From: a virus
Length of the DNA stretch: 42,125 nt
IMG/VR virus record: IMGVR_UViG_3300042691_040290
Coordinates: 1-42,125 of that record
Strand: one strand, 5' to 3'
In this document: positions 1 to 42,125 of the stretch, in pieces
How positions within the stretch are numbered: the first letter of the stretch is position 1
Layout of the letters: the number at the start of each line of letters is the position of its first letter
The notes under the pieces: model-generated
Databases searched by the model: none
Seen by the model: only the letters and a program-made list of their open reading frames with translations
Told to the model about the DNA's origin: nothing
Position numbers and translations under genes: made by a program

Positions 1-350
1 TATTGGAAATCTAAGAAGAATACTAAACCAGCAGGTAAAGACATTGGTTGAACAGAAACGAATTCTTTAGAAGCGATCTGACCAAATACTTTACGAACTA
101 ATGGAAGAGCAACTCCAGCCCATTGTTCACCAGTTCCTGGAGTAAATGTACCACCAGTACCAGTTTGAGATGATTCAACAACTAATTGTTTTGCTTGGTT
201 TTCAAGCATTACTGCCATGTTTGACTTGTCATAGTCTTTAAGACCTTCAAGTAAACCTGACTTTGCCCATTTGCTAGCAAGACGAGCAGCGTCTCCTTGC
301 TGTGACTGCCATGGGTTAGCAGATTCGATTAATGATTGTACTTGACTCAT
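1..350 (-). CDS. gp23: Major capsid protein, N-terminal part (T4 gp23-like), cut by window edge
   Basis: The minus strand from the ATG at 348-350 reads open to the window edge, giving about 116 residues starting MSQVQSLIESANPWQ. Residues around 80-115 contain LPLVRKVFGQIASKEFVSVQ followed by PMSLPAGLVFFLDFQ. This matches the conserved start of the mature T4 gp23 shell domain (PLVRR.F....A.ELVSVQPM..PTG). The protein should form the hexameric lattice of the head. The first ~60 residues would be the propeptide that the prohead protease removes in T4-like phages; MLE (48-50) and VVE (57-59) are the nearest candidate cut sites, and neither is a perfect (L/I)-x-E. It lies 29 bases downstream of the scaffold gene, as gene 23 follows gene 22 in T4. 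No Shine-Dalgarno sequence is seen; the leader is A-rich. Confidence 0.93.
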   Translation of the reverse strand, partial: MSQVQSLIESANPWQSQQGDAARLASKWAKSGLLEGLKDYDKSNMAVMLENQAKQLVVESSQTGTGGTFTPGTGEQWAGVALPLVRKVFGQIASKEFVSVQPMSLPAGLVFFLDFQ

Positions 351-379
351 TTTTTTAAAATTTGTTTTTAAGTTTTTGT

Positions 380-1501
380 TTATTTAATAATTCCTGCTAA
401 TTGTTGCATACGACGAATAGCGGCGTCGCTTTCTACAATTGGTTGTTTAGGTGCAACTCCTGCTGCCTTAGAGGCAAAACCAACTGATTCTTTAATTGAA
501 GTTTTCTTAGCTGTAGATAAAGTACTAACTAAAGATTCATAAATTACTTTAGCTTCTTTAACATTAGTAGCTTTGTCCATAGACTTAAGAACATTCACTT
601 TTTGTGATTCAGATAAAGATTTAGCTTTGAAGATTTTATTAACATAAGTATTCTTAGCATTGAGCAAGTTTACTTCGTTAAGTTCTTTTTTCAAGAATTT
701 GATAACTTTGATAGCTTCTTCTAAGTCTTCTTTAGCCTTTTTAGCTTCTTTTTTAGCTTCTTCGACTTCTTCTTTCTTAGCTTCTTCTACTTTTTTACCT
801 TCTTCTTCTTTTTCTTTTTTCTCTTCAACTTTTTCTTTGTCTTTACCTTCTTCCATTGAATCCAATTCAGCTAATAATTCATCTAAATCAATAGATTCAT
901 CATCATCCTTTTTTTCTTCACCAGTATCTTCACCACCTTCATCAGGGGCTTCCATACCGGCTTCAGCACCACCCATTACATCTTGTAAAACGTCACGGAT
1001 GATGTCTTTGAGTTCGTCAACAGTCAATTCAGTAACTTCATCGTCGTCATCAGCTTCTTCCATTTTTTCTTTGTCTTCAGCTTCATCAACTTTTTCTTTA
1101 CCTTCTTCTTCTGTTTTCTTAGCTTCTTCCATGTCTTCTTTTTTTCCTTCTTCCATCTGGCCTTCTTTTTCAAGTTCAGCTAAGATTTCTTCAAGGTCCA
1201 TTTCTTCCATAGATTTAGCTCCTTCTTCATAACTATCTTCTTCGATTTCAGGCTTTTGTTTTCCGCCCTCGTATCCAACAGCGGTTTCCATACCTTCTTT
1301 TTCCATGCTGTAGCCTTCTTCTTCTTTTTCTTTCATTCCTTCTTCCATGTCTTCTTCTAACTCATTTAATTTAGTAGATAACATAGACATAATTTTAGGA
1401 GTGAAAGTTTCTTCAAGAGCGGCTTTAGCATTCGCTACTGCTGCATCACGTACAGATTTAGCGTCAGCAATTGCTTGCTTAAATAATTCTTGATTTGTCA
1501 T
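380..1501 (-). CDS. gp22: Prohead core scaffolding protein (T4 gp22-like by position and composition)
   Basis: 373 residues, extremely rich in Glu and Lys and predicted to be largely helical or coiled coil, with acidic blocks (DDDDEVTELTVDEL near 153-165) and KE repeats over residues 50-270. Composition, size and the place directly before the capsid gene fit a prohead core scaffold, which forms the inner template of the head and is later degraded by the gp21 protease. Several (L/I)-x-E sites are present. The extreme C-terminus, AAIRRMQQLAGIIK, resembles the N-terminal peptide IKKMQLLAGLI of three other proteins here (15336-15632, 19222-19527, 3203-3970). It is the only gene in the window with a clear Shine-Dalgarno sequence, and it follows a long structured leader. 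Direct sequence similarity to T4 gp22 cannot be judged by eye. Confidence 0.75.
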   Translation of the reverse strand: MTNQELFKQAIADAKSVRDAAVANAKAALEETFTPKIMSMLSTKLNELEEDMEEGMKEKEEEGYSMEKEGMETAVGYEGGKQKPEIEEDSYEEGAKSMEEMDLEEILAELEKEGQMEEGKKEDMEEAKKTEEEGKEKVDEAEDKEKMEEADDDDEVTELTVDELKDIIRDVLQDVMGGAEAGMEAPDEGGEDTGEEKKDDDESIDLDELLAELDSMEEGKDKEKVEEKKEKEEEGKKVEEAKKEEVEEAKKEAKKAKEDLEEAIKVIKFLKKELNEVNLLNAKNTYVNKIFKAKSLSESQKVNVLKSMDKATNVKEAKVIYESLVSTLSTAKKTSIKESVGFASKAAGVAPKQPIVESDAAIRRMQQLAGIIK

Positions 1502-1509
1502 TTTGATTT

Positions 1510-1515
1510 CTCCTT
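1510..1515 (-). promoter_or_regulatory. Strong Shine-Dalgarno sequence of the scaffold gene
   Basis: The coding strand reads AAGGAG eight bases before the ATG at 1499-1501. I found no comparable purine-rich site before the other genes I inspected, so this gene appears to use a different, stronger initiation signal. Confidence 0.7.
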
Positions 1516-1601
1516 TTTGACTGATTACTTATTAGAGAAGTAATATAGGATTGTAAATTATTACTTAATGAGATATTGGAGATCTCATATGTGGGATGTT
1601 C

Positions 1602-1609
1602 ATAAATAT
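1602..1609 (-). promoter_or_regulatory. ATATTTAT box, candidate late promoter for the scaffold/capsid genes
   Basis: Copy of the octamer that recurs in intergenic leaders here. This copy lies about 100 bases before the scaffold start, much further than the others. Confidence 0.35.
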
Positions 1610-1777
1610 GTGAAGAAAATTCAAAGCGATAAAGTATATGAAAAGTGGTTTTAGCGTGGCATATCCCGGCTTTAAACCACTAAAATATAAGGTTCGTGTA
1701 ATTATGTATAAGTAAGATTTCCCCGTTAAATCCCCGGTAAAGGCCCGTGTGATTATTTGGCTGACCTGGATTAGGGG

Positions 1778-2569
1778 TTATTGTATTCCTGCTAGTTTTT
1801 TTAGACGAGCTATTTCTTTTATAGTGTCAGTATTTGGAGCTAAACTTTGCCATTGTGTAGCATCATCTGTTTGTGGCATAATGTCACGTTTAGGAGCGCC
1901 TGGGACTGGTTGATTGTCTTGTTTCATTTTCTCAACATTAGTCCATATGAATTCTCCTATTTCTTTAGCGTTATCTCCTTTGTTGTATTTTTTAAATACT
2001 TCTATTACTTCAGGAGTAATTGTATTTTCAACATAACTAATTAAAGTATTTTTATTTATTTTGAGTAAGTTAGTACCTTCAACTTTAGCAGTTGGTACTT
2101 TACCTAAATCAGCAGCGATACCTAATTGAGTAGCTTTAAGTGCTCTAATTGGATTTTTAACATCAGTTAAATCAATAGCAGCCATTTTAGCTTCTGGGTT
2201 TAAGGCTGCTACTTCAGACCATCTATGATGTCCATCAATAATAAATTTGCCTCCATTTCCAGTTACAATTCTTTTATTATTAATTACCACTAATCCTCCT
2301 TTTAAATCTCTTTCAGCTGCTTGAGGATTAGTTAAAGGAAATTTTAATGATTTATCAACATCAATTTCGTTTTGAGTTGGTTTTAAGTCTCCTACTGTTG
2401 GACTAACTGTGGAAAAGTTGATTGGATGTTGATCAGATAAAGTTTTAATAGCATTTATAAACTTAGGATCTTTGATATTATCACCTAGTTCTTTAACAAA
2501 TAGATCATAGTCTATTTTTAATAATTTTTTAATCTCGTCCTCTTCAGTTTCTTTAATTCTTATTTTCAT
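1778..2569 (-). CDS. ParB/sulfiredoxin-fold-like protein with C-terminal LAGI motif
   Basis: 263 residues from the ATG at 2567-2569, which overlaps the stop of the protease gene as ATGA. A longer frame exists to 2599, but the four-base overlap and the N-terminus MKIRIKETEED (compare MRIRIKEEE at 22539) favour the internal start. The central segment GGKFIIDGHHRWSEVAAL matches the ParB-like nuclease-domain signature (DGHHRW), preceded by GGLVVINNKRIVTGNG. The family is known from DNA-binding or nucleotide-hydrolysing proteins; its role in a head operon is unclear. The C-terminus, IKEIARLKKLAGIQ, resembles the scaffold C-terminus, and an IKE tripeptide sits at residues 5-7. I infer a core-associated, possibly packaged protein. 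T4 has no such gene between 21 and 22. Confidence 0.65.
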   Translation of the reverse strand: MKIRIKETEEDEIKKLLKIDYDLFVKELGDNIKDPKFINAIKTLSDQHPINFSTVSPTVGDLKPTQNEIDVDKSLKFPLTNPQAAERDLKGGLVVINNKRIVTGNGGKFIIDGHHRWSEVAALNPEAKMAAIDLTDVKNPIRALKATQLGIAADLGKVPTAKVEGTNLLKINKNTLISYVENTITPEVIEVFKKYNKGDNAKEIGEFIWTNVEKMKQDNQPVPGAPKRDIMPQTDDATQWQSLAPNTDTIKEIARLKKLAGIQ

Positions 2570-3195
2570 TTTAAACAGCAGATTCCAGTTTGTGAACAAA
2601 TAATTTCAGAGATAAGACTATTCACTTTAGAGTACTTATTATGTTTGCTATAATTTGGGTTTACACCCTCAGTTAATCCTACTGGACGTACAAAAGCACC
2701 TTGTGTAGATGGTGTACTAACAAAATCCCAACATAATAACTCAAAGTCGTCTTGTACTTCAACTGTACCTTCACCTAATGGTTTCACTGAACCCATACCA
2801 CGAGATGAAATACCTACAGTTATATTATTTAAAAATAATTCTTTTAATATATTACCACTTGGTGTAGGTAATATTTCAATATCACCCATTAAATCATTAC
2901 CATCCCACCATAATTTTTTAATATTGTGGCTTACATTTTTTAAGTTAATGATTGATGAGTCTGGATGGTCTAATTCACCTAATGCTCTATTTTCAGCTAT
3001 AGGTCCTTCTAGGTACTTATCAACTTCACGTTTTAATGTTTCAAAACGATAAACTCTGCCATTTTGATTTTTCGCTTCAGCACGTTGTACAACACCAGAA
3101 ACAATTAAGTTTTTAGATGTAGACAACTTTGCCTCAGTTAAAGACTGAGGCGATGGTTGGAATGAAAAATATTCTATTAATACTTGTTTACTCAT
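2566..3195 (-). CDS. gp21: Prohead core protease (T4 gp21-like serine protease)
   Basis: 209 residues. Strong family signature: ALGELDHPDSS (His77), NVSHNIKKLWWDGNDLMGD, IEILPTPSGN and GISSRGMGSV (Ser130/131). These are the conserved blocks of the T4 gp21 prohead protease, which has a herpesvirus-assemblin-like fold. The enzyme matures the prohead by cutting scaffold, capsid and internal proteins after (L/I)-x-E. It carries such a site itself (LTE, residues 19-21), consistent with self-processing of its N-terminus. The stop overlaps the start of the ParB-like gene as ATGA. Its presence underpins the cargo-processing hypothesis for the rest of the window. Confidence 0.93.
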   Translation of the reverse strand: MSKQVLIEYFSFQPSPQSLTEAKLSTSKNLIVSGVVQRAEAKNQNGRVYRFETLKREVDKYLEGPIAENRALGELDHPDSSIINLKNVSHNIKKLWWDGNDLMGDIEILPTPSGNILKELFLNNITVGISSRGMGSVKPLGEGTVEVQDDFELLCWDFVSTPSTQGAFVRPVGLTEGVNPNYSKHNKYSKVNSLISEIICSQTGICCLK

Positions 3196-3202
3196 TTATT
3201 TT

Positions 3203-3970
3203 TTATTTTAGACCAGTGGCGTCTTCAGTTCCTGGTACTACTATGTATCCCCTTCTGGTTAACTCAGATTTAGATTTTGGAGAGCTAGCGACTACTACAT
3301 CTTCCTTTCCACCTGCTGTACCTGCTTTTTTATAAATAGCTTCTTTTTTTAAATCCTTTTTTAATGCTTCTTTTATTTTAGATACTTTATCTTCTTTTCC
3401 TTCTTTAATAGTTTTTTCTGAGCCAGTCACACCTTTATCAGGCATTATTTTAACACCTTTAGGATTTTTCTTGCCAGCTTCTTTCTTACCTAAGTTATCT
3501 TTAACATTAGCTTTCTCATCTTTCTTAGCTTCTTTCTTCAAATGACCATCAGCTTTAGCTTGCATACCTGGTTTGTCAGTTTCTGTTTGCTTAAACTCAT
3601 ATGATGATTGCTGTTGGTTAAGTAAGTTAGAGTAAAAGTTGGCATCTTTAGCTAGATTTTTTAACACAGTAGTTTTAGCTTTTTCTAAAGCCTCAGCACT
3701 GTAATCATCAAGTTGATGCAATTCATGAGCTAAACCATGACGATATTCATATGGATTAGCTTGATCAATATGAAGTTCTTTTAACTTAGGTTCTGTAGCT
3801 TTTTTAGCTTTAACTTCAGCTTTAACAGCCTCATCAGCTTTAGCTTCTTTAGTTTGACCTTCAGTTAATGGTTGTTTGTCAACACCCCATATTGATTCAT
3901 TGTATTCTACTTCATTAATTAAACCAGCTATAAGCTGCATTTTCTTAATTTCGTCAATTGTGTATTTCAT
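3203..3970 (-). CDS. Lys/Glu-rich head-core protein with N-terminal LAGL targeting-like peptide
   Basis: 255 residues. Residues 5-20 read IDEIKKMQLIAGLINE, nearly the same peptide that opens the genes at 15632 and 19527. It ends in I-N-E, a gp21-type (L/I)-x-E site. A second site, LTE, follows near residue 37. The remainder is highly charged and Ala/Lys rich, with a central less biased part (HIDQANPYEYRHGLAHEL). No enzyme signature is seen. It lies between the small basic protein gene and the protease gene, where T4 keeps small core genes (67, 68). I infer an internal core or cargo protein; the sequence gives no specific function. Confidence 0.6.
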   Translation of the reverse strand: MKYTIDEIKKMQLIAGLINEVEYNESIWGVDKQPLTEGQTKEAKADEAVKAEVKAKKATEPKLKELHIDQANPYEYRHGLAHELHQLDDYSAEALEKAKTTVLKNLAKDANFYSNLLNQQQSSYEFKQTETDKPGMQAKADGHLKKEAKKDEKANVKDNLGKKEAGKKNPKGVKIMPDKGVTGSEKTIKEGKEDKVSKIKEALKKDLKKEAIYKKAGTAGGKEDVVVASSPKSKSELTRRGYIVVPGTEDATGLK

Positions 3971-3974
3971 GTCA

Positions 3975-3982
3975 ATAAATAT
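3975..3982 (-). promoter_or_regulatory. ATATTTAT box before the gene starting at 3970
   Basis: The octamer begins on the last base of the upstream TAA stop and lies four bases before the next ATG. Confidence 0.3.
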
Positions 3983-4110
3983 TAACGTCCCTGCCCACGA
4001 TATGATTTTGGTCGAGGAGTGTGTTTATTAAAAGATTTTTGAGCATTTCCTTTTTTACGTTTGCCGAAACTAACTTTATTACTAGTTCCCATTGCTTTTG
4101 TCTTAGCCAT
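3982..4110 (-). CDS. Small, very basic 42-residue head-region protein
   Basis: A short frame from the ATG at 4108-4110 to the TAA at 3982-3984. It encodes 42 residues starting MAKTKAMGTSNKVSFGKRKK and ending KSYRGQGR, with 14 Lys/Arg. It fits exactly between the genes ending at 4112 and starting at 3970. Small Lys/Arg-rich proteins with a similar YRGQGR end are, from memory, common beside the protease gene in T4-like phages; their function is not known to me. The charge suggests nucleic-acid or acidic-scaffold binding inside the prohead. The reading frame and its tight fit make it likely to be real despite its size. Confidence 0.75.
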   Translation of the reverse strand: MAKTKAMGTSNKVSFGKRKKGNAQKSFNKHTPRPKSYRGQGR

Positions 4111-4111
4111 A

Positions 4112-5029
4112 CTAGATGTCGTTTGCGATTAATTGTGTTAAAAATTCTCTAATGTCTTCTACTTCAAATCCCTCCGCTGTTAAATCATTCATTAAAATTT
4201 CAGCAGCTTTTATCATTGCTATTTGAGCTTTTTCATTAGATATACCAGCCATATATGAAAATGCTTGTGGTGATAATCTTTCATTTATACCACCAAATGC
4301 TTCTTCTTTTTCTTCTTTGCCTTCAGCATATCTCATACAATAAGACATACTTACTTCATCTCTATTTCCTTCATCATCTATACGATAGCATTTACCATTT
4401 ATTTCACGGTAAATTACTTCATATTCATTTAATGTTTCATCTTCAGTGATACCTTTTTTTATCATATCTACAGCCATGTCTTCAGAAGAACCATATTGTG
4501 TTCCCATATATCCTTCTTCTTCTTTTTCTTTAGCTTCAGATAAATCTATTTTAAATCCTAACTCTGATAATTCATCTTCAAATTCATAGACTGTATCATC
4601 ACGTTCATCCATAGCGGCTGATTCGTCGCCTGCTCCTTTAGCTCCACTAAAAGCAGATTTCATAGCTTGTTCAATTTCTTTAGCTAATTTTCTAGCTTCA
4701 GTTTCATTATCTTTAGGGCCTGTTAATTTAGTTCCTTGATAAAGTTCTATAGTTACATTATCTTCTTTAGCTTCATCTAGCTCACTAGCTGCTGATTTTT
4801 CAAAAGCTTTTATTGCTGATTCTTTAGAGGAAAAGCCACCGTCTACCATACCCTGTCCAACTCCACCTTTCGATCCTTTAAAGCTATATTCCCATTCTCC
4901 ATCTTCATCTTGTGTTAGTTCAAGATTACCGTACTTTGTTTTAACTGTCTCTTTATTTTCCTTTAATCTAGAGTAAGCACCTAATTTATTTTCCATTAGG
5001 AATTGCTTCATGTTAAAATTATCTGCCAT
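4112..5029 (-). CDS. Acidic head-region protein with N-terminal MADNF targeting-like peptide
   Basis: 305 residues. The N-terminus MADNFNMKQFLMENKL resembles that of the protein at 12640 (MADNFDLRKYITEAKL) and, more loosely, the T4 capsid targeting sequence (MKTYQEFIAEA type). It has an LME tripeptide near residue 12. The rest is acidic, with a repeated small alpha/beta-like stretch (VTIELYQGTKL) and a helical C-terminal part containing ISNEKAQIAMIKAAEILM. No catalytic motif is recognised. It lies one base after the gene ending at 5031, in the portal-to-protease interval. I infer a prohead core component or packaged protein. Confidence 0.6.
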   Translation of the reverse strand: MADNFNMKQFLMENKLGAYSRLKENKETVKTKYGNLELTQDEDGEWEYSFKGSKGGVGQGMVDGGFSSKESAIKAFEKSAASELDEAKEDNVTIELYQGTKLTGPKDNETEARKLAKEIEQAMKSAFSGAKGAGDESAAMDERDDTVYEFEDELSELGFKIDLSEAKEKEEEGYMGTQYGSSEDMAVDMIKKGITEDETLNEYEVIYREINGKCYRIDDEGNRDEVSMSYCMRYAEGKEEKEEAFGGINERLSPQAFSYMAGISNEKAQIAMIKAAEILMNDLTAEGFEVEDIREFLTQLIANDI

Positions 5030-5030
5030 T

Positions 5031-6362
5031 TTATTTTAATTTAGTTGATTTAAAAAATAATTGTTTTGTTGCTTCTTTTATTTGTTGGAGAGCGCTTTCA
5101 GTATATTTTTTTGTTTTTAATCCACCCTCACTTTCTTTTAACTCGCTTTGTAAGCGACCCATATATTCAAATAAGCGATTTATTTCTTGTACTTTTTTCT
5201 TTACTTCTTTAACTGCGTTATGAAATTGTTCTGGTTTAGTACGAGTTTTAGTTTCGTTTCTAAAACGAGCGTAGTTTTCATTTATTGGTTCTGATAATGA
5301 ATCTACAGCGTCAGCAAATGATTGATAATCAATAATATCTTGATCATTTATTTCTATTTCATCTGTGTCTGTATTGATTCTTATTTCACCACCTTGATAT
5401 GTTAAGTCTAAAAGTAATGTACTATAATCTTTACCTATAGCTGTTCCACCTACAATACGTTTACCCATTTTTTCAGCCCAACGAGCTACTTGGTTTACAG
5501 TATTAGTAACACCTTTTCTTTGAGCGAATTTCTTAATGTTCTCAGGTACATAAGCTTCTTCTATATTTTCCTCATTCATACCTTGTTTTTGAGATATAGA
5601 TTGTTCAATATGATCTTTTACAGATTTCCAATTTTGATTGTATGGTCCAAATTTACCTTTAAATCCTGGGAAATATTTGCTAAGATAATCACTTACCATC
5701 ATACCAAATTTGAATAATGGTAATGTGGTATTATATTTTTTCTCTAATGCTACTAATAATCTGAGTGCTTTAATTCTAAATTCATAAGAACTCATTACTG
5801 AGTAGGCATTATCTCTATTAGCTTGAGCTAATAATTCTTCCACACGGGCTAATTCTTCAGTATTAGTTTTAGATGGAGTATATGCTTCATTTATTGTTTC
5901 AAGAAATATCTCCTTAAAGGTATCAAGACTTGTATTTGTGTAGAAATTAAACTCATTTCTAGTTATCCTACTATCTTTGTATAATTCTTTAGCACGATCT
6001 CTAAAAGCTTTTAAGTCATCTTCTGTCACATTAGGGTTACTTACAATCTTCTGTAAAGTAACTTCCATATCTTCAGGTAATATTTTACCATAATCCCAAG
6101 CTTTTATTCCTCCTGTATTAAAATCCCAAACTTCATTCATCTCCCATAATTCTTTATAGTCCATAGCTTTAGATTTACGATTAGGAATTGATGGAGCTTC
6201 TTTCCAATCACTTGGAGTACCTTTGTTATCACGTTTACCAAAAGCATATTTTGTAGCGACACCTGCGCCTACACCTGGTGTTACAGAAGCACCTGTGCCT
6301 GTTACAGACATTTCCTGTTTAAGTTTTTTCTTTAGGACTTCTTTTACTTTATTTTTATCCAT
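5031..6362 (-). CDS. Conserved head-region protein between portal and protease genes
   Basis: 443 residues. It starts with a basic helix, MDKNKVKEVLKKKLKQEM, followed by a Gly/Thr-rich segment (SVTGTGASVTPGVGAGVATK, then YAFGKR). That segment is reminiscent of the TGTGGTFTPGTGEQW stretch in the capsid N-terminus. The middle (about 60-160) is a helical domain. The C-terminal half includes an alpha/beta part (RIVGGTAIGKDYSTLLLDL) and a long coiled coil to the end. Several (L/I)-x-E tripeptides occur (TINE, PINE, LKE). It overlaps the upstream gene by eight bases, so the two are translationally coupled. Probably a structural or core protein; its exact role cannot be read from the sequence. Confidence 0.6.
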   Translation of the reverse strand: MDKNKVKEVLKKKLKQEMSVTGTGASVTPGVGAGVATKYAFGKRDNKGTPSDWKEAPSIPNRKSKAMDYKELWEMNEVWDFNTGGIKAWDYGKILPEDMEVTLQKIVSNPNVTEDDLKAFRDRAKELYKDSRITRNEFNFYTNTSLDTFKEIFLETINEAYTPSKTNTEELARVEELLAQANRDNAYSVMSSYEFRIKALRLLVALEKKYNTTLPLFKFGMMVSDYLSKYFPGFKGKFGPYNQNWKSVKDHIEQSISQKQGMNEENIEEAYVPENIKKFAQRKGVTNTVNQVARWAEKMGKRIVGGTAIGKDYSTLLLDLTYQGGEIRINTDTDEIEINDQDIIDYQSFADAVDSLSEPINENYARFRNETKTRTKPEQFHNAVKEVKKKVQEINRLFEYMGRLQSELKESEGGLKTKKYTESALQQIKEATKQLFFKSTKLK

Positions 6363-7209
6363 TGATTTTCTTAATTTCTTCAGCTAATTGTTGATATTGA
6401 AGTAACGCTACTAAATGATCATCTTTCACTGATGCTTTAGCAGATATTGGTTTTATTAAGTTGATAACTTCATTTAATTTAATTTCAGTTGTTTTATCTT
6501 CAACTTGTTTAACTAAAGAAGTTAATTCTTTTTTAACGTTGTTTAAGTTCTCGTTAATGTATGATTTAAGATGTTCTGGATTGGAGATATTATTAATGAA
6601 TTCTTTAAGTACTGATTTTTGGCGTTCACTTAAGTTAGCATATTTACTATTGAATTTTTCAATTAACATTCTATAAGCTAAAATACGAACATTTTTATCT
6701 TCTTTAGCTAATTCAATAGCTACTTCACTTTCTTTATTTTCAACTAATGTTTTCTTAGTGATGTGTTCCATAAGAGTAAGTTTATTGAGCACTACTTGTT
6801 TTGGCTCAATAAACTTATTTTCAATAGCAACTTCAAATAATGTATAAGCAGCGGCTAATGTTTTGTAGTTATTAACTTTAGATTTAAAAAAACTTTCTAA
6901 ATTATAATGTTTCTTAATTTCTCTAATTAAGTTATATTTCTCTTTAAGTAATTGTTCTTTATTAAGCTTTTTAGCTAAATCAACAGTTGTATTAATTAAA
7001 GATTCAGCTTTACCTTCACTTAAGCGTGGTGCTGTGAGTATAGTATGATAAAGTTTATGTTCTTTAGCTATTTCACTGTTGTGAAAGTATTTTTTTACGA
7101 TTTTTACCGCTTTAGAGTCAGTGTTAGCTAGTGTATCACTAGCAATTTGACGCACTAATAGCTCAAATAATACACCTGTATTGCGGAATTTATTGTGTTT
7201 TATACGCAT
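6355..7209 (-). CDS. Conserved all-helical head-region protein next to the portal gene
   Basis: 284 residues, almost entirely helical and Lys/Glu/Leu rich. The N-terminus MRIKHNKFRNTGVLFELLVR is, from memory, a recurrent pattern in T4-like marine phages for a gene beside the portal. No enzymatic motif is present. Its place between portal and protease genes, where T4 carries core genes 67 and 68, suggests a role in prohead core assembly or portal initiation. Its stop overlaps the start of the next gene. Confidence 0.65.
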   Translation of the reverse strand: MRIKHNKFRNTGVLFELLVRQIASDTLANTDSKAVKIVKKYFHNSEIAKEHKLYHTILTAPRLSEGKAESLINTTVDLAKKLNKEQLLKEKYNLIREIKKHYNLESFFKSKVNNYKTLAAAYTLFEVAIENKFIEPKQVVLNKLTLMEHITKKTLVENKESEVAIELAKEDKNVRILAYRMLIEKFNSKYANLSERQKSVLKEFINNISNPEHLKSYINENLNNVKKELTSLVKQVEDKTTEIKLNEVINLIKPISAKASVKDDHLVALLQYQQLAEEIKKING

Positions 7210-7230
7210 ATTTTTAGTACAATACTAATT

Positions 7231-7238
7231 ATAAATAT
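7231..7238 (-). promoter_or_regulatory. ATATTTAT box before the gene starting at 7209
   Basis: Intergenic copy of the recurrent octamer, 21 bases before the ATG and just after the portal stop. Confidence 0.35.
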
Positions 7239-7243
7239 TGAAA

Positions 7244-9136
7244 CTATTTGATTTCGTCGCGAATATTATCTTCGTTTAATAAATCACTTTGTTCAAATAA
7301 GTTTGTTTTACGATTAACAGGTAATCCATTAAACATATTTTTATTTTTCAAATATGTTTCTAAAGCTAGTGGTGAACCACCTTTATATTGGGTTTTAGCT
7401 AAACTATCTTCTTGATCAGTACCAGCTGTACTATATGTTTTAGCCCCAATACGATCTTTACCAAATGGATTATCTTGTCTATTAATATTTGAAGCTGACG
7501 CTTTAGGACGACCAACTAAATGAACAGGTTCATTAGGATTTTTCTCATTATATCCTGTTGGTACTTCACTATCACCTCTACCTTTACCATAAGCTGTAGC
7601 TAATTGATGTGGTGTGCCATACACTTGGCCTGTTTCTGATGGGTCATTACCTTCACTTTCAATTTGAGTTAATCTGAATTTACGTTTTTTGTCTTCAATA
7701 ATTAAATCACGATATTCATCATATTGATCTTCACTGAAGTGGAATAAGTTATCATAAATCCATTCTGTTGGTAATAAGTTATTTTCTATTATGTTAGCAG
7801 CTAAATCAACTTTTTCTTTCATTAAATTAACACGTTCTTGATCATAAATGATAGAAGGTGTTGTTAATGATAACTCAAAGTTAGTTAATTGTTCACCATC
7901 ATATCCTTGAGTATACAAATGTACTAAGGCTATTTTAGTTAATTCACTTAATAATATACGTTGAATACGTTCTATTGTGCGAGCAAATCTAATATCTTCA
8001 GCTGCTAATGTAGCTTTACCAGTTAAGTCTTTTTCATAACCCATAAATGCTTTAGGTATCTTAAGAGCAGCGAATAATTTGTCTCTTAAGTAAGCGACGT
8101 CTTCAATACCATTATATTCTAAACCTTTTGCTGTATCAATACGAGTTGATTGGTCATTTCCTCTTACTGGTATGTAAAAGTCTTCCATCATATTCATCAT
8201 ATTGAACTTAAGATTATATTGTCCAGTTTGTGGATCAACATAAGGTATTTTCTTAAGTTTTTGAACTGTTTTTTGCATGTAAGCTTCTACTTCATTTGGA
8301 GGTATAGCACCTACATTCATATAGAAGATACGTTTTTCAGGAGCGCGAACAATACGATGGATTAACATAGCGTCTTCCATCAATATCATTTGTTTAAATA
8401 TTTTACGGCCTGGCTCTAAATAACTTCTACCATAAGGTAAATAGTTAACATCACTTATTAATCTAAAGTGAGCCATTTCATAATTTTCAAAGTAAATATC
8501 TGATGTTGATGTACCTAAAGAATACTGAGTTTGTGGAGCAGTTATACCAGATACAGATGTTGGGTCATATTTAAATCTTACATAAGTAGGATTTTTAGGA
8601 TTAGTACCTTCTTCTCTGATAATTGAATATGCGGAGAATGGTATTACATTATAAACACCAAATTTTTCAGCTATTTCTAATTTAAGATAAAAGTCACCAT
8701 ACTTGCACATATTACGAGCCCAACTCCATAAGTTAAACTCAATATTTAATACATCATAGAATAGATTGTATAATATTTTTTGAACATTCTCATCACTAGA
8801 GCGAATATGGAGTAACTCACCATGTTCATTTTTTAAAGTACACTCATCAGCTATAATATCAAGTGCTGAAGCTACAATAGCGTCAGTATCCATTGCTTCA
8901 TAGTCAGTATAAAGTTGTACTCTTAATGTTTGGTAGTTATAAACATTATTAATGTTGTAAATACCAGCGCCAGATGTTGTATAAATTTTAGTGAATCGAT
9001 CAACAAGTGCGTTTGTTTGTAAGGTACCTAACGACTGAATACGATCTGTGTCAATTACTCTTAATTCATTTCCTCCTACATTACGAATAACAACGTCAGA
9101 TGAAAATAATCGTTTGAGGCTATCAAATAATCCCAT
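7244..9136 (-). CDS. gp20: Portal vertex protein (T4 gp20-like)
   Basis: 630 residues, somewhat longer than T4 gp20 (524). Conserved blocks include YEAMDTDAIVASALDIIADE, MCKYGDFYLKL, LPYGRSYLEPGRKIFKQM, IHRIVRAPEKRIFYMNVG and a segment with EDFYIPVRGNDQSTRIDT, followed by KIPKAFMGYE. These are hallmarks of the T4-type portal, the dodecameric ring at the packaging vertex that initiates prohead assembly and through which terminase pumps DNA. The extra length is a polar C-terminal tail (about 480-630). It follows the terminase gene after a short gap containing an ATATTTAT box. No Shine-Dalgarno sequence is visible. Confidence 0.96.
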   Translation of the reverse strand: MGLFDSLKRLFSSDVVIRNVGGNELRVIDTDRIQSLGTLQTNALVDRFTKIYTTSGAGIYNINNVYNYQTLRVQLYTDYEAMDTDAIVASALDIIADECTLKNEHGELLHIRSSDENVQKILYNLFYDVLNIEFNLWSWARNMCKYGDFYLKLEIAEKFGVYNVIPFSAYSIIREEGTNPKNPTYVRFKYDPTSVSGITAPQTQYSLGTSTSDIYFENYEMAHFRLISDVNYLPYGRSYLEPGRKIFKQMILMEDAMLIHRIVRAPEKRIFYMNVGAIPPNEVEAYMQKTVQKLKKIPYVDPQTGQYNLKFNMMNMMEDFYIPVRGNDQSTRIDTAKGLEYNGIEDVAYLRDKLFAALKIPKAFMGYEKDLTGKATLAAEDIRFARTIERIQRILLSELTKIALVHLYTQGYDGEQLTNFELSLTTPSIIYDQERVNLMKEKVDLAANIIENNLLPTEWIYDNLFHFSEDQYDEYRDLIIEDKKRKFRLTQIESEGNDPSETGQVYGTPHQLATAYGKGRGDSEVPTGYNEKNPNEPVHLVGRPKASASNINRQDNPFGKDRIGAKTYSTAGTDQEDSLAKTQYKGGSPLALETYLKNKNMFNGLPVNRKTNLFEQSDLLNEDNIRDEIK

Positions 9137-9154
9137 AGTTATATAGTATATGTT

Positions 9155-9162
9155 ATAAATAT
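9155..9162 (-). promoter_or_regulatory. ATATTTAT box before the portal gene
   Basis: Intergenic copy of the recurrent octamer, 18 bases before the portal ATG. Confidence 0.4.
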
Positions 9163-9166
9163 TTAG

Positions 9167-10759
9167 TTATATTAACCAACTGATATCTTCCATAGATCCA
9201 TTACCAGTATCCATTTTCCATGGATTGTCTCTATCAGGACCATGTGGTGTATATAAACCAGTTGCTTGAGGAAGATAATTAATTCTTCCTATACCTCCAA
9301 GCGAAGCGCGAGTTAAATCCATAGCAGATTGACTAAAACGTAAAGCGGTATCACGTAAAAACATTGCTATACCAAAAGCCATCACTAAGTCATCATTATA
9401 TCCATCACTAGATTGTGCTTTACCATTTTTCCAAATAAATGTTCTTAATTCTTCTAATGAACGACGTGATTGAATTATACAGGCACGATCTCTCATATAA
9501 GACTCTAGTTTAGATATAACTAATGGTCTTGTTTTTTGTGAGTTAGTGAAGCCAGGCACTAAATTATTTTCATTTCTACTTAAGAAATTATCCATTGTTA
9601 TGTTAGCTGAGTCAGATTTGGCTGAGTAGTATAAGTTTTGATAGCCTCTGTCAATAGCTGTTTGTATTGTGTCCCAACCTATGTTAGCATTTTCTATTAC
9701 TAATAAAGCGTTATTATACTCAGTAGCTAAAGCCACTAACATGTGTCCATAGTCTCTAGTTCCTACTTGACCTTTATATTCAGCTACTTGTTTTGCTTCT
9801 TCTATATCAATAACATGACAAGCAGAATAGTCTTTACCATCTCCACGAGCAACGTCAGCTACAACCATATAATTCTTTGAATAGTCTGGATATTCCCAGC
9901 GCCATAAATTACCATCAAATCCTCCTTTAGCTACAGGATCTGCTTGGTATGTTTGAATATACCAATTTAAAATATCAGGTTCAACAACTGTGTCACCTGA
10001 TGTGCTAAAGTCACAGTCACATTCTTGAGCAGCGTTACGAGGACCTAAGATAGCATCTTGTTCATCTCTCCATTTTTGAGTTCGTTCTGGATGTACTGTC
10101 CAAGGTAATTTAATTGATGTGAACCCATTTTTACCTTCTTCACCACCAATAAATGTTCTATGAAACCAGTTACCAGTACCAAATGGTGTTGATATTGCTA
10201 TACATTGACCACCAGTGGCTAAGGTTTGTTGAGCAGAAGCAAATATCTCATCTATACCTTCAATAAACGCAGCCTCATCTAATAATAGCAATGACACTGC
10301 TTCAGATCGACCTGCGTCTCCAGTCGCACCAATTGCTTTAATTTGAGATCCATTTGATAGTTTGAGACTTAATTTATTATTCTCTATTGCTTTTAGTTGT
10401 AACCAACTGGGTAAGTTATCATAGGCAAATTTTACTTTAGTAACCATGTTTTTAGCAGTTTCCTGCTTTGTAGCTATACAAAGTATATTTTTATCTTTGT
10501 TAAATAGCATTAACCAAAGTGAATAAGCAGATACAAGTGTTGATATACCTAATTGTCTTGACTTATTTACAATACTATATTTCTGTTTTTTGAATTGATG
10601 TAATACACCTTCTTGGAATGGATATAAATTAAATTGAATTCTACCACGCTGTGGGTGTTGAATCCAATAATATTTTTTCATGAAGTAAACAGGATCACTA
10701 GCGCACTTAACAAACTCTTGTTTTATTATTTCCTTTATATTTTGTTGTTCATTACTCAT
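9167..10759 (-). CDS. gp17: Terminase large subunit (T4 gp17-like)
   Basis: 530 residues from the ATG at 10757-10759. The frame continues upstream to 10807, but that extension runs through the terminator hairpin, so I chose MSNEQQNIKEI as the start. ATPase motifs: Q-motif YPFQEG (Q49), Walker A-like NKSRQLGIST (65-74), Walker B LLLLDE (157-162) and coupling motif ISTP (189-192). The RNase H-like nuclease domain shows VVADVARGDG (Asp302), LLVIENANIG (Glu356) and NDDLVMAF (Asp456/457), which correspond in type to the T4 gp17 triad. The protein powers DNA packaging and cuts the concatemer. It is preceded by a terminator, so it probably starts a new transcription unit for the head genes. Confidence 0.97.
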   Translation of the reverse strand: MSNEQQNIKEIIKQEFVKCASDPVYFMKKYYWIQHPQRGRIQFNLYPFQEGVLHQFKKQKYSIVNKSRQLGISTLVSAYSLWLMLFNKDKNILCIATKQETAKNMVTKVKFAYDNLPSWLQLKAIENNKLSLKLSNGSQIKAIGATGDAGRSEAVSLLLLDEAAFIEGIDEIFASAQQTLATGGQCIAISTPFGTGNWFHRTFIGGEEGKNGFTSIKLPWTVHPERTQKWRDEQDAILGPRNAAQECDCDFSTSGDTVVEPDILNWYIQTYQADPVAKGGFDGNLWRWEYPDYSKNYMVVADVARGDGKDYSACHVIDIEEAKQVAEYKGQVGTRDYGHMLVALATEYNNALLVIENANIGWDTIQTAIDRGYQNLYYSAKSDSANITMDNFLSRNENNLVPGFTNSQKTRPLVISKLESYMRDRACIIQSRRSLEELRTFIWKNGKAQSSDGYNDDLVMAFGIAMFLRDTALRFSQSAMDLTRASLGGIGRINYLPQATGLYTPHGPDRDNPWKMDTGNGSMEDISWLI

Positions 10760-10763
10760 GTAT

Positions 10764-10771
10764 ATAAATAT
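10764..10771 (-). promoter_or_regulatory. ATATTTAT box before the terminase gene
   Basis: Lies between the U-tract of the terminator and the terminase ATG, four bases before the start. Position between a terminator and a new gene is what a promoter would show. Confidence 0.45.
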
Positions 10772-10773
10772 AT

Positions 10774-10803
10774 AAAAAAAGCTCAACCTTACGGGGTTGA
10801 GCT
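10774..10803 (-). terminator. Rho-independent terminator upstream of terminase
   Basis: On the minus strand a perfect 9-bp stem (AGCTCAACC with GGTTGAGCT, 10795-10803 with 10780-10788) with a 6-base loop is followed by a run of seven T (10774-10780). It ends transcription coming from the genes above 10846. Confidence 0.85.
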
Positions 10804-10845
10804 GCACCTATGGTCTAGATAGGCTGTCCTAGGGTAGCAGGACGA
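10804..10845 (-). other. Two tandem small hairpins ahead of the terminator
   Basis: Between the stop at 10846 and the terminator lie two further hairpins on the minus strand. The first has a 5-bp stem, 10839-10843 with 10826-10830, and an 8-base loop. The second has a 5-bp stem, 10819-10823 with 10807-10811, and a 7-base loop. They are separated from each other and from the terminator by two to three bases, so nearly the whole 3' untranslated segment is paired. Confidence 0.5.
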
Positions 10846-11268
10846 TTATTTTGTGATGTAGAAATATACTAAACCTCCAATAATACTTGTGCCTACAATT
10901 TCAATAAATGTTTTCTTTGCTTTTAAACGTTTGTGTTTTTTAGCTAAAACAGCATATTGTTTTTTAGCATCTTCATATAATAAGTTGTAGTTCTTATTTT
11001 GCTCTTCACAAATTCTAATTTGATCTTTTAGATTAAGTTCTTTTAAGCGAGCGTTAAGTATAAGACTATCTTTGAATGATAATTTTTCTTTAGTTAAATC
11101 TAATTCATCTAATGCTACTGTTAACATTGCTTTAGCTGAGTCACCAATAACAAGATCTTGTGCTACTTGTTTAGCTATTTCAACAGGCATACAAACTGAT
11201 TCTTGTGGTGGTTGTGCTATTGCTGTTAATGAAAATAAACTGATTAGTATTGTTAAAATATATTTCAT
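10846..11268 (-). CDS. Secreted/membrane coiled-coil protein, possible lysis (spanin-like) component
   Basis: 140 residues. The first 18 form a clear signal peptide (MKYILTILISLFSLTAIA, cleavage before Gln19). The A-I-A-Q ending is of the kind common in Bacteroidota exports. A charged coiled coil covers about 50-115, and a hydrophobic segment IVGTSIIGGLVYFYI sits at the C-terminus, which would anchor it to a membrane. It follows the gene at 11271-11660, another one-span coiled-coil protein, with only two bases between them. A two-gene envelope-spanning pair suggests a spanin-type lysis function, but no lipobox cysteine is present and no endolysin or holin is recognised nearby. The spanin call is inference. 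Confidence 0.5.
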   Translation of the reverse strand: MKYILTILISLFSLTAIAQPPQESVCMPVEIAKQVAQDLVIGDSAKAMLTVALDELDLTKEKLSFKDSLILNARLKELNLKDQIRICEEQNKNYNLLYEDAKKQYAVLAKKHKRLKAKKTFIEIVGTSIIGGLVYFYITK

Positions 11269-11270
11269 AA

Positions 11271-11660
11271 TTAATAATTATATCTTTTCTTAAAAAATGA
11301 ATCTAATTGGGTTGGTGTATAACGTGGTATAACTTTAGATTGGTTATGATAGTGATTTTCAATTACTGTTTTTTTAGCTTGTACATCACCTATTTTAGCA
11401 TCTATTTTATTAATAGATTCATTAAATGAAGAATCACGAGCTGTAATTTTCTTTTGTTCCTCTTTTAACTGAATAGTTACTTTTTGTAAACTGTCAATTC
11501 TGTTTAATAACTCTTTATTTTCTTGGAATTTTTCTTTACGTGTGGCTAATCGTACTGTATAATATAAAGCTACTAAGCCTATAATCACATAAAGAACTAA
11601 CCTAAGTTTTGATGTTTTTTTAACTGGTTGAATAGGTTGTTGTTCTTGTTGTTGTTCCAT
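11271..11660 (-). CDS. Single-span membrane protein with periplasmic coiled coil (inner spanin-like?)
   Basis: 129 residues: a Gln-rich cytoplasmic start (MEQQQEQQPIQPVKK), one transmembrane helix (about 22-39, LVLYVIIGLVALYY) and a long heptad-rich coiled coil to the C-terminus. The topology N-in, coiled coil outside is that of inner-membrane spanins such as Rz. Together with the adjoining secreted coiled-coil gene it could bridge the envelope at lysis. A host-membrane role without lysis is an alternative. No sequence motif settles this. Confidence 0.5.
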   Translation of the reverse strand: MEQQQEQQPIQPVKKTSKLRLVLYVIIGLVALYYTVRLATRKEKFQENKELLNRIDSLQKVTIQLKEEQKKITARDSSFNESINKIDAKIGDVQAKKTVIENHYHNQSKVIPRYTPTQLDSFFKKRYNY

Positions 11661-11671
11661 ATATTAAATAA

Positions 11672-12640
11672 TTAAATTTCTTCTTCGTCATCTATTTTAA
11701 TTGGTTCATCATCAATACCTAAAGCTTTTAATTCATCATCATCACTTTTCTTTTTACGTTTAGAACCCATAGCTGGTAATGTTGGTTCACCTAATGCTTT
11801 AAGAATCATTTTCATGGCGCCTTTAGTGTTAGTAGCTCCAAATTTATACTTGTCAAGATCATTTAACACTTTAATATAAGCATCATAATCTTCATCTTTT
11901 AATATTTCAATTTTGTCTACTAATTTTTGAATTAGATCTGGTAAACCAGCAGCTGCTGTTTCTTTAGATTTGGCTTGGGCTGATTTAAAATCAGCACTTG
12001 ACATTCCACCATCTTCTGCTTCTTTAATTTTACCTACTTTAATTGATGATTGAGCATATTGTTTGATAATTCGAGCAATTAAATCAGCATTATCAACAAA
12101 AAATTCTCCTGCTTTAGAACCCGCTGGTGTCATTGGAGTTGATTTGATTTTAGCTATATCAGCGGCTGATGGTTCTTCCTCATCCCCAACTCCTCCTTTA
12201 GCTTTACCCCTCAATTTAGATTTACCAATAAATAAATCTTCAGCGTCAGATGGAGTCATGAATATATCATCTTCACCTGGTTCTTCATCAGCGGCTGCTG
12301 TTGGTTTAACTGAAGTTGCTTTTAAGAGTTGATTACGAATATCAGGTGTGAAAGACCAATTAACACCAGGAGCAGAATTTTTTTCAATTTGACTTTTTAA
12401 TAATTCAACTTCCATTGGATCAATACCTTGTTCTTCACCTTGTTTAACAAAGTAATTAATTACTTGTTGTTTACGGTCTAACTTATAGTTAGATGAATTT
12501 TCAATTCTATCTTGTAAGTTAGGGAAGTCAGAATTAAGTTTGTATTTTTCTTTGGCTGGTCGAGCCATTTCTTTTACAGGTACTTTAATTTTAAGTTTTG
12601 CTTCAGTGATGTACTTTCTTAAGTCAAAATTGTCTGCCAT
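11672..12640 (-). CDS. Putative head-packaged protein with MADNF / YITEAK targeting-like N-terminus
   Basis: 322 residues. The N-terminus MADNFDLRKYITEAKLKIK is the best match in the window to the T4 capsid targeting sequence (MKTYQEFIAEA type): an amphipathic helix ending in I-T-E before Ala-Lys, which fits the gp21 (L/I)-x-E cut. The remainder is acidic and partly disordered (DEEPGEDDIF, GDEEEPSAAD), with a helical domain at about 215-285 and an acidic tail. No catalytic motif is seen. It lies just upstream of the lysis-like pair, at the downstream end of the cargo region. Confidence 0.55.
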   Translation of the reverse strand: MADNFDLRKYITEAKLKIKVPVKEMARPAKEKYKLNSDFPNLQDRIENSSNYKLDRKQQVINYFVKQGEEQGIDPMEVELLKSQIEKNSAPGVNWSFTPDIRNQLLKATSVKPTAAADEEPGEDDIFMTPSDAEDLFIGKSKLRGKAKGGVGDEEEPSAADIAKIKSTPMTPAGSKAGEFFVDNADLIARIIKQYAQSSIKVGKIKEAEDGGMSSADFKSAQAKSKETAAAGLPDLIQKLVDKIEILKDEDYDAYIKVLNDLDKYKFGATNTKGAMKMILKALGEPTLPAMGSKRKKKSDDDELKALGIDDEPIKIDDEEEI

Positions 12641-12657
12641 GTTATTGTTTTGTGGTT

Positions 12658-12665
12658 ATAAATAT
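12658..12665 (-). promoter_or_regulatory. ATATTTAT box before the gene starting at 12640
   Basis: Intergenic copy, 17 bases before the ATG and directly after the upstream stop. Confidence 0.35.
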
Positions 12666-12666
12666 T

Positions 12667-13188
12667 TTACTTTACTGCATCTAATATTTTCTCTACACGA
12701 TCTTCAGTAGGCCCATGTAGTATCACTAATTTTTTAGGTGGAAATAATGTTAATAAACGCAATATTTCTTGATTTATATCAGCTCTATATTCAAGATTTG
12801 TTTCTCTAACACCATTATCTTCCATATCTACACCAACTGGTTCAATATAAAATACAACATCATATTGATCTTTCAATAACATTGCTGTATTTACAAATTG
12901 AGATTTTTCATGAGTTGATATTGACTTAGCTAACATTGTAAATGAACATACATCCCATATTGTTCTGTCAGTTATTATATTTTCATTTAATAATTCACTA
13001 GAACGTTCAGCTAAAAACACTAATTGACCATTAATAGTTGAATCAGTATTTAAAGGAATACCTAAATCTCTTAAGTATTTGCTACGCTCAGTAGCTAATT
13101 TGTATTTTTTGAACTTATCAGTCTTAGATAAAGCTTTAACTAATGTTGTTTTACCAACTGACATTGTTCCACATAATCCTATTTTCAT
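12667..13188 (-). CDS. P-loop kinase of the AAA_28/NadR-like type
   Basis: 173 residues. Walker A is GTMSVGKTT (7-15). A downstream NIITDRTIWDV segment and YDVVFYIEPVGVDMEDNGVR resemble the AAA_28 family, which includes the kinase domain of NadR and several phage nucleotide or cofactor kinases. Substrate cannot be told from the sequence; a nucleoside, nucleotide or ribosylnicotinamide kinase are all possible. Unlike its neighbours it starts directly with the P-loop domain and has no targeting-like peptide, so it probably acts in the infected cell rather than in the head. Confidence 0.75.
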   Translation of the reverse strand: MKIGLCGTMSVGKTTLVKALSKTDKFKKYKLATERSKYLRDLGIPLNTDSTINGQLVFLAERSSELLNENIITDRTIWDVCSFTMLAKSISTHEKSQFVNTAMLLKDQYDVVFYIEPVGVDMEDNGVRETNLEYRADINQEILRLLTLFPPKKLVILHGPTEDRVEKILDAVK

Positions 13189-13192
13189 GTAT

Positions 13193-13200
13193 ATAAATAT
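13193..13200 (-). promoter_or_regulatory. ATATTTAT box before the kinase gene
   Basis: Intergenic copy, four bases before the kinase ATG, in a context nearly identical to the terminase leader (box, then ATAC, then ATG). Confidence 0.35.
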
Positions 13201-13203
13201 TAA

Positions 13204-13419
13204 TTAGAGACGTGTGTCATATTTTGGATCTTTCGCTGGTGGGATACCATTTGAATCTCGTTTACGGTCTAAAAATTCATCTTTAGTGTATTGAAATCCA
13301 AATAACCAATATTCTTTTTTACCATTTGGATGAATTATAGCTGCGTCATCCCAGTTATGTACTTTACCATCTAAAACATGAACAATTGTTCCGTCAGGTT
13401 TTTTAAATCGTTTTACCAT
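13204..13419 (-). CDS. Small protein with MORN-like GKKEYW repeat motif
   Basis: 71 residues: GTIVHVLDGKVHNWDDAAII followed by HPNGKKEYWLFGFQY. The pattern of HNWDDAA, then NG.KEYW.FG, resembles the short repeats written as HREDGPA....G.KEWY.NG found in many phage and bacterial proteins, usually of unknown role. Only one or two repeat units are present. It is not obviously linked to its neighbours, the FAD oxidoreductase and the kinase. Confidence 0.6.
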   Translation of the reverse strand: MVKRFKKPDGTIVHVLDGKVHNWDDAAIIHPNGKKEYWLFGFQYTKDEFLDRKRDSNGIPPAKDPKYDTRL

Positions 13420-13442
13420 ATTTTTATTTTTATAAAGATAAT

Positions 13443-14744
13443 TTATTTATTTGGGTTAATTAAACTTTCAGCTACATAAATACCATGTGCACCTGATACA
13501 GTGATACCACGAGCACTCAAAGCATCACCAACAAAATGTACATTTGGATATTCAGTTAGTGCTAGATTAGTATAGTCAACTAATGGTTCAGGACTCAAAT
13601 ACTTTACTTCAGGAATGTACATACCCCAATCATCACCAAATTTAAATACTTTATCCATCTGTATGATAAAGTCCATAATATACTTTGAGTATTCTCCTAA
13701 AGCTTCATCAAACGTATTTAAATTACTAATTTGAGTAGCACTAACTATTGAGCCTTCAGATGTTAATGCTGGTTGACGTGTATTACATGGTGAAAAATAT
13801 AATCCTGTACCGTTTACTTGTAGTTTCTGTACTACATCACGTGACCATTTAAACGGATCTTCAATACCTTTAATTTCCATCAATATACCAAAGTTGGTCA
13901 TATCGTTTCGGAATTGTTCACCCTTTTTCGCATGGCCGTTGTACGTGATATCGCCATAAGTTTCCTCCACGGCCACGTAAGCGGCATTGTTATTAGTACA
14001 AAAGCTACGTAGAGAAACATTGTCAAACTTCTGATATAATTTGAAGTCATATGATATGTCTATTAATTTCTGAAAATATTTTTGTGGTGCTTCAAATCGA
14101 ACACCTATTTGAACTGATTTAGGTTCAGTTGGTAATTCATAATTGTCTGATAATGATTGAGCAAAATCAATACCTGATTTGCCTACTGCGAATATTAATT
14201 CATCATACTTTATCGTATGAGCATCTGTATTTGCATAGAATAATTTATTATTTTTAAAATCAATTTCTACTACTTCAGCATTCCATGTAAAATTAACACC
14301 CTTATCAACTAAATATTGATACCATGCTTTAGCAATCTCGTGTAAGTAGTTACTACCAATATGCCACACAGGAAATAAACGTAATCCAAAGTATGGTTTA
14401 ATAAAGTCTGGTTCCGCTACTGGATCAGAGCAGAATATTTCTTCTGGTTTAGGATGAAAGCGCCTAAAATTACTAATAACTTGATCCATCAATTCCATAG
14501 CTTTTTCTTCACCACAGTATTTTGATAATTGACCACCGATTGCTGTGTGGTAAGTTAATTTGCCATCACTCCATCCACCAGCACCTAACATACCTGTCAT
14601 TACCTCTTCAGGTAAGCGGTTGTGTGGGTCATTACCCTTATCAATAATAGTGATTAATTCTCCTGGGTATCCATTATCTACTAATTTAGTTGCGGCGTTG
14701 ATACCTGCTACACCAGCTCCAACAATAACGATTCTTTTATCCAT
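13443..14744 (-). CDS. FAD-dependent dehydrogenase/oxidoreductase (COG2509-like)
   Basis: 433 residues, full length. The N-terminal Rossmann dinucleotide fold is clear (RIVIVGAGVAGINAA, residues 4-18, followed by an acidic beta-2 end in IIDKG). GGWSDGKLTYH (about 57-67) matches the G.FSDGKL signature of uncharacterised FAD-dependent dehydrogenases. The C-terminal block HFVGDALSARGITVSGAHGI is the typical FAD-binding end with the flavin-contacting GD. It should bind FAD and act on an unknown substrate. The gene overlaps its upstream neighbour by 37 bases. A 70-base patch inside it (about 13921-13990) is roughly 53% G+C and uses G/C-ending codons, unlike the rest of the gene. Such an enzyme is unusual within a T4-like late region and looks acquired. 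Confidence 0.85.
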   Translation of the reverse strand: MDKRIVIVGAGVAGINAATKLVDNGYPGELITIIDKGNDPHNRLPEEVMTGMLGAGGWSDGKLTYHTAIGGQLSKYCGEEKAMELMDQVISNFRRFHPKPEEIFCSDPVAEPDFIKPYFGLRLFPVWHIGSNYLHEIAKAWYQYLVDKGVNFTWNAEVVEIDFKNNKLFYANTDAHTIKYDELIFAVGKSGIDFAQSLSDNYELPTEPKSVQIGVRFEAPQKYFQKLIDISYDFKLYQKFDNVSLRSFCTNNNAAYVAVEETYGDITYNGHAKKGEQFRNDMTNFGILMEIKGIEDPFKWSRDVVQKLQVNGTGLYFSPCNTRQPALTSEGSIVSATQISNLNTFDEALGEYSKYIMDFIIQMDKVFKFGDDWGMYIPEVKYLSPEPLVDYTNLALTEYPNVHFVGDALSARGITVSGAHGIYVAESLINPNK

Positions 14745-15214
14745 TTTGGTGTGTTATTTAATTTATTATAGTTTAGTTTTTTAATACCAATTTTGTCTTT
14801 AATGTAGAAATTTCTATATGCTTCTATTGTATCATCTGTTTTATATTCAGGAGGCATACATTGTGGGGGTGGTGTAAATCCATTGTAAGGAATTTTACCA
14901 ACTAATAAATTTAAGTTATCTTTTACCCATAGCAAAACTTTTTTTGTAGCATGTTCTTTACCATACCTAACAACAAATTCATCACATATTTCTAAACCAT
15001 GATCTAATAACCATTTAACATGACTCATTGATTCACGAACCCATTTTGTTGATGGGTGGTTATAATGAGCTTTCTTATATGGTGCGTCTATACCATAATG
15101 ATGAAATGTTGTACATAACATTTGTGCACTTTCAATTTGCATTTTACGGATGTGATCGTCTACTAGTTGACGAGCGGCTACTTTTGGATCAGAGTCTATG
15201 TAAAATATATTCAT
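14708..15214 (-). CDS. Conserved phage protein of unknown function (MNIFYIDSDP family)
   Basis: 168 residues from the ATG at 15212-15214. A frame extends six codons further, but MNIFYIDSDPKVAARQLVDD is the family-like start. Conserved-looking blocks are HIRKMQIESAQML, HPSTKWVRES, PPPQCMPPEYK and IEAYRNFYIKDK. From memory, proteins with this pattern are widespread in large phages but lack a firm function. Several His, Asp and Glu residues in helices could form a metal site. Its 3' end overlaps the FAD gene by 37 bases, so the two are probably co-transcribed. Confidence 0.6.
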   Translation of the reverse strand: MNIFYIDSDPKVAARQLVDDHIRKMQIESAQMLCTTFHHYGIDAPYKKAHYNHPSTKWVRESMSHVKWLLDHGLEICDEFVVRYGKEHATKKVLLWVKDNLNLLVGKIPYNGFTPPPQCMPPEYKTDDTIEAYRNFYIKDKIGIKKLNYNKLNNTPKWIKESLLLELV

Positions 15215-15255
15215 AATACTTAAATATAGCATATTAATCTAGCGCAGGCAAACAG

Positions 15256-15280
15256 GTGGCCCACCTTTTAAGTGGGCCAC
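15256..15280. other. GC-rich perfect hairpin in the intergenic gap 15215-15335
   Basis: A perfect 9-bp inverted repeat GTGGCCCAC with GTGGGCCAC (15256-15264 and 15272-15280) and a 7-base loop. Seven of nine pairs are G:C in an otherwise AT-rich gap. There is no T-run on either side, so it is not a standard terminator. It may be an RNA stability or processing element, or a protein-binding site. Confidence 0.6.
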
Positions 15281-15335
15281 TACTCCAAAATTATTTTTAT
15301 TAATCGAACAAGCAATGAATCTGTTCTATATTTTA

Positions 15336-15632
15336 TTATTGAAAGCTTCTTATTTTATTAAACTGTCCTTGAACATAATCAATAACTCTGTCAGCGGAAA
15401 TTTTAGATCCAGCTTGTTTCATGTTTGTTAATTGCGCATCTGTTTCATCTAATATGCGATCTATTTGTTCTAACATTTCAATATATTGAGCCATTTGCTG
15501 CATTTTATCAGCAGTTGTCTCTTCATTTACTTCATCTTGTTCTGATTCATTTGATGACTCACGGTATTCACTTTCAGTAATTAAACCAGCTAAAAGCTGC
15601 ATTTTCTTAATTTCGTTAATTTGTTGTTTCAT
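15336..15632 (-). CDS. Small putative head-packaged protein with LAGL(I)TE peptide
   Basis: 98 residues. The N-terminus INEIKKMQLLAGLITE (residues 5-20) followed by SEYRES is almost identical to that of the 19527 gene. It ends in I-T-E, a gp21-type cleavage site. After it come an acidic linker and a helical coiled-coil stretch (MQQMAQYIEMLEQIDRILDE). The leader and first codons are duplicated upstream (see the repeats at 15617-15734). If cut after Glu20 the mature protein would be about 78 residues. No further function can be read. Confidence 0.6.
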   Translation of the reverse strand: MKQQINEIKKMQLLAGLITESEYRESSNESEQDEVNEETTADKMQQMAQYIEMLEQIDRILDETDAQLTNMKQAGSKISADRVIDYVQGQFNKIRSFQ

Positions 15633-15674
15633 TTTTTTTTATTTGTGATAATAAATATATTAAGCTAATTGAAA
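15617..15674 (-). repeat. Tandem duplication, copy A (functional leader)
   Basis: 58 bases identical to 15677-15734, separated by two bases. It holds the first five codons of the 15632 gene, its A-rich leader, an ATATTTAT box (15651-15658) and a copy of the 3' end of the gene at 15720-17411. Confidence 0.9.
15651..15658 (-). promoter_or_regulatory. ATATTTAT box before the gene starting at 15632
   Basis: Copy of the recurrent octamer inside duplication copy A, 18 bases before the ATG. Confidence 0.35.
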
Positions 15675-15692
15675 ACTAATTTGTTGTTTCAT
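15660..15692 (-). other. Chimeric 10-codon micro-ORF created by the duplication
   Basis: ATG at 15690-15692 to TAA at 15660-15662 encodes MKQQISFQLA. This is the first five residues of the downstream gene fused to the last residues (FQLA) of the upstream gene. It has the same leader as the real gene, so it may be translated, but it could equally be inert. Confidence 0.4.
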
Positions 15693-15734
15693 TTTTTTTT
15701 ATTTGTGATAATAAATATATTAAGCTAATTGAAA
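15677..15734 (-). repeat. Tandem duplication, copy B
   Basis: 58 bases identical to 15617-15674. It contains the true 3' end and stop (15720-15722) of the 563-residue protein gene, an ATATTTAT box (15711-15718) and a second copy of the downstream start codon. Confidence 0.9.
15711..15718 (-). promoter_or_regulatory. ATATTTAT box in duplication copy B
   Basis: Second copy of the octamer, 18 bases before the micro-ORF ATG; it doubles the putative promoter for the 15632 gene. Confidence 0.3.
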
Positions 15735-17411
15735 GCCTATTCCTTCACCATCATGATTCACACTGTTTTTTGTATCTAAGTATACTTCAAATTCATCACC
15801 TTCAATAACTTCAATATTACCTTTTAAAGTAGATCTATCAAAATTATATTTAACATATTTTACATCAACTGCTTTACGAAATACTTTGTTAAGATCAAAT
15901 TTTTCATTAAGATCGTTAATTAACATTTTTTCTATGCTAACTCTTTCAACAGAATCATATCCATATTTTGATCCATCTCTAAGTTTTCTATTTAAAAATC
16001 CAGGATTATTTTTTAAGAATTTTTTATATCTACGTTGTGTTTCTTCTTTTCCAAATATAGGAATAAGATTCATAGTTTTAGCAGTGACTGTAGGAGAGTT
16101 ATCATCAGATGAAACTGTTTGAAAAAGTTTCTTTTGGTCTGGTGTTAATCTTATTTTTTTATCCATTATTTTTTTGTATACATCTGGTAATTTGATGAGA
16201 TTACCTTTACCTTTAGATGTTTTGGCACTTACTTCAATTACACCATCATCTGTTTTAACCATATAATCTATTAAAGGAAAAGAACCACTTTTTGGAAATA
16301 AAATATATTTTCCATTAACTTGTTTAGCATAAATCATAGCGCCTATAAGTTCACCTAAGTTCTTTAATACTTCATTTTCAAAATATTTATCACTTAATAC
16401 TTCTTTAGTTTCTTCTGGTGATAAAGTATTTTTATTATTTATAAGACCTATAATAAATGATTTTTGTTCATCATTTAATGTTTTATGATTTTGAATACCA
16501 GTTATTAATTCCTTTTTTAGTTGGTTTATAGAAATAAATTCATCTGTAGTAACACCTAATTTTTGAGGTTTTAATTCATAAAACTCACCACTTGTTTTTA
16601 ATGGTTTAAAATTAATACTTATTTTACCATATTTAAAATTACCTTTATTAGGATCAGTAGCTTTACCATATGTTTTAAGATCTTCAACTTTTTTTATTAA
16701 TTTTTTTCTATCATCATCTGTGTATACAACAATGTTAGTTGATGAAGCTGGTTGAATTTGATCTTGGGTAATTTTTAGTTGTTTTATTAAATCTTGAGCT
16801 ACAACTTTAGCATCAGGAGTTAAAACATTATATTCTAGTTTTTGATATTCTAATAATTTACTTTCTATTAGTTTGAATCGTTTAACTGATTCTTTTAGTT
16901 CTTCAGGAGCTCCACCTTCTTCTTCAGCTGGTGTTTCTTCTGGTGTAACAGTAGATGATTCTTCTGATTTTTCTTCACCTGCTGGTGGTAATTCTTCAGA
17001 TGGGCCTTCAGCTTGTGGTGGTGTACCTAACATTAATAATTCAGCTATAGACATTGTAGCATTTTGTAACTCACTTATTTTTGATAAGTAATATTTTTTG
17101 CCACTTACTTTAGCTTGATATGTTTCACCCATAAATATTAAATGGAAACTACGTCCATTATGTAAAACAACTTTAAATACAGTTGGCTTAGGTGCCATTA
17201 TGTAAATACCAGTAATGTAGTCTCTAAAATCTTCAGTTAGTAACTCAATTAAAGTTGCATTTAATGTTGGATATTTCTGTAGAATAAATTCTAAAGGATT
17301 AGATTCAAATGTAATAGCAGGAACCTCAGGTGTTGTGTCCTGAGGTATTTGGTCTATTACTTCCTCTTCTTCTTTAAGAGGTCTTGGTTTTATGATTTTA
17401 ATCTTCTTCAT
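15720..17411 (-). CDS. Large acidic-linker protein with possible restriction-nuclease-like C-terminal domain
   Basis: 563 residues. The N-terminus MKKIKIIKPRPLKEEEE gives a basic peptide ending in L-K-E. Residues 40-130 are a small alpha/beta domain, 133-175 an acidic Pro/Glu linker (PEETPAEEEGG), and about 190-563 a larger alpha/beta domain. In the latter, NLGELIGAMIYAK (351-363), FPLIDYMVK (378-386) and IEVSAKTSKGKG (392-403) resemble the E...D...(E).K layout of PD-(D/E)XK nucleases, with a candidate Asp382 and Lys397. Similar SAK-containing proteins are, from memory, present in marine T4-like phages. The nuclease call is tentative. It overlaps the upstream gene by 14 bases. Confidence 0.5.
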   Translation of the reverse strand: MKKIKIIKPRPLKEEEEVIDQIPQDTTPEVPAITFESNPLEFILQKYPTLNATLIELLTEDFRDYITGIYIMAPKPTVFKVVLHNGRSFHLIFMGETYQAKVSGKKYYLSKISELQNATMSIAELLMLGTPPQAEGPSEELPPAGEEKSEESSTVTPEETPAEEEGGAPEELKESVKRFKLIESKLLEYQKLEYNVLTPDAKVVAQDLIKQLKITQDQIQPASSTNIVVYTDDDRKKLIKKVEDLKTYGKATDPNKGNFKYGKISINFKPLKTSGEFYELKPQKLGVTTDEFISINQLKKELITGIQNHKTLNDEQKSFIIGLINNKNTLSPEETKEVLSDKYFENEVLKNLGELIGAMIYAKQVNGKYILFPKSGSFPLIDYMVKTDDGVIEVSAKTSKGKGNLIKLPDVYKKIMDKKIRLTPDQKKLFQTVSSDDNSPTVTAKTMNLIPIFGKEETQRRYKKFLKNNPGFLNRKLRDGSKYGYDSVERVSIEKMLINDLNEKFDLNKVFRKAVDVKYVKYNFDRSTLKGNIEVIEGDEFEVYLDTKNSVNHDGEGIGFQLA

Positions 17412-18072
17412 ATATGTTGTCTAATTCATGAAAGCCTTGAGCGGCTTGATCAATATAGTTTTCAGCGTTTGTAATATGATCTTGAATCCATCCTGGTATG
17501 TCACGCTCATCATTACCTAGCATAGTCATTAATTTAGAAGCTGAACTCATAATAGATTTAAGACTATTTTGAGCCATTGATACTTCATGGTCCATTCCTT
17601 CACTTAGTTTAGCAGTAGCAAAATTTACTATTCGTAGTATTTCATCTTTTGTAATACCTTGAGCTACTAATTCTTCAACTAAATCATAAAGATCAGATAA
17701 TGGAGAAGTTCTTGCTACTTCGTTTAATTTTTTATCATTCGCAGCGTTAATAACAATTTGTTTTAAAATTTGAAGTACTTCTTCTTTAGATTTTCCTGAT
17801 TTTAGCATATCTAAAATCCAATCTCCTAAAATATCTTCTTTGCCTTCTTTCTTTAATATTCCTGCTTGTAATTCATCAGGTAAGTCTTTTTGACCACCTT
17901 TTAATTTAGGATTATCATCATGTTTAGAAGTGAATGTAGCTTCTTCCATATAACCACACTCATTACACATTTTACCTTCCATTGTAGCTCCACACTCATT
18001 GCATTGTTTTTCTCTCATTTCTTTAAGCGTTTGATTTAAACGCCACTCATGAATATTAAAATTGTCTTGCAT
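17398..18072 (-). CDS. Zinc-ribbon protein with helical C-terminal domain, putative cargo
   Basis: 224 residues. The N-terminus MQDNFNIHEWRLNQTLKEM is related to the MADNF starts elsewhere and contains L-K-E. A zinc ribbon follows directly (Cys24, Cys27, Cys36, Cys39 in CNECGATMEGKMCNECG). The rest is helical. Its last third contains RDIPGWIQDHITNAENYIDQ, close in pattern to the (I)PEWVQSKIT.A..Y(I/L) motif I recall from many T4-like marine phage proteins. The role is unknown; the terminal peptide and context suggest a virion-associated protein. Confidence 0.6.
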   Translation of the reverse strand: MQDNFNIHEWRLNQTLKEMREKQCNECGATMEGKMCNECGYMEEATFTSKHDDNPKLKGGQKDLPDELQAGILKKEGKEDILGDWILDMLKSGKSKEEVLQILKQIVINAANDKKLNEVARTSPLSDLYDLVEELVAQGITKDEILRIVNFATAKLSEGMDHEVSMAQNSLKSIMSSASKLMTMLGNDERDIPGWIQDHITNAENYIDQAAQGFHELDNIYEED

Positions 18073-18078
18073 ATATTT

Positions 18079-18453
18079 TTATTTTGTTTTTCCCCAAGTT
18101 TTTCCTTTACCTTTTTTCTTACATCCAGCAGGTGTTGGACGACATGATGGATATTTAGCTCGTTTTTCACCTTCCTTTCTACCACATGGTTTACATTTTG
18201 TTTTACCATCTACTTCACGACATGTGTTACAATCAACCCAACCGCCTTCTTTACCTGGTCCACCTTTACGTGAAAACCATTTGTGTAATGACTCATCTTC
18301 TTTTAATTTTTTCCAAATCTTACCTTGACGGCAACGTACAATAGCACCTGATTTGTAAGCGGATGGTTTATCATAGCGACGATCAGCTATACGATGACAT
18401 CTATCTTTTTTTTCTTCAAGAATTTCTTTTAATATGTCAGTTAGTTTGATCAT
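18079..18453 (-). CDS. Cys-rich basic DUF5872-like protein with DILKE targeting-like peptide
   Basis: 124 residues. It opens with MIKLTDILKEILEEKK, the DILKE peptide shared with 20185, 26506 and 27300. Then comes a segment RRYDKPSAYKSGAIVRCRQG, and a Cys-rich basic block including WFSRKGGPGKEGGWVDC, CKPCGRKEGEKRAKYPSC and RPTPAGCKKKGKGK. The second block fits the DUF5872 pattern known from large phages and viruses. Spaced cysteines suggest metal binding, and the high Lys/Arg content suggests nucleic-acid binding. Its function is not established. The combination of a targeting-like leader with a basic Cys-rich domain fits a protein packed with DNA in the head. Confidence 0.7.
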   Translation of the reverse strand: MIKLTDILKEILEEKKDRCHRIADRRYDKPSAYKSGAIVRCRQGKIWKKLKEDESLHKWFSRKGGPGKEGGWVDCNTCREVDGKTKCKPCGRKEGEKRAKYPSCRPTPAGCKKKGKGKTWGKTK

Positions 18454-18473
18454 TATACTACTAATTCGTATTC

Positions 18474-18767
18474 TTATTTTACAAGACGATTTGTTTTATT
18501 TTTTAGTTGTTTAAGCACATCTCTAATTTTACCTAATTCAGATCCTGGTTTAGCAGATTTCATAAAGTCAACTAAGTCAGATAATTTTTTATATAATTCT
18601 TCAGCGTCTACTTCATAAGATACATCCCATGATAGTTTACCTGTTTCAGGATCAATATCAGTTAATGTAGTTGTTACTCCTGGTTCTTTAGTTACTTGTC
18701 CTTTTTTAAGTTTAGACAAGTCAATATATGCGTCCTCAACTAATTTTTTTAAGTCTGATTTTTTCAT
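18474..18767 (-). CDS. Small helical protein, putative cargo
   Basis: 97 residues. The N-terminus MKKSDLKKLVEDAYIDL resembles the next gene's MKKSALKQLIREAIEEV, another short amphipathic helix. The cut site here would be the imperfect V-E-D. A beta-rich middle (TTTLTDIDPETGKLSWDVSY) and a helical end (LYKKLSDLVDFMKS) follow. Its ATG shares one base with the upstream stop (TAATG), so translation is coupled. No domain is recognised. Confidence 0.5.
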   Translation of the reverse strand: MKKSDLKKLVEDAYIDLSKLKKGQVTKEPGVTTTLTDIDPETGKLSWDVSYEVDAEELYKKLSDLVDFMKSAKPGSELGKIRDVLKQLKNKTNRLVK

Positions 18768-19195
18768 TAGTCTTTATTTGTTAGTTTACTTACAGCTTCT
18801 TCAGCTTTGCCTTTATGTTTCATGTACTCTTGCACTTTAGCTAAAGCTTCAGCTTTCATTTTTTGATAAGCATCACCTGCTTTTTTAGCTTCAGTTTTCT
18901 TTTTGTCACGCTCAGCGAGTAATTTTTCACCTAATTTTTTAGCTTTAGCTTCATTTTTGAATACACCAGCTACATTATTTGGTGACTTAACTTTACTAGC
19001 AAATTGAGATACATTTTCACACTCAAGTACTATCTCATCAATTTTAGAAGATAATGTTGGTTTTATTGTAATGAAAAATGAACCTATCTCATCAGTTTCA
19101 GGAGCGTATGCTTCAGAAAGCATATCTTCTTCAATATTAGGTTTTACTTCTTCAATAGCTTCTCTAATTAATTGTTTTAAAGCTGATTTTTTCAT
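18767..19195 (-). CDS. Helical protein with amphipathic N-terminal peptide, putative cargo
   Basis: 142 residues. It starts MKKSALKQLIREAIEEVKPN; L-I-R-E-A gives a (L/I)-x-E site at residues 10-12. A short beta-rich domain follows (FFITIKPTLSSKIDEIVLEC, about 41-60), then a Lys/Ala/Glu-rich coiled coil. It is coupled by TAATG to the next gene. No enzyme motif is visible. Confidence 0.5.
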   Translation of the reverse strand: MKKSALKQLIREAIEEVKPNIEEDMLSEAYAPETDEIGSFFITIKPTLSSKIDEIVLECENVSQFASKVKSPNNVAGVFKNEAKAKKLGEKLLAERDKKKTEAKKAGDAYQKMKAEALAKVQEYMKHKGKAEEAVSKLTNKD

Positions 19196-19221
19196 TTTAT
19201 ATTTTATTTTTAAGTATTTCT

Positions 19222-19527
19222 TTAATCTTCTTTAGCCTCATTCCATCTCTCTGTACTTCCTGACATAGTTGGAGCCTTTTTTATATCATATTCTAAATCA
19301 CTAACCATATTTCCTAATGTCTTGTGAGGAATAGCTTTTAATTTTTCATTTTTTTCATAAACTTGCTTAAGAAGTTTTAATAATTCTTCTAACTCGGCGA
19401 CATCATTTTTAGTAAATTCTTTAATACTAGATGGTTCATCACTCATCATTGCTTCTTGATATTCACTTTCAGTGATTAACCCAGCAATAAGCTGCATTTT
19501 CTTAATTTCGTTTATTGGCTTTTTCAC
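19222..19527 (-). CDS. Small putative head-packaged protein with LAGLITE peptide
   Basis: 101 residues. The N-terminus INEIKKMQLIAGLITE (5-20) plus SEYQEA matches the 15632 gene, also at DNA level: 23 bases are identical (19489-19511 against 15594-15616 and 3932-3954). It ends in I-T-E, a gp21-type site. The rest is a helical acidic stretch (VAELEELLKLLKQVYEKNEK). Its start overlaps the stop of the upstream cupin-like gene by four bases. Probably a small internal protein like its paralogue. Confidence 0.6.
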   Translation of the reverse strand: MKKPINEIKKMQLIAGLITESEYQEAMMSDEPSSIKEFTKNDVAELEELLKLLKQVYEKNEKLKAIPHKTLGNMVSDLEYDIKKAPTMSGSTERWNEAKED

Positions 19528-19787
19528 GATTTATATATTTTTAATTTTAATTTTCCTGTTCCTTTTATAGTTCTATGCCACATATGACGTGGTATAAATA
19601 TTGGCTGGTTCATAGATACTGGTAGTTGGTTATCAAGTTGTACTAACCAGTTTGTAGATTCTATTGCTTCAACTAACCTATTTTCATCATCTCGATGCCA
19701 CATTAACTCTATTGGATCTATATTTTCATCAAATTCACGAATAATATATTCATCTGTTATTAATAGATCTATATATGGCTTACTCAT
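19524..19787 (-). CDS. Small cupin-like conserved phage protein
   Basis: 87 residues: DPIELMWHRDDENRLVEAIE, STNWLVQLDNQLP, then IFIPRHMWHRTIKGTGKLKL. The spacing of WHRD, QLDN, IP and WHR with beta-strand periodicity fits a compact cupin-like beta barrel. From memory, this pattern is frequent in marine T4-like phages. The His residues could bind a metal. No targeting-like peptide is present. Function unknown. Confidence 0.6.
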   Translation of the reverse strand: MSKPYIDLLITDEYIIREFDENIDPIELMWHRDDENRLVEAIESTNWLVQLDNQLPVSMNQPIFIPRHMWHRTIKGTGKLKLKIYKS

Positions 19788-19788
19788 A

Positions 19789-20151
19789 TTAAGGACGAGA
19801 TGGAGTAGGTGTTATACTTGGTGTTCTACTTGGTGTAACACTTATTGTAGGTGTAACACTAGGAGTTCTACTAATTGAAGGTGTAATACTAGGTGTAACA
19901 CTTATCGTAGGTGTTATACTAGGAGTAATACTTATACTAGGAGTTACACTTAAAGTTGGTTGCATACCACCAACAGCTGAGGTATTTTGTTCCATCTGTT
20001 GTTGAAATTGTTGAGATTCCATCAACATTTGTTGGACATACATGTTAGACTCTATTGTGTATTTTTTAGCTAACTCATGAAGTGGTATTCCAACGTTATC
20101 AGCTCTCTTAATATACTGTTGCCATGATCCTGGATCTTTTGTTATATACAT
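19789..20151 (-). CDS. Protein with C-terminal Thr-Pro-Ser repeat tail
   Basis: 120 residues. The first 55 form a helical, Gln-rich domain (YVQQMLMESQQFQQQMEQ). From about residue 66 to the end the chain is a repetitive tail of the type SITPTISVTPSRTPS. The same repeat forms linkers in three tail-region proteins (31408, 32465, 33563), so this protein is probably a virion component despite its place in the cargo region. The tail should be extended and could carry O-linked modification. Enzymatic activity is unlikely. Confidence 0.6.
   Translation of the reverse strand: MYITKDPGSWQQYIKRADNVGIPLHELAKKYTIESNMYVQQMLMESQQFQQQMEQNTSAVGGMQPTLSVTPSISITPSITPTISVTPSITPSISRTPSVTPTISVTPSRTPSITPTPSRP
19792..19956 (-). 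repeat. Thr-Pro-Ser coding minisatellite
   Basis: Imperfect repeats with a period of roughly 18 bases, encoding the (I/V)(S/T)(V/I)TPS tail of the 20151 gene. Confidence 0.8.
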
Positions 20152-20184
20152 AGTTTTTTATTTTTATATTTTAATTTAGGTTAT

Positions 20185-21174
20185 TTATATCGGTTGAACA
20201 ACTATTCTATCTCCTACTTGTTTAACAGCTATAATAGCATCTTCAAATGCTAATATTAAACATTTAAGACTATCTATTTTTTTAGGTGATGAAGATTTTA
20301 TGTCGTTAAATTTGTTAAATTTTTTAGCTACTTGTTTAAGAGAATCAAATTCATCAATAACATCCATAAAACGTTGGTCATCAAATTCTGCTAATTTATC
20401 ATTAATACTATCTGAGCCTAAAGTTATCATACCATACTCATTATTAACGAAAGATAATCCTTCAACATTATGAGCTATTTTACGAATAAGTTTTGGTGGA
20501 TTTTCCATAGCTACAAACCCATCTAGTTTGCTTTTTTCTATTAATGAAGTATTAGCTACATCAGCTTTAGTTACTGGTAGTAAAACATCATCTATCATAA
20601 TACCAAAATAACTAGCTATACCAGGCATATATGTTCTCCACATTCCTGAGCTGCCTTCAAATAGCATACTATCACTAGCCATAGCGTATCCAATTTCAGA
20701 AACATACTCATATACTAAAGTATACATTATTTTTCCTAATCCTTTTCCTCTATATTCTACACCTATATTAGACCAATGTACTTGAAGTACTTTTAAATCA
20801 AATGCTTTTTGAAAACTATACATCCAATCACCATTGTATTTTTCTAATCGCATAATACCAGCAAATACCATATCAACTGTTGAGGCTTCTGTATTAATTA
20901 AATAGAAAACATACTCACCAGACTGTATTTTTAAAACTAATTTATATGGTCCTTCTTCATTTACTGGAGTATGTTTAGAAAAAATATCTTTAAGTAAAGG
21001 TTCAACTAATTTATTTCTTTCAGGATCCTCTACAAAATCATACTTATCCATACCTTTAACTGATAATAATGTTTGCATACCTTCAAGACCAATGTCTTCT
21101 GATGATTTGCTACTAGCGTGTCCTTTTTGTAGGCTTAATTCACTTAATTCTTTTAAGATGTCTATTAGTTTCAT
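20185..21174 (-). CDS. GNAT-family acetyltransferase with DILKE targeting-like peptide, putative injected enzyme
   Basis: 329 residues. It starts MKLIDILKELSEL, with L-K-E at residues 7-9, the same leader as the 27860 gene. The central domain (about 75-200) looks like a GNAT fold. Motif A is IGVEYRGKGLGKIMY (137-151), with the R-x-x-G-x-G acetyl-CoA loop at 142-147 and a following helix LVYEYVSEIGY. The substrate is unknown. A C-terminal region of about 120 residues has no recognised domain. T4 packs an enzyme (Alt, an ADP-ribosyltransferase) behind a similar leader and injects it. By analogy this could acetylate a host target at the start of infection, but that is inference. Confidence 0.75.
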   Translation of the reverse strand: MKLIDILKELSELSLQKGHASSKSSEDIGLEGMQTLLSVKGMDKYDFVEDPERNKLVEPLLKDIFSKHTPVNEEGPYKLVLKIQSGEYVFYLINTEASTVDMVFAGIMRLEKYNGDWMYSFQKAFDLKVLQVHWSNIGVEYRGKGLGKIMYTLVYEYVSEIGYAMASDSMLFEGSSGMWRTYMPGIASYFGIMIDDVLLPVTKADVANTSLIEKSKLDGFVAMENPPKLIRKIAHNVEGLSFVNNEYGMITLGSDSINDKLAEFDDQRFMDVIDEFDSLKQVAKKFNKFNDIKSSSPKKIDSLKCLILAFEDAIIAVKQVGDRIVVQPI

Positions 21175-21178
21175 ATTA

Positions 21179-21496
21179 TTATTTGTTTCTAATTAAAAGT
21201 TCACCTAATACTTCTAAACGACCCATCTCACGTTGGAATTCAGTTTGGGTCATGTTTAAAGATATTTTTTTATATGTTTCTTCATATTCTTTTTTAGCAT
21301 CTTCCATATTAAGTTTTCCCTCAGCTGCTTTTTTATAGTAAGGTAATTTAACTTTAAAATGATGCCAAGTTAATAATGCTAAACCACCTTTTTGCTCAGC
21401 GTTTTCTGAGATTTTAGCTGCTCCTTTACCACGAACAGTGGCGAAACTTTCAAATGTTTCTTTTACTTCGGTTAGTATTTGTATTAGACTTTTCAT
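21179..21496 (-). CDS. Small conserved helical protein with ILTE targeting-like peptide
   Basis: 105 residues. MKSLIQILTEVKETF places L-T-E at residues 8-10. After it come GKGAAKISENAEQKGGLALL, HHFKVKLPYYKKAAEGKL and QTEFQREMGRLEVLGELL. From memory, this combination recurs as a separate family in marine T4-like phages. All-helical, moderately basic, with no catalytic motif. Probably virion associated. Confidence 0.6.
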   Translation of the reverse strand: MKSLIQILTEVKETFESFATVRGKGAAKISENAEQKGGLALLTWHHFKVKLPYYKKAAEGKLNMEDAKKEYEETYKKISLNMTQTEFQREMGRLEVLGELLIRNK

Positions 21497-21497
21497 A

Positions 21498-22148
21498 TTA
21501 CCAAAATCCTGAGAATGTTGTTTTAAATCCTAATAATTTAGCGTAACGAGGTAAACGACAACTCCAATATGAAGCTTTAGTTCTATCTTTTTTCTGAGGA
21601 CAATTATGACGCTTAGAAAAAGCAGCTCTAGCTTTTGGATTGTTAAGTTTTGCTCTTAGTCCTCCACCTGCCATACCAAACGATACTTTCTTAACACGCT
21701 TGGTTTTAGGGTCTTTAACATACACATAGAATTTCTTTGAACCACCACGCTTAGGTTTACCTAATGCTGGTTCTTTTTCTTCATCTAAGACTTCTGTTAA
21801 AAATTCCTCGGTCAAAGGTAAATCTAGTGGTACTTTAATACCATTATACTCACCAAACATACCAATATCTGTGTTGTCAAAGTAGTATTTATCTGCTTCA
21901 CATAATTGTACACGCTTATTTTCATATAAACTTCTTACTTCAGTGAATAGTTTTAAAAACATCATTGACTGAGGACGATATATTGACTCGTTTATTGGTA
22001 AGTTATTTTCTATATGATAGTATAAGCCTTCAGAAATGAAGACTGGTTCTTTTGATTCATTCATTATTAATCTAGGACCATGATTGTATTCTTGTCCTAC
22101 ATAATTAATAATTTTTTGAATATGTTCTTTAAGTTGAATATGATTCAT
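21498..22148 (-). CDS. Two-part protein ending in a basic Cys/Trp phage domain
   Basis: 216 residues. Residues 1-128 are a mixed domain with no recognised family. Several (L/I)-x-E sites fall in its last part (LTE, LTE and VLDE, about 113-123), just before the second domain. From about 129, GKPKRGGSKKFYVYVKDPKT, KKVSFGMAGGGL, AFSKRHNCPQKKDRTKASYW and SCRLPRYAKLLG form a basic domain that, as I recall, is often a stand-alone protein in large marine phages. If the protease cut at these sites, the basic domain would be freed in the head. It is adjacent to, and may be functionally similar to, the Cys-rich protein at 18453. Confidence 0.6.
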   Translation of the reverse strand: MNHIQLKEHIQKIINYVGQEYNHGPRLIMNESKEPVFISEGLYYHIENNLPINESIYRPQSMMFLKLFTEVRSLYENKRVQLCEADKYYFDNTDIGMFGEYNGIKVPLDLPLTEEFLTEVLDEEKEPALGKPKRGGSKKFYVYVKDPKTKRVKKVSFGMAGGGLRAKLNNPKARAAFSKRHNCPQKKDRTKASYWSCRLPRYAKLLGFKTTFSGFW

Positions 22149-22149
22149 A

Positions 22150-22539
22150 TTAATATGGCTTAGTAACTTTAGCTTTTGGAAGAATTTTTAATTCAATCAC
22201 ACCAGGTATTTCTTTTATTTTAGAGATTATGTCTTTAATACCTTGTTTTACATCTCCTTTTAATGAGTGTGTATCTATTTTTACATCAATGCCCGCTTCA
22301 TATCTAACTTGATTATCAGCTGAGATATTTGGTTGAGTAGCTTTAGAATTTACAATAGTAACACCAGGTAACGAGCGTATAGCTGATAAAATATCAGTTT
22401 GTGGATTTTCTTTTGTGTTAGTAATTAAATTACCTACAATTTGAAATTGTTTTCCATCAGGAGCTGGTGTTGTTTCTTCAGAAGATGGTTGTTCTTCTGG
22501 AGCTTTTGGTGTTTCTTCTTCTTTAATTCTGATTCTCAT
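22150..22539 (-). CDS. Small protein with repeated ferredoxin-like beta-alpha-beta units
   Basis: 129 residues. MRIRIKEEETP gives I-K-E at residues 5-7 (compare MKIRIKETEED at 2569). A Pro/Glu linker follows, then ILSAIRSLPGVTIVNS and DIISKIKEIPGVIELKILPK. The two helix-plus-PGV-strand units suggest a ferredoxin-like fold. No catalytic residues are evident. It shares a base with the upstream stop (TAATG at 22539), so it is translationally coupled. Confidence 0.55.
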   Translation of the reverse strand: MRIRIKEEETPKAPEEQPSSEETTPAPDGKQFQIVGNLITNTKENPQTDILSAIRSLPGVTIVNSKATQPNISADNQVRYEAGIDVKIDTHSLKGDVKQGIKDIISKIKEIPGVIELKILPKAKVTKPY

Positions 22540-23114
22540 TATTGTAAGTTTACTAATTTGTATTTAGTTGACTCAATTAATGCTACTACTTCATCAACTT
22601 GATTTTGAATATACGAATCTTGAACTAAAGAAGCACGATTTTTTTCAACATACATACAAAGAGCTTCAAAATACTTAACTATATCACTAGTATTTTCAAT
22701 CCATGTACCTTCACATTTATATCCTGTTATGATACCATAACGACCCTGATATGACTCAGCAATACCATCAGCTAAATCTATAATTTCATCATAAAAAGTA
22801 TTTAAAGCACTGTGAGCTGCAAATGCTCCTGGTCCTTTAACTTGCAAATGGAATATATGTGCTTGAGTACGTGAAGCAAATAACGTAGAAATAAAAGAAG
22901 CCATTAACTGTGTTGGGTTAGGTAAAGTAACAGTTACAGCTAATTCAGGTTCGTTTGGATCTATTGTGTCAGGTGTGTATCCTTCTTTAATACTTCCTTG
23001 TTCAGCGGCGTATAACGCTTTCATATATTTTTCAGCGGCTTTGGCGTCTTTAGAACAGCCCATTTTTTTACCGGTTTCTTTGTATACGCAATTTCCTTTA
23101 CGTTCGTATGGCAT
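22539..23114 (-). CDS. Ferritin-like (DUF5856/Dps-like) domain protein
   Basis: 191 residues. The N-terminal 40 (MPYERKGNCVYKETGKKMGC) are a small Cys-containing unit seen, from memory, at the start of many phage proteins. The C-terminal ~120 show a four-helix pattern with THAH-like spacing: SRTQAHIFHLQVKGPGAFAA (81-100), HSALNTFYDEIIDLADGIAE (101-120), SYQGRYG. The H..H...H...Y..D..E layout fits DUF5856, a ferritin-like family. Candidate metal ligands are His86, His89, His101, Asp117 and Glu120. A Dps-like role in binding DNA or iron is possible, but the sequence does not prove ferroxidase activity. Its N-terminus does not match the targeting-like classes. Confidence 0.65.
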   Translation of the reverse strand: MPYERKGNCVYKETGKKMGCSKDAKAAEKYMKALYAAEQGSIKEGYTPDTIDPNEPELAVTVTLPNPTQLMASFISTLFASRTQAHIFHLQVKGPGAFAAHSALNTFYDEIIDLADGIAESYQGRYGIITGYKCEGTWIENTSDIVKYFEALCMYVEKNRASLVQDSYIQNQVDEVVALIESTKYKLVNLQ

Positions 23115-23136
23115 AAGTATGTAGTTTTTGTCCTAC

Positions 23137-23144
23137 ATAAATAT
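23137..23144 (-). promoter_or_regulatory. ATATTTAT box before the ferritin-like gene
   Basis: Intergenic copy, 22 bases before the ATG. Confidence 0.35.
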
Positions 23145-23162
23145 GTTTAAATAACAAATAAA

Positions 23163-23786
23163 TTATTTTTCAATTAAATGATTGTGGAGAACTCCACCTA
23201 TTTGAGCAGCTTCAATCTCTAACATTTGTATATCATCTTGATCTAGATGTTTTTTACGTTTAGTATAGTCTAAACCTAATGTACCTATCAACTTATTGTT
23301 GATATCTCTGATACCAAATATGTATGTACTTTTAGATCCTGTTTCTTGAGCTGTATATTTTAAACCATAAGTAGCTATAGTCTCATCTTTAAAGTCTGGT
23401 ATTTCAACAACATTATCTACTAAAATTTTATTAGCAGATGGTGCGAATAAACTAACTGGTATGTTTTGAAATAATAATTTTATTGAGTCACAACCTGGTT
23501 CTACTGATTCATAGAACATACTAAATTTTTGTATTGATTTTCCTGTTGGATAGTAATGTCCTCCGTTATGAAATTGCATAACCCAAGCTCTATCAGCGTG
23601 AAATTCTTCACGTAAATTATCAAGTTTACTATTAATAATACTAGATGCTTGTATTTCTTGTTCTAATTTATCATTACCTAATGTTTTTCTAGCTTCTAAT
23701 CTCTTATTAATTATTGCTACAATTATAGGTACAATAACACCTGATAGAAATAATATTATGTTTTGAAACGAGAGGAAATTATTCAT
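23163..23786 (-). CDS. Membrane-anchored GAF-like domain protein
   Basis: 207 residues. One N-terminal transmembrane helix (about 8-27, QNIILFLSGVIVPIIVAIIN), a coiled linker (LEARKTLGNDKLEQEI) and then a GAF-like sensor domain: DRAWVMQFHNGGHYYPTG, IFGIRDINNKLIGTLGLDYT, LDQDDIQMLEIEAAQIGGVL. The N-in topology would put the domain in the host cytoplasm or periplasm, depending on orientation. It carries no output domain. It may bind a small ligand or block a host membrane process; this is not determinable here. Confidence 0.6.
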   Translation of the reverse strand: MNNFLSFQNIILFLSGVIVPIIVAIINKRLEARKTLGNDKLEQEIQASSIINSKLDNLREEFHADRAWVMQFHNGGHYYPTGKSIQKFSMFYESVEPGCDSIKLLFQNIPVSLFAPSANKILVDNVVEIPDFKDETIATYGLKYTAQETGSKSTYIFGIRDINNKLIGTLGLDYTKRKKHLDQDDIQMLEIEAAQIGGVLHNHLIEK

Positions 23787-23804
23787 AAGTACGGTTAACT
23801 AGTA

Positions 23805-23812
23805 ATAAATAT
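23805..23812 (-). promoter_or_regulatory. ATATTTAT box before the GAF-like gene
   Basis: Intergenic copy, 18 bases before the ATG, right after the upstream stop. Confidence 0.35.
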
Positions 23813-23813
23813 T

Positions 23814-24389
23814 CTATAATTCTTGTTCACGTAACTTTTTAATATATTCTTTTACATTTTTTATTTCATCTTCATTAACTTTACCACCACTCCATGATTC
23901 CATATCACCAGCTTCAGTAAAATATGAGTCATTTTGTGATATGATATATTCATTAAATGCTTTTTCAAAATCATCTACCATAGCATTTTTATTAGCATTC
24001 ATCATTCCTTTCTCATACTCATCCCATTTGCCCTCTAATTTAATTTTAGCTTCCATTTCTACAACACAATCAAAACATTTTGTATGGATATTATACATTT
24101 TCCTATTCAAATCATTATCTTTCATTGGATTATGACATTCAGGACATGTTAAGGGAAATGTGACTAATTTTTTTAGTTTATCAAATTTAGTCAGTGTTTG
24201 TTTTAGACCATTTTTAATAGTCCATTGTTTACCATTTTCTTCCCATACATCACCTTCTTGATAGTCTTGAGATTGTTTAGCATATCCAATTTGAGTACCA
24301 GTAGCAGCTCCAGCATTACCAGTAATAATATTTCTCATACGTTGTACATCACGTTGAGAAAACTCTTTTTTTAAATTTGTTTCATTCAT
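23814..24389 (-). CDS. Zinc-binding conserved phage protein
   Basis: 191 residues. Residues 10-70 include SQRDVQRMRNIITGNAGAAT, QIGYAK and EGDVWEENGKQWTIKNGLKQ, a pattern I recall from T4-like marine phages. A four-ligand metal site follows (CPECHNPM ... HTKCFDC, Cys82 to Cys108 region). The C-terminal part is acidic and helical. The combination suggests a small nucleic-acid- or protein-binding factor. The N-terminus MNETNLKKEFSQRD is not one of the clear targeting-like classes. Confidence 0.6.
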   Translation of the reverse strand: MNETNLKKEFSQRDVQRMRNIITGNAGAATGTQIGYAKQSQDYQEGDVWEENGKQWTIKNGLKQTLTKFDKLKKLVTFPLTCPECHNPMKDNDLNRKMYNIHTKCFDCVVEMEAKIKLEGKWDEYEKGMMNANKNAMVDDFEKAFNEYIISQNDSYFTEAGDMESWSGGKVNEDEIKNVKEYIKKLREQEL

Positions 24390-24397
24390 AACTTAAA

Positions 24398-26509
24398 TTA
24401 TTTAAACGAGGATGGAATTATAAGATTTTGTTGTTTTAATAATTTTAATAGACCAGCTACAATAACTCCTCCAGGCATTATAGCAACAGCGGTTAATCCT
24501 ACTGTTTTAAGTAGATCTTTTAACTGCTCACCTATTTGAGTTTTTTGTTCATCAGTTAATGTAATTTCTCCTTTTGATGCTTTAACTATTAATTTAAAAG
24601 CCTCTATTGTTTCTTTTTTTTCTTGTTTTAATTTACTAATGAAATTAGTGAATTTTGATTTTAAACTGTTTATAAGTTTATTTTCATTAAGTTTTTCAGT
24701 ATTATCTTTTTTCTTAAAAATATCTTCTAATTGTTTTATTGTACTTTCAGCTGATGTGTGATGTATTCCTATGCCTCCAGCGTCATTCCATCTTTGAATA
24801 TTGTCTGCTCTGTCATCTATAAGTATAGAATTTGGTGTTGCAAATTCTTGTTTACGATCAGCAGCACGTAATATAAGTTTAGTACCAGGTATATTTCTTT
24901 TTACCCAAGTGAACTTACCTATTTTAGATGATTCTTGACGTGATGGAGCTGATAATAATACTGGACTGTATGATTTAATAAAGTTCCATAACTCCCTTCC
25001 ATCAGGCATCCATTGTAATTTAATCCAAAATGCGGCTCCCGCTTTAGTTATTGGTGCCCAAAATTTCTCAGGATCAGTTCCAAAACTAGCTTTCTCACCT
25101 GTTAATTCAAAATATCCTCTATCAAAATCTACTAACACACCATCCATATCACAATATATTTTATATGGTTTTTTCTCTTCAGCTTCATTTAATGTTTCAA
25201 ATATTTCTGGTCTGTATTGTCCAAATTGTCTCAATAAGACTCCCGCGGCAGCATTAGCTTCGTTTTCAATAGGTGAACCTGTTTTACCAGAGTCAGGATC
25301 TAACATACCTAATTCATCTTGTTTTCTATGAACTAATTCATGAGCTAGTGTACGTAAAATATCTGCTGTTAATCTAGAGCCTTTAACAACTAGTAATTCA
25401 TCAGTTTTAGGATTATAGGCTCCTAATGAATGCATATTACGAGCTAAATCTTCATCATCAGTGAAATTTATTTTAGGTATTTGTTTTAATTCAAGAGCGT
25501 CAACAGCAAAATCTATAAAATCTTGTATCACATCTCCATTATCACCTACTTCTTTAAGTTGTTTTTTCCACCATTTGATAGAAAATAAATTTTCTTCTAT
25601 ATTATGTTCTATACCAACTTTATCTAAATAAGCTAAAACTTGTTGACGTTGTTCATTGCTAGGATCTCCTAAGTTAGGTATTAACATACGTCTTTTTTCT
25701 CCATTAAATGCTTTTTGAGAATACTCAAATGGTATTAAGTTTGTATTGAGCCAATTCTCTAAATCAGGTGTTTTATCATATGGAACTACAATAACTAAAT
25801 TGCCATTTTCCTCGTTTTCTTTTAATGTTTCAATATCTAATACTGGTATTCCTAATATGTTAAGTATATCATCAAATTTTCCTTTTTGAGTTACAAAATC
25901 AGGAAAACATCCTTGTACTATTTTATATGTGTTTAGATACTCATTTCTAGCTTTAGAATATTCTGTTGAGTTTTTATCAGATATAGAGCGTAATTTAAGT
26001 ACTGTTTTTTTAAGTTGATTTAAATATTCACGTACTTGTGTACCTGATGCTCTTTTACCTTGTGTCACAACTTTTTCTTCAACAGGTACTGTTATTATTC
26101 TATCACCAAATGCTTTAGTTAATGAATTAAAATAACTTTGAACATCAGCATCACCAGCCACACCAGCAACTCTAGCTCTTAATTCTAAGTCATCATCCAT
26201 TATAGAAAATATATCTTTAACAGGTGATGGATTTTCAGCTATTCTGATTGTTACTTGAGATATGGGTTGAATTTCTTGATATAAGTCCCAGATCTTCTTA
26301 CTCATTTCTTTGGTTATACCATCACGTTCACTATGTCCTATTAATACTATTACTTTAGTAACATCAGGACGTGAAATCAGATCTTTAACTACTTCATAAT
26401 GTCCTTCATGTGGTGGTTTAAAACCCCCTGGATAGTAACATATACTAGGAGTTTTGTCTGGTTGATCTTCCTCGTTTATTTGTTGTAGTATAGTTTTTAA
26501 TTCAATCAT
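24398..26509 (-). CDS. Multidomain cargo polyprotein: nucleotidyltransferase, HExxH peptidase, HAD phosphatase, LETM1-like tail
   Basis: 703 residues. Start MIELKTILQQINEEDQ: a targeting-like peptide ending I-N-E (11-13). Domain 1 (22-220) is a HIGH-superfamily nucleotidyltransferase: PGGFKPPHEGH (27-37) and KRASGTQVREYL (152-163). Residues 233-315 are a small alpha/beta part. Domain 3 (321-440) is a zinc metallopeptidase: AHELVH (389-394), with NEANAAAGVLL (416-426) as a likely third-ligand helix. Domain 4 (447-600) is HAD-like: YCDMDGVLVDFD (452-463), LLSAPSR (518-524) and ILIDDRADNI (562-571). Residues 640-703 resemble a LETM1 end (LTDEQ...LLKTVG, MPGG, LIIPSSFK). (L/I)-x-E tripeptides sit at the linkers: INE13, LKE231, LKE320, LNE442, LNE609. 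I infer cutting by the gp21-like protease into separate enzymes. It overlaps the upstream kinase gene by four bases. Confidence 0.8.
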   Translation of the reverse strand: MIELKTILQQINEEDQPDKTPSICYYPGGFKPPHEGHYEVVKDLISRPDVTKVIVLIGHSERDGITKEMSKKIWDLYQEIQPISQVTIRIAENPSPVKDIFSIMDDDLELRARVAGVAGDADVQSYFNSLTKAFGDRIITVPVEEKVVTQGKRASGTQVREYLNQLKKTVLKLRSISDKNSTEYSKARNEYLNTYKIVQGCFPDFVTQKGKFDDILNILGIPVLDIETLKENEENGNLVIVVPYDKTPDLENWLNTNLIPFEYSQKAFNGEKRRMLIPNLGDPSNEQRQQVLAYLDKVGIEHNIEENLFSIKWWKKQLKEVGDNGDVIQDFIDFAVDALELKQIPKINFTDDEDLARNMHSLGAYNPKTDELLVVKGSRLTADILRTLAHELVHRKQDELGMLDPDSGKTGSPIENEANAAAGVLLRQFGQYRPEIFETLNEAEEKKPYKIYCDMDGVLVDFDRGYFELTGEKASFGTDPEKFWAPITKAGAAFWIKLQWMPDGRELWNFIKSYSPVLLSAPSRQESSKIGKFTWVKRNIPGTKLILRAADRKQEFATPNSILIDDRADNIQRWNDAGGIGIHHTSAESTIKQLEDIFKKKDNTEKLNENKLINSLKSKFTNFISKLKQEKKETIEAFKLIVKASKGEITLTDEQKTQIGEQLKDLLKTVGLTAVAIMPGGVIVAGLLKLLKQQNLIIPSSFK

Positions 26510-27297
26510 TGAATGAATGCTTGTATTTTTGATTTAGCGTCTTCTATAGTTGTAAATTCTGGGGGATTTTGAAGAAATGATTTGATATTTCTATTTAGTT
26601 CATCTCTATCTCTTCTAGCTTTAGCCATTTCTTTAGGTGATTTTACTTTACCTTTATATGTGTTAGTAAAAAATCTTGATTTTATTTCTTTTTCATCATA
26701 ATCAGTTTCAGCGTCTTCTGGATTGTTATTTACTATGATAAAGTTATCTCCAAATGCTTGTTTATAAGCATCTATATTTTTATTTACACCTTCCCATGTT
26801 CTTAAAACAATACTTGGTGTTAAACTTCTACCACCTTCATCTCCACGTTTAACATTTCTAGTTAAAGATGTTATAGGTGAAACATAAATCATTAACATTA
26901 AAGTATCATATCCTAAACCTTCTAATTCTTGCTTTTTCTTAAGTAATGGTAATGAAGCAGCTCCAGTTCCATCAATAATAATATTGTGAAGATTTTCTAC
27001 AGATACTTTATATTTCTCTTTAGTTATTTTTTGAGCTTGCCCCATCATTTTAGCAGCGGTGGCTAATCTTTGAGCATATTCTTCATCTGATTCAGTATCA
27101 GATTGAGTTATTTTTAAACCTACACCAGCTGTTTTCAATAATTCTTCATAAGTGTCATCAACATTAATAGTTTCAAATCCAGATATTGGCATTTGACGTA
27201 CAATAGTTGACTTACCAGCACCAGCAGGACCAGATAAAAAGATAGCTTTAGGACGTGATCCTATAACTTCTTTAAGTATATCAACAAGTTTAATCAT
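26506..27297 (-). CDS. Zeta-toxin-like P-loop kinase with DILKE targeting-like peptide
   Basis: 263 residues. It starts MIKLVDILKEVIGSRPK, with L-K-E at 8-10. Directly after come AIFLSGPAGAGKSTIVRQM (Walker A GPAGAGKST, 23-31), NVDDTYEEL, NIIIDGTGAASLP, and a basic lid-like segment LTRNVKRGDEGGRSL. The layout fits the zeta-toxin/P-loop kinase group, which phosphorylates nucleotides, UDP-sugars or polynucleotides. The substrate is unknown. The leader joined to a kinase suggests an enzyme that enters the host with the DNA. Stop and start overlap as ATGA with the polyprotein gene, so the two are made together. Confidence 0.75.
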   Translation of the reverse strand: MIKLVDILKEVIGSRPKAIFLSGPAGAGKSTIVRQMPISGFETINVDDTYEELLKTAGVGLKITQSDTESDEEYAQRLATAAKMMGQAQKITKEKYKVSVENLHNIIIDGTGAASLPLLKKKQELEGLGYDTLMLMIYVSPITSLTRNVKRGDEGGRSLTPSIVLRTWEGVNKNIDAYKQAFGDNFIIVNNNPEDAETDYDEKEIKSRFFTNTYKGKVKSPKEMAKARRDRDELNRNIKSFLQNPPEFTTIEDAKSKIQAFIQ

Positions 27298-27299
27298 TA

Positions 27300-27860
27300 T
27301 TAAGCTATTTTCGCCGCTAATTGTTCTAATTCTGAAAATTTTAAAGCAACTGCTCCTCCTTCTAATCCTTTTATAACAGCATTAGTAGCTTCTACCGCTG
27401 ATATTCCAGCTCCTATAATACCCGCGGCTAATAAAGCAGCATATAAACCGTGAGCTGCTTTATGTAAGTTTGATTTTTCATCAAATACATCTTCATCACC
27501 ATAACTTTTAGGATATGCTTTTTTTAATGCTAATCCAATCCATTCAATGTATTTATGTTCCCATTTATGACCAAGTTTTCGTAAATAAGCTCCTATTTTT
27601 GTTTTTGGTATCATACCTTGAGAAAGATATGATGAAAGAGCATCAGCGGCATGTCCCATTATATTTAATAAACCTGGGGCTCCTACAACTAGTGAATATA
27701 AAGTTGCTAAACCTTCTTCTAACTCTTTATCTTTAGGAGAAGGTTTTACAGTTGATACTGTTGATTTAAGATCTTTTAAAGCTGCTTCTAATCCTTTTTC
27801 AAGTGTTTGTTCAGCTTCAGCTTCATTGATGTTTTCTTTTAAAATGTCTATTAGTTTCAT
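27300..27860 (-). CDS. Putative cargo protein with two hydrophobic segments and DILKE peptide
   Basis: 186 residues from the ATG at 27858-27860. The open frame begins seven codons earlier, but those lie over the ATATTTAT-box leader, and MKLIDILKENINEAEAE matches the other leaders. (L/I)-x-E sites are at LKE (7-9) and INE (11-13). Two hydrophobic segments follow (about 52-70, TLYSLVVGAPGLLNIMGHA, and 134-156, AAHGLYAALLAAGIIGAGIS), separated by a basic helical part (KWEHKYIEWIGLALKKAYPK). It may insert in the host membrane after injection or pack as a helical bundle. No known family is recognised. Confidence 0.6.
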   Translation of the reverse strand: MKLIDILKENINEAEAEQTLEKGLEAALKDLKSTVSTVKPSPKDKELEEGLATLYSLVVGAPGLLNIMGHAADALSSYLSQGMIPKTKIGAYLRKLGHKWEHKYIEWIGLALKKAYPKSYGDEDVFDEKSNLHKAAHGLYAALLAAGIIGAGISAVEATNAVIKGLEGGAVALKFSELEQLAAKIA

Positions 27861-27880
27861 GTTTATAGTATTTGATACCA

Positions 27881-27888
27881 ATAAATAT
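27881..27888 (-). promoter_or_regulatory. ATATTTAT box before the gene starting at 27860
   Basis: Intergenic copy, 20 bases before the chosen ATG; it starts at the upstream stop codon. Its presence supports the shorter start. Confidence 0.35.
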
Positions 27889-28370
27889 TAACTATTTTTC
27901 TTTGGGCGACCACGTTTACCACCAGTTTTGACATATACAATTGATTTAAGTTCTGATGGATCTTTTTTAGGTCGGCCACGTTTTCCACCAGTTGGTACAT
28001 AAACTGTTGGTGTTTTCTTAAGTGATGGATCTATTTTTGGACGTCCACGCTTACCTTTTGGCTTGTTTGATTTTTCTTTGATTTTTGCTTGTTTTTTGAA
28101 TACATTTGGATGGACTATAAGTGAGTCTAAATGAAAAGAGCGTTTATATCCATTTTCATCTATACATTCATGTCCACCTTCTTTCCAAAATGGTTCACCA
28201 GGTGCGTGAAGTTTTACATAATAATAACTACCTGGGTTAGATGATTCATGATACATCGCTGGTAATACTTCTATGCCTGGTTGAAAGTTCAATAGTTCAC
28301 TTTCATTATCTTCTACTACAAATTTCTTACGAGCCCCCATGGTTGGACATGGAATTGATATTACTTTCAT
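27888..28370 (-). CDS. Triple AT-hook DNA-binding protein
   Basis: 160 residues. Residues 1-100 form a beta-rich domain (LLNFQPGIEVLPAMYHES, GSYYYVKLHAPGEPFWKEGG) of unknown family. The C-terminal third carries three AT-hook cores, each KRGRPK, spaced about 23-25 residues apart: GKRGRPKIDPS, GGKRGRPKKDPS, GGKRGRPKKNS. AT-hooks bind the minor groove of AT-rich DNA, which suits this AT-rich genome. It could act in genome condensation, transcription or host-DNA interference. It lies at the border between the cargo region and the replication island. Confidence 0.8.
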   Translation of the reverse strand: MKVISIPCPTMGARKKFVVEDNESELLNFQPGIEVLPAMYHESSNPGSYYYVKLHAPGEPFWKEGGHECIDENGYKRSFHLDSLIVHPNVFKKQAKIKEKSNKPKGKRGRPKIDPSLKKTPTVYVPTGGKRGRPKKDPSELKSIVYVKTGGKRGRPKKNS

Positions 28371-28388
28371 AACTTTTATTTTTATTTA

Positions 28389-28685
28389 TTACCATTTATT
28401 TACTTCTCCAAAATAACACTTTTTACCACCAGCTATTGATGTCTTAGCCACCATACCACCACCACAAATATCACCACAATATTCAACATTACTTGGAACA
28501 TTAAAACCCGCTTTAGCAAAAGCTTTATCAACATCTTCCATTAATTGTTCTGGCCAATTAAAACCAAATTCAATATAAAAATCAGTGGTACCGTTCTCAA
28601 AATCGAATTGTTTAAGAGTACATGGTATTTTACCCGCTTCAAGAATAGCTGCAATTTGTCCAAATGTAAATGTTGTTGATTTCAT
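28389..28685 (-). CDS. Small protein of unknown function (98 residues)
   Basis: MKSTTFTFGQIAAILEAGKI, then an alpha/beta pattern with YIEFGFNWPEQLMEDVDKAF and a Gly/Cys-rich segment EYCGDICGGGMVAK. Two or three cysteines could bind a metal. No family is recognised. It is preceded by a 48-base leader repeated before the next gene upstream, so it probably has its own early promoter. Confidence 0.55.
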   Translation of the reverse strand: MKSTTFTFGQIAAILEAGKIPCTLKQFDFENGTTDFYIEFGFNWPEQLMEDVDKAFAKAGFNVPSNVEYCGDICGGGMVAKTSIAGGKKCYFGEVNKW

Positions 28686-28693
28686 AACTTTTA

Positions 28694-28741
28694 TTTTTAT
28701 TTATATAATAAATTTAGTGAAGTAATTGCGGTCAATTAAGC
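28694..28741 (-). repeat. Duplicated leader, copy 1
   Basis: 48 bases identical to 28907-28954. Both copies lie immediately before a small gene start and include a TTGACCGC box and an AT-rich TATATAA stretch. They run back into the last bases of the upstream gene, including its TAA stop. Confidence 0.85.
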
Positions 28742-28903
28742 CTCAATTTTTTCTAGTTGGGACATATCATACTCTTTTGTGTTATTATCCCATATTAACT
28801 GTTGGAATACTTCAGCATCTTCCTTATTATCAAATACTCTTGTGTAATCAGTAACCATTTGATCATCACATACTTCCCAACCGAAACTTACTCTGTATTT
28901 CAT
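28736..28903 (-). CDS. Small 55-residue protein
   Basis: A short frame from the ATG at 28901-28903 to the TAA at 28736-28738, starting MKYRVSFGWEVCDDQMVTDY and ending MSQLEKIEA. It fills the gap between the genes ending at 28949 and starting at 28685, has its own repeated leader, and its acidic alpha/beta composition resembles the neighbouring small proteins. Function unknown. Confidence 0.65.
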   Translation of the reverse strand: MKYRVSFGWEVCDDQMVTDYTRVFDNKEDAEVFQQLIWDNNTKEYDMSQLEKIEA

Positions 28904-28906
28904 AAC

Positions 28907-28954
28907 TTTTTATTTATATAATAAATTTAGTGAAGTAATTGCGGTCAATTAAGC
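28907..28954 (-). repeat. Duplicated leader, copy 2
   Basis: Identical to 28694-28741. A looser third relative, with CTGACCGCG and a TATAAT, lies before the 29167 gene (about 29170-29215). Confidence 0.85.
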
Positions 28955-29167
28955 GCCGAATTTCAATACCTGATCACGGTAAGTATGTGAATGCCTCATA
29001 ATACCCAAGATATAATTCCCCAAATCGAACTCAACTTCAACCATATATTCATCCCACACTTTACGTGCTTCATGAAACAGGTTATTTAATTCTTTTGGGG
29101 AATTATATTCCATTTCATACGTCTTAATTACTTCTTGACCATCTAATACTCTAAATTGTGCGTTCAT
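28949..29167 (-). CDS. Small acidic protein of unknown function (72 residues)
   Basis: MNAQFRVLDGQEVIKTYEME, then PKELNNLFHEARKVWDEYMV and EVEFDLGNYILGIMRHSHTY. A small alpha/beta protein whose family I do not recognise. Its leader contains a CTGACCGC box about 22 bases upstream of a TATAAT, similar to the duplicated leaders of the next two genes. These are probably small early proteins. Confidence 0.6.
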   Translation of the reverse strand: MNAQFRVLDGQEVIKTYEMEYNSPKELNNLFHEARKVWDEYMVEVEFDLGNYILGIMRHSHTYRDQVLKFGA

Positions 29168-29169
29168 GT

Positions 29170-29215
29170 TTTTAATTTTTATTATACACTAAAGATACGC
29201 CAAGAGTCGCGGTCA
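29170..29215 (-). promoter_or_regulatory. Candidate early/middle promoter with TGACCGC box
   Basis: On the coding strand a TGACCGC box precedes a perfect TATAAT by 22 bases, just before the 29167 ATG. The same TGACCGC box lies in both duplicated leaders. The spacing is longer than a normal sigma-70 promoter, so the box may be an activator site instead. Confidence 0.35.
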
Positions 29216-29222
29216 GTCTAGT

Positions 29223-30005
29223 TTAAATCTTAATGGAGATAGGTAAAGTTTCTGTACTCGGTTTAGCGTCTGGATTTTCGAGTTTGTAGATATCATATAC
29301 TTTAAGGAACATAGTGAAATTATCTTCAATATTGTCAATAATTTTTAGTTCCCATCCTTTACCTTGTAGTTTATCTTTTTTCTCACCACGTGTGTTTGCT
29401 TTGAGCCACAATATAGCTGTACCTTCAATAGGTTCATTATGTGTTTCACTCCAAGCTTTAGCGTAAGCGGCAAGTTGTAAGTTATATGACGTGTGAATTG
29501 AATTGGATGTTTTGATATCTATTAACCATAACTTACCATTCATTTTACAAATGATATCTGTTGTACCAGCGTATTGATGTTCATCTGAGAATAAATGGTA
29601 CTCAGTTGCTACTAGTTCTGGTTTAGCTTGTTTCCAAAAGTCAGCAAATTTCAAAATCATTTTCCATACATCAAGTGAGTAATTTGCTTTTCCATTTTCA
29701 TCCATCCAATGTACTTCTTCACCTAACATAAGTTTTTCAGCGGCGTTATGTACTTGAGTACCTTCAGCAGCTGCTTTAGCAGCGATAATGTCGGAGTTAT
29801 GTCCGACATCTTTTAACCATGAATGGAAAAATTGATTTTTAGGAAAATAATTTAATATTGAAGTAATTGATGGGTAATACTTTCCATCACGTCTGTAAAA
29901 TCTTTGATCTAATACATTTACTTGTTTGTTGTCTTCGCTATATTCAACGATACGTTTAATTTTAGGGTCGTGAATAATATTTGAATGTTTATCTATTGAA
30001 CTCAT
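29223..30005 (-). CDS. PD-(D/E)XK nuclease (RecB/Cas4-like)
   Basis: 260 residues. Motifs: GTQVHNAAEKLMLGEE (82-97, His86), ATEYHLFS (133-140), YAGTTDIICKMNG (145-157, Asp150), LWLIDIKTSN (159-168, Asp163 and Lys165) and YNLQLAAYAKAW (174-185, Gln177). This is the order seen in RecB/Cas4-type exonucleases, where Asp, Asp and Lys bind the catalytic metal. No Cys cluster for an Fe-S site is present. It probably acts in recombination or replication-end processing. It overlaps the primase gene by four bases and forms a unit with it. Confidence 0.85.
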   Translation of the reverse strand: MSSIDKHSNIIHDPKIKRIVEYSEDNKQVNVLDQRFYRRDGKYYPSITSILNYFPKNQFFHSWLKDVGHNSDIIAAKAAAEGTQVHNAAEKLMLGEEVHWMDENGKANYSLDVWKMILKFADFWKQAKPELVATEYHLFSDEHQYAGTTDIICKMNGKLWLIDIKTSNSIHTSYNLQLAAYAKAWSETHNEPIEGTAILWLKANTRGEKKDKLQGKGWELKIIDNIEDNFTMFLKVYDIYKLENPDAKPSTETLPISIKI

Positions 30006-30937
30006 GCTAATTCAAGTTTTTTGTAAATTAGTTGTCCTAAGCTTAATTGTTCAGCGTCGTGAACTAATTTGGTGAAGTTTTCAAAACCCATATCTGATGG
30101 GTCTTTGTCTTGTAAATCAACCAGATAAACGTCTTTACCTAAGTTGAGTAGTTCTTCTGCGTATTTTAGAGCGTCTTTTAAAGCGTCCTTATCTAAAGAC
30201 ACGTATACTGTTTTAACATTTGATTCAACTAATTTCATCATTAGTGCTTTAGGTATTGTTTTACCTAACAATGGTATAGCATTACGTTTAATAGCTATAG
30301 CATCAAATATACCTTCACATAATATAATAGGAACATTCCAGTTAATAAAGTATTCTAAACCAATTAACTCGTTCTTATTACATTTAGGAGCATCATATTT
30401 CTTAGTTGAGTTAGGATCTATAGAGCGAGCAATAAAATAATTTAAGTTTCCATCCTTATCATATGATGGTATTATAACTCTGTTGGCATACTTACCTTCT
30501 TCACAATAGCCTATATTATACTTCAATATATCTGATTTAGTGATACCTCGTTTTTTTAAATACATTAAAGCGTGTTTAGCCACAATATCTGTTCTGGATA
30601 GATTAGTTAGTGGTTTATATTCTTTAGGTAGTTGAACTTTAGTTATGACTTGTTCTTCGTCTTTTTTGTCTGTGAATTTGAGTATAGATTTTAACTCAAC
30701 TATTTTATCAGGTAGTACTTTTATTTTCTTAAATAAACCTAGTAATGTTTTACCTTTAGCATTGCATACCCAACAATGCCATGGTGTATCACCTTTAGAA
30801 TTAGGTGATAAGTTTACTTCAAGTTTTTGTTTATGATGATTACAGAATGGACACTTATAAGCGTAGTTGTTGTTACTAGTTTTTTTACCATTTCCTAGAA
30901 CACTATTAACTGTATTTAATAGGGCATTATTAATCAT
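30002..30937 (-). CDS. DNA primase with zinc finger and TOPRIM domain (gp61/DnaG-like)
   Basis: 311 residues. Zinc-binding site: CPFC (Cys29, Cys32) and CWVC (Cys55, Cys58). A middle helical part with KKRGITKSDILKYNIGYC and RVIIPSYDKDGNLNYFIAR leads into a TOPRIM domain: PIILCEGIFDAIAIK (Glu208) and VYVSLDKDALKDA (Asp249, Asp251). The protein lays RNA primers for lagging-strand synthesis. No helicase domain is attached, so a separate replicative helicase should be encoded elsewhere. It is about the size of T4 gp61 (342). Confidence 0.92.
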   Translation of the reverse strand: MINNALLNTVNSVLGNGKKTSNNNYAYKCPFCNHHKQKLEVNLSPNSKGDTPWHCWVCNAKGKTLLGLFKKIKVLPDKIVELKSILKFTDKKDEEQVITKVQLPKEYKPLTNLSRTDIVAKHALMYLKKRGITKSDILKYNIGYCEEGKYANRVIIPSYDKDGNLNYFIARSIDPNSTKKYDAPKCNKNELIGLEYFINWNVPIILCEGIFDAIAIKRNAIPLLGKTIPKALMMKLVESNVKTVYVSLDKDALKDALKYAEELLNLGKDVYLVDLQDKDPSDMGFENFTKLVHDAEQLSLGQLIYKKLELA

Positions 30938-30961
30938 AACGAGTAATATAGTGAAGTATTT

Positions 30962-31393
30962 TTACTCTACCAAATCTTTACTGAAAAACTTTCCTAACAC
31001 ATTATCATTGTATGTTAAATTAGGACATACTAAACATTCAAATTTGCACTGGTAATGCATTTCATAATATGTTAGTTGTTTTTTTGTTTTACATGGTTTA
31101 AGTATAATACATTCAAAATGGTTTTCACCTAATTCCTTAACATCTTTAAGTAATTCTTTAGATGAACCCCAATATGTTTTCCAGTCACTTTCTACTTTAA
31201 CTATTTCAAAAGTAGATTTACGACCAGGTCCTGTTTGTTCAGCGAGTTGTTTTTTGGTTAATTTTTTCTTTTTGTTAAACCAAAAATACTTTTTACCAAT
31301 ATAAAATTTACCGTCTGTTAGATTGGTGATTTTGTAAACAAAACCTAAGTAATCTTCTGGGTTATATGTATCCCAGTATTTCCATTTTATCAT
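30962..31393 (-). CDS. GIY-YIG endonuclease (Seg-like)
   Basis: 143 residues. GFVYKITNLTDGKFYIGKKY (17-36) is the GIY-YIG signature, followed by an Arg-containing helix (GPGRKSTFEIVK), DWKTYWGSSKELLKDVKE and QLTYYEMHYQ, in which Glu is the likely metal ligand. The architecture fits phage Seg-like endonucleases, some of which are free-standing homing nucleases. It sits at the border between the structural module and the primase, a typical place for a mobile endonuclease. No DNA-binding extension beyond the core is apparent. Confidence 0.8.
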   Translation of the reverse strand: MIKWKYWDTYNPEDYLGFVYKITNLTDGKFYIGKKYFWFNKKKKLTKKQLAEQTGPGRKSTFEIVKVESDWKTYWGSSKELLKDVKELGENHFECIILKPCKTKKQLTYYEMHYQCKFECLVCPNLTYNDNVLGKFFSKDLVE

Positions 31394-31407
31394 AACGTTG
31401 TTTTAAA

Positions 31408-32454
31408 TTAACAAGTGTAAGTAGCGCAAGAGTATAAAGCTGGGTTTATTGATATTGTGACTGTTAATCCACCTACAGTTATAGTTTGACCATTACTTCT
31501 AATAACACCATTAACTGTTATTTGATTTATACCATATTTAGTCATAATAGGATCACCACAAGTTAAAGGAGTATTTCCTGATATAGCTCCAAGTGTATCC
31601 CCAGCGGATATAGTTAATGTGTCTCCAATAAAATTGTCACTTCCTAGAGGAAATTCACAAGCACTATCAAATCCAGTCACAGGAGCTGAGGTTATATTTA
31701 TATCTCCTGTTAATATTCTATTTAATGAGAAGAAATATACTCCACTACTATATCCATTAAATGATAAAATAGCACCAGTAGATGGTGTTGAACTTGGTGT
31801 CACACTTATTGTAGGTGTGACACTAGGCGTCCTACTTGGTGTCACACTTATTGTAGGTGTGATACTAGGAGTAACACTAATACTTGGTGTGACACTAGGT
31901 GTAATACTAATACTTGGTGTGACACTAGGTGTAACACTCACAGATGGAGTGACACTAGGTGTGGCACTTATACTTGGTGTTACACTTATTGTAGGAGTAA
32001 CACTCACACTAGGATAAATACTAGGTGTAACACTAGGAGTTGGTGTAAAGTAAGGTCTTGGAGCCCATTGTGTGTCCCATTTAATTAAAAATGTAACATC
32101 AGTATTTGATGACAAAGGCATTGGTGAGGCCATTTTAGCTACAGCTAATAACTCACCAGCATCATTATATAACCCAACAGTTGTTACATAAGGAGAAAAA
32201 TAAGATCCTGATATAGATCCAGTGACAAAATCTTTTAGTATACCATGATTACTACCACTGTTATAATAAATAATATTACTACCAACTGATCCACTATATG
32301 GTACTAATTGTCCTTGACTACCTGATAATAATGTTGGATTATAACTTAAATTATATTCATAGTCTTTAACAGTACATTTAATAAAATTCTCATAAACAAC
32401 ATTATTGTTTTTAAATTTTATTTTAGCTAAATTTACATCTAAAGTTCTATCCAT
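31408..32454 (-). CDS. Tail/fibre-like protein with TPS repeat linker
   Basis: 348 residues. Residues 28-130 (YFSPYVTTVGLYNDAGELLA, VAKM..P, TFLIKWDTQW) form a domain also seen at the C-terminus of the 35810 protein (TFITTIGMYNNSGDLLAIAK). Residues 137-226 are Thr-Pro-Ser repeats, and 228-348 a beta-rich domain with late cysteines (YSCATYTC at the end). This looks like an adaptor domain, an extended stalk and a distal domain, as in a host-binding fibre or decoration protein. It is the last of a run of structural genes. Confidence 0.6.
   Translation of the reverse strand: MDRTLDVNLAKIKFKNNNVVYENFIKCTVKDYEYNLSYNPTLLSGSQGQLVPYSGSVGSNIIYYNSGSNHGILKDFVTGSISGSYFSPYVTTVGLYNDAGELLAVAKMASPMPLSSNTDVTFLIKWDTQWAPRPYFTPTPSVTPSIYPSVSVTPTISVTPSISATPSVTPSVSVTPSVTPSISITPSVTPSISVTPSITPTISVTPSRTPSVTPTISVTPSSTPSTGAILSFNGYSSGVYFFSLNRILTGDINITSAPVTGFDSACEFPLGSDNFIGDTLTISAGDTLGAISGNTPLTCGDPIMTKYGINQITVNGVIRSNGQTITVGGLTVTISINPALYSCATYTC
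31777..32046 (-). repeat. Thr-Pro-Ser coding minisatellite (largest array)
   Basis: About 270 bases of imperfect repeats, period near 18 (also 24 and 30), encoding SVTPSISVTPS-type units, residues 137-226 of the 32454 gene product. The array is in frame throughout. Confidence 0.85.
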
Positions 32455-32464
32455 ATTGTTATAA

Positions 32465-33556
32465 TTATACTGATGGTGTTGGAGTTATAGTTGGTGTTGG
32501 TGTTATAGTTGGTGTCACACTAGGAGTTCTAGTAGGTGTTGGTGTCACAGAAGGACATAATCCAGAACATAAACAGAATGGATTATCAACTGTATAATCT
32601 ATAGCGTCAATACAAACATCAAGAACAGTAAAGGCACCACCTGAAGTTATTCCACCACCAGAATTACATGGATCAAATTGAGATATATCTTTATAACTAC
32701 CAGCAGGTATTACACCAGAAACATAAGAATAATGATCAAGTACTCCTCTATAATAGAATCCTATTTTAAGAGTATAATTAACATCAACAGCTGTTATTCT
32801 ATCTAACTCAATATAATAACCAACATAGTCATTAAGTGAGACACAAGTAAAGAATGAGGCGTTAAAGTCAATTACAGCTGGTTTACCTCCAGTAGCTGGA
32901 GATGATGATGGATTTGGTGTAGTTGTTGGTGTGACTGATGGAGTTAATGTTGGGGTAGGAGATGCTGGAATGTTACAGCCAGCACTATAAAGAGATATAG
33001 AGTAAAATCCATAATTTCCAGGTGTGAGGTTAGTTGAACAAACAAAAGTTCTTGTATTTAAAGGTAAACTAAGTGTTTGACTAACAAAATTACAATCAAC
33101 ATATTCTAAACTAGTATTACCATATCCATTATTTGTGATAAGATATGTGTTGCAGTTTAATGAACAATAATTAAATATGTTTGTGAATGAAATAGATCCA
33201 GCACTTGTGAAATTATCTATAGAACAATATGAAAATGAAGATCCACCACCAACAAATTGGTATTGTAATACACCATTACAATCTCTATAGTAAAGATCAT
33301 AATAAGTTCCAGATTCATTATCTATAACCCATGTTCTACATGTTGTAGGTGTAGCACTAGGAGTAATTGTTATACTTGGAGTAACACTAGGTGAAACAGT
33401 GATTGATGGTGTTGGGGATATTAATGGACATAAAGTTGTATTATAAACTGGAGGAATATAATTTGGACCGGAATTAGTTCTAATTAACCCAGTAGGTTGT
33501 CCATTGTCTAAATAATATTGTTCTATAGTATTATATATTACATATCCAGTGTTCAT
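32465..33556 (-). CDS. Cys-rich fibre-like protein with repeated beta domains and TPS linkers
   Basis: 363 residues. TPS-type linkers occur at about 47-72, 203-225 and 334-363. Between them lie two similar Cys-containing beta domains: CRTWVIDNESGTYYDLYYRD (73-92), with a following C, and CNTYLITNNGYGNTSLEYVD, each with the order C.(T/Y).I.N......Y.DC. A third beta domain (about 226-325, PAVIDFNASFFTCVSLNDYV) follows. Such C-x-Y-x-I-x-N units occur, as I recall, in surface proteins of Bacteroidota and their phages. Probably a modular host-contact protein. Confidence 0.55.
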   Translation of the reverse strand: MNTGYVIYNTIEQYYLDNGQPTGLIRTNSGPNYIPPVYNTTLCPLISPTPSITVSPSVTPSITITPSATPTTCRTWVIDNESGTYYDLYYRDCNGVLQYQFVGGGSSFSYCSIDNFTSAGSISFTNIFNYCSLNCNTYLITNNGYGNTSLEYVDCNFVSQTLSLPLNTRTFVCSTNLTPGNYGFYSISLYSAGCNIPASPTPTLTPSVTPTTTPNPSSSPATGGKPAVIDFNASFFTCVSLNDYVGYYIELDRITAVDVNYTLKIGFYYRGVLDHYSYVSGVIPAGSYKDISQFDPCNSGGGITSGGAFTVLDVCIDAIDYTVDNPFCLCSGLCPSVTPTPTRTPSVTPTITPTPTITPTPSV

Positions 33557-33562
33557 AATTTA

Positions 33563-34717
33563 TTATTCTTCTTCTATTGGTAAATAATTACAAGCTCCTC
33601 TACAAGTAGTACTAGAACTAGCTGGATCCATAACAGGAACACTAGGTGTATAAGAAGCTGATGTTTTTATTCTATAAACATTATTATTGGTACTTCCTAC
33701 CATTTTATACCAGTTATTAGTAGTTAAAGCTGTGGTTGAAGCTACAACTATTTGTGAGAGATCTGTTGTACAACCTGTACAATCCCATACTTCAGCATTA
33801 TAATAAATATAATTAGAACTTGGTGTAGGTGTTGGAGTTATACTTGGTGTTTTAGTAATACTAGGTGTGATACTTGGTGTTACAGTTATACTTGGAGTAA
33901 CACTAGGTGTGGCACTAGGAGTTGGATCAGGTGTTCTAGAGATACTAATTGTAGGTGTAACACTTGGTGTTACTGTTATACTTGGAGTAACAGTTGGTGT
34001 TACTGTTATACTTGGAGTGATTGTTGGAGTTGGTGATGGAGATGCTTGTTCACAAGTATAAGTTCTTCCTCTCCATCCTGTTGGTCGGATATTATTTGGT
34101 ACTACTGTTATAATAGCTACATTGTTCTCATAAAATATATTTCCAATTTGCATACTAGAACTTACTACAACTCCTGGAATTGAGCATCTAGTATCACTTC
34201 CACTATAGAATAAGTTATAGTTTCCGTCATCATATATTTTAGCTACATAAGGTAATTCTCCACCAAAATAAGCTTCAAAAGTAGTAGGTAATATTTTATC
34301 ACTAGTTAGTGTTTTAGGTATATTTAAAACATAAATAACACTACCAGAAGCTGTAGGAAAAAATTTCACTGTGTCTTTATTACCTAAATCAATGTGTCCC
34401 CAATAATAAGAGGAAGTTGATAAAGTACCATCATTATAGATAGTATTTTGTAATGAAGAGGTATCAGAAGATGTAGGTAAGAAATTTGGATAATATAATA
34501 AATTAACTGAATTGTAAACTAATCGATCATATTGTCCATTAGATTTATAGTCAATACCTGGATTGAATACAGATGAAGTACCATGATTAGTTCCGATATT
34601 AATGACAATTCGGTTATCAGCAAATGATGAAGAAACTATATCCCAACTTTTATTAGCTACATATGGTACTACAAATGTGTCGGATGTATTAAGTCTTTTA
34701 AAATTGTTTGCTGACAT
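33563..34717 (-). CDS. Structural protein with beta-rich head, TPS stalk and Cys-containing tip
   Basis: 384 residues. Residues 1-222 are beta-rich with Ser/Thr/Tyr/Asn bias typical of phage tail proteins (FKRLNTSDTFVVPYVANKSW; GRTYTCEQ). Residues 226-300 are TPS repeats (PTITPSITVTPTVTPSITV), and the last 84 form a small domain with Cys pairs (WDCTGCTTDL, CRGACN). The same head-stalk-tip plan as the neighbouring genes suggests a set of related fibres or decorations. No enzymatic domain was found. Confidence 0.55.
   Translation of the reverse strand: MSANNFKRLNTSDTFVVPYVANKSWDIVSSSFADNRIVINIGTNHGTSSVFNPGIDYKSNGQYDRLVYNSVNLLYYPNFLPTSSDTSSLQNTIYNDGTLSTSSYYWGHIDLGNKDTVKFFPTASGSVIYVLNIPKTLTSDKILPTTFEAYFGGELPYVAKIYDDGNYNLFYSGSDTRCSIPGVVVSSSMQIGNIFYENNVAIITVVPNNIRPTGWRGRTYTCEQASPSPTPTITPSITVTPTVTPSITVTPSVTPTISISRTPDPTPSATPSVTPSITVTPSITPSITKTPSITPTPTPSSNYIYYNAEVWDCTGCTTDLSQIVVASTTALTTNNWYKMVGSTNNNVYRIKTSASYTPSVPVMDPASSSTTCRGACNYLPIEEE
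33818..34042 (-). repeat. Thr-Pro-Ser coding minisatellite
   Basis: Imperfect ~18-base periodic array encoding residues 226-300 of the 34717 gene product. Confidence 0.8.
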
Positions 34718-34727
34718 AAACGTAACA

Positions 34728-35810
34728 TTAGAAATCTAATTTAACTCTTAATAATAATTCTTTGGTAAAGTCTTTAACTAATGGTTTATTTAATTTAGCG
34801 ATAGCTAATAAATCACCAGAATTATTATACATACCTATTGTTGTGATAAATGTTTGGGGATTATAAACCAATGTTGTGAATAATAAATTACCATTTGAAT
34901 CAATAATAGTAGGATTTGAAGTATAATTAAATTCACTATTTTTTACACGGGTGAAGAAATAACGTGATGAGATTGTCTCATAACTTTGTAAACTAAATGT
35001 TGGAGCGCTACTCATCATATCAAACATCATTCTGTTATTAAGATTATATGTAGTTCCTAATCCAGAAAAGAAAGTAGCTGCTTGAGAAGCACTAAATTCA
35101 TTAAATATAGCTCCAATACCTCCTAAAGGACCTGATGATAAAGCTAATGCTCTTGGGTTTAAGATAATTAAACCTTCATCAGGAATCATTAAACCATAAC
35201 TTCCACTAACTGTATAATTAGAAGAGGATGGTGTAGATACACCTGTACTGGCATTATAAGAACCACTTAATAATTGATAAACACGAGATGTTCCTATATA
35301 AGTTGAAGTAGTTGTTACAGTTGAATCATCAACTAATCCGATAGAATTACTGCCGCTTTTTAACGCTAAGAAAAACGATCCTGGATTAAATGATTCTTTA
35401 AATTTAGCTCTACTTACAGAAATAATAATTATATCTTTTGAAGTATATGTTGATCCACCAAATTGGAAAGCTGTGTTTTCATCTCCATATATCAATGATC
35501 TAAATTGTCCATATATATCTCTTGTTGGTGTTTTACCATCAACTAAAGCGTTAAAATATGAAGATCCAGATCCACTTATATGACCATAAGCTATAGAAAA
35601 TTGTGGTGATAAAGATGAAGTAAGAAAAGGATTATCTTTATAGACATCAAGAAAGAATGTTCCTTGAGTGAATTGTCCGTAAACACCAGCTTCTTGAGTT
35701 GAAGAAGTAAAAAAGGTACTTAAAACTGTAGTTCTATCATCCCACATAGGAGATATCACAGCGTCTGAACTAAGTACTTGATCTTCAGGGTTATATATTC
35801 CAAAAGACAT
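34728..35810 (-). CDS. Tail/baseplate structural protein
   Basis: 360 residues, Ser/Thr/Tyr/Gly rich and beta-prone, with MSFGIYNPEDQVLSSDAVIS at the start and a C-terminal domain FITTIGMYNNSGDLLAIAK ... LLLRVKLDF. The C-terminal pattern (T.VG(L/M)YN..(D/E)LLA(V/I)AK) recurs at the start of the 32454 protein, suggesting a shared docking domain. From memory, it is common in structural proteins of T4-like marine phages. Its exact position in the tail cannot be told. Confidence 0.65.
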   Translation of the reverse strand: MSFGIYNPEDQVLSSDAVISPMWDDRTTVLSTFFTSSTQEAGVYGQFTQGTFFLDVYKDNPFLTSSLSPQFSIAYGHISGSGSSYFNALVDGKTPTRDIYGQFRSLIYGDENTAFQFGGSTYTSKDIIIISVSRAKFKESFNPGSFFLALKSGSNSIGLVDDSTVTTTSTYIGTSRVYQLLSGSYNASTGVSTPSSSNYTVSGSYGLMIPDEGLIILNPRALALSSGPLGGIGAIFNEFSASQAATFFSGLGTTYNLNNRMMFDMMSSAPTFSLQSYETISSRYFFTRVKNSEFNYTSNPTIIDSNGNLLFTTLVYNPQTFITTIGMYNNSGDLLAIAKLNKPLVKDFTKELLLRVKLDF

Positions 35811-35817
35811 ATTTTAA

Positions 35818-36486
35818 TTATATTTTAGTTATTGTTAAAGGTATTGTAATTCTAGCTCCACTATCTCTACCCATAGCTGTAAGCGTTGTTGTTATAGCTG
35901 AACCAACAGTTGCATTGGTTGGGAATAAAGTATTAATAGTTGTAGCTATTAAAGTAAATGATGTACCAATTTGGCTTAAAGATAAACTAGCTCCACTTGC
36001 ATTTGGTGTTGGTGATGTTATACTTAAACCAGTTGTATCAATACCTACTCCAGTAAATGTACTAAGGAATCTTGAGTCTCCCACAGTCATCATATAACCT
36101 GATGGTTCAAATGTAGAAGTGGCTCCTAAGTAATTTAATGTTTGTGGAGTAATATTATATGCGGCACCTTGAGGTAGAGTAATTAAAGCTACAGAAAGAT
36201 TAATTACTGGTAATTTACTTGTTCCTCTAGGGAGTGTCACAAGTTTATATTTCATCATCTGTGTTTCATCAACAAATGCTTCTAATAATGGCATAGCTTC
36301 TATAGCTTCACCAAAAAATGCTGAACCTGATGGGTGGTTTGGATTATAAAGAGTATAATCTATTTCATCATCTGCTAGAGCAAATTGGGTGATTTGAAAT
36401 GAGCCATCGTTACGGGCTAATAATTCACGGCCTTTCTTTGTTAAAACCGCATCGATTGTTACATACTGATTGTTTAAAAATGACAT
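35818..36486 (-). CDS. Tail/baseplate structural protein (DAVLTKKGRELLA type)
   Basis: 222 residues. The N-terminal block QYVTIDAVLTKKGRELLARN, then FQITQFALADDEIDY and LYNPNHPSG, is a pattern I recall from structural genes of T4-like marine phages. The C-terminal ~120 form a beta-rich, Ser/Thr-rich domain. It is close to the next gene (7 bases), is preceded by an ATATTTAT box and a short gap, and should be co-transcribed with 34728-35810. Confidence 0.65.
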   Translation of the reverse strand: MSFLNNQYVTIDAVLTKKGRELLARNDGSFQITQFALADDEIDYTLYNPNHPSGSAFFGEAIEAMPLLEAFVDETQMMKYKLVTLPRGTSKLPVINLSVALITLPQGAAYNITPQTLNYLGATSTFEPSGYMMTVGDSRFLSTFTGVGIDTTGLSITSPTPNASGASLSLSQIGTSFTLIATTINTLFPTNATVGSAITTTLTAMGRDSGARITIPLTITKI

Positions 36487-36506
36487 ATATGTTAATTATG
36501 TTTTAT

Positions 36507-36514
36507 ATAAATAT
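36507..36514 (-). promoter_or_regulatory. ATATTTAT box before the gene starting at 36486
   Basis: Intergenic copy, 20 bases before the ATG and two bases downstream of the stop of the giant structural gene. Confidence 0.35.
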
Positions 36515-36515
36515 A

Positions 36516-39500
36516 TTATGTTGTCAGAACTGTGCTAAAGATCTTACTCTTAAGACTACTCACTATATTACCTAAATTATCATCAACTCTTAAAGACAAG
36601 TTTTGGTTTTTTACTATACCTCCTGATGTTTCCCCATCATTTTTTCTATGAATCACTATCACATTAGATTCATCTAATATTTTTTTAGAAAATATGTATC
36701 TTTTTATTTGATATGGAACATCACTAGATGTTAATGAATTATCAACTGGTCTATCTAAAGTAAATGTAACTCTACTTCCTGTTGTATCCACATTCAATAT
36801 AGTATATTCATATTGGGGAAGGAAATTAGTTGTTGGAACAGAATTTTCAGACGGAGAAGCCTTTAAATCAAATCTTATCAAATCACCAACATTTATAGAA
36901 AATGGATATTCAGGAAGACAATATGAATTGTGTAATTTAATAGATGATGTTAATGTTGTTGGAAAACTAGGATCAATTACACTTCCAGAAAATGTAAAAG
37001 GATCATTATATCTTTGAGACATGACTAATGAACAAGATACTATTCTTTTATCTTGAGAATTGACAGTTAAGAAAGGAGAAGAATCAGTCACAGTGTAGAA
37101 AACATTAGGACCAGATCCAGCTGTTGGACGAGCATTAGAAACATATCCTCTTGTATAACTAACAGCACCTCCACCTCTCCATGAAAAATATCCAGTCACA
37201 TTAGGAGACACACCATTAGAAGCTAGTCTAGGTATAGCTGTATCTATAATAATATTAAAATTATTCTGAAAAAAGCCAGATAAAGATCTATAAACATCTA
37301 ATGTCACTGTAGCTGTAATATCATATGGTAGAAATCCAGTATATCCACCTGGTGGAGTATATCTGACATTACCTTCTATAGATGTATTAACACCATCCCA
37401 AGTGATATAAGTGTTAAGTCTAGTTACAGTCACAGTATAATTAGAAGGAGTTAAAAATCCATCTGTAGCATATCCTGTTGGGATAAAATATAGTTGAGAT
37501 CCAGATATTTCTCCATGTGTTCTCCATAATATAGGATAGTATCTATATCCACTATCAAATATTTTTTTATTTCCATTTAAGGATCTTTGTTGTGTTGGTG
37601 CTTGAGTATCAAATAAAGATATATTAGCTATTTCACCAGCTTTGAATATATTTTGAACTTGATAAAAATTCCACCATTGATTATTTCTTATATCATCATA
37701 ATTACGAGATATTAATTCTGTTAAGTTACTATTCTCATCAATTATATATTTCAAATATAAATTAGCACGATCACGAGCTGCTAATTCTTGAGAACCAGTA
37801 CAAACAGCTTGTTCAAAATAAGCAAATTGAATTGTATTTTTATCAATAACTGAATTCCTACCAAAAGGACCAACTCCTAGATTATTAAATTGGAAATCAT
37901 CATTTAGGAAAAAGTTATATTGTGTACTATTTGTTCTAGATCCATCATATCTAGGTTTAGAATGACGAATATAATTATAAGTAAAGTCTTGTAAAGAATA
38001 TGGTTCTAAAACTTGTACTAACTTACTAGCACTTGTTATATATGTTGATTTACGTCTAATTTGAGATAATCTAGAACTAGACACATTATTTAATAATGGA
38101 TTGTAGTTATGATTCCAATATGATGAGGAATATTGATCAAAAAAATCATTAACTGGATTGTAAATAATGTATGGATTAATATTGCCAGAAACAAATAAAC
38201 TACGATAGTCTATAGATCCACTTGGAAATTCACCTGTGAAAAAATCTCGGGCATCAGATAATACAGTCACATATCCTTCAGGAGTAGTATAAGTTATATC
38301 ATATATAGATTGACTATATCCACCTCCATTACTTCCTGTTATAAAGGCAGTGTCAATATCAACAATATGATTATCTTCTACCACATTAGGTTCAGGTCTT
38401 TGGTTAACTGGTCTTTCAAGTAAATGTGGTTTAATGACTATACCTGTAGATAAATTAGTTCTAGCGGGTGTAAAATCTTTAAGTGTTCTAAATAATGAAT
38501 TATGGAAAAATTCAATTATACGAATATAATCTTTATAGTTATATTTAGCCCTAAATTTCTTAAAGAATTTTTGTCTTAAATCTATTAATTCATTATAAGA
38601 TCCTGTGGCTGGGTTACCTATAATGTCATCTAAACTATATGTTGAACCAAATTGAGAAATGATATTTCTATCAATTTCATCTATTGGTGATAAACTAGCA
38701 TCAAGTAAATGTATATCTTTTGTGATTGGAATTAATGGTGGTACTTCTATACTTTTATTAGGCATTAATTGAGTACCATATTCACTACCACTATATATTC
38801 TTACTTTATCAACAACTGGATTAGCATATCCTGAATTAGCTACATCAGCATAATATGTTTCAGTAAAAGATGTATAGTTATTTTGATTAGGGAAATTATA
38901 AAATGAAGCTGTAAATGCTTGTATAAACTGGTCTGGAGCTGTAGATGGTACTTGTGTTGTTATACTATGGTTATATGTGTATAAGTTATTTCCTAAAGAC
39001 CACCTAGCAGCTAAGTCATCAAAAGATGAAGATGCGTAATTACCTTCAATTGATTCAGGATTTAAAACATGAGAATCAAAAGCAGATTCAGATATATAAT
39101 TAGACCATAGTCTTAATTCTTGATATGAACCAGAGAATGGGAACGCACCTCCTCCTAATACAAGATTTCCTCCATCTGAATACCATCCTTGGTTATTTGT
39201 AGTATATAGACTAGCACTAGCTACATGACCTATTTCACCATATATATTATTTTTAATATAAATGTCATAATATTGAGGATCAGCAATTTCAGTGTATTGT
39301 TTATTGGGATATCTTCTTTGTACTAAAACACTGTACCAACTAGTATCATTATCTGATCCCGTGGTGAATATAGGAATTGTTGGAGTTATTATTGTTGAAT
39401 TACCAACTAAATAAAATTCAAAATATCCAAAATCTCCAACACTACCTGAGTATATTGAGTCATTAGATCCAGTTTGTGTATATAAAAGATTTAATGAAAA

Positions 39501-41474
39501 ATCTCCTGTAGATTGATAAAATATAGACTGTGTAGGATGTTGTAATAAAGAATATTGAGATGATGATGGAGTCGCTTTAAACCTGATTTCAATACCATTA
39601 GCTATAACATCATTATATCCTTGTTTATTAAAATTTTGAGTTAAAAACTCCCAAGGAGTAGTAATGTAATTTGAACCAGATGATTGTATAGAGTAAGTAA
39701 ATCTATCAAATTCATATTCAAATGAAGATGTTACTTTATCAACTCCACCATACTCAATATAACTCATTACAGTTGATGGAATGCCAAATATAGTATTTAA
39801 ATATTGTATAAAACGAGTTGTACCTTTTGATTTGAGTAATAAAGGTAAGTTATGATATAAACGTTTATAAATTCCTTTTTGTATATCTTGTCCTGATGTT
39901 TGGTAGTTAGAAGCACTAACTAATGTCTCATATGATCCTGTGTTAGGTAAATAATTACCATTTTCGTCAACACCATACAAATACCTAAACACATTATCTC
40001 CATCTTGATTTGTATAGACATCAATTCCCATTGATTGTAAAGCAAAGTATACTAAATCTTTAGATATACCTTGTGTTAATGAGTTTTTAGCTTGATATAA
40101 GTCAGATATTGCTTTAATATGAATCCAAACATCATCAAACATTTGTCCTATTGAAGCGACAAATTTAAATGCTAATTCATTACTATCATTTTCAGTGATA
40201 TATCCTGGTAAAGCATATAGTAGATAGTTTTGGTTATTATCATCATATAATGAAGCTGAGCTATAGTTTCCATTATACCAAATCTGACTCTCAGATGAAG
40301 TAACAGATTGTACTATATATGGTAAAGTTGAGTTTTGTTTAGGCCAAGAATATGATGATGATTCATAATACAAATATTGTTCCCATCCATCAAAACTTTG
40401 AATAGTTTGATTAATTTTATTCTGATAACTAATGGCATCTAATTGAGCTGTTGGTGTAGTACTAGCGGCTAAAGAAGCACTAGATGAAGCATATAACTCA
40501 ATATTTGTGAGTTTATATTTAAATCCTTCTAATCGACGAGCAGCTGATGAAAAATGAATATAATTTTCATAATCACTATAATCAATGTTTATGGCAAAAT
40601 TAGAGGCACTTAATTGCCCTAGTAACTGTTGAAGTTGCGGGGCAAAATTACCTTGAAAACTTGTTATTTGATTAAAGTTATAATATGGTGTAGGTCCTAC
40701 TCTTAAATTGTCTAAGTCTAAATCAAAGTTAGGTCCACGTAGTGTAGGAAATGTTACAGGAACTGGATCTAAAGTTATACTAGCACTAAATATTTGTGGG
40801 TTAGATATAGCATCTACAATAGTTAGTAAATCATATACCTTATATTTTAAAGGTAATGGATTTAATAATTTAATTAATACTGTAGCTGTTTGAGAAACAC
40901 TAGGAGCTGTAGTAGCACCAACATTATTTATTATATCTACTCCTGTATCTAACGCTACATTAATAGCTGGTAGTAATTGATTTTTTCCAAAATTAAGATA
41001 AAATTCTTTAAAATAAGGTAATGATTGAAACTCATTTATAAAATCAATAACATTAGTTGTAAATTCACTATTATCTATATTGTTAGTAGCTAATCTAATT
41101 TCTGTCCTATCGCCAGATATTTCTTTTATGAATAAACTAGGATTAAAACTTTTAACTATTTTAGGTCTTAAAATATTATAAATGACATTATAATCACCAA
41201 ATGTTATACCTAAATTATTTAAATCTGTAGCTGGATCAAATATTAATTCTTGTACAGTGTAAGCTGTAGCAGGTTGGAAAACACCAGGTATAGTGAAGTT
41301 TGTGAAAGGAACTACTGAAAATATATTTTTATCAGCAGGATCTGTCACATGCATTTCAATAAAATCCTCGGGAGCACCATAGTTACGAACCATGTCTCTT
41401 GTAACAACTAATTGATCTTGAGAACCTGATAAAATAGTGTTAACAGTTGATATTTTTCCTATTGTTGTTGCCAT
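36516..41474 (-). CDS. Giant virion structural protein (1652 residues) with lectin-like region
   Basis: The N-terminal ~430 residues are mixed. A helical part around 440-560 contains MFDDVWIHIKAISDLYQAKN, YFALQSMGIDVY and YKRLYHNLPLLLKSKGTTRF. Residues about 628-805 resemble a LamG/concanavalin-like jelly roll (IEIRFKATPSSSQYSLLQ, WYSVLVQRR, LVLGGGAFPFSGSYQELRLW). The rest is Ser/Tyr/Asn-rich and beta-prone, with a C-terminal part from about 1350 containing several Ig-like-looking strands. Length and composition fit a baseplate or tail-spike hub protein. A carbohydrate-binding role for the lectin-like region is inference. It is separated by one base from its upstream neighbour. Confidence 0.7.
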   Translation of the reverse strand: MATTIGKISTVNTILSGSQDQLVVTRDMVRNYGAPEDFIEMHVTDPADKNIFSVVPFTNFTIPGVFQPATAYTVQELIFDPATDLNNLGITFGDYNVIYNILRPKIVKSFNPSLFIKEISGDRTEIRLATNNIDNSEFTTNVIDFINEFQSLPYFKEFYLNFGKNQLLPAINVALDTGVDIINNVGATTAPSVSQTATVLIKLLNPLPLKYKVYDLLTIVDAISNPQIFSASITLDPVPVTFPTLRGPNFDLDLDNLRVGPTPYYNFNQITSFQGNFAPQLQQLLGQLSASNFAINIDYSDYENYIHFSSAARRLEGFKYKLTNIELYASSSASLAASTTPTAQLDAISYQNKINQTIQSFDGWEQYLYYESSSYSWPKQNSTLPYIVQSVTSSESQIWYNGNYSSASLYDDNNQNYLLYALPGYITENDSNELAFKFVASIGQMFDDVWIHIKAISDLYQAKNSLTQGISKDLVYFALQSMGIDVYTNQDGDNVFRYLYGVDENGNYLPNTGSYETLVSASNYQTSGQDIQKGIYKRLYHNLPLLLKSKGTTRFIQYLNTIFGIPSTVMSYIEYGGVDKVTSSFEYEFDRFTYSIQSSGSNYITTPWEFLTQNFNKQGYNDVIANGIEIRFKATPSSSQYSLLQHPTQSIFYQSTGDFSLNLLYTQTGSNDSIYSGSVGDFGYFEFYLVGNSTIITPTIPIFTTGSDNDTSWYSVLVQRRYPNKQYTEIADPQYYDIYIKNNIYGEIGHVASASLYTTNNQGWYSDGGNLVLGGGAFPFSGSYQELRLWSNYISESAFDSHVLNPESIEGNYASSSFDDLAARWSLGNNLYTYNHSITTQVPSTAPDQFIQAFTASFYNFPNQNNYTSFTETYYADVANSGYANPVVDKVRIYSGSEYGTQLMPNKSIEVPPLIPITKDIHLLDASLSPIDEIDRNIISQFGSTYSLDDIIGNPATGSYNELIDLRQKFFKKFRAKYNYKDYIRIIEFFHNSLFRTLKDFTPARTNLSTGIVIKPHLLERPVNQRPEPNVVEDNHIVDIDTAFITGSNGGGYSQSIYDITYTTPEGYVTVLSDARDFFTGEFPSGSIDYRSLFVSGNINPYIIYNPVNDFFDQYSSSYWNHNYNPLLNNVSSSRLSQIRRKSTYITSASKLVQVLEPYSLQDFTYNYIRHSKPRYDGSRTNSTQYNFFLNDDFQFNNLGVGPFGRNSVIDKNTIQFAYFEQAVCTGSQELAARDRANLYLKYIIDENSNLTELISRNYDDIRNNQWWNFYQVQNIFKAGEIANISLFDTQAPTQQRSLNGNKKIFDSGYRYYPILWRTHGEISGSQLYFIPTGYATDGFLTPSNYTVTVTRLNTYITWDGVNTSIEGNVRYTPPGGYTGFLPYDITATVTLDVYRSLSGFFQNNFNIIIDTAIPRLASNGVSPNVTGYFSWRGGGAVSYTRGYVSNARPTAGSGPNVFYTVTDSSPFLTVNSQDKRIVSCSLVMSQRYNDPFTFSGSVIDPSFPTTLTSSIKLHNSYCLPEYPFSINVGDLIRFDLKASPSENSVPTTNFLPQYEYTILNVDTTGSRVTFTLDRPVDNSLTSSDVPYQIKRYIFSKKILDESNVIVIHRKNDGETSGGIVKNQNLSLRVDDNLGNIVSSLKSKIFSTVLTT

Positions 41475-41475
41475 A

Positions 41476-41823
41476 TTATAAAGCTAATGAACCTGTTGTA
41501 ATTTGTGAAGATGTGAATATTTGATTTTTTAAATCAATATTTTCTTCTCTTAAAAAATTAATTTCATTTTGTAAATCATCTATTGATAAACCTAGATATT
41601 CTAAACTTCTTGAAGCTATACCTAGATGAGATTGGTCTGATCCAGATAATGGTATTTCATAAAATAATTCATCATATTTTTGAAAAAATTCATTGACATT
41701 CATATCAACTGGTACTGGTGTTTCTTTATTCACCCGAGCTAATTGAGTAAAGTCAGTATTAATTATATTATTAATACCTTTAGCACTGTATATTGTTTTT
41801 TGTATCTTAACTTGTTCAGACAT
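41476..41823 (-). CDS. Small coiled-coil structural protein
   Basis: 115 residues. N-terminal region VKIQKTIYSAKGINNIINTD, then ETPVPVDMNVNEFFQKYDEL and a C-terminal coiled coil (LSIDDLQNEINFLREENIDL). The start shares one base with the upstream stop (TAATG), so the two are translationally coupled. No catalytic motif is seen. It probably joins or measures part of the tail/baseplate assembly. Confidence 0.6.
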   Translation of the reverse strand: MSEQVKIQKTIYSAKGINNIINTDFTQLARVNKETPVPVDMNVNEFFQKYDELFYEIPLSGSDQSHLGIASRSLEYLGLSIDDLQNEINFLREENIDLKNQIFTSSQITTGSLAL

Positions 41824-42125
41824 TATCTAACAGTTTGCATTATTTTAAAATAATAGTCATCATCATAAATGTATGTCCCTCCACCTATAATGGATTTAAT
41901 TTGTATTTTATAATAACGATCTGGTTCTAATCCATTCATATGTAACATAAAATAATTGCTAGTATTATCAGCACTTAATTTTGTAGCTACATCATCAAAA
42001 TCAATTACTCGTAAATTTGTATTTAAATCTATAATTGAATAATATGTTGATGCTACAGGTAATATTCTGTTATAAACAGTTAACGCTGTAGTAGAGAAAA
42101 CACGTGCGGGATATTTTTCCCGAAC
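41823..42125 (-). CDS. Structural protein, C-terminal part (cut by window edge)
   Basis: The minus strand is open from the window edge to the TAA at 41823-41825 and gives about 100 residues. They include KYPARVFSTTALTVYNRILP, YYSIIDLNTNLRVIDFDDV, TKLSADNTSNYFMLHMNGLE and PDRYYKIQIKS, a beta-sandwich-like pattern I recall near the C-terminus of baseplate or tail proteins of T4-like marine phages. The start lies outside the window. Confidence 0.65.
   Translation of the reverse strand, partial: VREKYPARVFSTTALTVYNRILPVASTYYSIIDLNTNLRVIDFDDVATKLSADNTSNYFMLHMNGLEPDRYYKIQIKSIIGGGTYIYDDDYYFKIMQTVR

Follow-up and report, generated by a model that had tools for sequence, protein, structure and literature searches.

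In the window, by which we mean the whole 42 kb stretch of phage DNA analyzed here (42,125 nucleotides), a minus-strand gene encodes a GNAT-fold protein (P0001) behind a nine-residue leader, MKLIDILKE. This protein is likely to be an acetyltransferase that is packaged in the phage head, processed by the prohead protease and then ejected, as one of many cargoes that carry interchangeable head-targeting tags. The evidence lies in the open reading frame itself, a GNAT fold in the predicted structure, a conserved acetyl-CoA loop, a leader that is modular and swappable, and a prohead protease gene in the same genome. The gene and its parts are as follows:

20185..21174, minus strand: P0001, GNAT-fold protein with a head-targeting-like leader, 329 aa (ORF, homologues, AF2 model)
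21148..21174, minus strand: leader MKLIDILKE, residues 1–9 (family conservation; common to unrelated proteins)
20500..20970, minus strand: GNAT domain, about residues 69–225 (fold matches at model residues 69–226; PF00583 match at 20686–20862)
20734..20751, minus strand: GNAT motif A loop R142-G-K-G-L-G147 (conservation in 17 homologues)
20188..20499, minus strand: C-terminal domain, residues 226–329 (colinear in P0004 and in all complete homologues)

The initial annotation had given this reading frame, its MKLIDILKE start and the motif R142-x-x-G-x-G147, all of which are as it described; the strand is minus, with an ATG start codon at 21174.

A GNAT call from the six-residue RxxGxG motif alone was dropped, since its frequency was no better than chance upon shuffling: [QR]xxGx[GA] was present in 7 of the 49 window ORFs (5.7 expected) and arose in 11.5% of P0001 shuffles. 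Direct searches of Pfam (hmmscan), PHROGs, NCBIfam and PDB sequences with P0001 gave nothing useful (best PHROG E 0.08). A profile search with PF00583 had P0001 as its sole match in the 42 kb window, below the cut-off (E 0.002), and P0004, a 322-aa ORF on a related contig, exceeded the PF00583 cut-off (hmmscan, 23.2 vs 20.7 bits). The two proteins are full-length homologues with 24% identity across 265 aa (E 8e-27). One close homologue of P0001 (65–67%), syntenic and with an identical leader, was present among viral contigs, and no copies were found in INPHARED isolated phages or GTDB genomes. Further scans of related phage records, followed by extraction, yielded a family alignment of 17 rows, in which G145 and G147 are invariant, R142 is near-invariant and conservation is highest in the acetyl-CoA loop (YRGKGLG, YRGQGIG, YRKQGIG and YRGQGLG, with WKGKGYG in L158). 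The C-terminal ~100 residues of P0001 are conserved together with the GNAT domain; polyvalent proteins are defined by at least two distinct effector domains, and P0001 combines the GNAT domain with this unassigned C-terminal one. GNATs without a leader are also present in related phages (L107, L109), and therefore the leader is not inherent to GNATs.

An AF2 model built from the 17-sequence alignment (pLDDT 74.5, pTM 0.76; a model from two sequences only, at pLDDT 35.5, was discarded) places loop 141–147 between strand E129–137 and helix H146–160, i.e. in the beta4-alpha3 order of GNATs. Residues 1–27, the leader region, have pLDDT below 50. The great majority of top Foldseek matches in the PDB were acetyltransferases (KKT23, Naa60, HAT1, NatD, GCN5, TacT; E to 5e-5), and VIA-align gave Z 11.0 to yeast HAT1 and 9–10 to many GNATs, over model residues 69–226 or, for Z up to 11.0, 26–210. 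TM-scores were modest, and therefore neither subfamily nor substrate is readable from the fold. The model thus supports a GNAT fold for P0001, with acetyltransferase activity predicted. The GNAT call of the initial annotation stands on this AF2 fold and the Foldseek and VIA-align matches that agree with it, the motif alone being at chance level. That annotation had also named two contrary outcomes, a fold other than GNAT and loss of the loop in all homologues; structure prediction gave GNAT, and every full-length homologue retains the loop, in one case as a variant sequence. An ADP-ribosyltransferase fold, as in the T4 Alt family, was set aside in view of the confident GNAT model at residues 69–226, and a distant BFVD match to Achromobacter phage Motura was set aside after no homologue was found within the first 50 kb of the Motura genome. 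We give very little credence to the idea that the GNAT fold has no catalytic activity and that its role is one of binding or decoy. The family alignment revealed no conserved general base and the closest folds cover many functions, as such an idea would have it, but the best-kept stretch of the family is precisely the acetyl-CoA loop.

The window belongs to a T4-like phage with a G+C content of 31% and almost every gene on the minus strand, whose hosts are probably freshwater bacteria. Three of its head genes are recognizable:

7244..9136, minus strand: T4-type portal protein gp20 (PF07230, E 2.7e-67)
2566..3195, minus strand: prohead protease, Peptidase_S77, T4 gp21 family (PF03420, E 4.8e-27; phrog_207)
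1..350, minus strand: start of the major capsid protein (MCP), homologous to the MCPs of the phages immuto and Mel-JY01

By portal identity, Flavobacterium phage immuto (59.7%) and Microcystis phage Mel-JY01 (49.8%) are the nearest isolates, and a Bacteroidota host is therefore likely. In the MCP, a conserved [VLI]xE probably marks the end of the propeptide, ahead of the mature part; the presumed ends are LVVE/SSQTG in the window, IVSE/ANVTG in immuto and LISE/ANRTG in Mel-JY01, and T4 has FLTE/AEIGG. As a counterpoint, the likely site in the window MCP has V at P3, not L or I. The N-terminus of the S77 protease itself contains LIE and LTE, and L7-K8-E9 of the P0001 leader is a predicted site of this protease.

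Across the 17-row family, K2, L3, D5 and L7 of the leader are invariant and LxE is found in every row; homologues in L129 and L130 start MIKLTDLLGE, with K8 variable and LxE retained. DNA coding for MKLIDILKE turned up in 38 stretches of viral contigs, where a wide variety of proteins carry it. Flavobacterium phage immuto (host LMO8) has a few leaders of this type too, among them MIKLIDLLTE on immuto26A_40. Among 1308 genes of related loci whose choice did not depend on the leader pattern, 64 had the core L-x-[DE]-[ILV]-L-x-E within the first 20 residues (shuffled mean 0.6, maximum 3), and it occurred 23 times elsewhere, a 44-fold enrichment per residue at N-termini. When all loci were taken, pattern-selected ones included, 85 leader carriers formed 39 clusters, among which no similarity could be detected past residue 16. 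With one member taken from each cluster, K, L, L and E do not vary and the codons for them do (CTA 17, TTA 14, CTT 3, TTG 3 etc.); therefore conservation acts on the peptide. None of the leader strings was found in the literature searched.

In the window, the leader or a variant of it precedes several other proteins, and two further carriers stand out in related loci (L numbers):

27300..27860, minus strand: second MKLIDILKE protein, with an unrelated hydrophobic body (leader identity)
26506..27297, minus strand: zeta-toxin-like kinase, leader MIKLVDILKE (PF06414, E 2.5e-10)
18079..18453, minus strand: DUF5872-like protein, leader MIKLTDILKE (PF19197, E 3.6e-5, below cut-off)
24398..26509, minus strand: 703-aa multi-enzyme protein, leader-like MIELKTILQQINEE (Pfam and PHROG matches)
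21179..21496, minus strand: small protein, leader variant MKSLIQILTE (leader comparison)
L043 1617–2039, plus strand: second GNAT-like protein, unrelated, leader MKLIDILKE, loop RGKHYA (PF13508, E 2e-4, below cut-off in a one-genome search)
L060 3582–4316, plus strand: Tad3-family protein, leader MRLVDILKE (PF25185, 112.8 bits, E 1e-32)

Homologues of the small protein start MIKLTQLLTE, MIKFIKLLLE, MIKLINILKE or MIKLLELLKE. The 703-aa protein combines a CTP-transferase-like nucleotidyltransferase domain, a metalloprotease-like region and a 5'-nucleotidase, and looks like a packaged multi-enzyme protein. Carriers in related loci include a zeta-toxin-like kinase (L064), a methyltransferase (L010, 4e-8), a nucleotidyltransferase (L089), weakly ART-like proteins (L060 and L068, below cut-off) and a metallopeptidase with weak likeness to the effector family M91 (L046). 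The GNAT-like protein of L043 would mean that a GNAT was recruited behind the tag on a separate occasion. In L060, the Tad3 domain (name and Thoeris-inhibitor function as given by Pfam) begins at residue 11, directly after MRLVDILKE, and its fusion partner is a domain akin to the window protein at 22150–22539; Tad3 homologues in Xanthomonas, Rhizobium, Vibrio and Arthrobacter phages have their N-terminus 2–5 residues before the domain and lack the leader. In L124 and L129 a leader-bearing gene lies immediately upstream of the GNAT homologue, as expected for a cargo island. The L124 gene in that position (4955–6004, plus strand) encodes an alpha/beta-hydrolase-looking protein with the leader MIKLTHLLKE. 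A separate observation concerns SVTPSITPTISVTPS repeats, which are shared by three adjacent tail-region proteins (31408–34717, minus strand) and a small protein beside the GNAT gene (19789–20151, minus strand).

Other leader classes are found on head-region proteins of the window:

1778–2569, 3203–3970, 4112–5029, 11672–12640, 15336–15632, 17398–18072, 18767–19195, 19222–19527 and 22150–22539, all minus strand: head-region proteins with other leader classes

These classes are M[KR]IRIKE, NEIKKMQLxAGLI[TN]E, NFNxxxW/F... and KKSALKQLIREA, and in related phages they replace the MIKLxDILKE class on homologous bodies; the same bodies occur elsewhere with N-termini such as MKIRIKE, KxSELKQLIREA, FNITEW..RLKE and LAGIITE. 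Among other-leader homologues with an N-terminal extension, 115 of 122 (94%) had [LI]xE within the first 24 residues, vs 32% of internal blocks. In the window itself, N-termini with [LI]xE were found for 23 of 37 head- or cargo-region genes vs 1 of 12 tail-region genes (p 0.001); both tests use related sequences, so that p-values are overstated and only indicative. The initial annotation had described the leader as capsid-targeting-like, which the comparison of genes supports well: the leader is modular and swappable, it ends L-x-E, and an S77 protease is encoded in the genome. At the opposite end of two proteins, the C-termini of a putative core protein (380–1501, minus strand; ...RRMQQLAGIIK) and of the 1778–2569 product (minus strand; ...RLKKLAGIQ) resemble the N-terminal KKMQLLAGLITE leader, possibly as a shared docking motif.

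It is highly improbable that the leader has nothing to do with the head and is instead some general feature of N-termini, for instance a membrane-binding helix or an element for starting translation. Such a feature could well be short, N-terminal and amphipathic, as the leader is, and a conserved AT-rich element does lie just upstream of some starts in related loci; but codons vary where residues are fixed, dissimilar leader classes interchange on one body and nearly all of them keep [LI]xE, and the tail-region genes, with that one exception, are without it. With respect to the upstream elements, AATATTTATWA occurs on the minus strand at 7229–7239, 9153–9163, 12656–12666 and 23803–23813, about 16–20 bases ahead of gene starts, and these 4 copies compare with 0.9 expected (0 of 100 shuffles). 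Similar AATATTTAT elements stand directly 5' of many GNAT homologues (L118–L158). AATATTTATWA/AATATTTAT is a possible late promoter or start-site element. The T4 late promoter TATAAATA was not enriched in the window (13 found vs 13.7 expected).

The GNAT gene is one of a row of small genes that separates the terminase/portal block from the tail genes. This location among head and packaging genes would also suit a protein that the leader docks on the assembling head and that works within the producing cell, or modifies virion proteins such as core or internal ones, instead of being injected, and T4 IPIII, too, assists head assembly besides being a head protein (PMC9026906). We consider this unlikely. 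The neighboring gene m21498 was present in 60 loci, and this GNAT was close by only in the L002 contig; since the GNAT is missing from most related loci, it is an accessory gene rather than an assembly factor. Furthermore, the bodies behind the leader include host-directed activities (Tad3-family, zeta kinases, weakly ART-like proteins, a methyltransferase), which argues against a role confined to the producing cell or virion.

We therefore favor packaging and ejection of P0001, for which the following route is proposed. A head-targeting propeptide of ~9 residues would precede the GNAT-fold N-acetyltransferase, and this amphipathic leader would dock on the prohead core during assembly, like T4 capsid-targeting sequences. 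The S77 prohead protease would then cut after L-K-E (E9) and free the mature enzyme within the head. Once packaged, the mature enzyme would leave the head with the DNA and may acetylate a host protein or another amine target at the start of infection. More broadly, and with somewhat less assurance, we lean towards a general delivery code in this group of T4-like phages: interchangeable N-terminal tags ending [LI]xE would direct enzymes and anti-defence proteins, dozens of them and unrelated to one another, to the head to be injected, and a tag swap would be enough to recruit a new effector; its cargoes would be GNATs, zeta kinases, ART-like proteins, methyltransferases and Tad3-family Thoeris inhibitors. 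If true, the leader alone would tell from the sequence which proteins a phage injects, uncharacterized ones included, and a few dozen uncharacterized ORFs of uncultured phages would become a testable list of first-minute effectors. It would also suggest that anti-Thoeris proteins can be pre-loaded instead of made after entry. In addition, phages that infect other bacterial groups could be used to deliver proteins by means of such short tags.

In its proposed working the tag resembles T4 capsid-targeting sequences, and therefore its kind is already known. In T4, the first 10 residues of IPIII suffice for head entry, residues 4 and 7 matter for targeting and 8 and 10 for processing, and gp21 cleaves after L/I-X-E (PMC9026906). 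The N-terminus of IPIII in the T4 record, MKTYQEFIAE, equals MIKLTDILKE in length and shares hydrophobic residues at 4 and 7, with L8 and E10 in the leader; hydrophobic spacing and LxE are alike and few residues are identical, so that the likeness is one of pattern only. As with T4 IPI, IPII and IPIII, a leader of ~10 aa ending L/I-X-E is carried by otherwise unrelated accessory proteins, and an S77/gp21 prohead protease is encoded in the same genome (2566–3195, minus strand). In contrast to the three small basic internal proteins of T4, the putative targeting leaders described here comprise several swappable classes on many enzymes and effectors. Like T4 Alt, P0001 is predicted to modify the host and to carry a very short propeptide at its N-terminus, although Alt is an ADP-ribosyltransferase and P0001 has a GNAT fold. 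The suggestion in the initial annotation that an injected acetylase would be a new effector type was too strong. Injected GNATs within phage polyvalent proteins were predicted in 2017 by Iyer et al (PMC5512222), and Rac, a GNAT of phiKMV-like phages, reportedly inactivates the RNA polymerase of its host (PMC7552054). Like Rac, P0001 would be a phage GNAT directed at the host; for Rac, the available portion of that report describes an effect on the RNA polymerase alpha subunit and notes no head-targeting leader. The polyvalent-protein GNATs are, like P0001, predicted injected acetyltransferases, but they are domains of multidomain proteins or solo late genes, whereas P0001 is a solo enzyme with a recognizable leader and its own conserved C-terminal domain. 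What appears to be novel is hence a solo, tag-delivered GNAT, together with a large set of unrelated effectors that carry interchangeable tags in this phage group.

Follow-up and report, generated by a model that had tools for sequence, protein, structure and literature searches.

The virus-derived DNA analysed here, a stretch of 42,125 nucleotides that we call the window, carries a 703-residue open reading frame in which several enzyme-like domains follow a short N-terminal leader. Is this chain used as one fused protein, or is it a polyprotein that travels into the phage head behind its leader and is cut into separate enzymes by the prohead protease, as a preliminary description of the locus had proposed? 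To answer this, we considered the domains and candidate cut-sites of the chain, the exchange of its parts between relatives, the leaders and head genes that surround it, and the known systems that it resembles.

The chain and its candidate cut-sites

The 703-residue open reading frame claimed for this locus is real and lies on the minus strand (Table 1). The domain names given to it, namely nucleotidyltransferase, HExxH peptidase, HAD phosphatase and a LETM1-like part, fared unequally. The match to a HAD 5'-nucleotidase is solid (phrog_2643, 1.9e-26). For the N-terminal nucleotidyltransferase, the sequence match stays below threshold (PF01467, 16.7 bits vs a cut-off of 21), and the assignment draws its support from the fold: Foldseek, which with the whole chain resolved mainly the nucleotidyltransferase and HAD folds, aligned it with NadD/PPAT chains at a TM of about 0.5-0.68, depending on target length, a match to HIGH-type and not to Pol-beta enzymes. 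The HExxH motif is present as HELVH at residues 390-394, with H390, E391, L392 and H394 invariant and V393 nearly so, although its family support is weak (phrog_87, 0.005). We dropped the LETM1 name: the C-terminal part gave no Pfam match to LETM1 at E ≤ 1, and we refer to it as a helical module.

Tripeptides of the (L/I)xE type end in the chain at residues 13, 92, 231, 306, 320, 438, 442, 609 and 661. The five positions listed earlier (13, 231, 320, 442 and 609) are as stated, although that list was incomplete and missed 92, 306, 438 and 661. The number of sites is at chance, nine vs 9.9 expected on shuffling, so that the argument from tripeptide count fails and the case must rest on position, conservation and context. 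Seven of the nine sites lie at module boundaries, and the other two (92 and 661) lie in cores.

Of 14 aligned relatives, 13 retain the tripeptide at 13. In all 14 co-linear orthologues L229 and E231 are retained, as are L318 and E320; the P3 and P1 positions are thus invariant at both sites while most neighbouring residues vary. Site 306, absent from the earlier list, is among the best supported, with aliphatic-E-E in 12/12 co-linear orthologues that hold this column. The core site at 92 is not conserved (5/11 orthologues in A1), and at 661 relatives of the C-terminal module have N or D. A counter-example comes from L001 and L009, which read IFT/IFS-EA before the HAD module and have no aliphatic-x-E there.

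As judged by an AlphaFold model (mean pLDDT 77.8, pTM 0.37), sites 13, 231, 306 and 442 fall in predicted disordered linkers, with pLDDT below 50 at 12-17, 230-235, 305-308 and 440-446, and site 320 falls in a stretch predicted as coil throughout (303-326). Sites 13, 231, 320 and 442 are therefore predicted to lie outside folded cores, so that burial of the sites, which the preliminary description had named as refuting its proposal, is not predicted for these four, whereas site 609 is placed with moderate confidence within a long continuous helix, which counts against cutting there.

Table 1. Coordinates of the candidate polyprotein, its modules and other features of the window (↓, predicted cut)
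Feature	Position	Strand	Details
Putative polyprotein gene	24398..26509	-	703 aa, 79.7 kDa; stop codon 24398-24400
Leader, residues 1-13 (MIELKTILQQINE↓), capsid-targeting-like	26471..26509	-	
Module 14-231, HIGH-superfamily nucleotidyltransferase (NadD/PPAT-like)	25817..26470	-	Foldseek; PF01467 sub-threshold
Module 232-306, small alpha/beta	25592..25816	-	missing from L010 and L011, exactly between its two sites
Spacer of 14 residues, 307-320, ends LKE↓	25550..25591	-	
Module 321-442, HExxH (zincin-like) peptidase, ends IFE↓TLNE↓	25184..25549	-	
Module 443-609, HAD 5'-nucleotidase	24683..25183	-	phrog_2643; stand-alone with own leader in relatives
Module 610-703, helical, C-terminal, mobile	24401..24682	-	
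S77 prohead protease, homologous to T4 gp21; begins MSKQVLIE↓	2566..3195	-	PF03420 4.8e-27
T4-type portal (gp20)	7244..9136	-	PF07230 2.7e-67
Terminase	9167-10807		
Glu-rich ORF with very many aliphatic-x-E, probable prohead core/scaffold	380..1501	-	inferred from sequence and position
P-loop kinase/zeta-toxin-like, leader MIKLVDILKE↓	26506..27297	-	fused to HAD in L121 and L123
ORF, leader MKLIDILKE↓NINE↓AEAE (probable start is an internal Met)	27300..27881	-	
ORF, leader MIKLTDILKE↓	18079..18453	-	
ORF, leader MKLIDILKE↓	20185..21174	-	
ORF, leader MKSLIQILTE↓	21179..21496	-	
ORF, leader MADNFDLRKYITE↓A	11672..12640	-	same leader type on immuto gp077
ORFs with [MLIF][QK]xLAG[ILV]	380-1501, 1778-2599, 3203-3970, 15336-15632, 19222-19527		
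PHROG 'NAD synthetase'	30962-31393		homing endonuclease families also match; name may be wrong
GAF-domain protein, hydrophobic N-terminus	23163-23786		directly downstream of the putative polyprotein gene

Modules exchanged between relatives

A scan of viral contigs found 289 relatives, of which the best 80 were kept; a second scan, with the alignment as query, gave 80 loci on contigs that overlap partly with those of the first. The chains of the relatives reach 1230 residues and vary in module order. In addition to the nucleotidyltransferase, HExxH, HAD and C-terminal modules, they contain a Zn-finger mini-module, a GTCGYDT mini-module, a GTGKKPKGS..RRLYTDE module, a PF22028 module and, with a score short of the Pfam cut-off, a single ADP-ribosyltransferase-like module. 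The last of these, at residues 548-594 of L070 (PF15633, E 1.9e-4; Tox-ART-HYD1, below cut-off), is set between LEE↓DKQVG... and DLQE↓GRKKK and recalls the packaged T4 Alt. Five relatives are found in genome contigs of metagenome-assembled genomes, two of them labelled Flavobacteriales, and provide no firm host.

Both ends of each BLAST alignment were counted as module breaks. The break density was 0.169 at [LI]xE and 0.147 at VxE, as compared to a background of 0.06, and control motifs gave 0.061-0.067 ([LI]x[D/K/N/Q/S]), 0.058 ([AGST]xE), 0.075 ([LI]E) and 0.086 ([LI]xxE). Pooled [LIVM]xE reached 0.160 vs a rotation null of 0.067±0.005 (2000 rotations, maximum 0.085); this test counts related sequences as independent, and kinship remains in both the break and the indel tests. 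Non-family proteins encoded on the same contigs gave 0.018 vs a background of 0.015, and non-family proteins that share a module gave 0.068 vs 0.018. Clean indels carried aliphatic-x-E in register at both ends in 24 of 199 cases vs 0.8 expected, and a matched control motif gave 17 vs 12 expected. The junction sites thus exist, are specific and are conserved. That they arose by coincidence, (L/I)xE being a common tripeptide and the linkers being Glu-rich, would fit the chance-level total in the chain; however, little or no enrichment in matched controls and little in non-family proteins already disfavour this explanation, which we regard as extremely improbable.

Individual loci illustrate such exchange. 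The close relatives L010 and L011 lack exactly residues 232-306, reading ...DLQE↓NLFTINWW where the window reads ...TLKE↓[232-306]↓NLFSIKWW, and L005, L006 and L012 carry an extra module between two sites beside 320. L013 (= L092) is a counter-example: 53 residues are gone from within its middle module (232-306), and this gap is in register with no site. In L058, L059, L069 and L070 an aliphatic-x-E lies on either side of the C-terminal module; used as the sole query against phages and viral contigs this module found no match, so its other contexts come from the whole-chain search. Among the mini-modules listed, all nine Zn-finger and all four GTCGYDT copies have a site upstream, and all but a chain-terminal Zn-finger copy also have one downstream.

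Leaders, head genes and the prohead protease

The window, a fragment of a T4-type phage, encodes an S77 protease (PF03420 match at 2665-3126, E 9.9e-29), as well as a series of unrelated proteins whose leaders, like that of the chain, end in L/I-x-E (Table 1). A [LI]xE tripeptide ends at residues 8-21 in 20 of 35 ORFs of the head/cargo region (7.8 expected, p = 1.7e-6) and in 1/10 ORFs in the rest of the window. On leader- or junction-bearing contigs of 35 kb or more, S77 is present in 13 of 19 (the other six may be fragments); on contigs with a leaderless HAD, S77 was found in 0/15. The major capsid proteins of five relatives carry LLE/LIE, MLE/ILE and VVE/VME sites in a T4-like N-terminal region, and the retention of VVE/VME is an argument that P3 also tolerates V.

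A second terminal motif, [MLIF][QK]xLAG[ILV], was observed N-terminally (IKKMQLLAGLITE↓) in several small ORFs, as well as at C-termini: RRMQQLAGIIK in the Glu-rich core-like ORF and RLKKLAGIQ in the ORF adjoining the protease. It is terminal in 10 of 11 distinct occurrences across all loci and may be another core-binding signal.

The leaders of stand-alone genes match the internal joints. Stand-alone HAD genes, found with a leader in many relatives, start MIKLLDILKE↓AEEQQYKIYC or MYKLTDLYKQLKE↓EE..QYKIYC; at the HAD joint, the fused chain of the window has ETLNE↓AEEKKPYKIYC and the kinase-HAD fusions of L121 and L123 have LAE↓AEQQYKLYC. The P-loop kinase gene lies upstream of the putative polyprotein gene, and its window copy ends where the HAD joint of L121/L123 would be. 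Similarly, the stand-alone RRLYTDE protein of L013 begins MIKLLEILNE↓ADPKKGTGKKPKGSG, and the same module inside the L059 chain follows GGLEE↓ADPKKGTGKKPKGSG, the residue after E being the same for leader and internal junction (E↓ADPKKGTG). Across leader-bearing ORFs, the offset of internal sites is 0 in 386 cases vs 39-202 at other offsets.

Could the internal sites be relics of former leaders that became internal when genes fused? On this alternative the chain would be packaged via its leader, the leader alone would be cut off, and the enzymes would stay fused as a polyvalent protein. Leaders have indeed become internal: in L075, L080, L106 and L119 the chain contains the complete nucleotidyltransferase leader near residue 290, where it follows another N-terminal domain as a leader turned linker (for example LNE↓TNLGRYLVSLLLE↓QDQ), and a leader likewise precedes the HAD module in the window. 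There are also precedents, since T4 Alt and the internal proteins lose terminal propeptides only (PMC9026906) and the N4 vRNAP is packaged uncut (PMC5512222). However, relics should decay, yet at 231 and 320 neither P3 nor P1 varies among the orthologues although their linker neighbours do, and sites occur at both module ends, including C-termini, where no leader would remain. We consider a chain that stays fused unlikely.

Nor is the prohead protease the only candidate to make the cuts: release of the modules by the embedded HExxH domain, rather than by S77, would follow the zincin-domain self-processing proposed for polyvalent proteins by Iyer et al. (PMC5512222), and nearly every long relative does contain an HExxH module. 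Against this, the same motif ends the leaders of peptidase-less stand-alone proteins, of the major capsid protein and of S77 itself, it equals the gp21 consensus, and contigs with a leaderless HAD are without S77. These observations make self-processing very improbable.

It is, in our view, likely that this T4-type phage makes the chain as a polyprotein of head cargo, whose joints the prohead protease cuts in trans. The comparative evidence strongly supports the polyprotein reading of the preliminary description: sites lie at the boundaries of shuffled modules, a module is lost site to site, cutting of stand-alone leaders is predicted to leave the N-terminus that cutting of the joint would leave, and the window itself encodes an S77 protease. 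From this we infer packaging, cleavage, injection and the enzyme roles of the chain. The capsid-targeting-like N-terminal leader would carry the entire chain into the prohead core, where S77 from the same genome would cut after aliphatic-x-E at the leader and linkers (13, 231, 306, 320, 438/442 and 609); it counts against this reading that the motif is short and that cleavage depends on access too. The products, with predicted masses of 24.6, 8.7, 13.1, 19.1 and 10.4 kDa, would be the nucleotidyltransferase, the small module, the HExxH peptidase, the HAD nucleotidase and the helical module, to be injected as freed modules along with the DNA. The modules themselves are shuffled between phages in site-to-site units, and they occur, too, as single genes that each have a leader. 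It seems fairly likely that T4-type phages of aquatic bacteria share a module-exchange system in which the prohead-protease cut-site is the unit border: enzymes would be gained or lost site to site, each chain would need one leader, and fusion would make leaders into internal cut-sites.

If true, many enzymes could be loaded into the head behind a single leader and yet be delivered as free proteins, and the leader/junction aliphatic-x-E would offer a sequence rule by which head cargo could be recognised in T4-type phages that have not been cultured.

Comparison with known head cargo, polyvalent proteins and immuto

The arrangement was initially put forward as new; it is not categorically so, as polyvalent packaged proteins and gp21-cut leaders are already known. 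T4 gp21 cleaves behind L/I-X-E, and for targeting the ten N-terminal residues of IPIII are enough (PMC9026906). As in the window, unrelated T4 cargo proteins (IPI-III and Alt, with a CTS that gp21 cuts) share a short N-terminal leader ending L/I-x-E, and an S77 protease and a T4-type portal are encoded in the same genome. Unlike the chain described here, T4 cargo has one protein per gene and is cut at termini only; in T4 multiple cuts are confined to the core proteins gp22, gp67 and gp68, which are destroyed in this way. In phiKZ and SPN3US, with an S80 protease (AxE), many head proteins are likewise cut after x-x-E, sometimes at several propeptide sites, but the cuts identified in SPN3US, the protease's own excepted, all remove N-terminal propeptides, and no enzyme string is involved (PMC10052503).

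Polyvalent proteins, as far as the consulted portions of Iyer et al. 2017 describe them (PMC5512222), are shuffled multidomain effector chains of phages and conjugative elements, thought to be injected. The family described here likewise combines unrelated domains, at least two per chain, that are shuffled from element to element, and in addition has conserved protease-type sites at its domain boundaries, as virus-type polyproteins do. The same portions of that paper name zincin peptidase, nucleotidyltransferase and ADP-ribosyltransferase domains; compared with the published set (zincin, Pol-beta nucleotidyltransferase, ART), the window has the HExxH and a nucleotidyltransferase of HIGH type. 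A difference is that release of polyvalent domains is there ascribed to embedded peptidases; in those portions we found no common boundary cut-site, leader exchange or trans cleavage by a prohead protease. Within the portion of the open-licence literature covered, we did not find prohead-protease sites described as module borders, and earlier reports may exist elsewhere. Trans-acting domain release would, if true, be added for polyvalent proteins, for which embedded peptidases had been proposed.

A cultured relative is the Flavobacterium phage vB_FspM_immuto (host Flavobacterium sp. LMO8), whose gp088 (907 aa, annotated as NMN adenylyltransferase) is a homologous chain. No virion study was found among the papers naming this phage, and the records consulted report no processing. 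Like the window chain, gp088 has aliphatic-x-E joints (LAE↓ALDDGSEV and VMAE↓GRYDTVTN), its predicted cuts being after E286 (before ALDDGSEVVALYAGGFK), E482 (before NFFPK), E496 (before GSSG), E583 (before YMLDQK) and E702 (before GRYDTVTNR); the adjoining gp087 is a HAD gene with its own leader, predicted to be cut after LLE14/E15, and gp070 is an S77-type prohead protease. Unlike in the window chain, a different domain precedes the nucleotidyltransferase, and HAD is in a separate gene. As immuto is cultured and has the same arrangement, the idea is directly testable in this phage.
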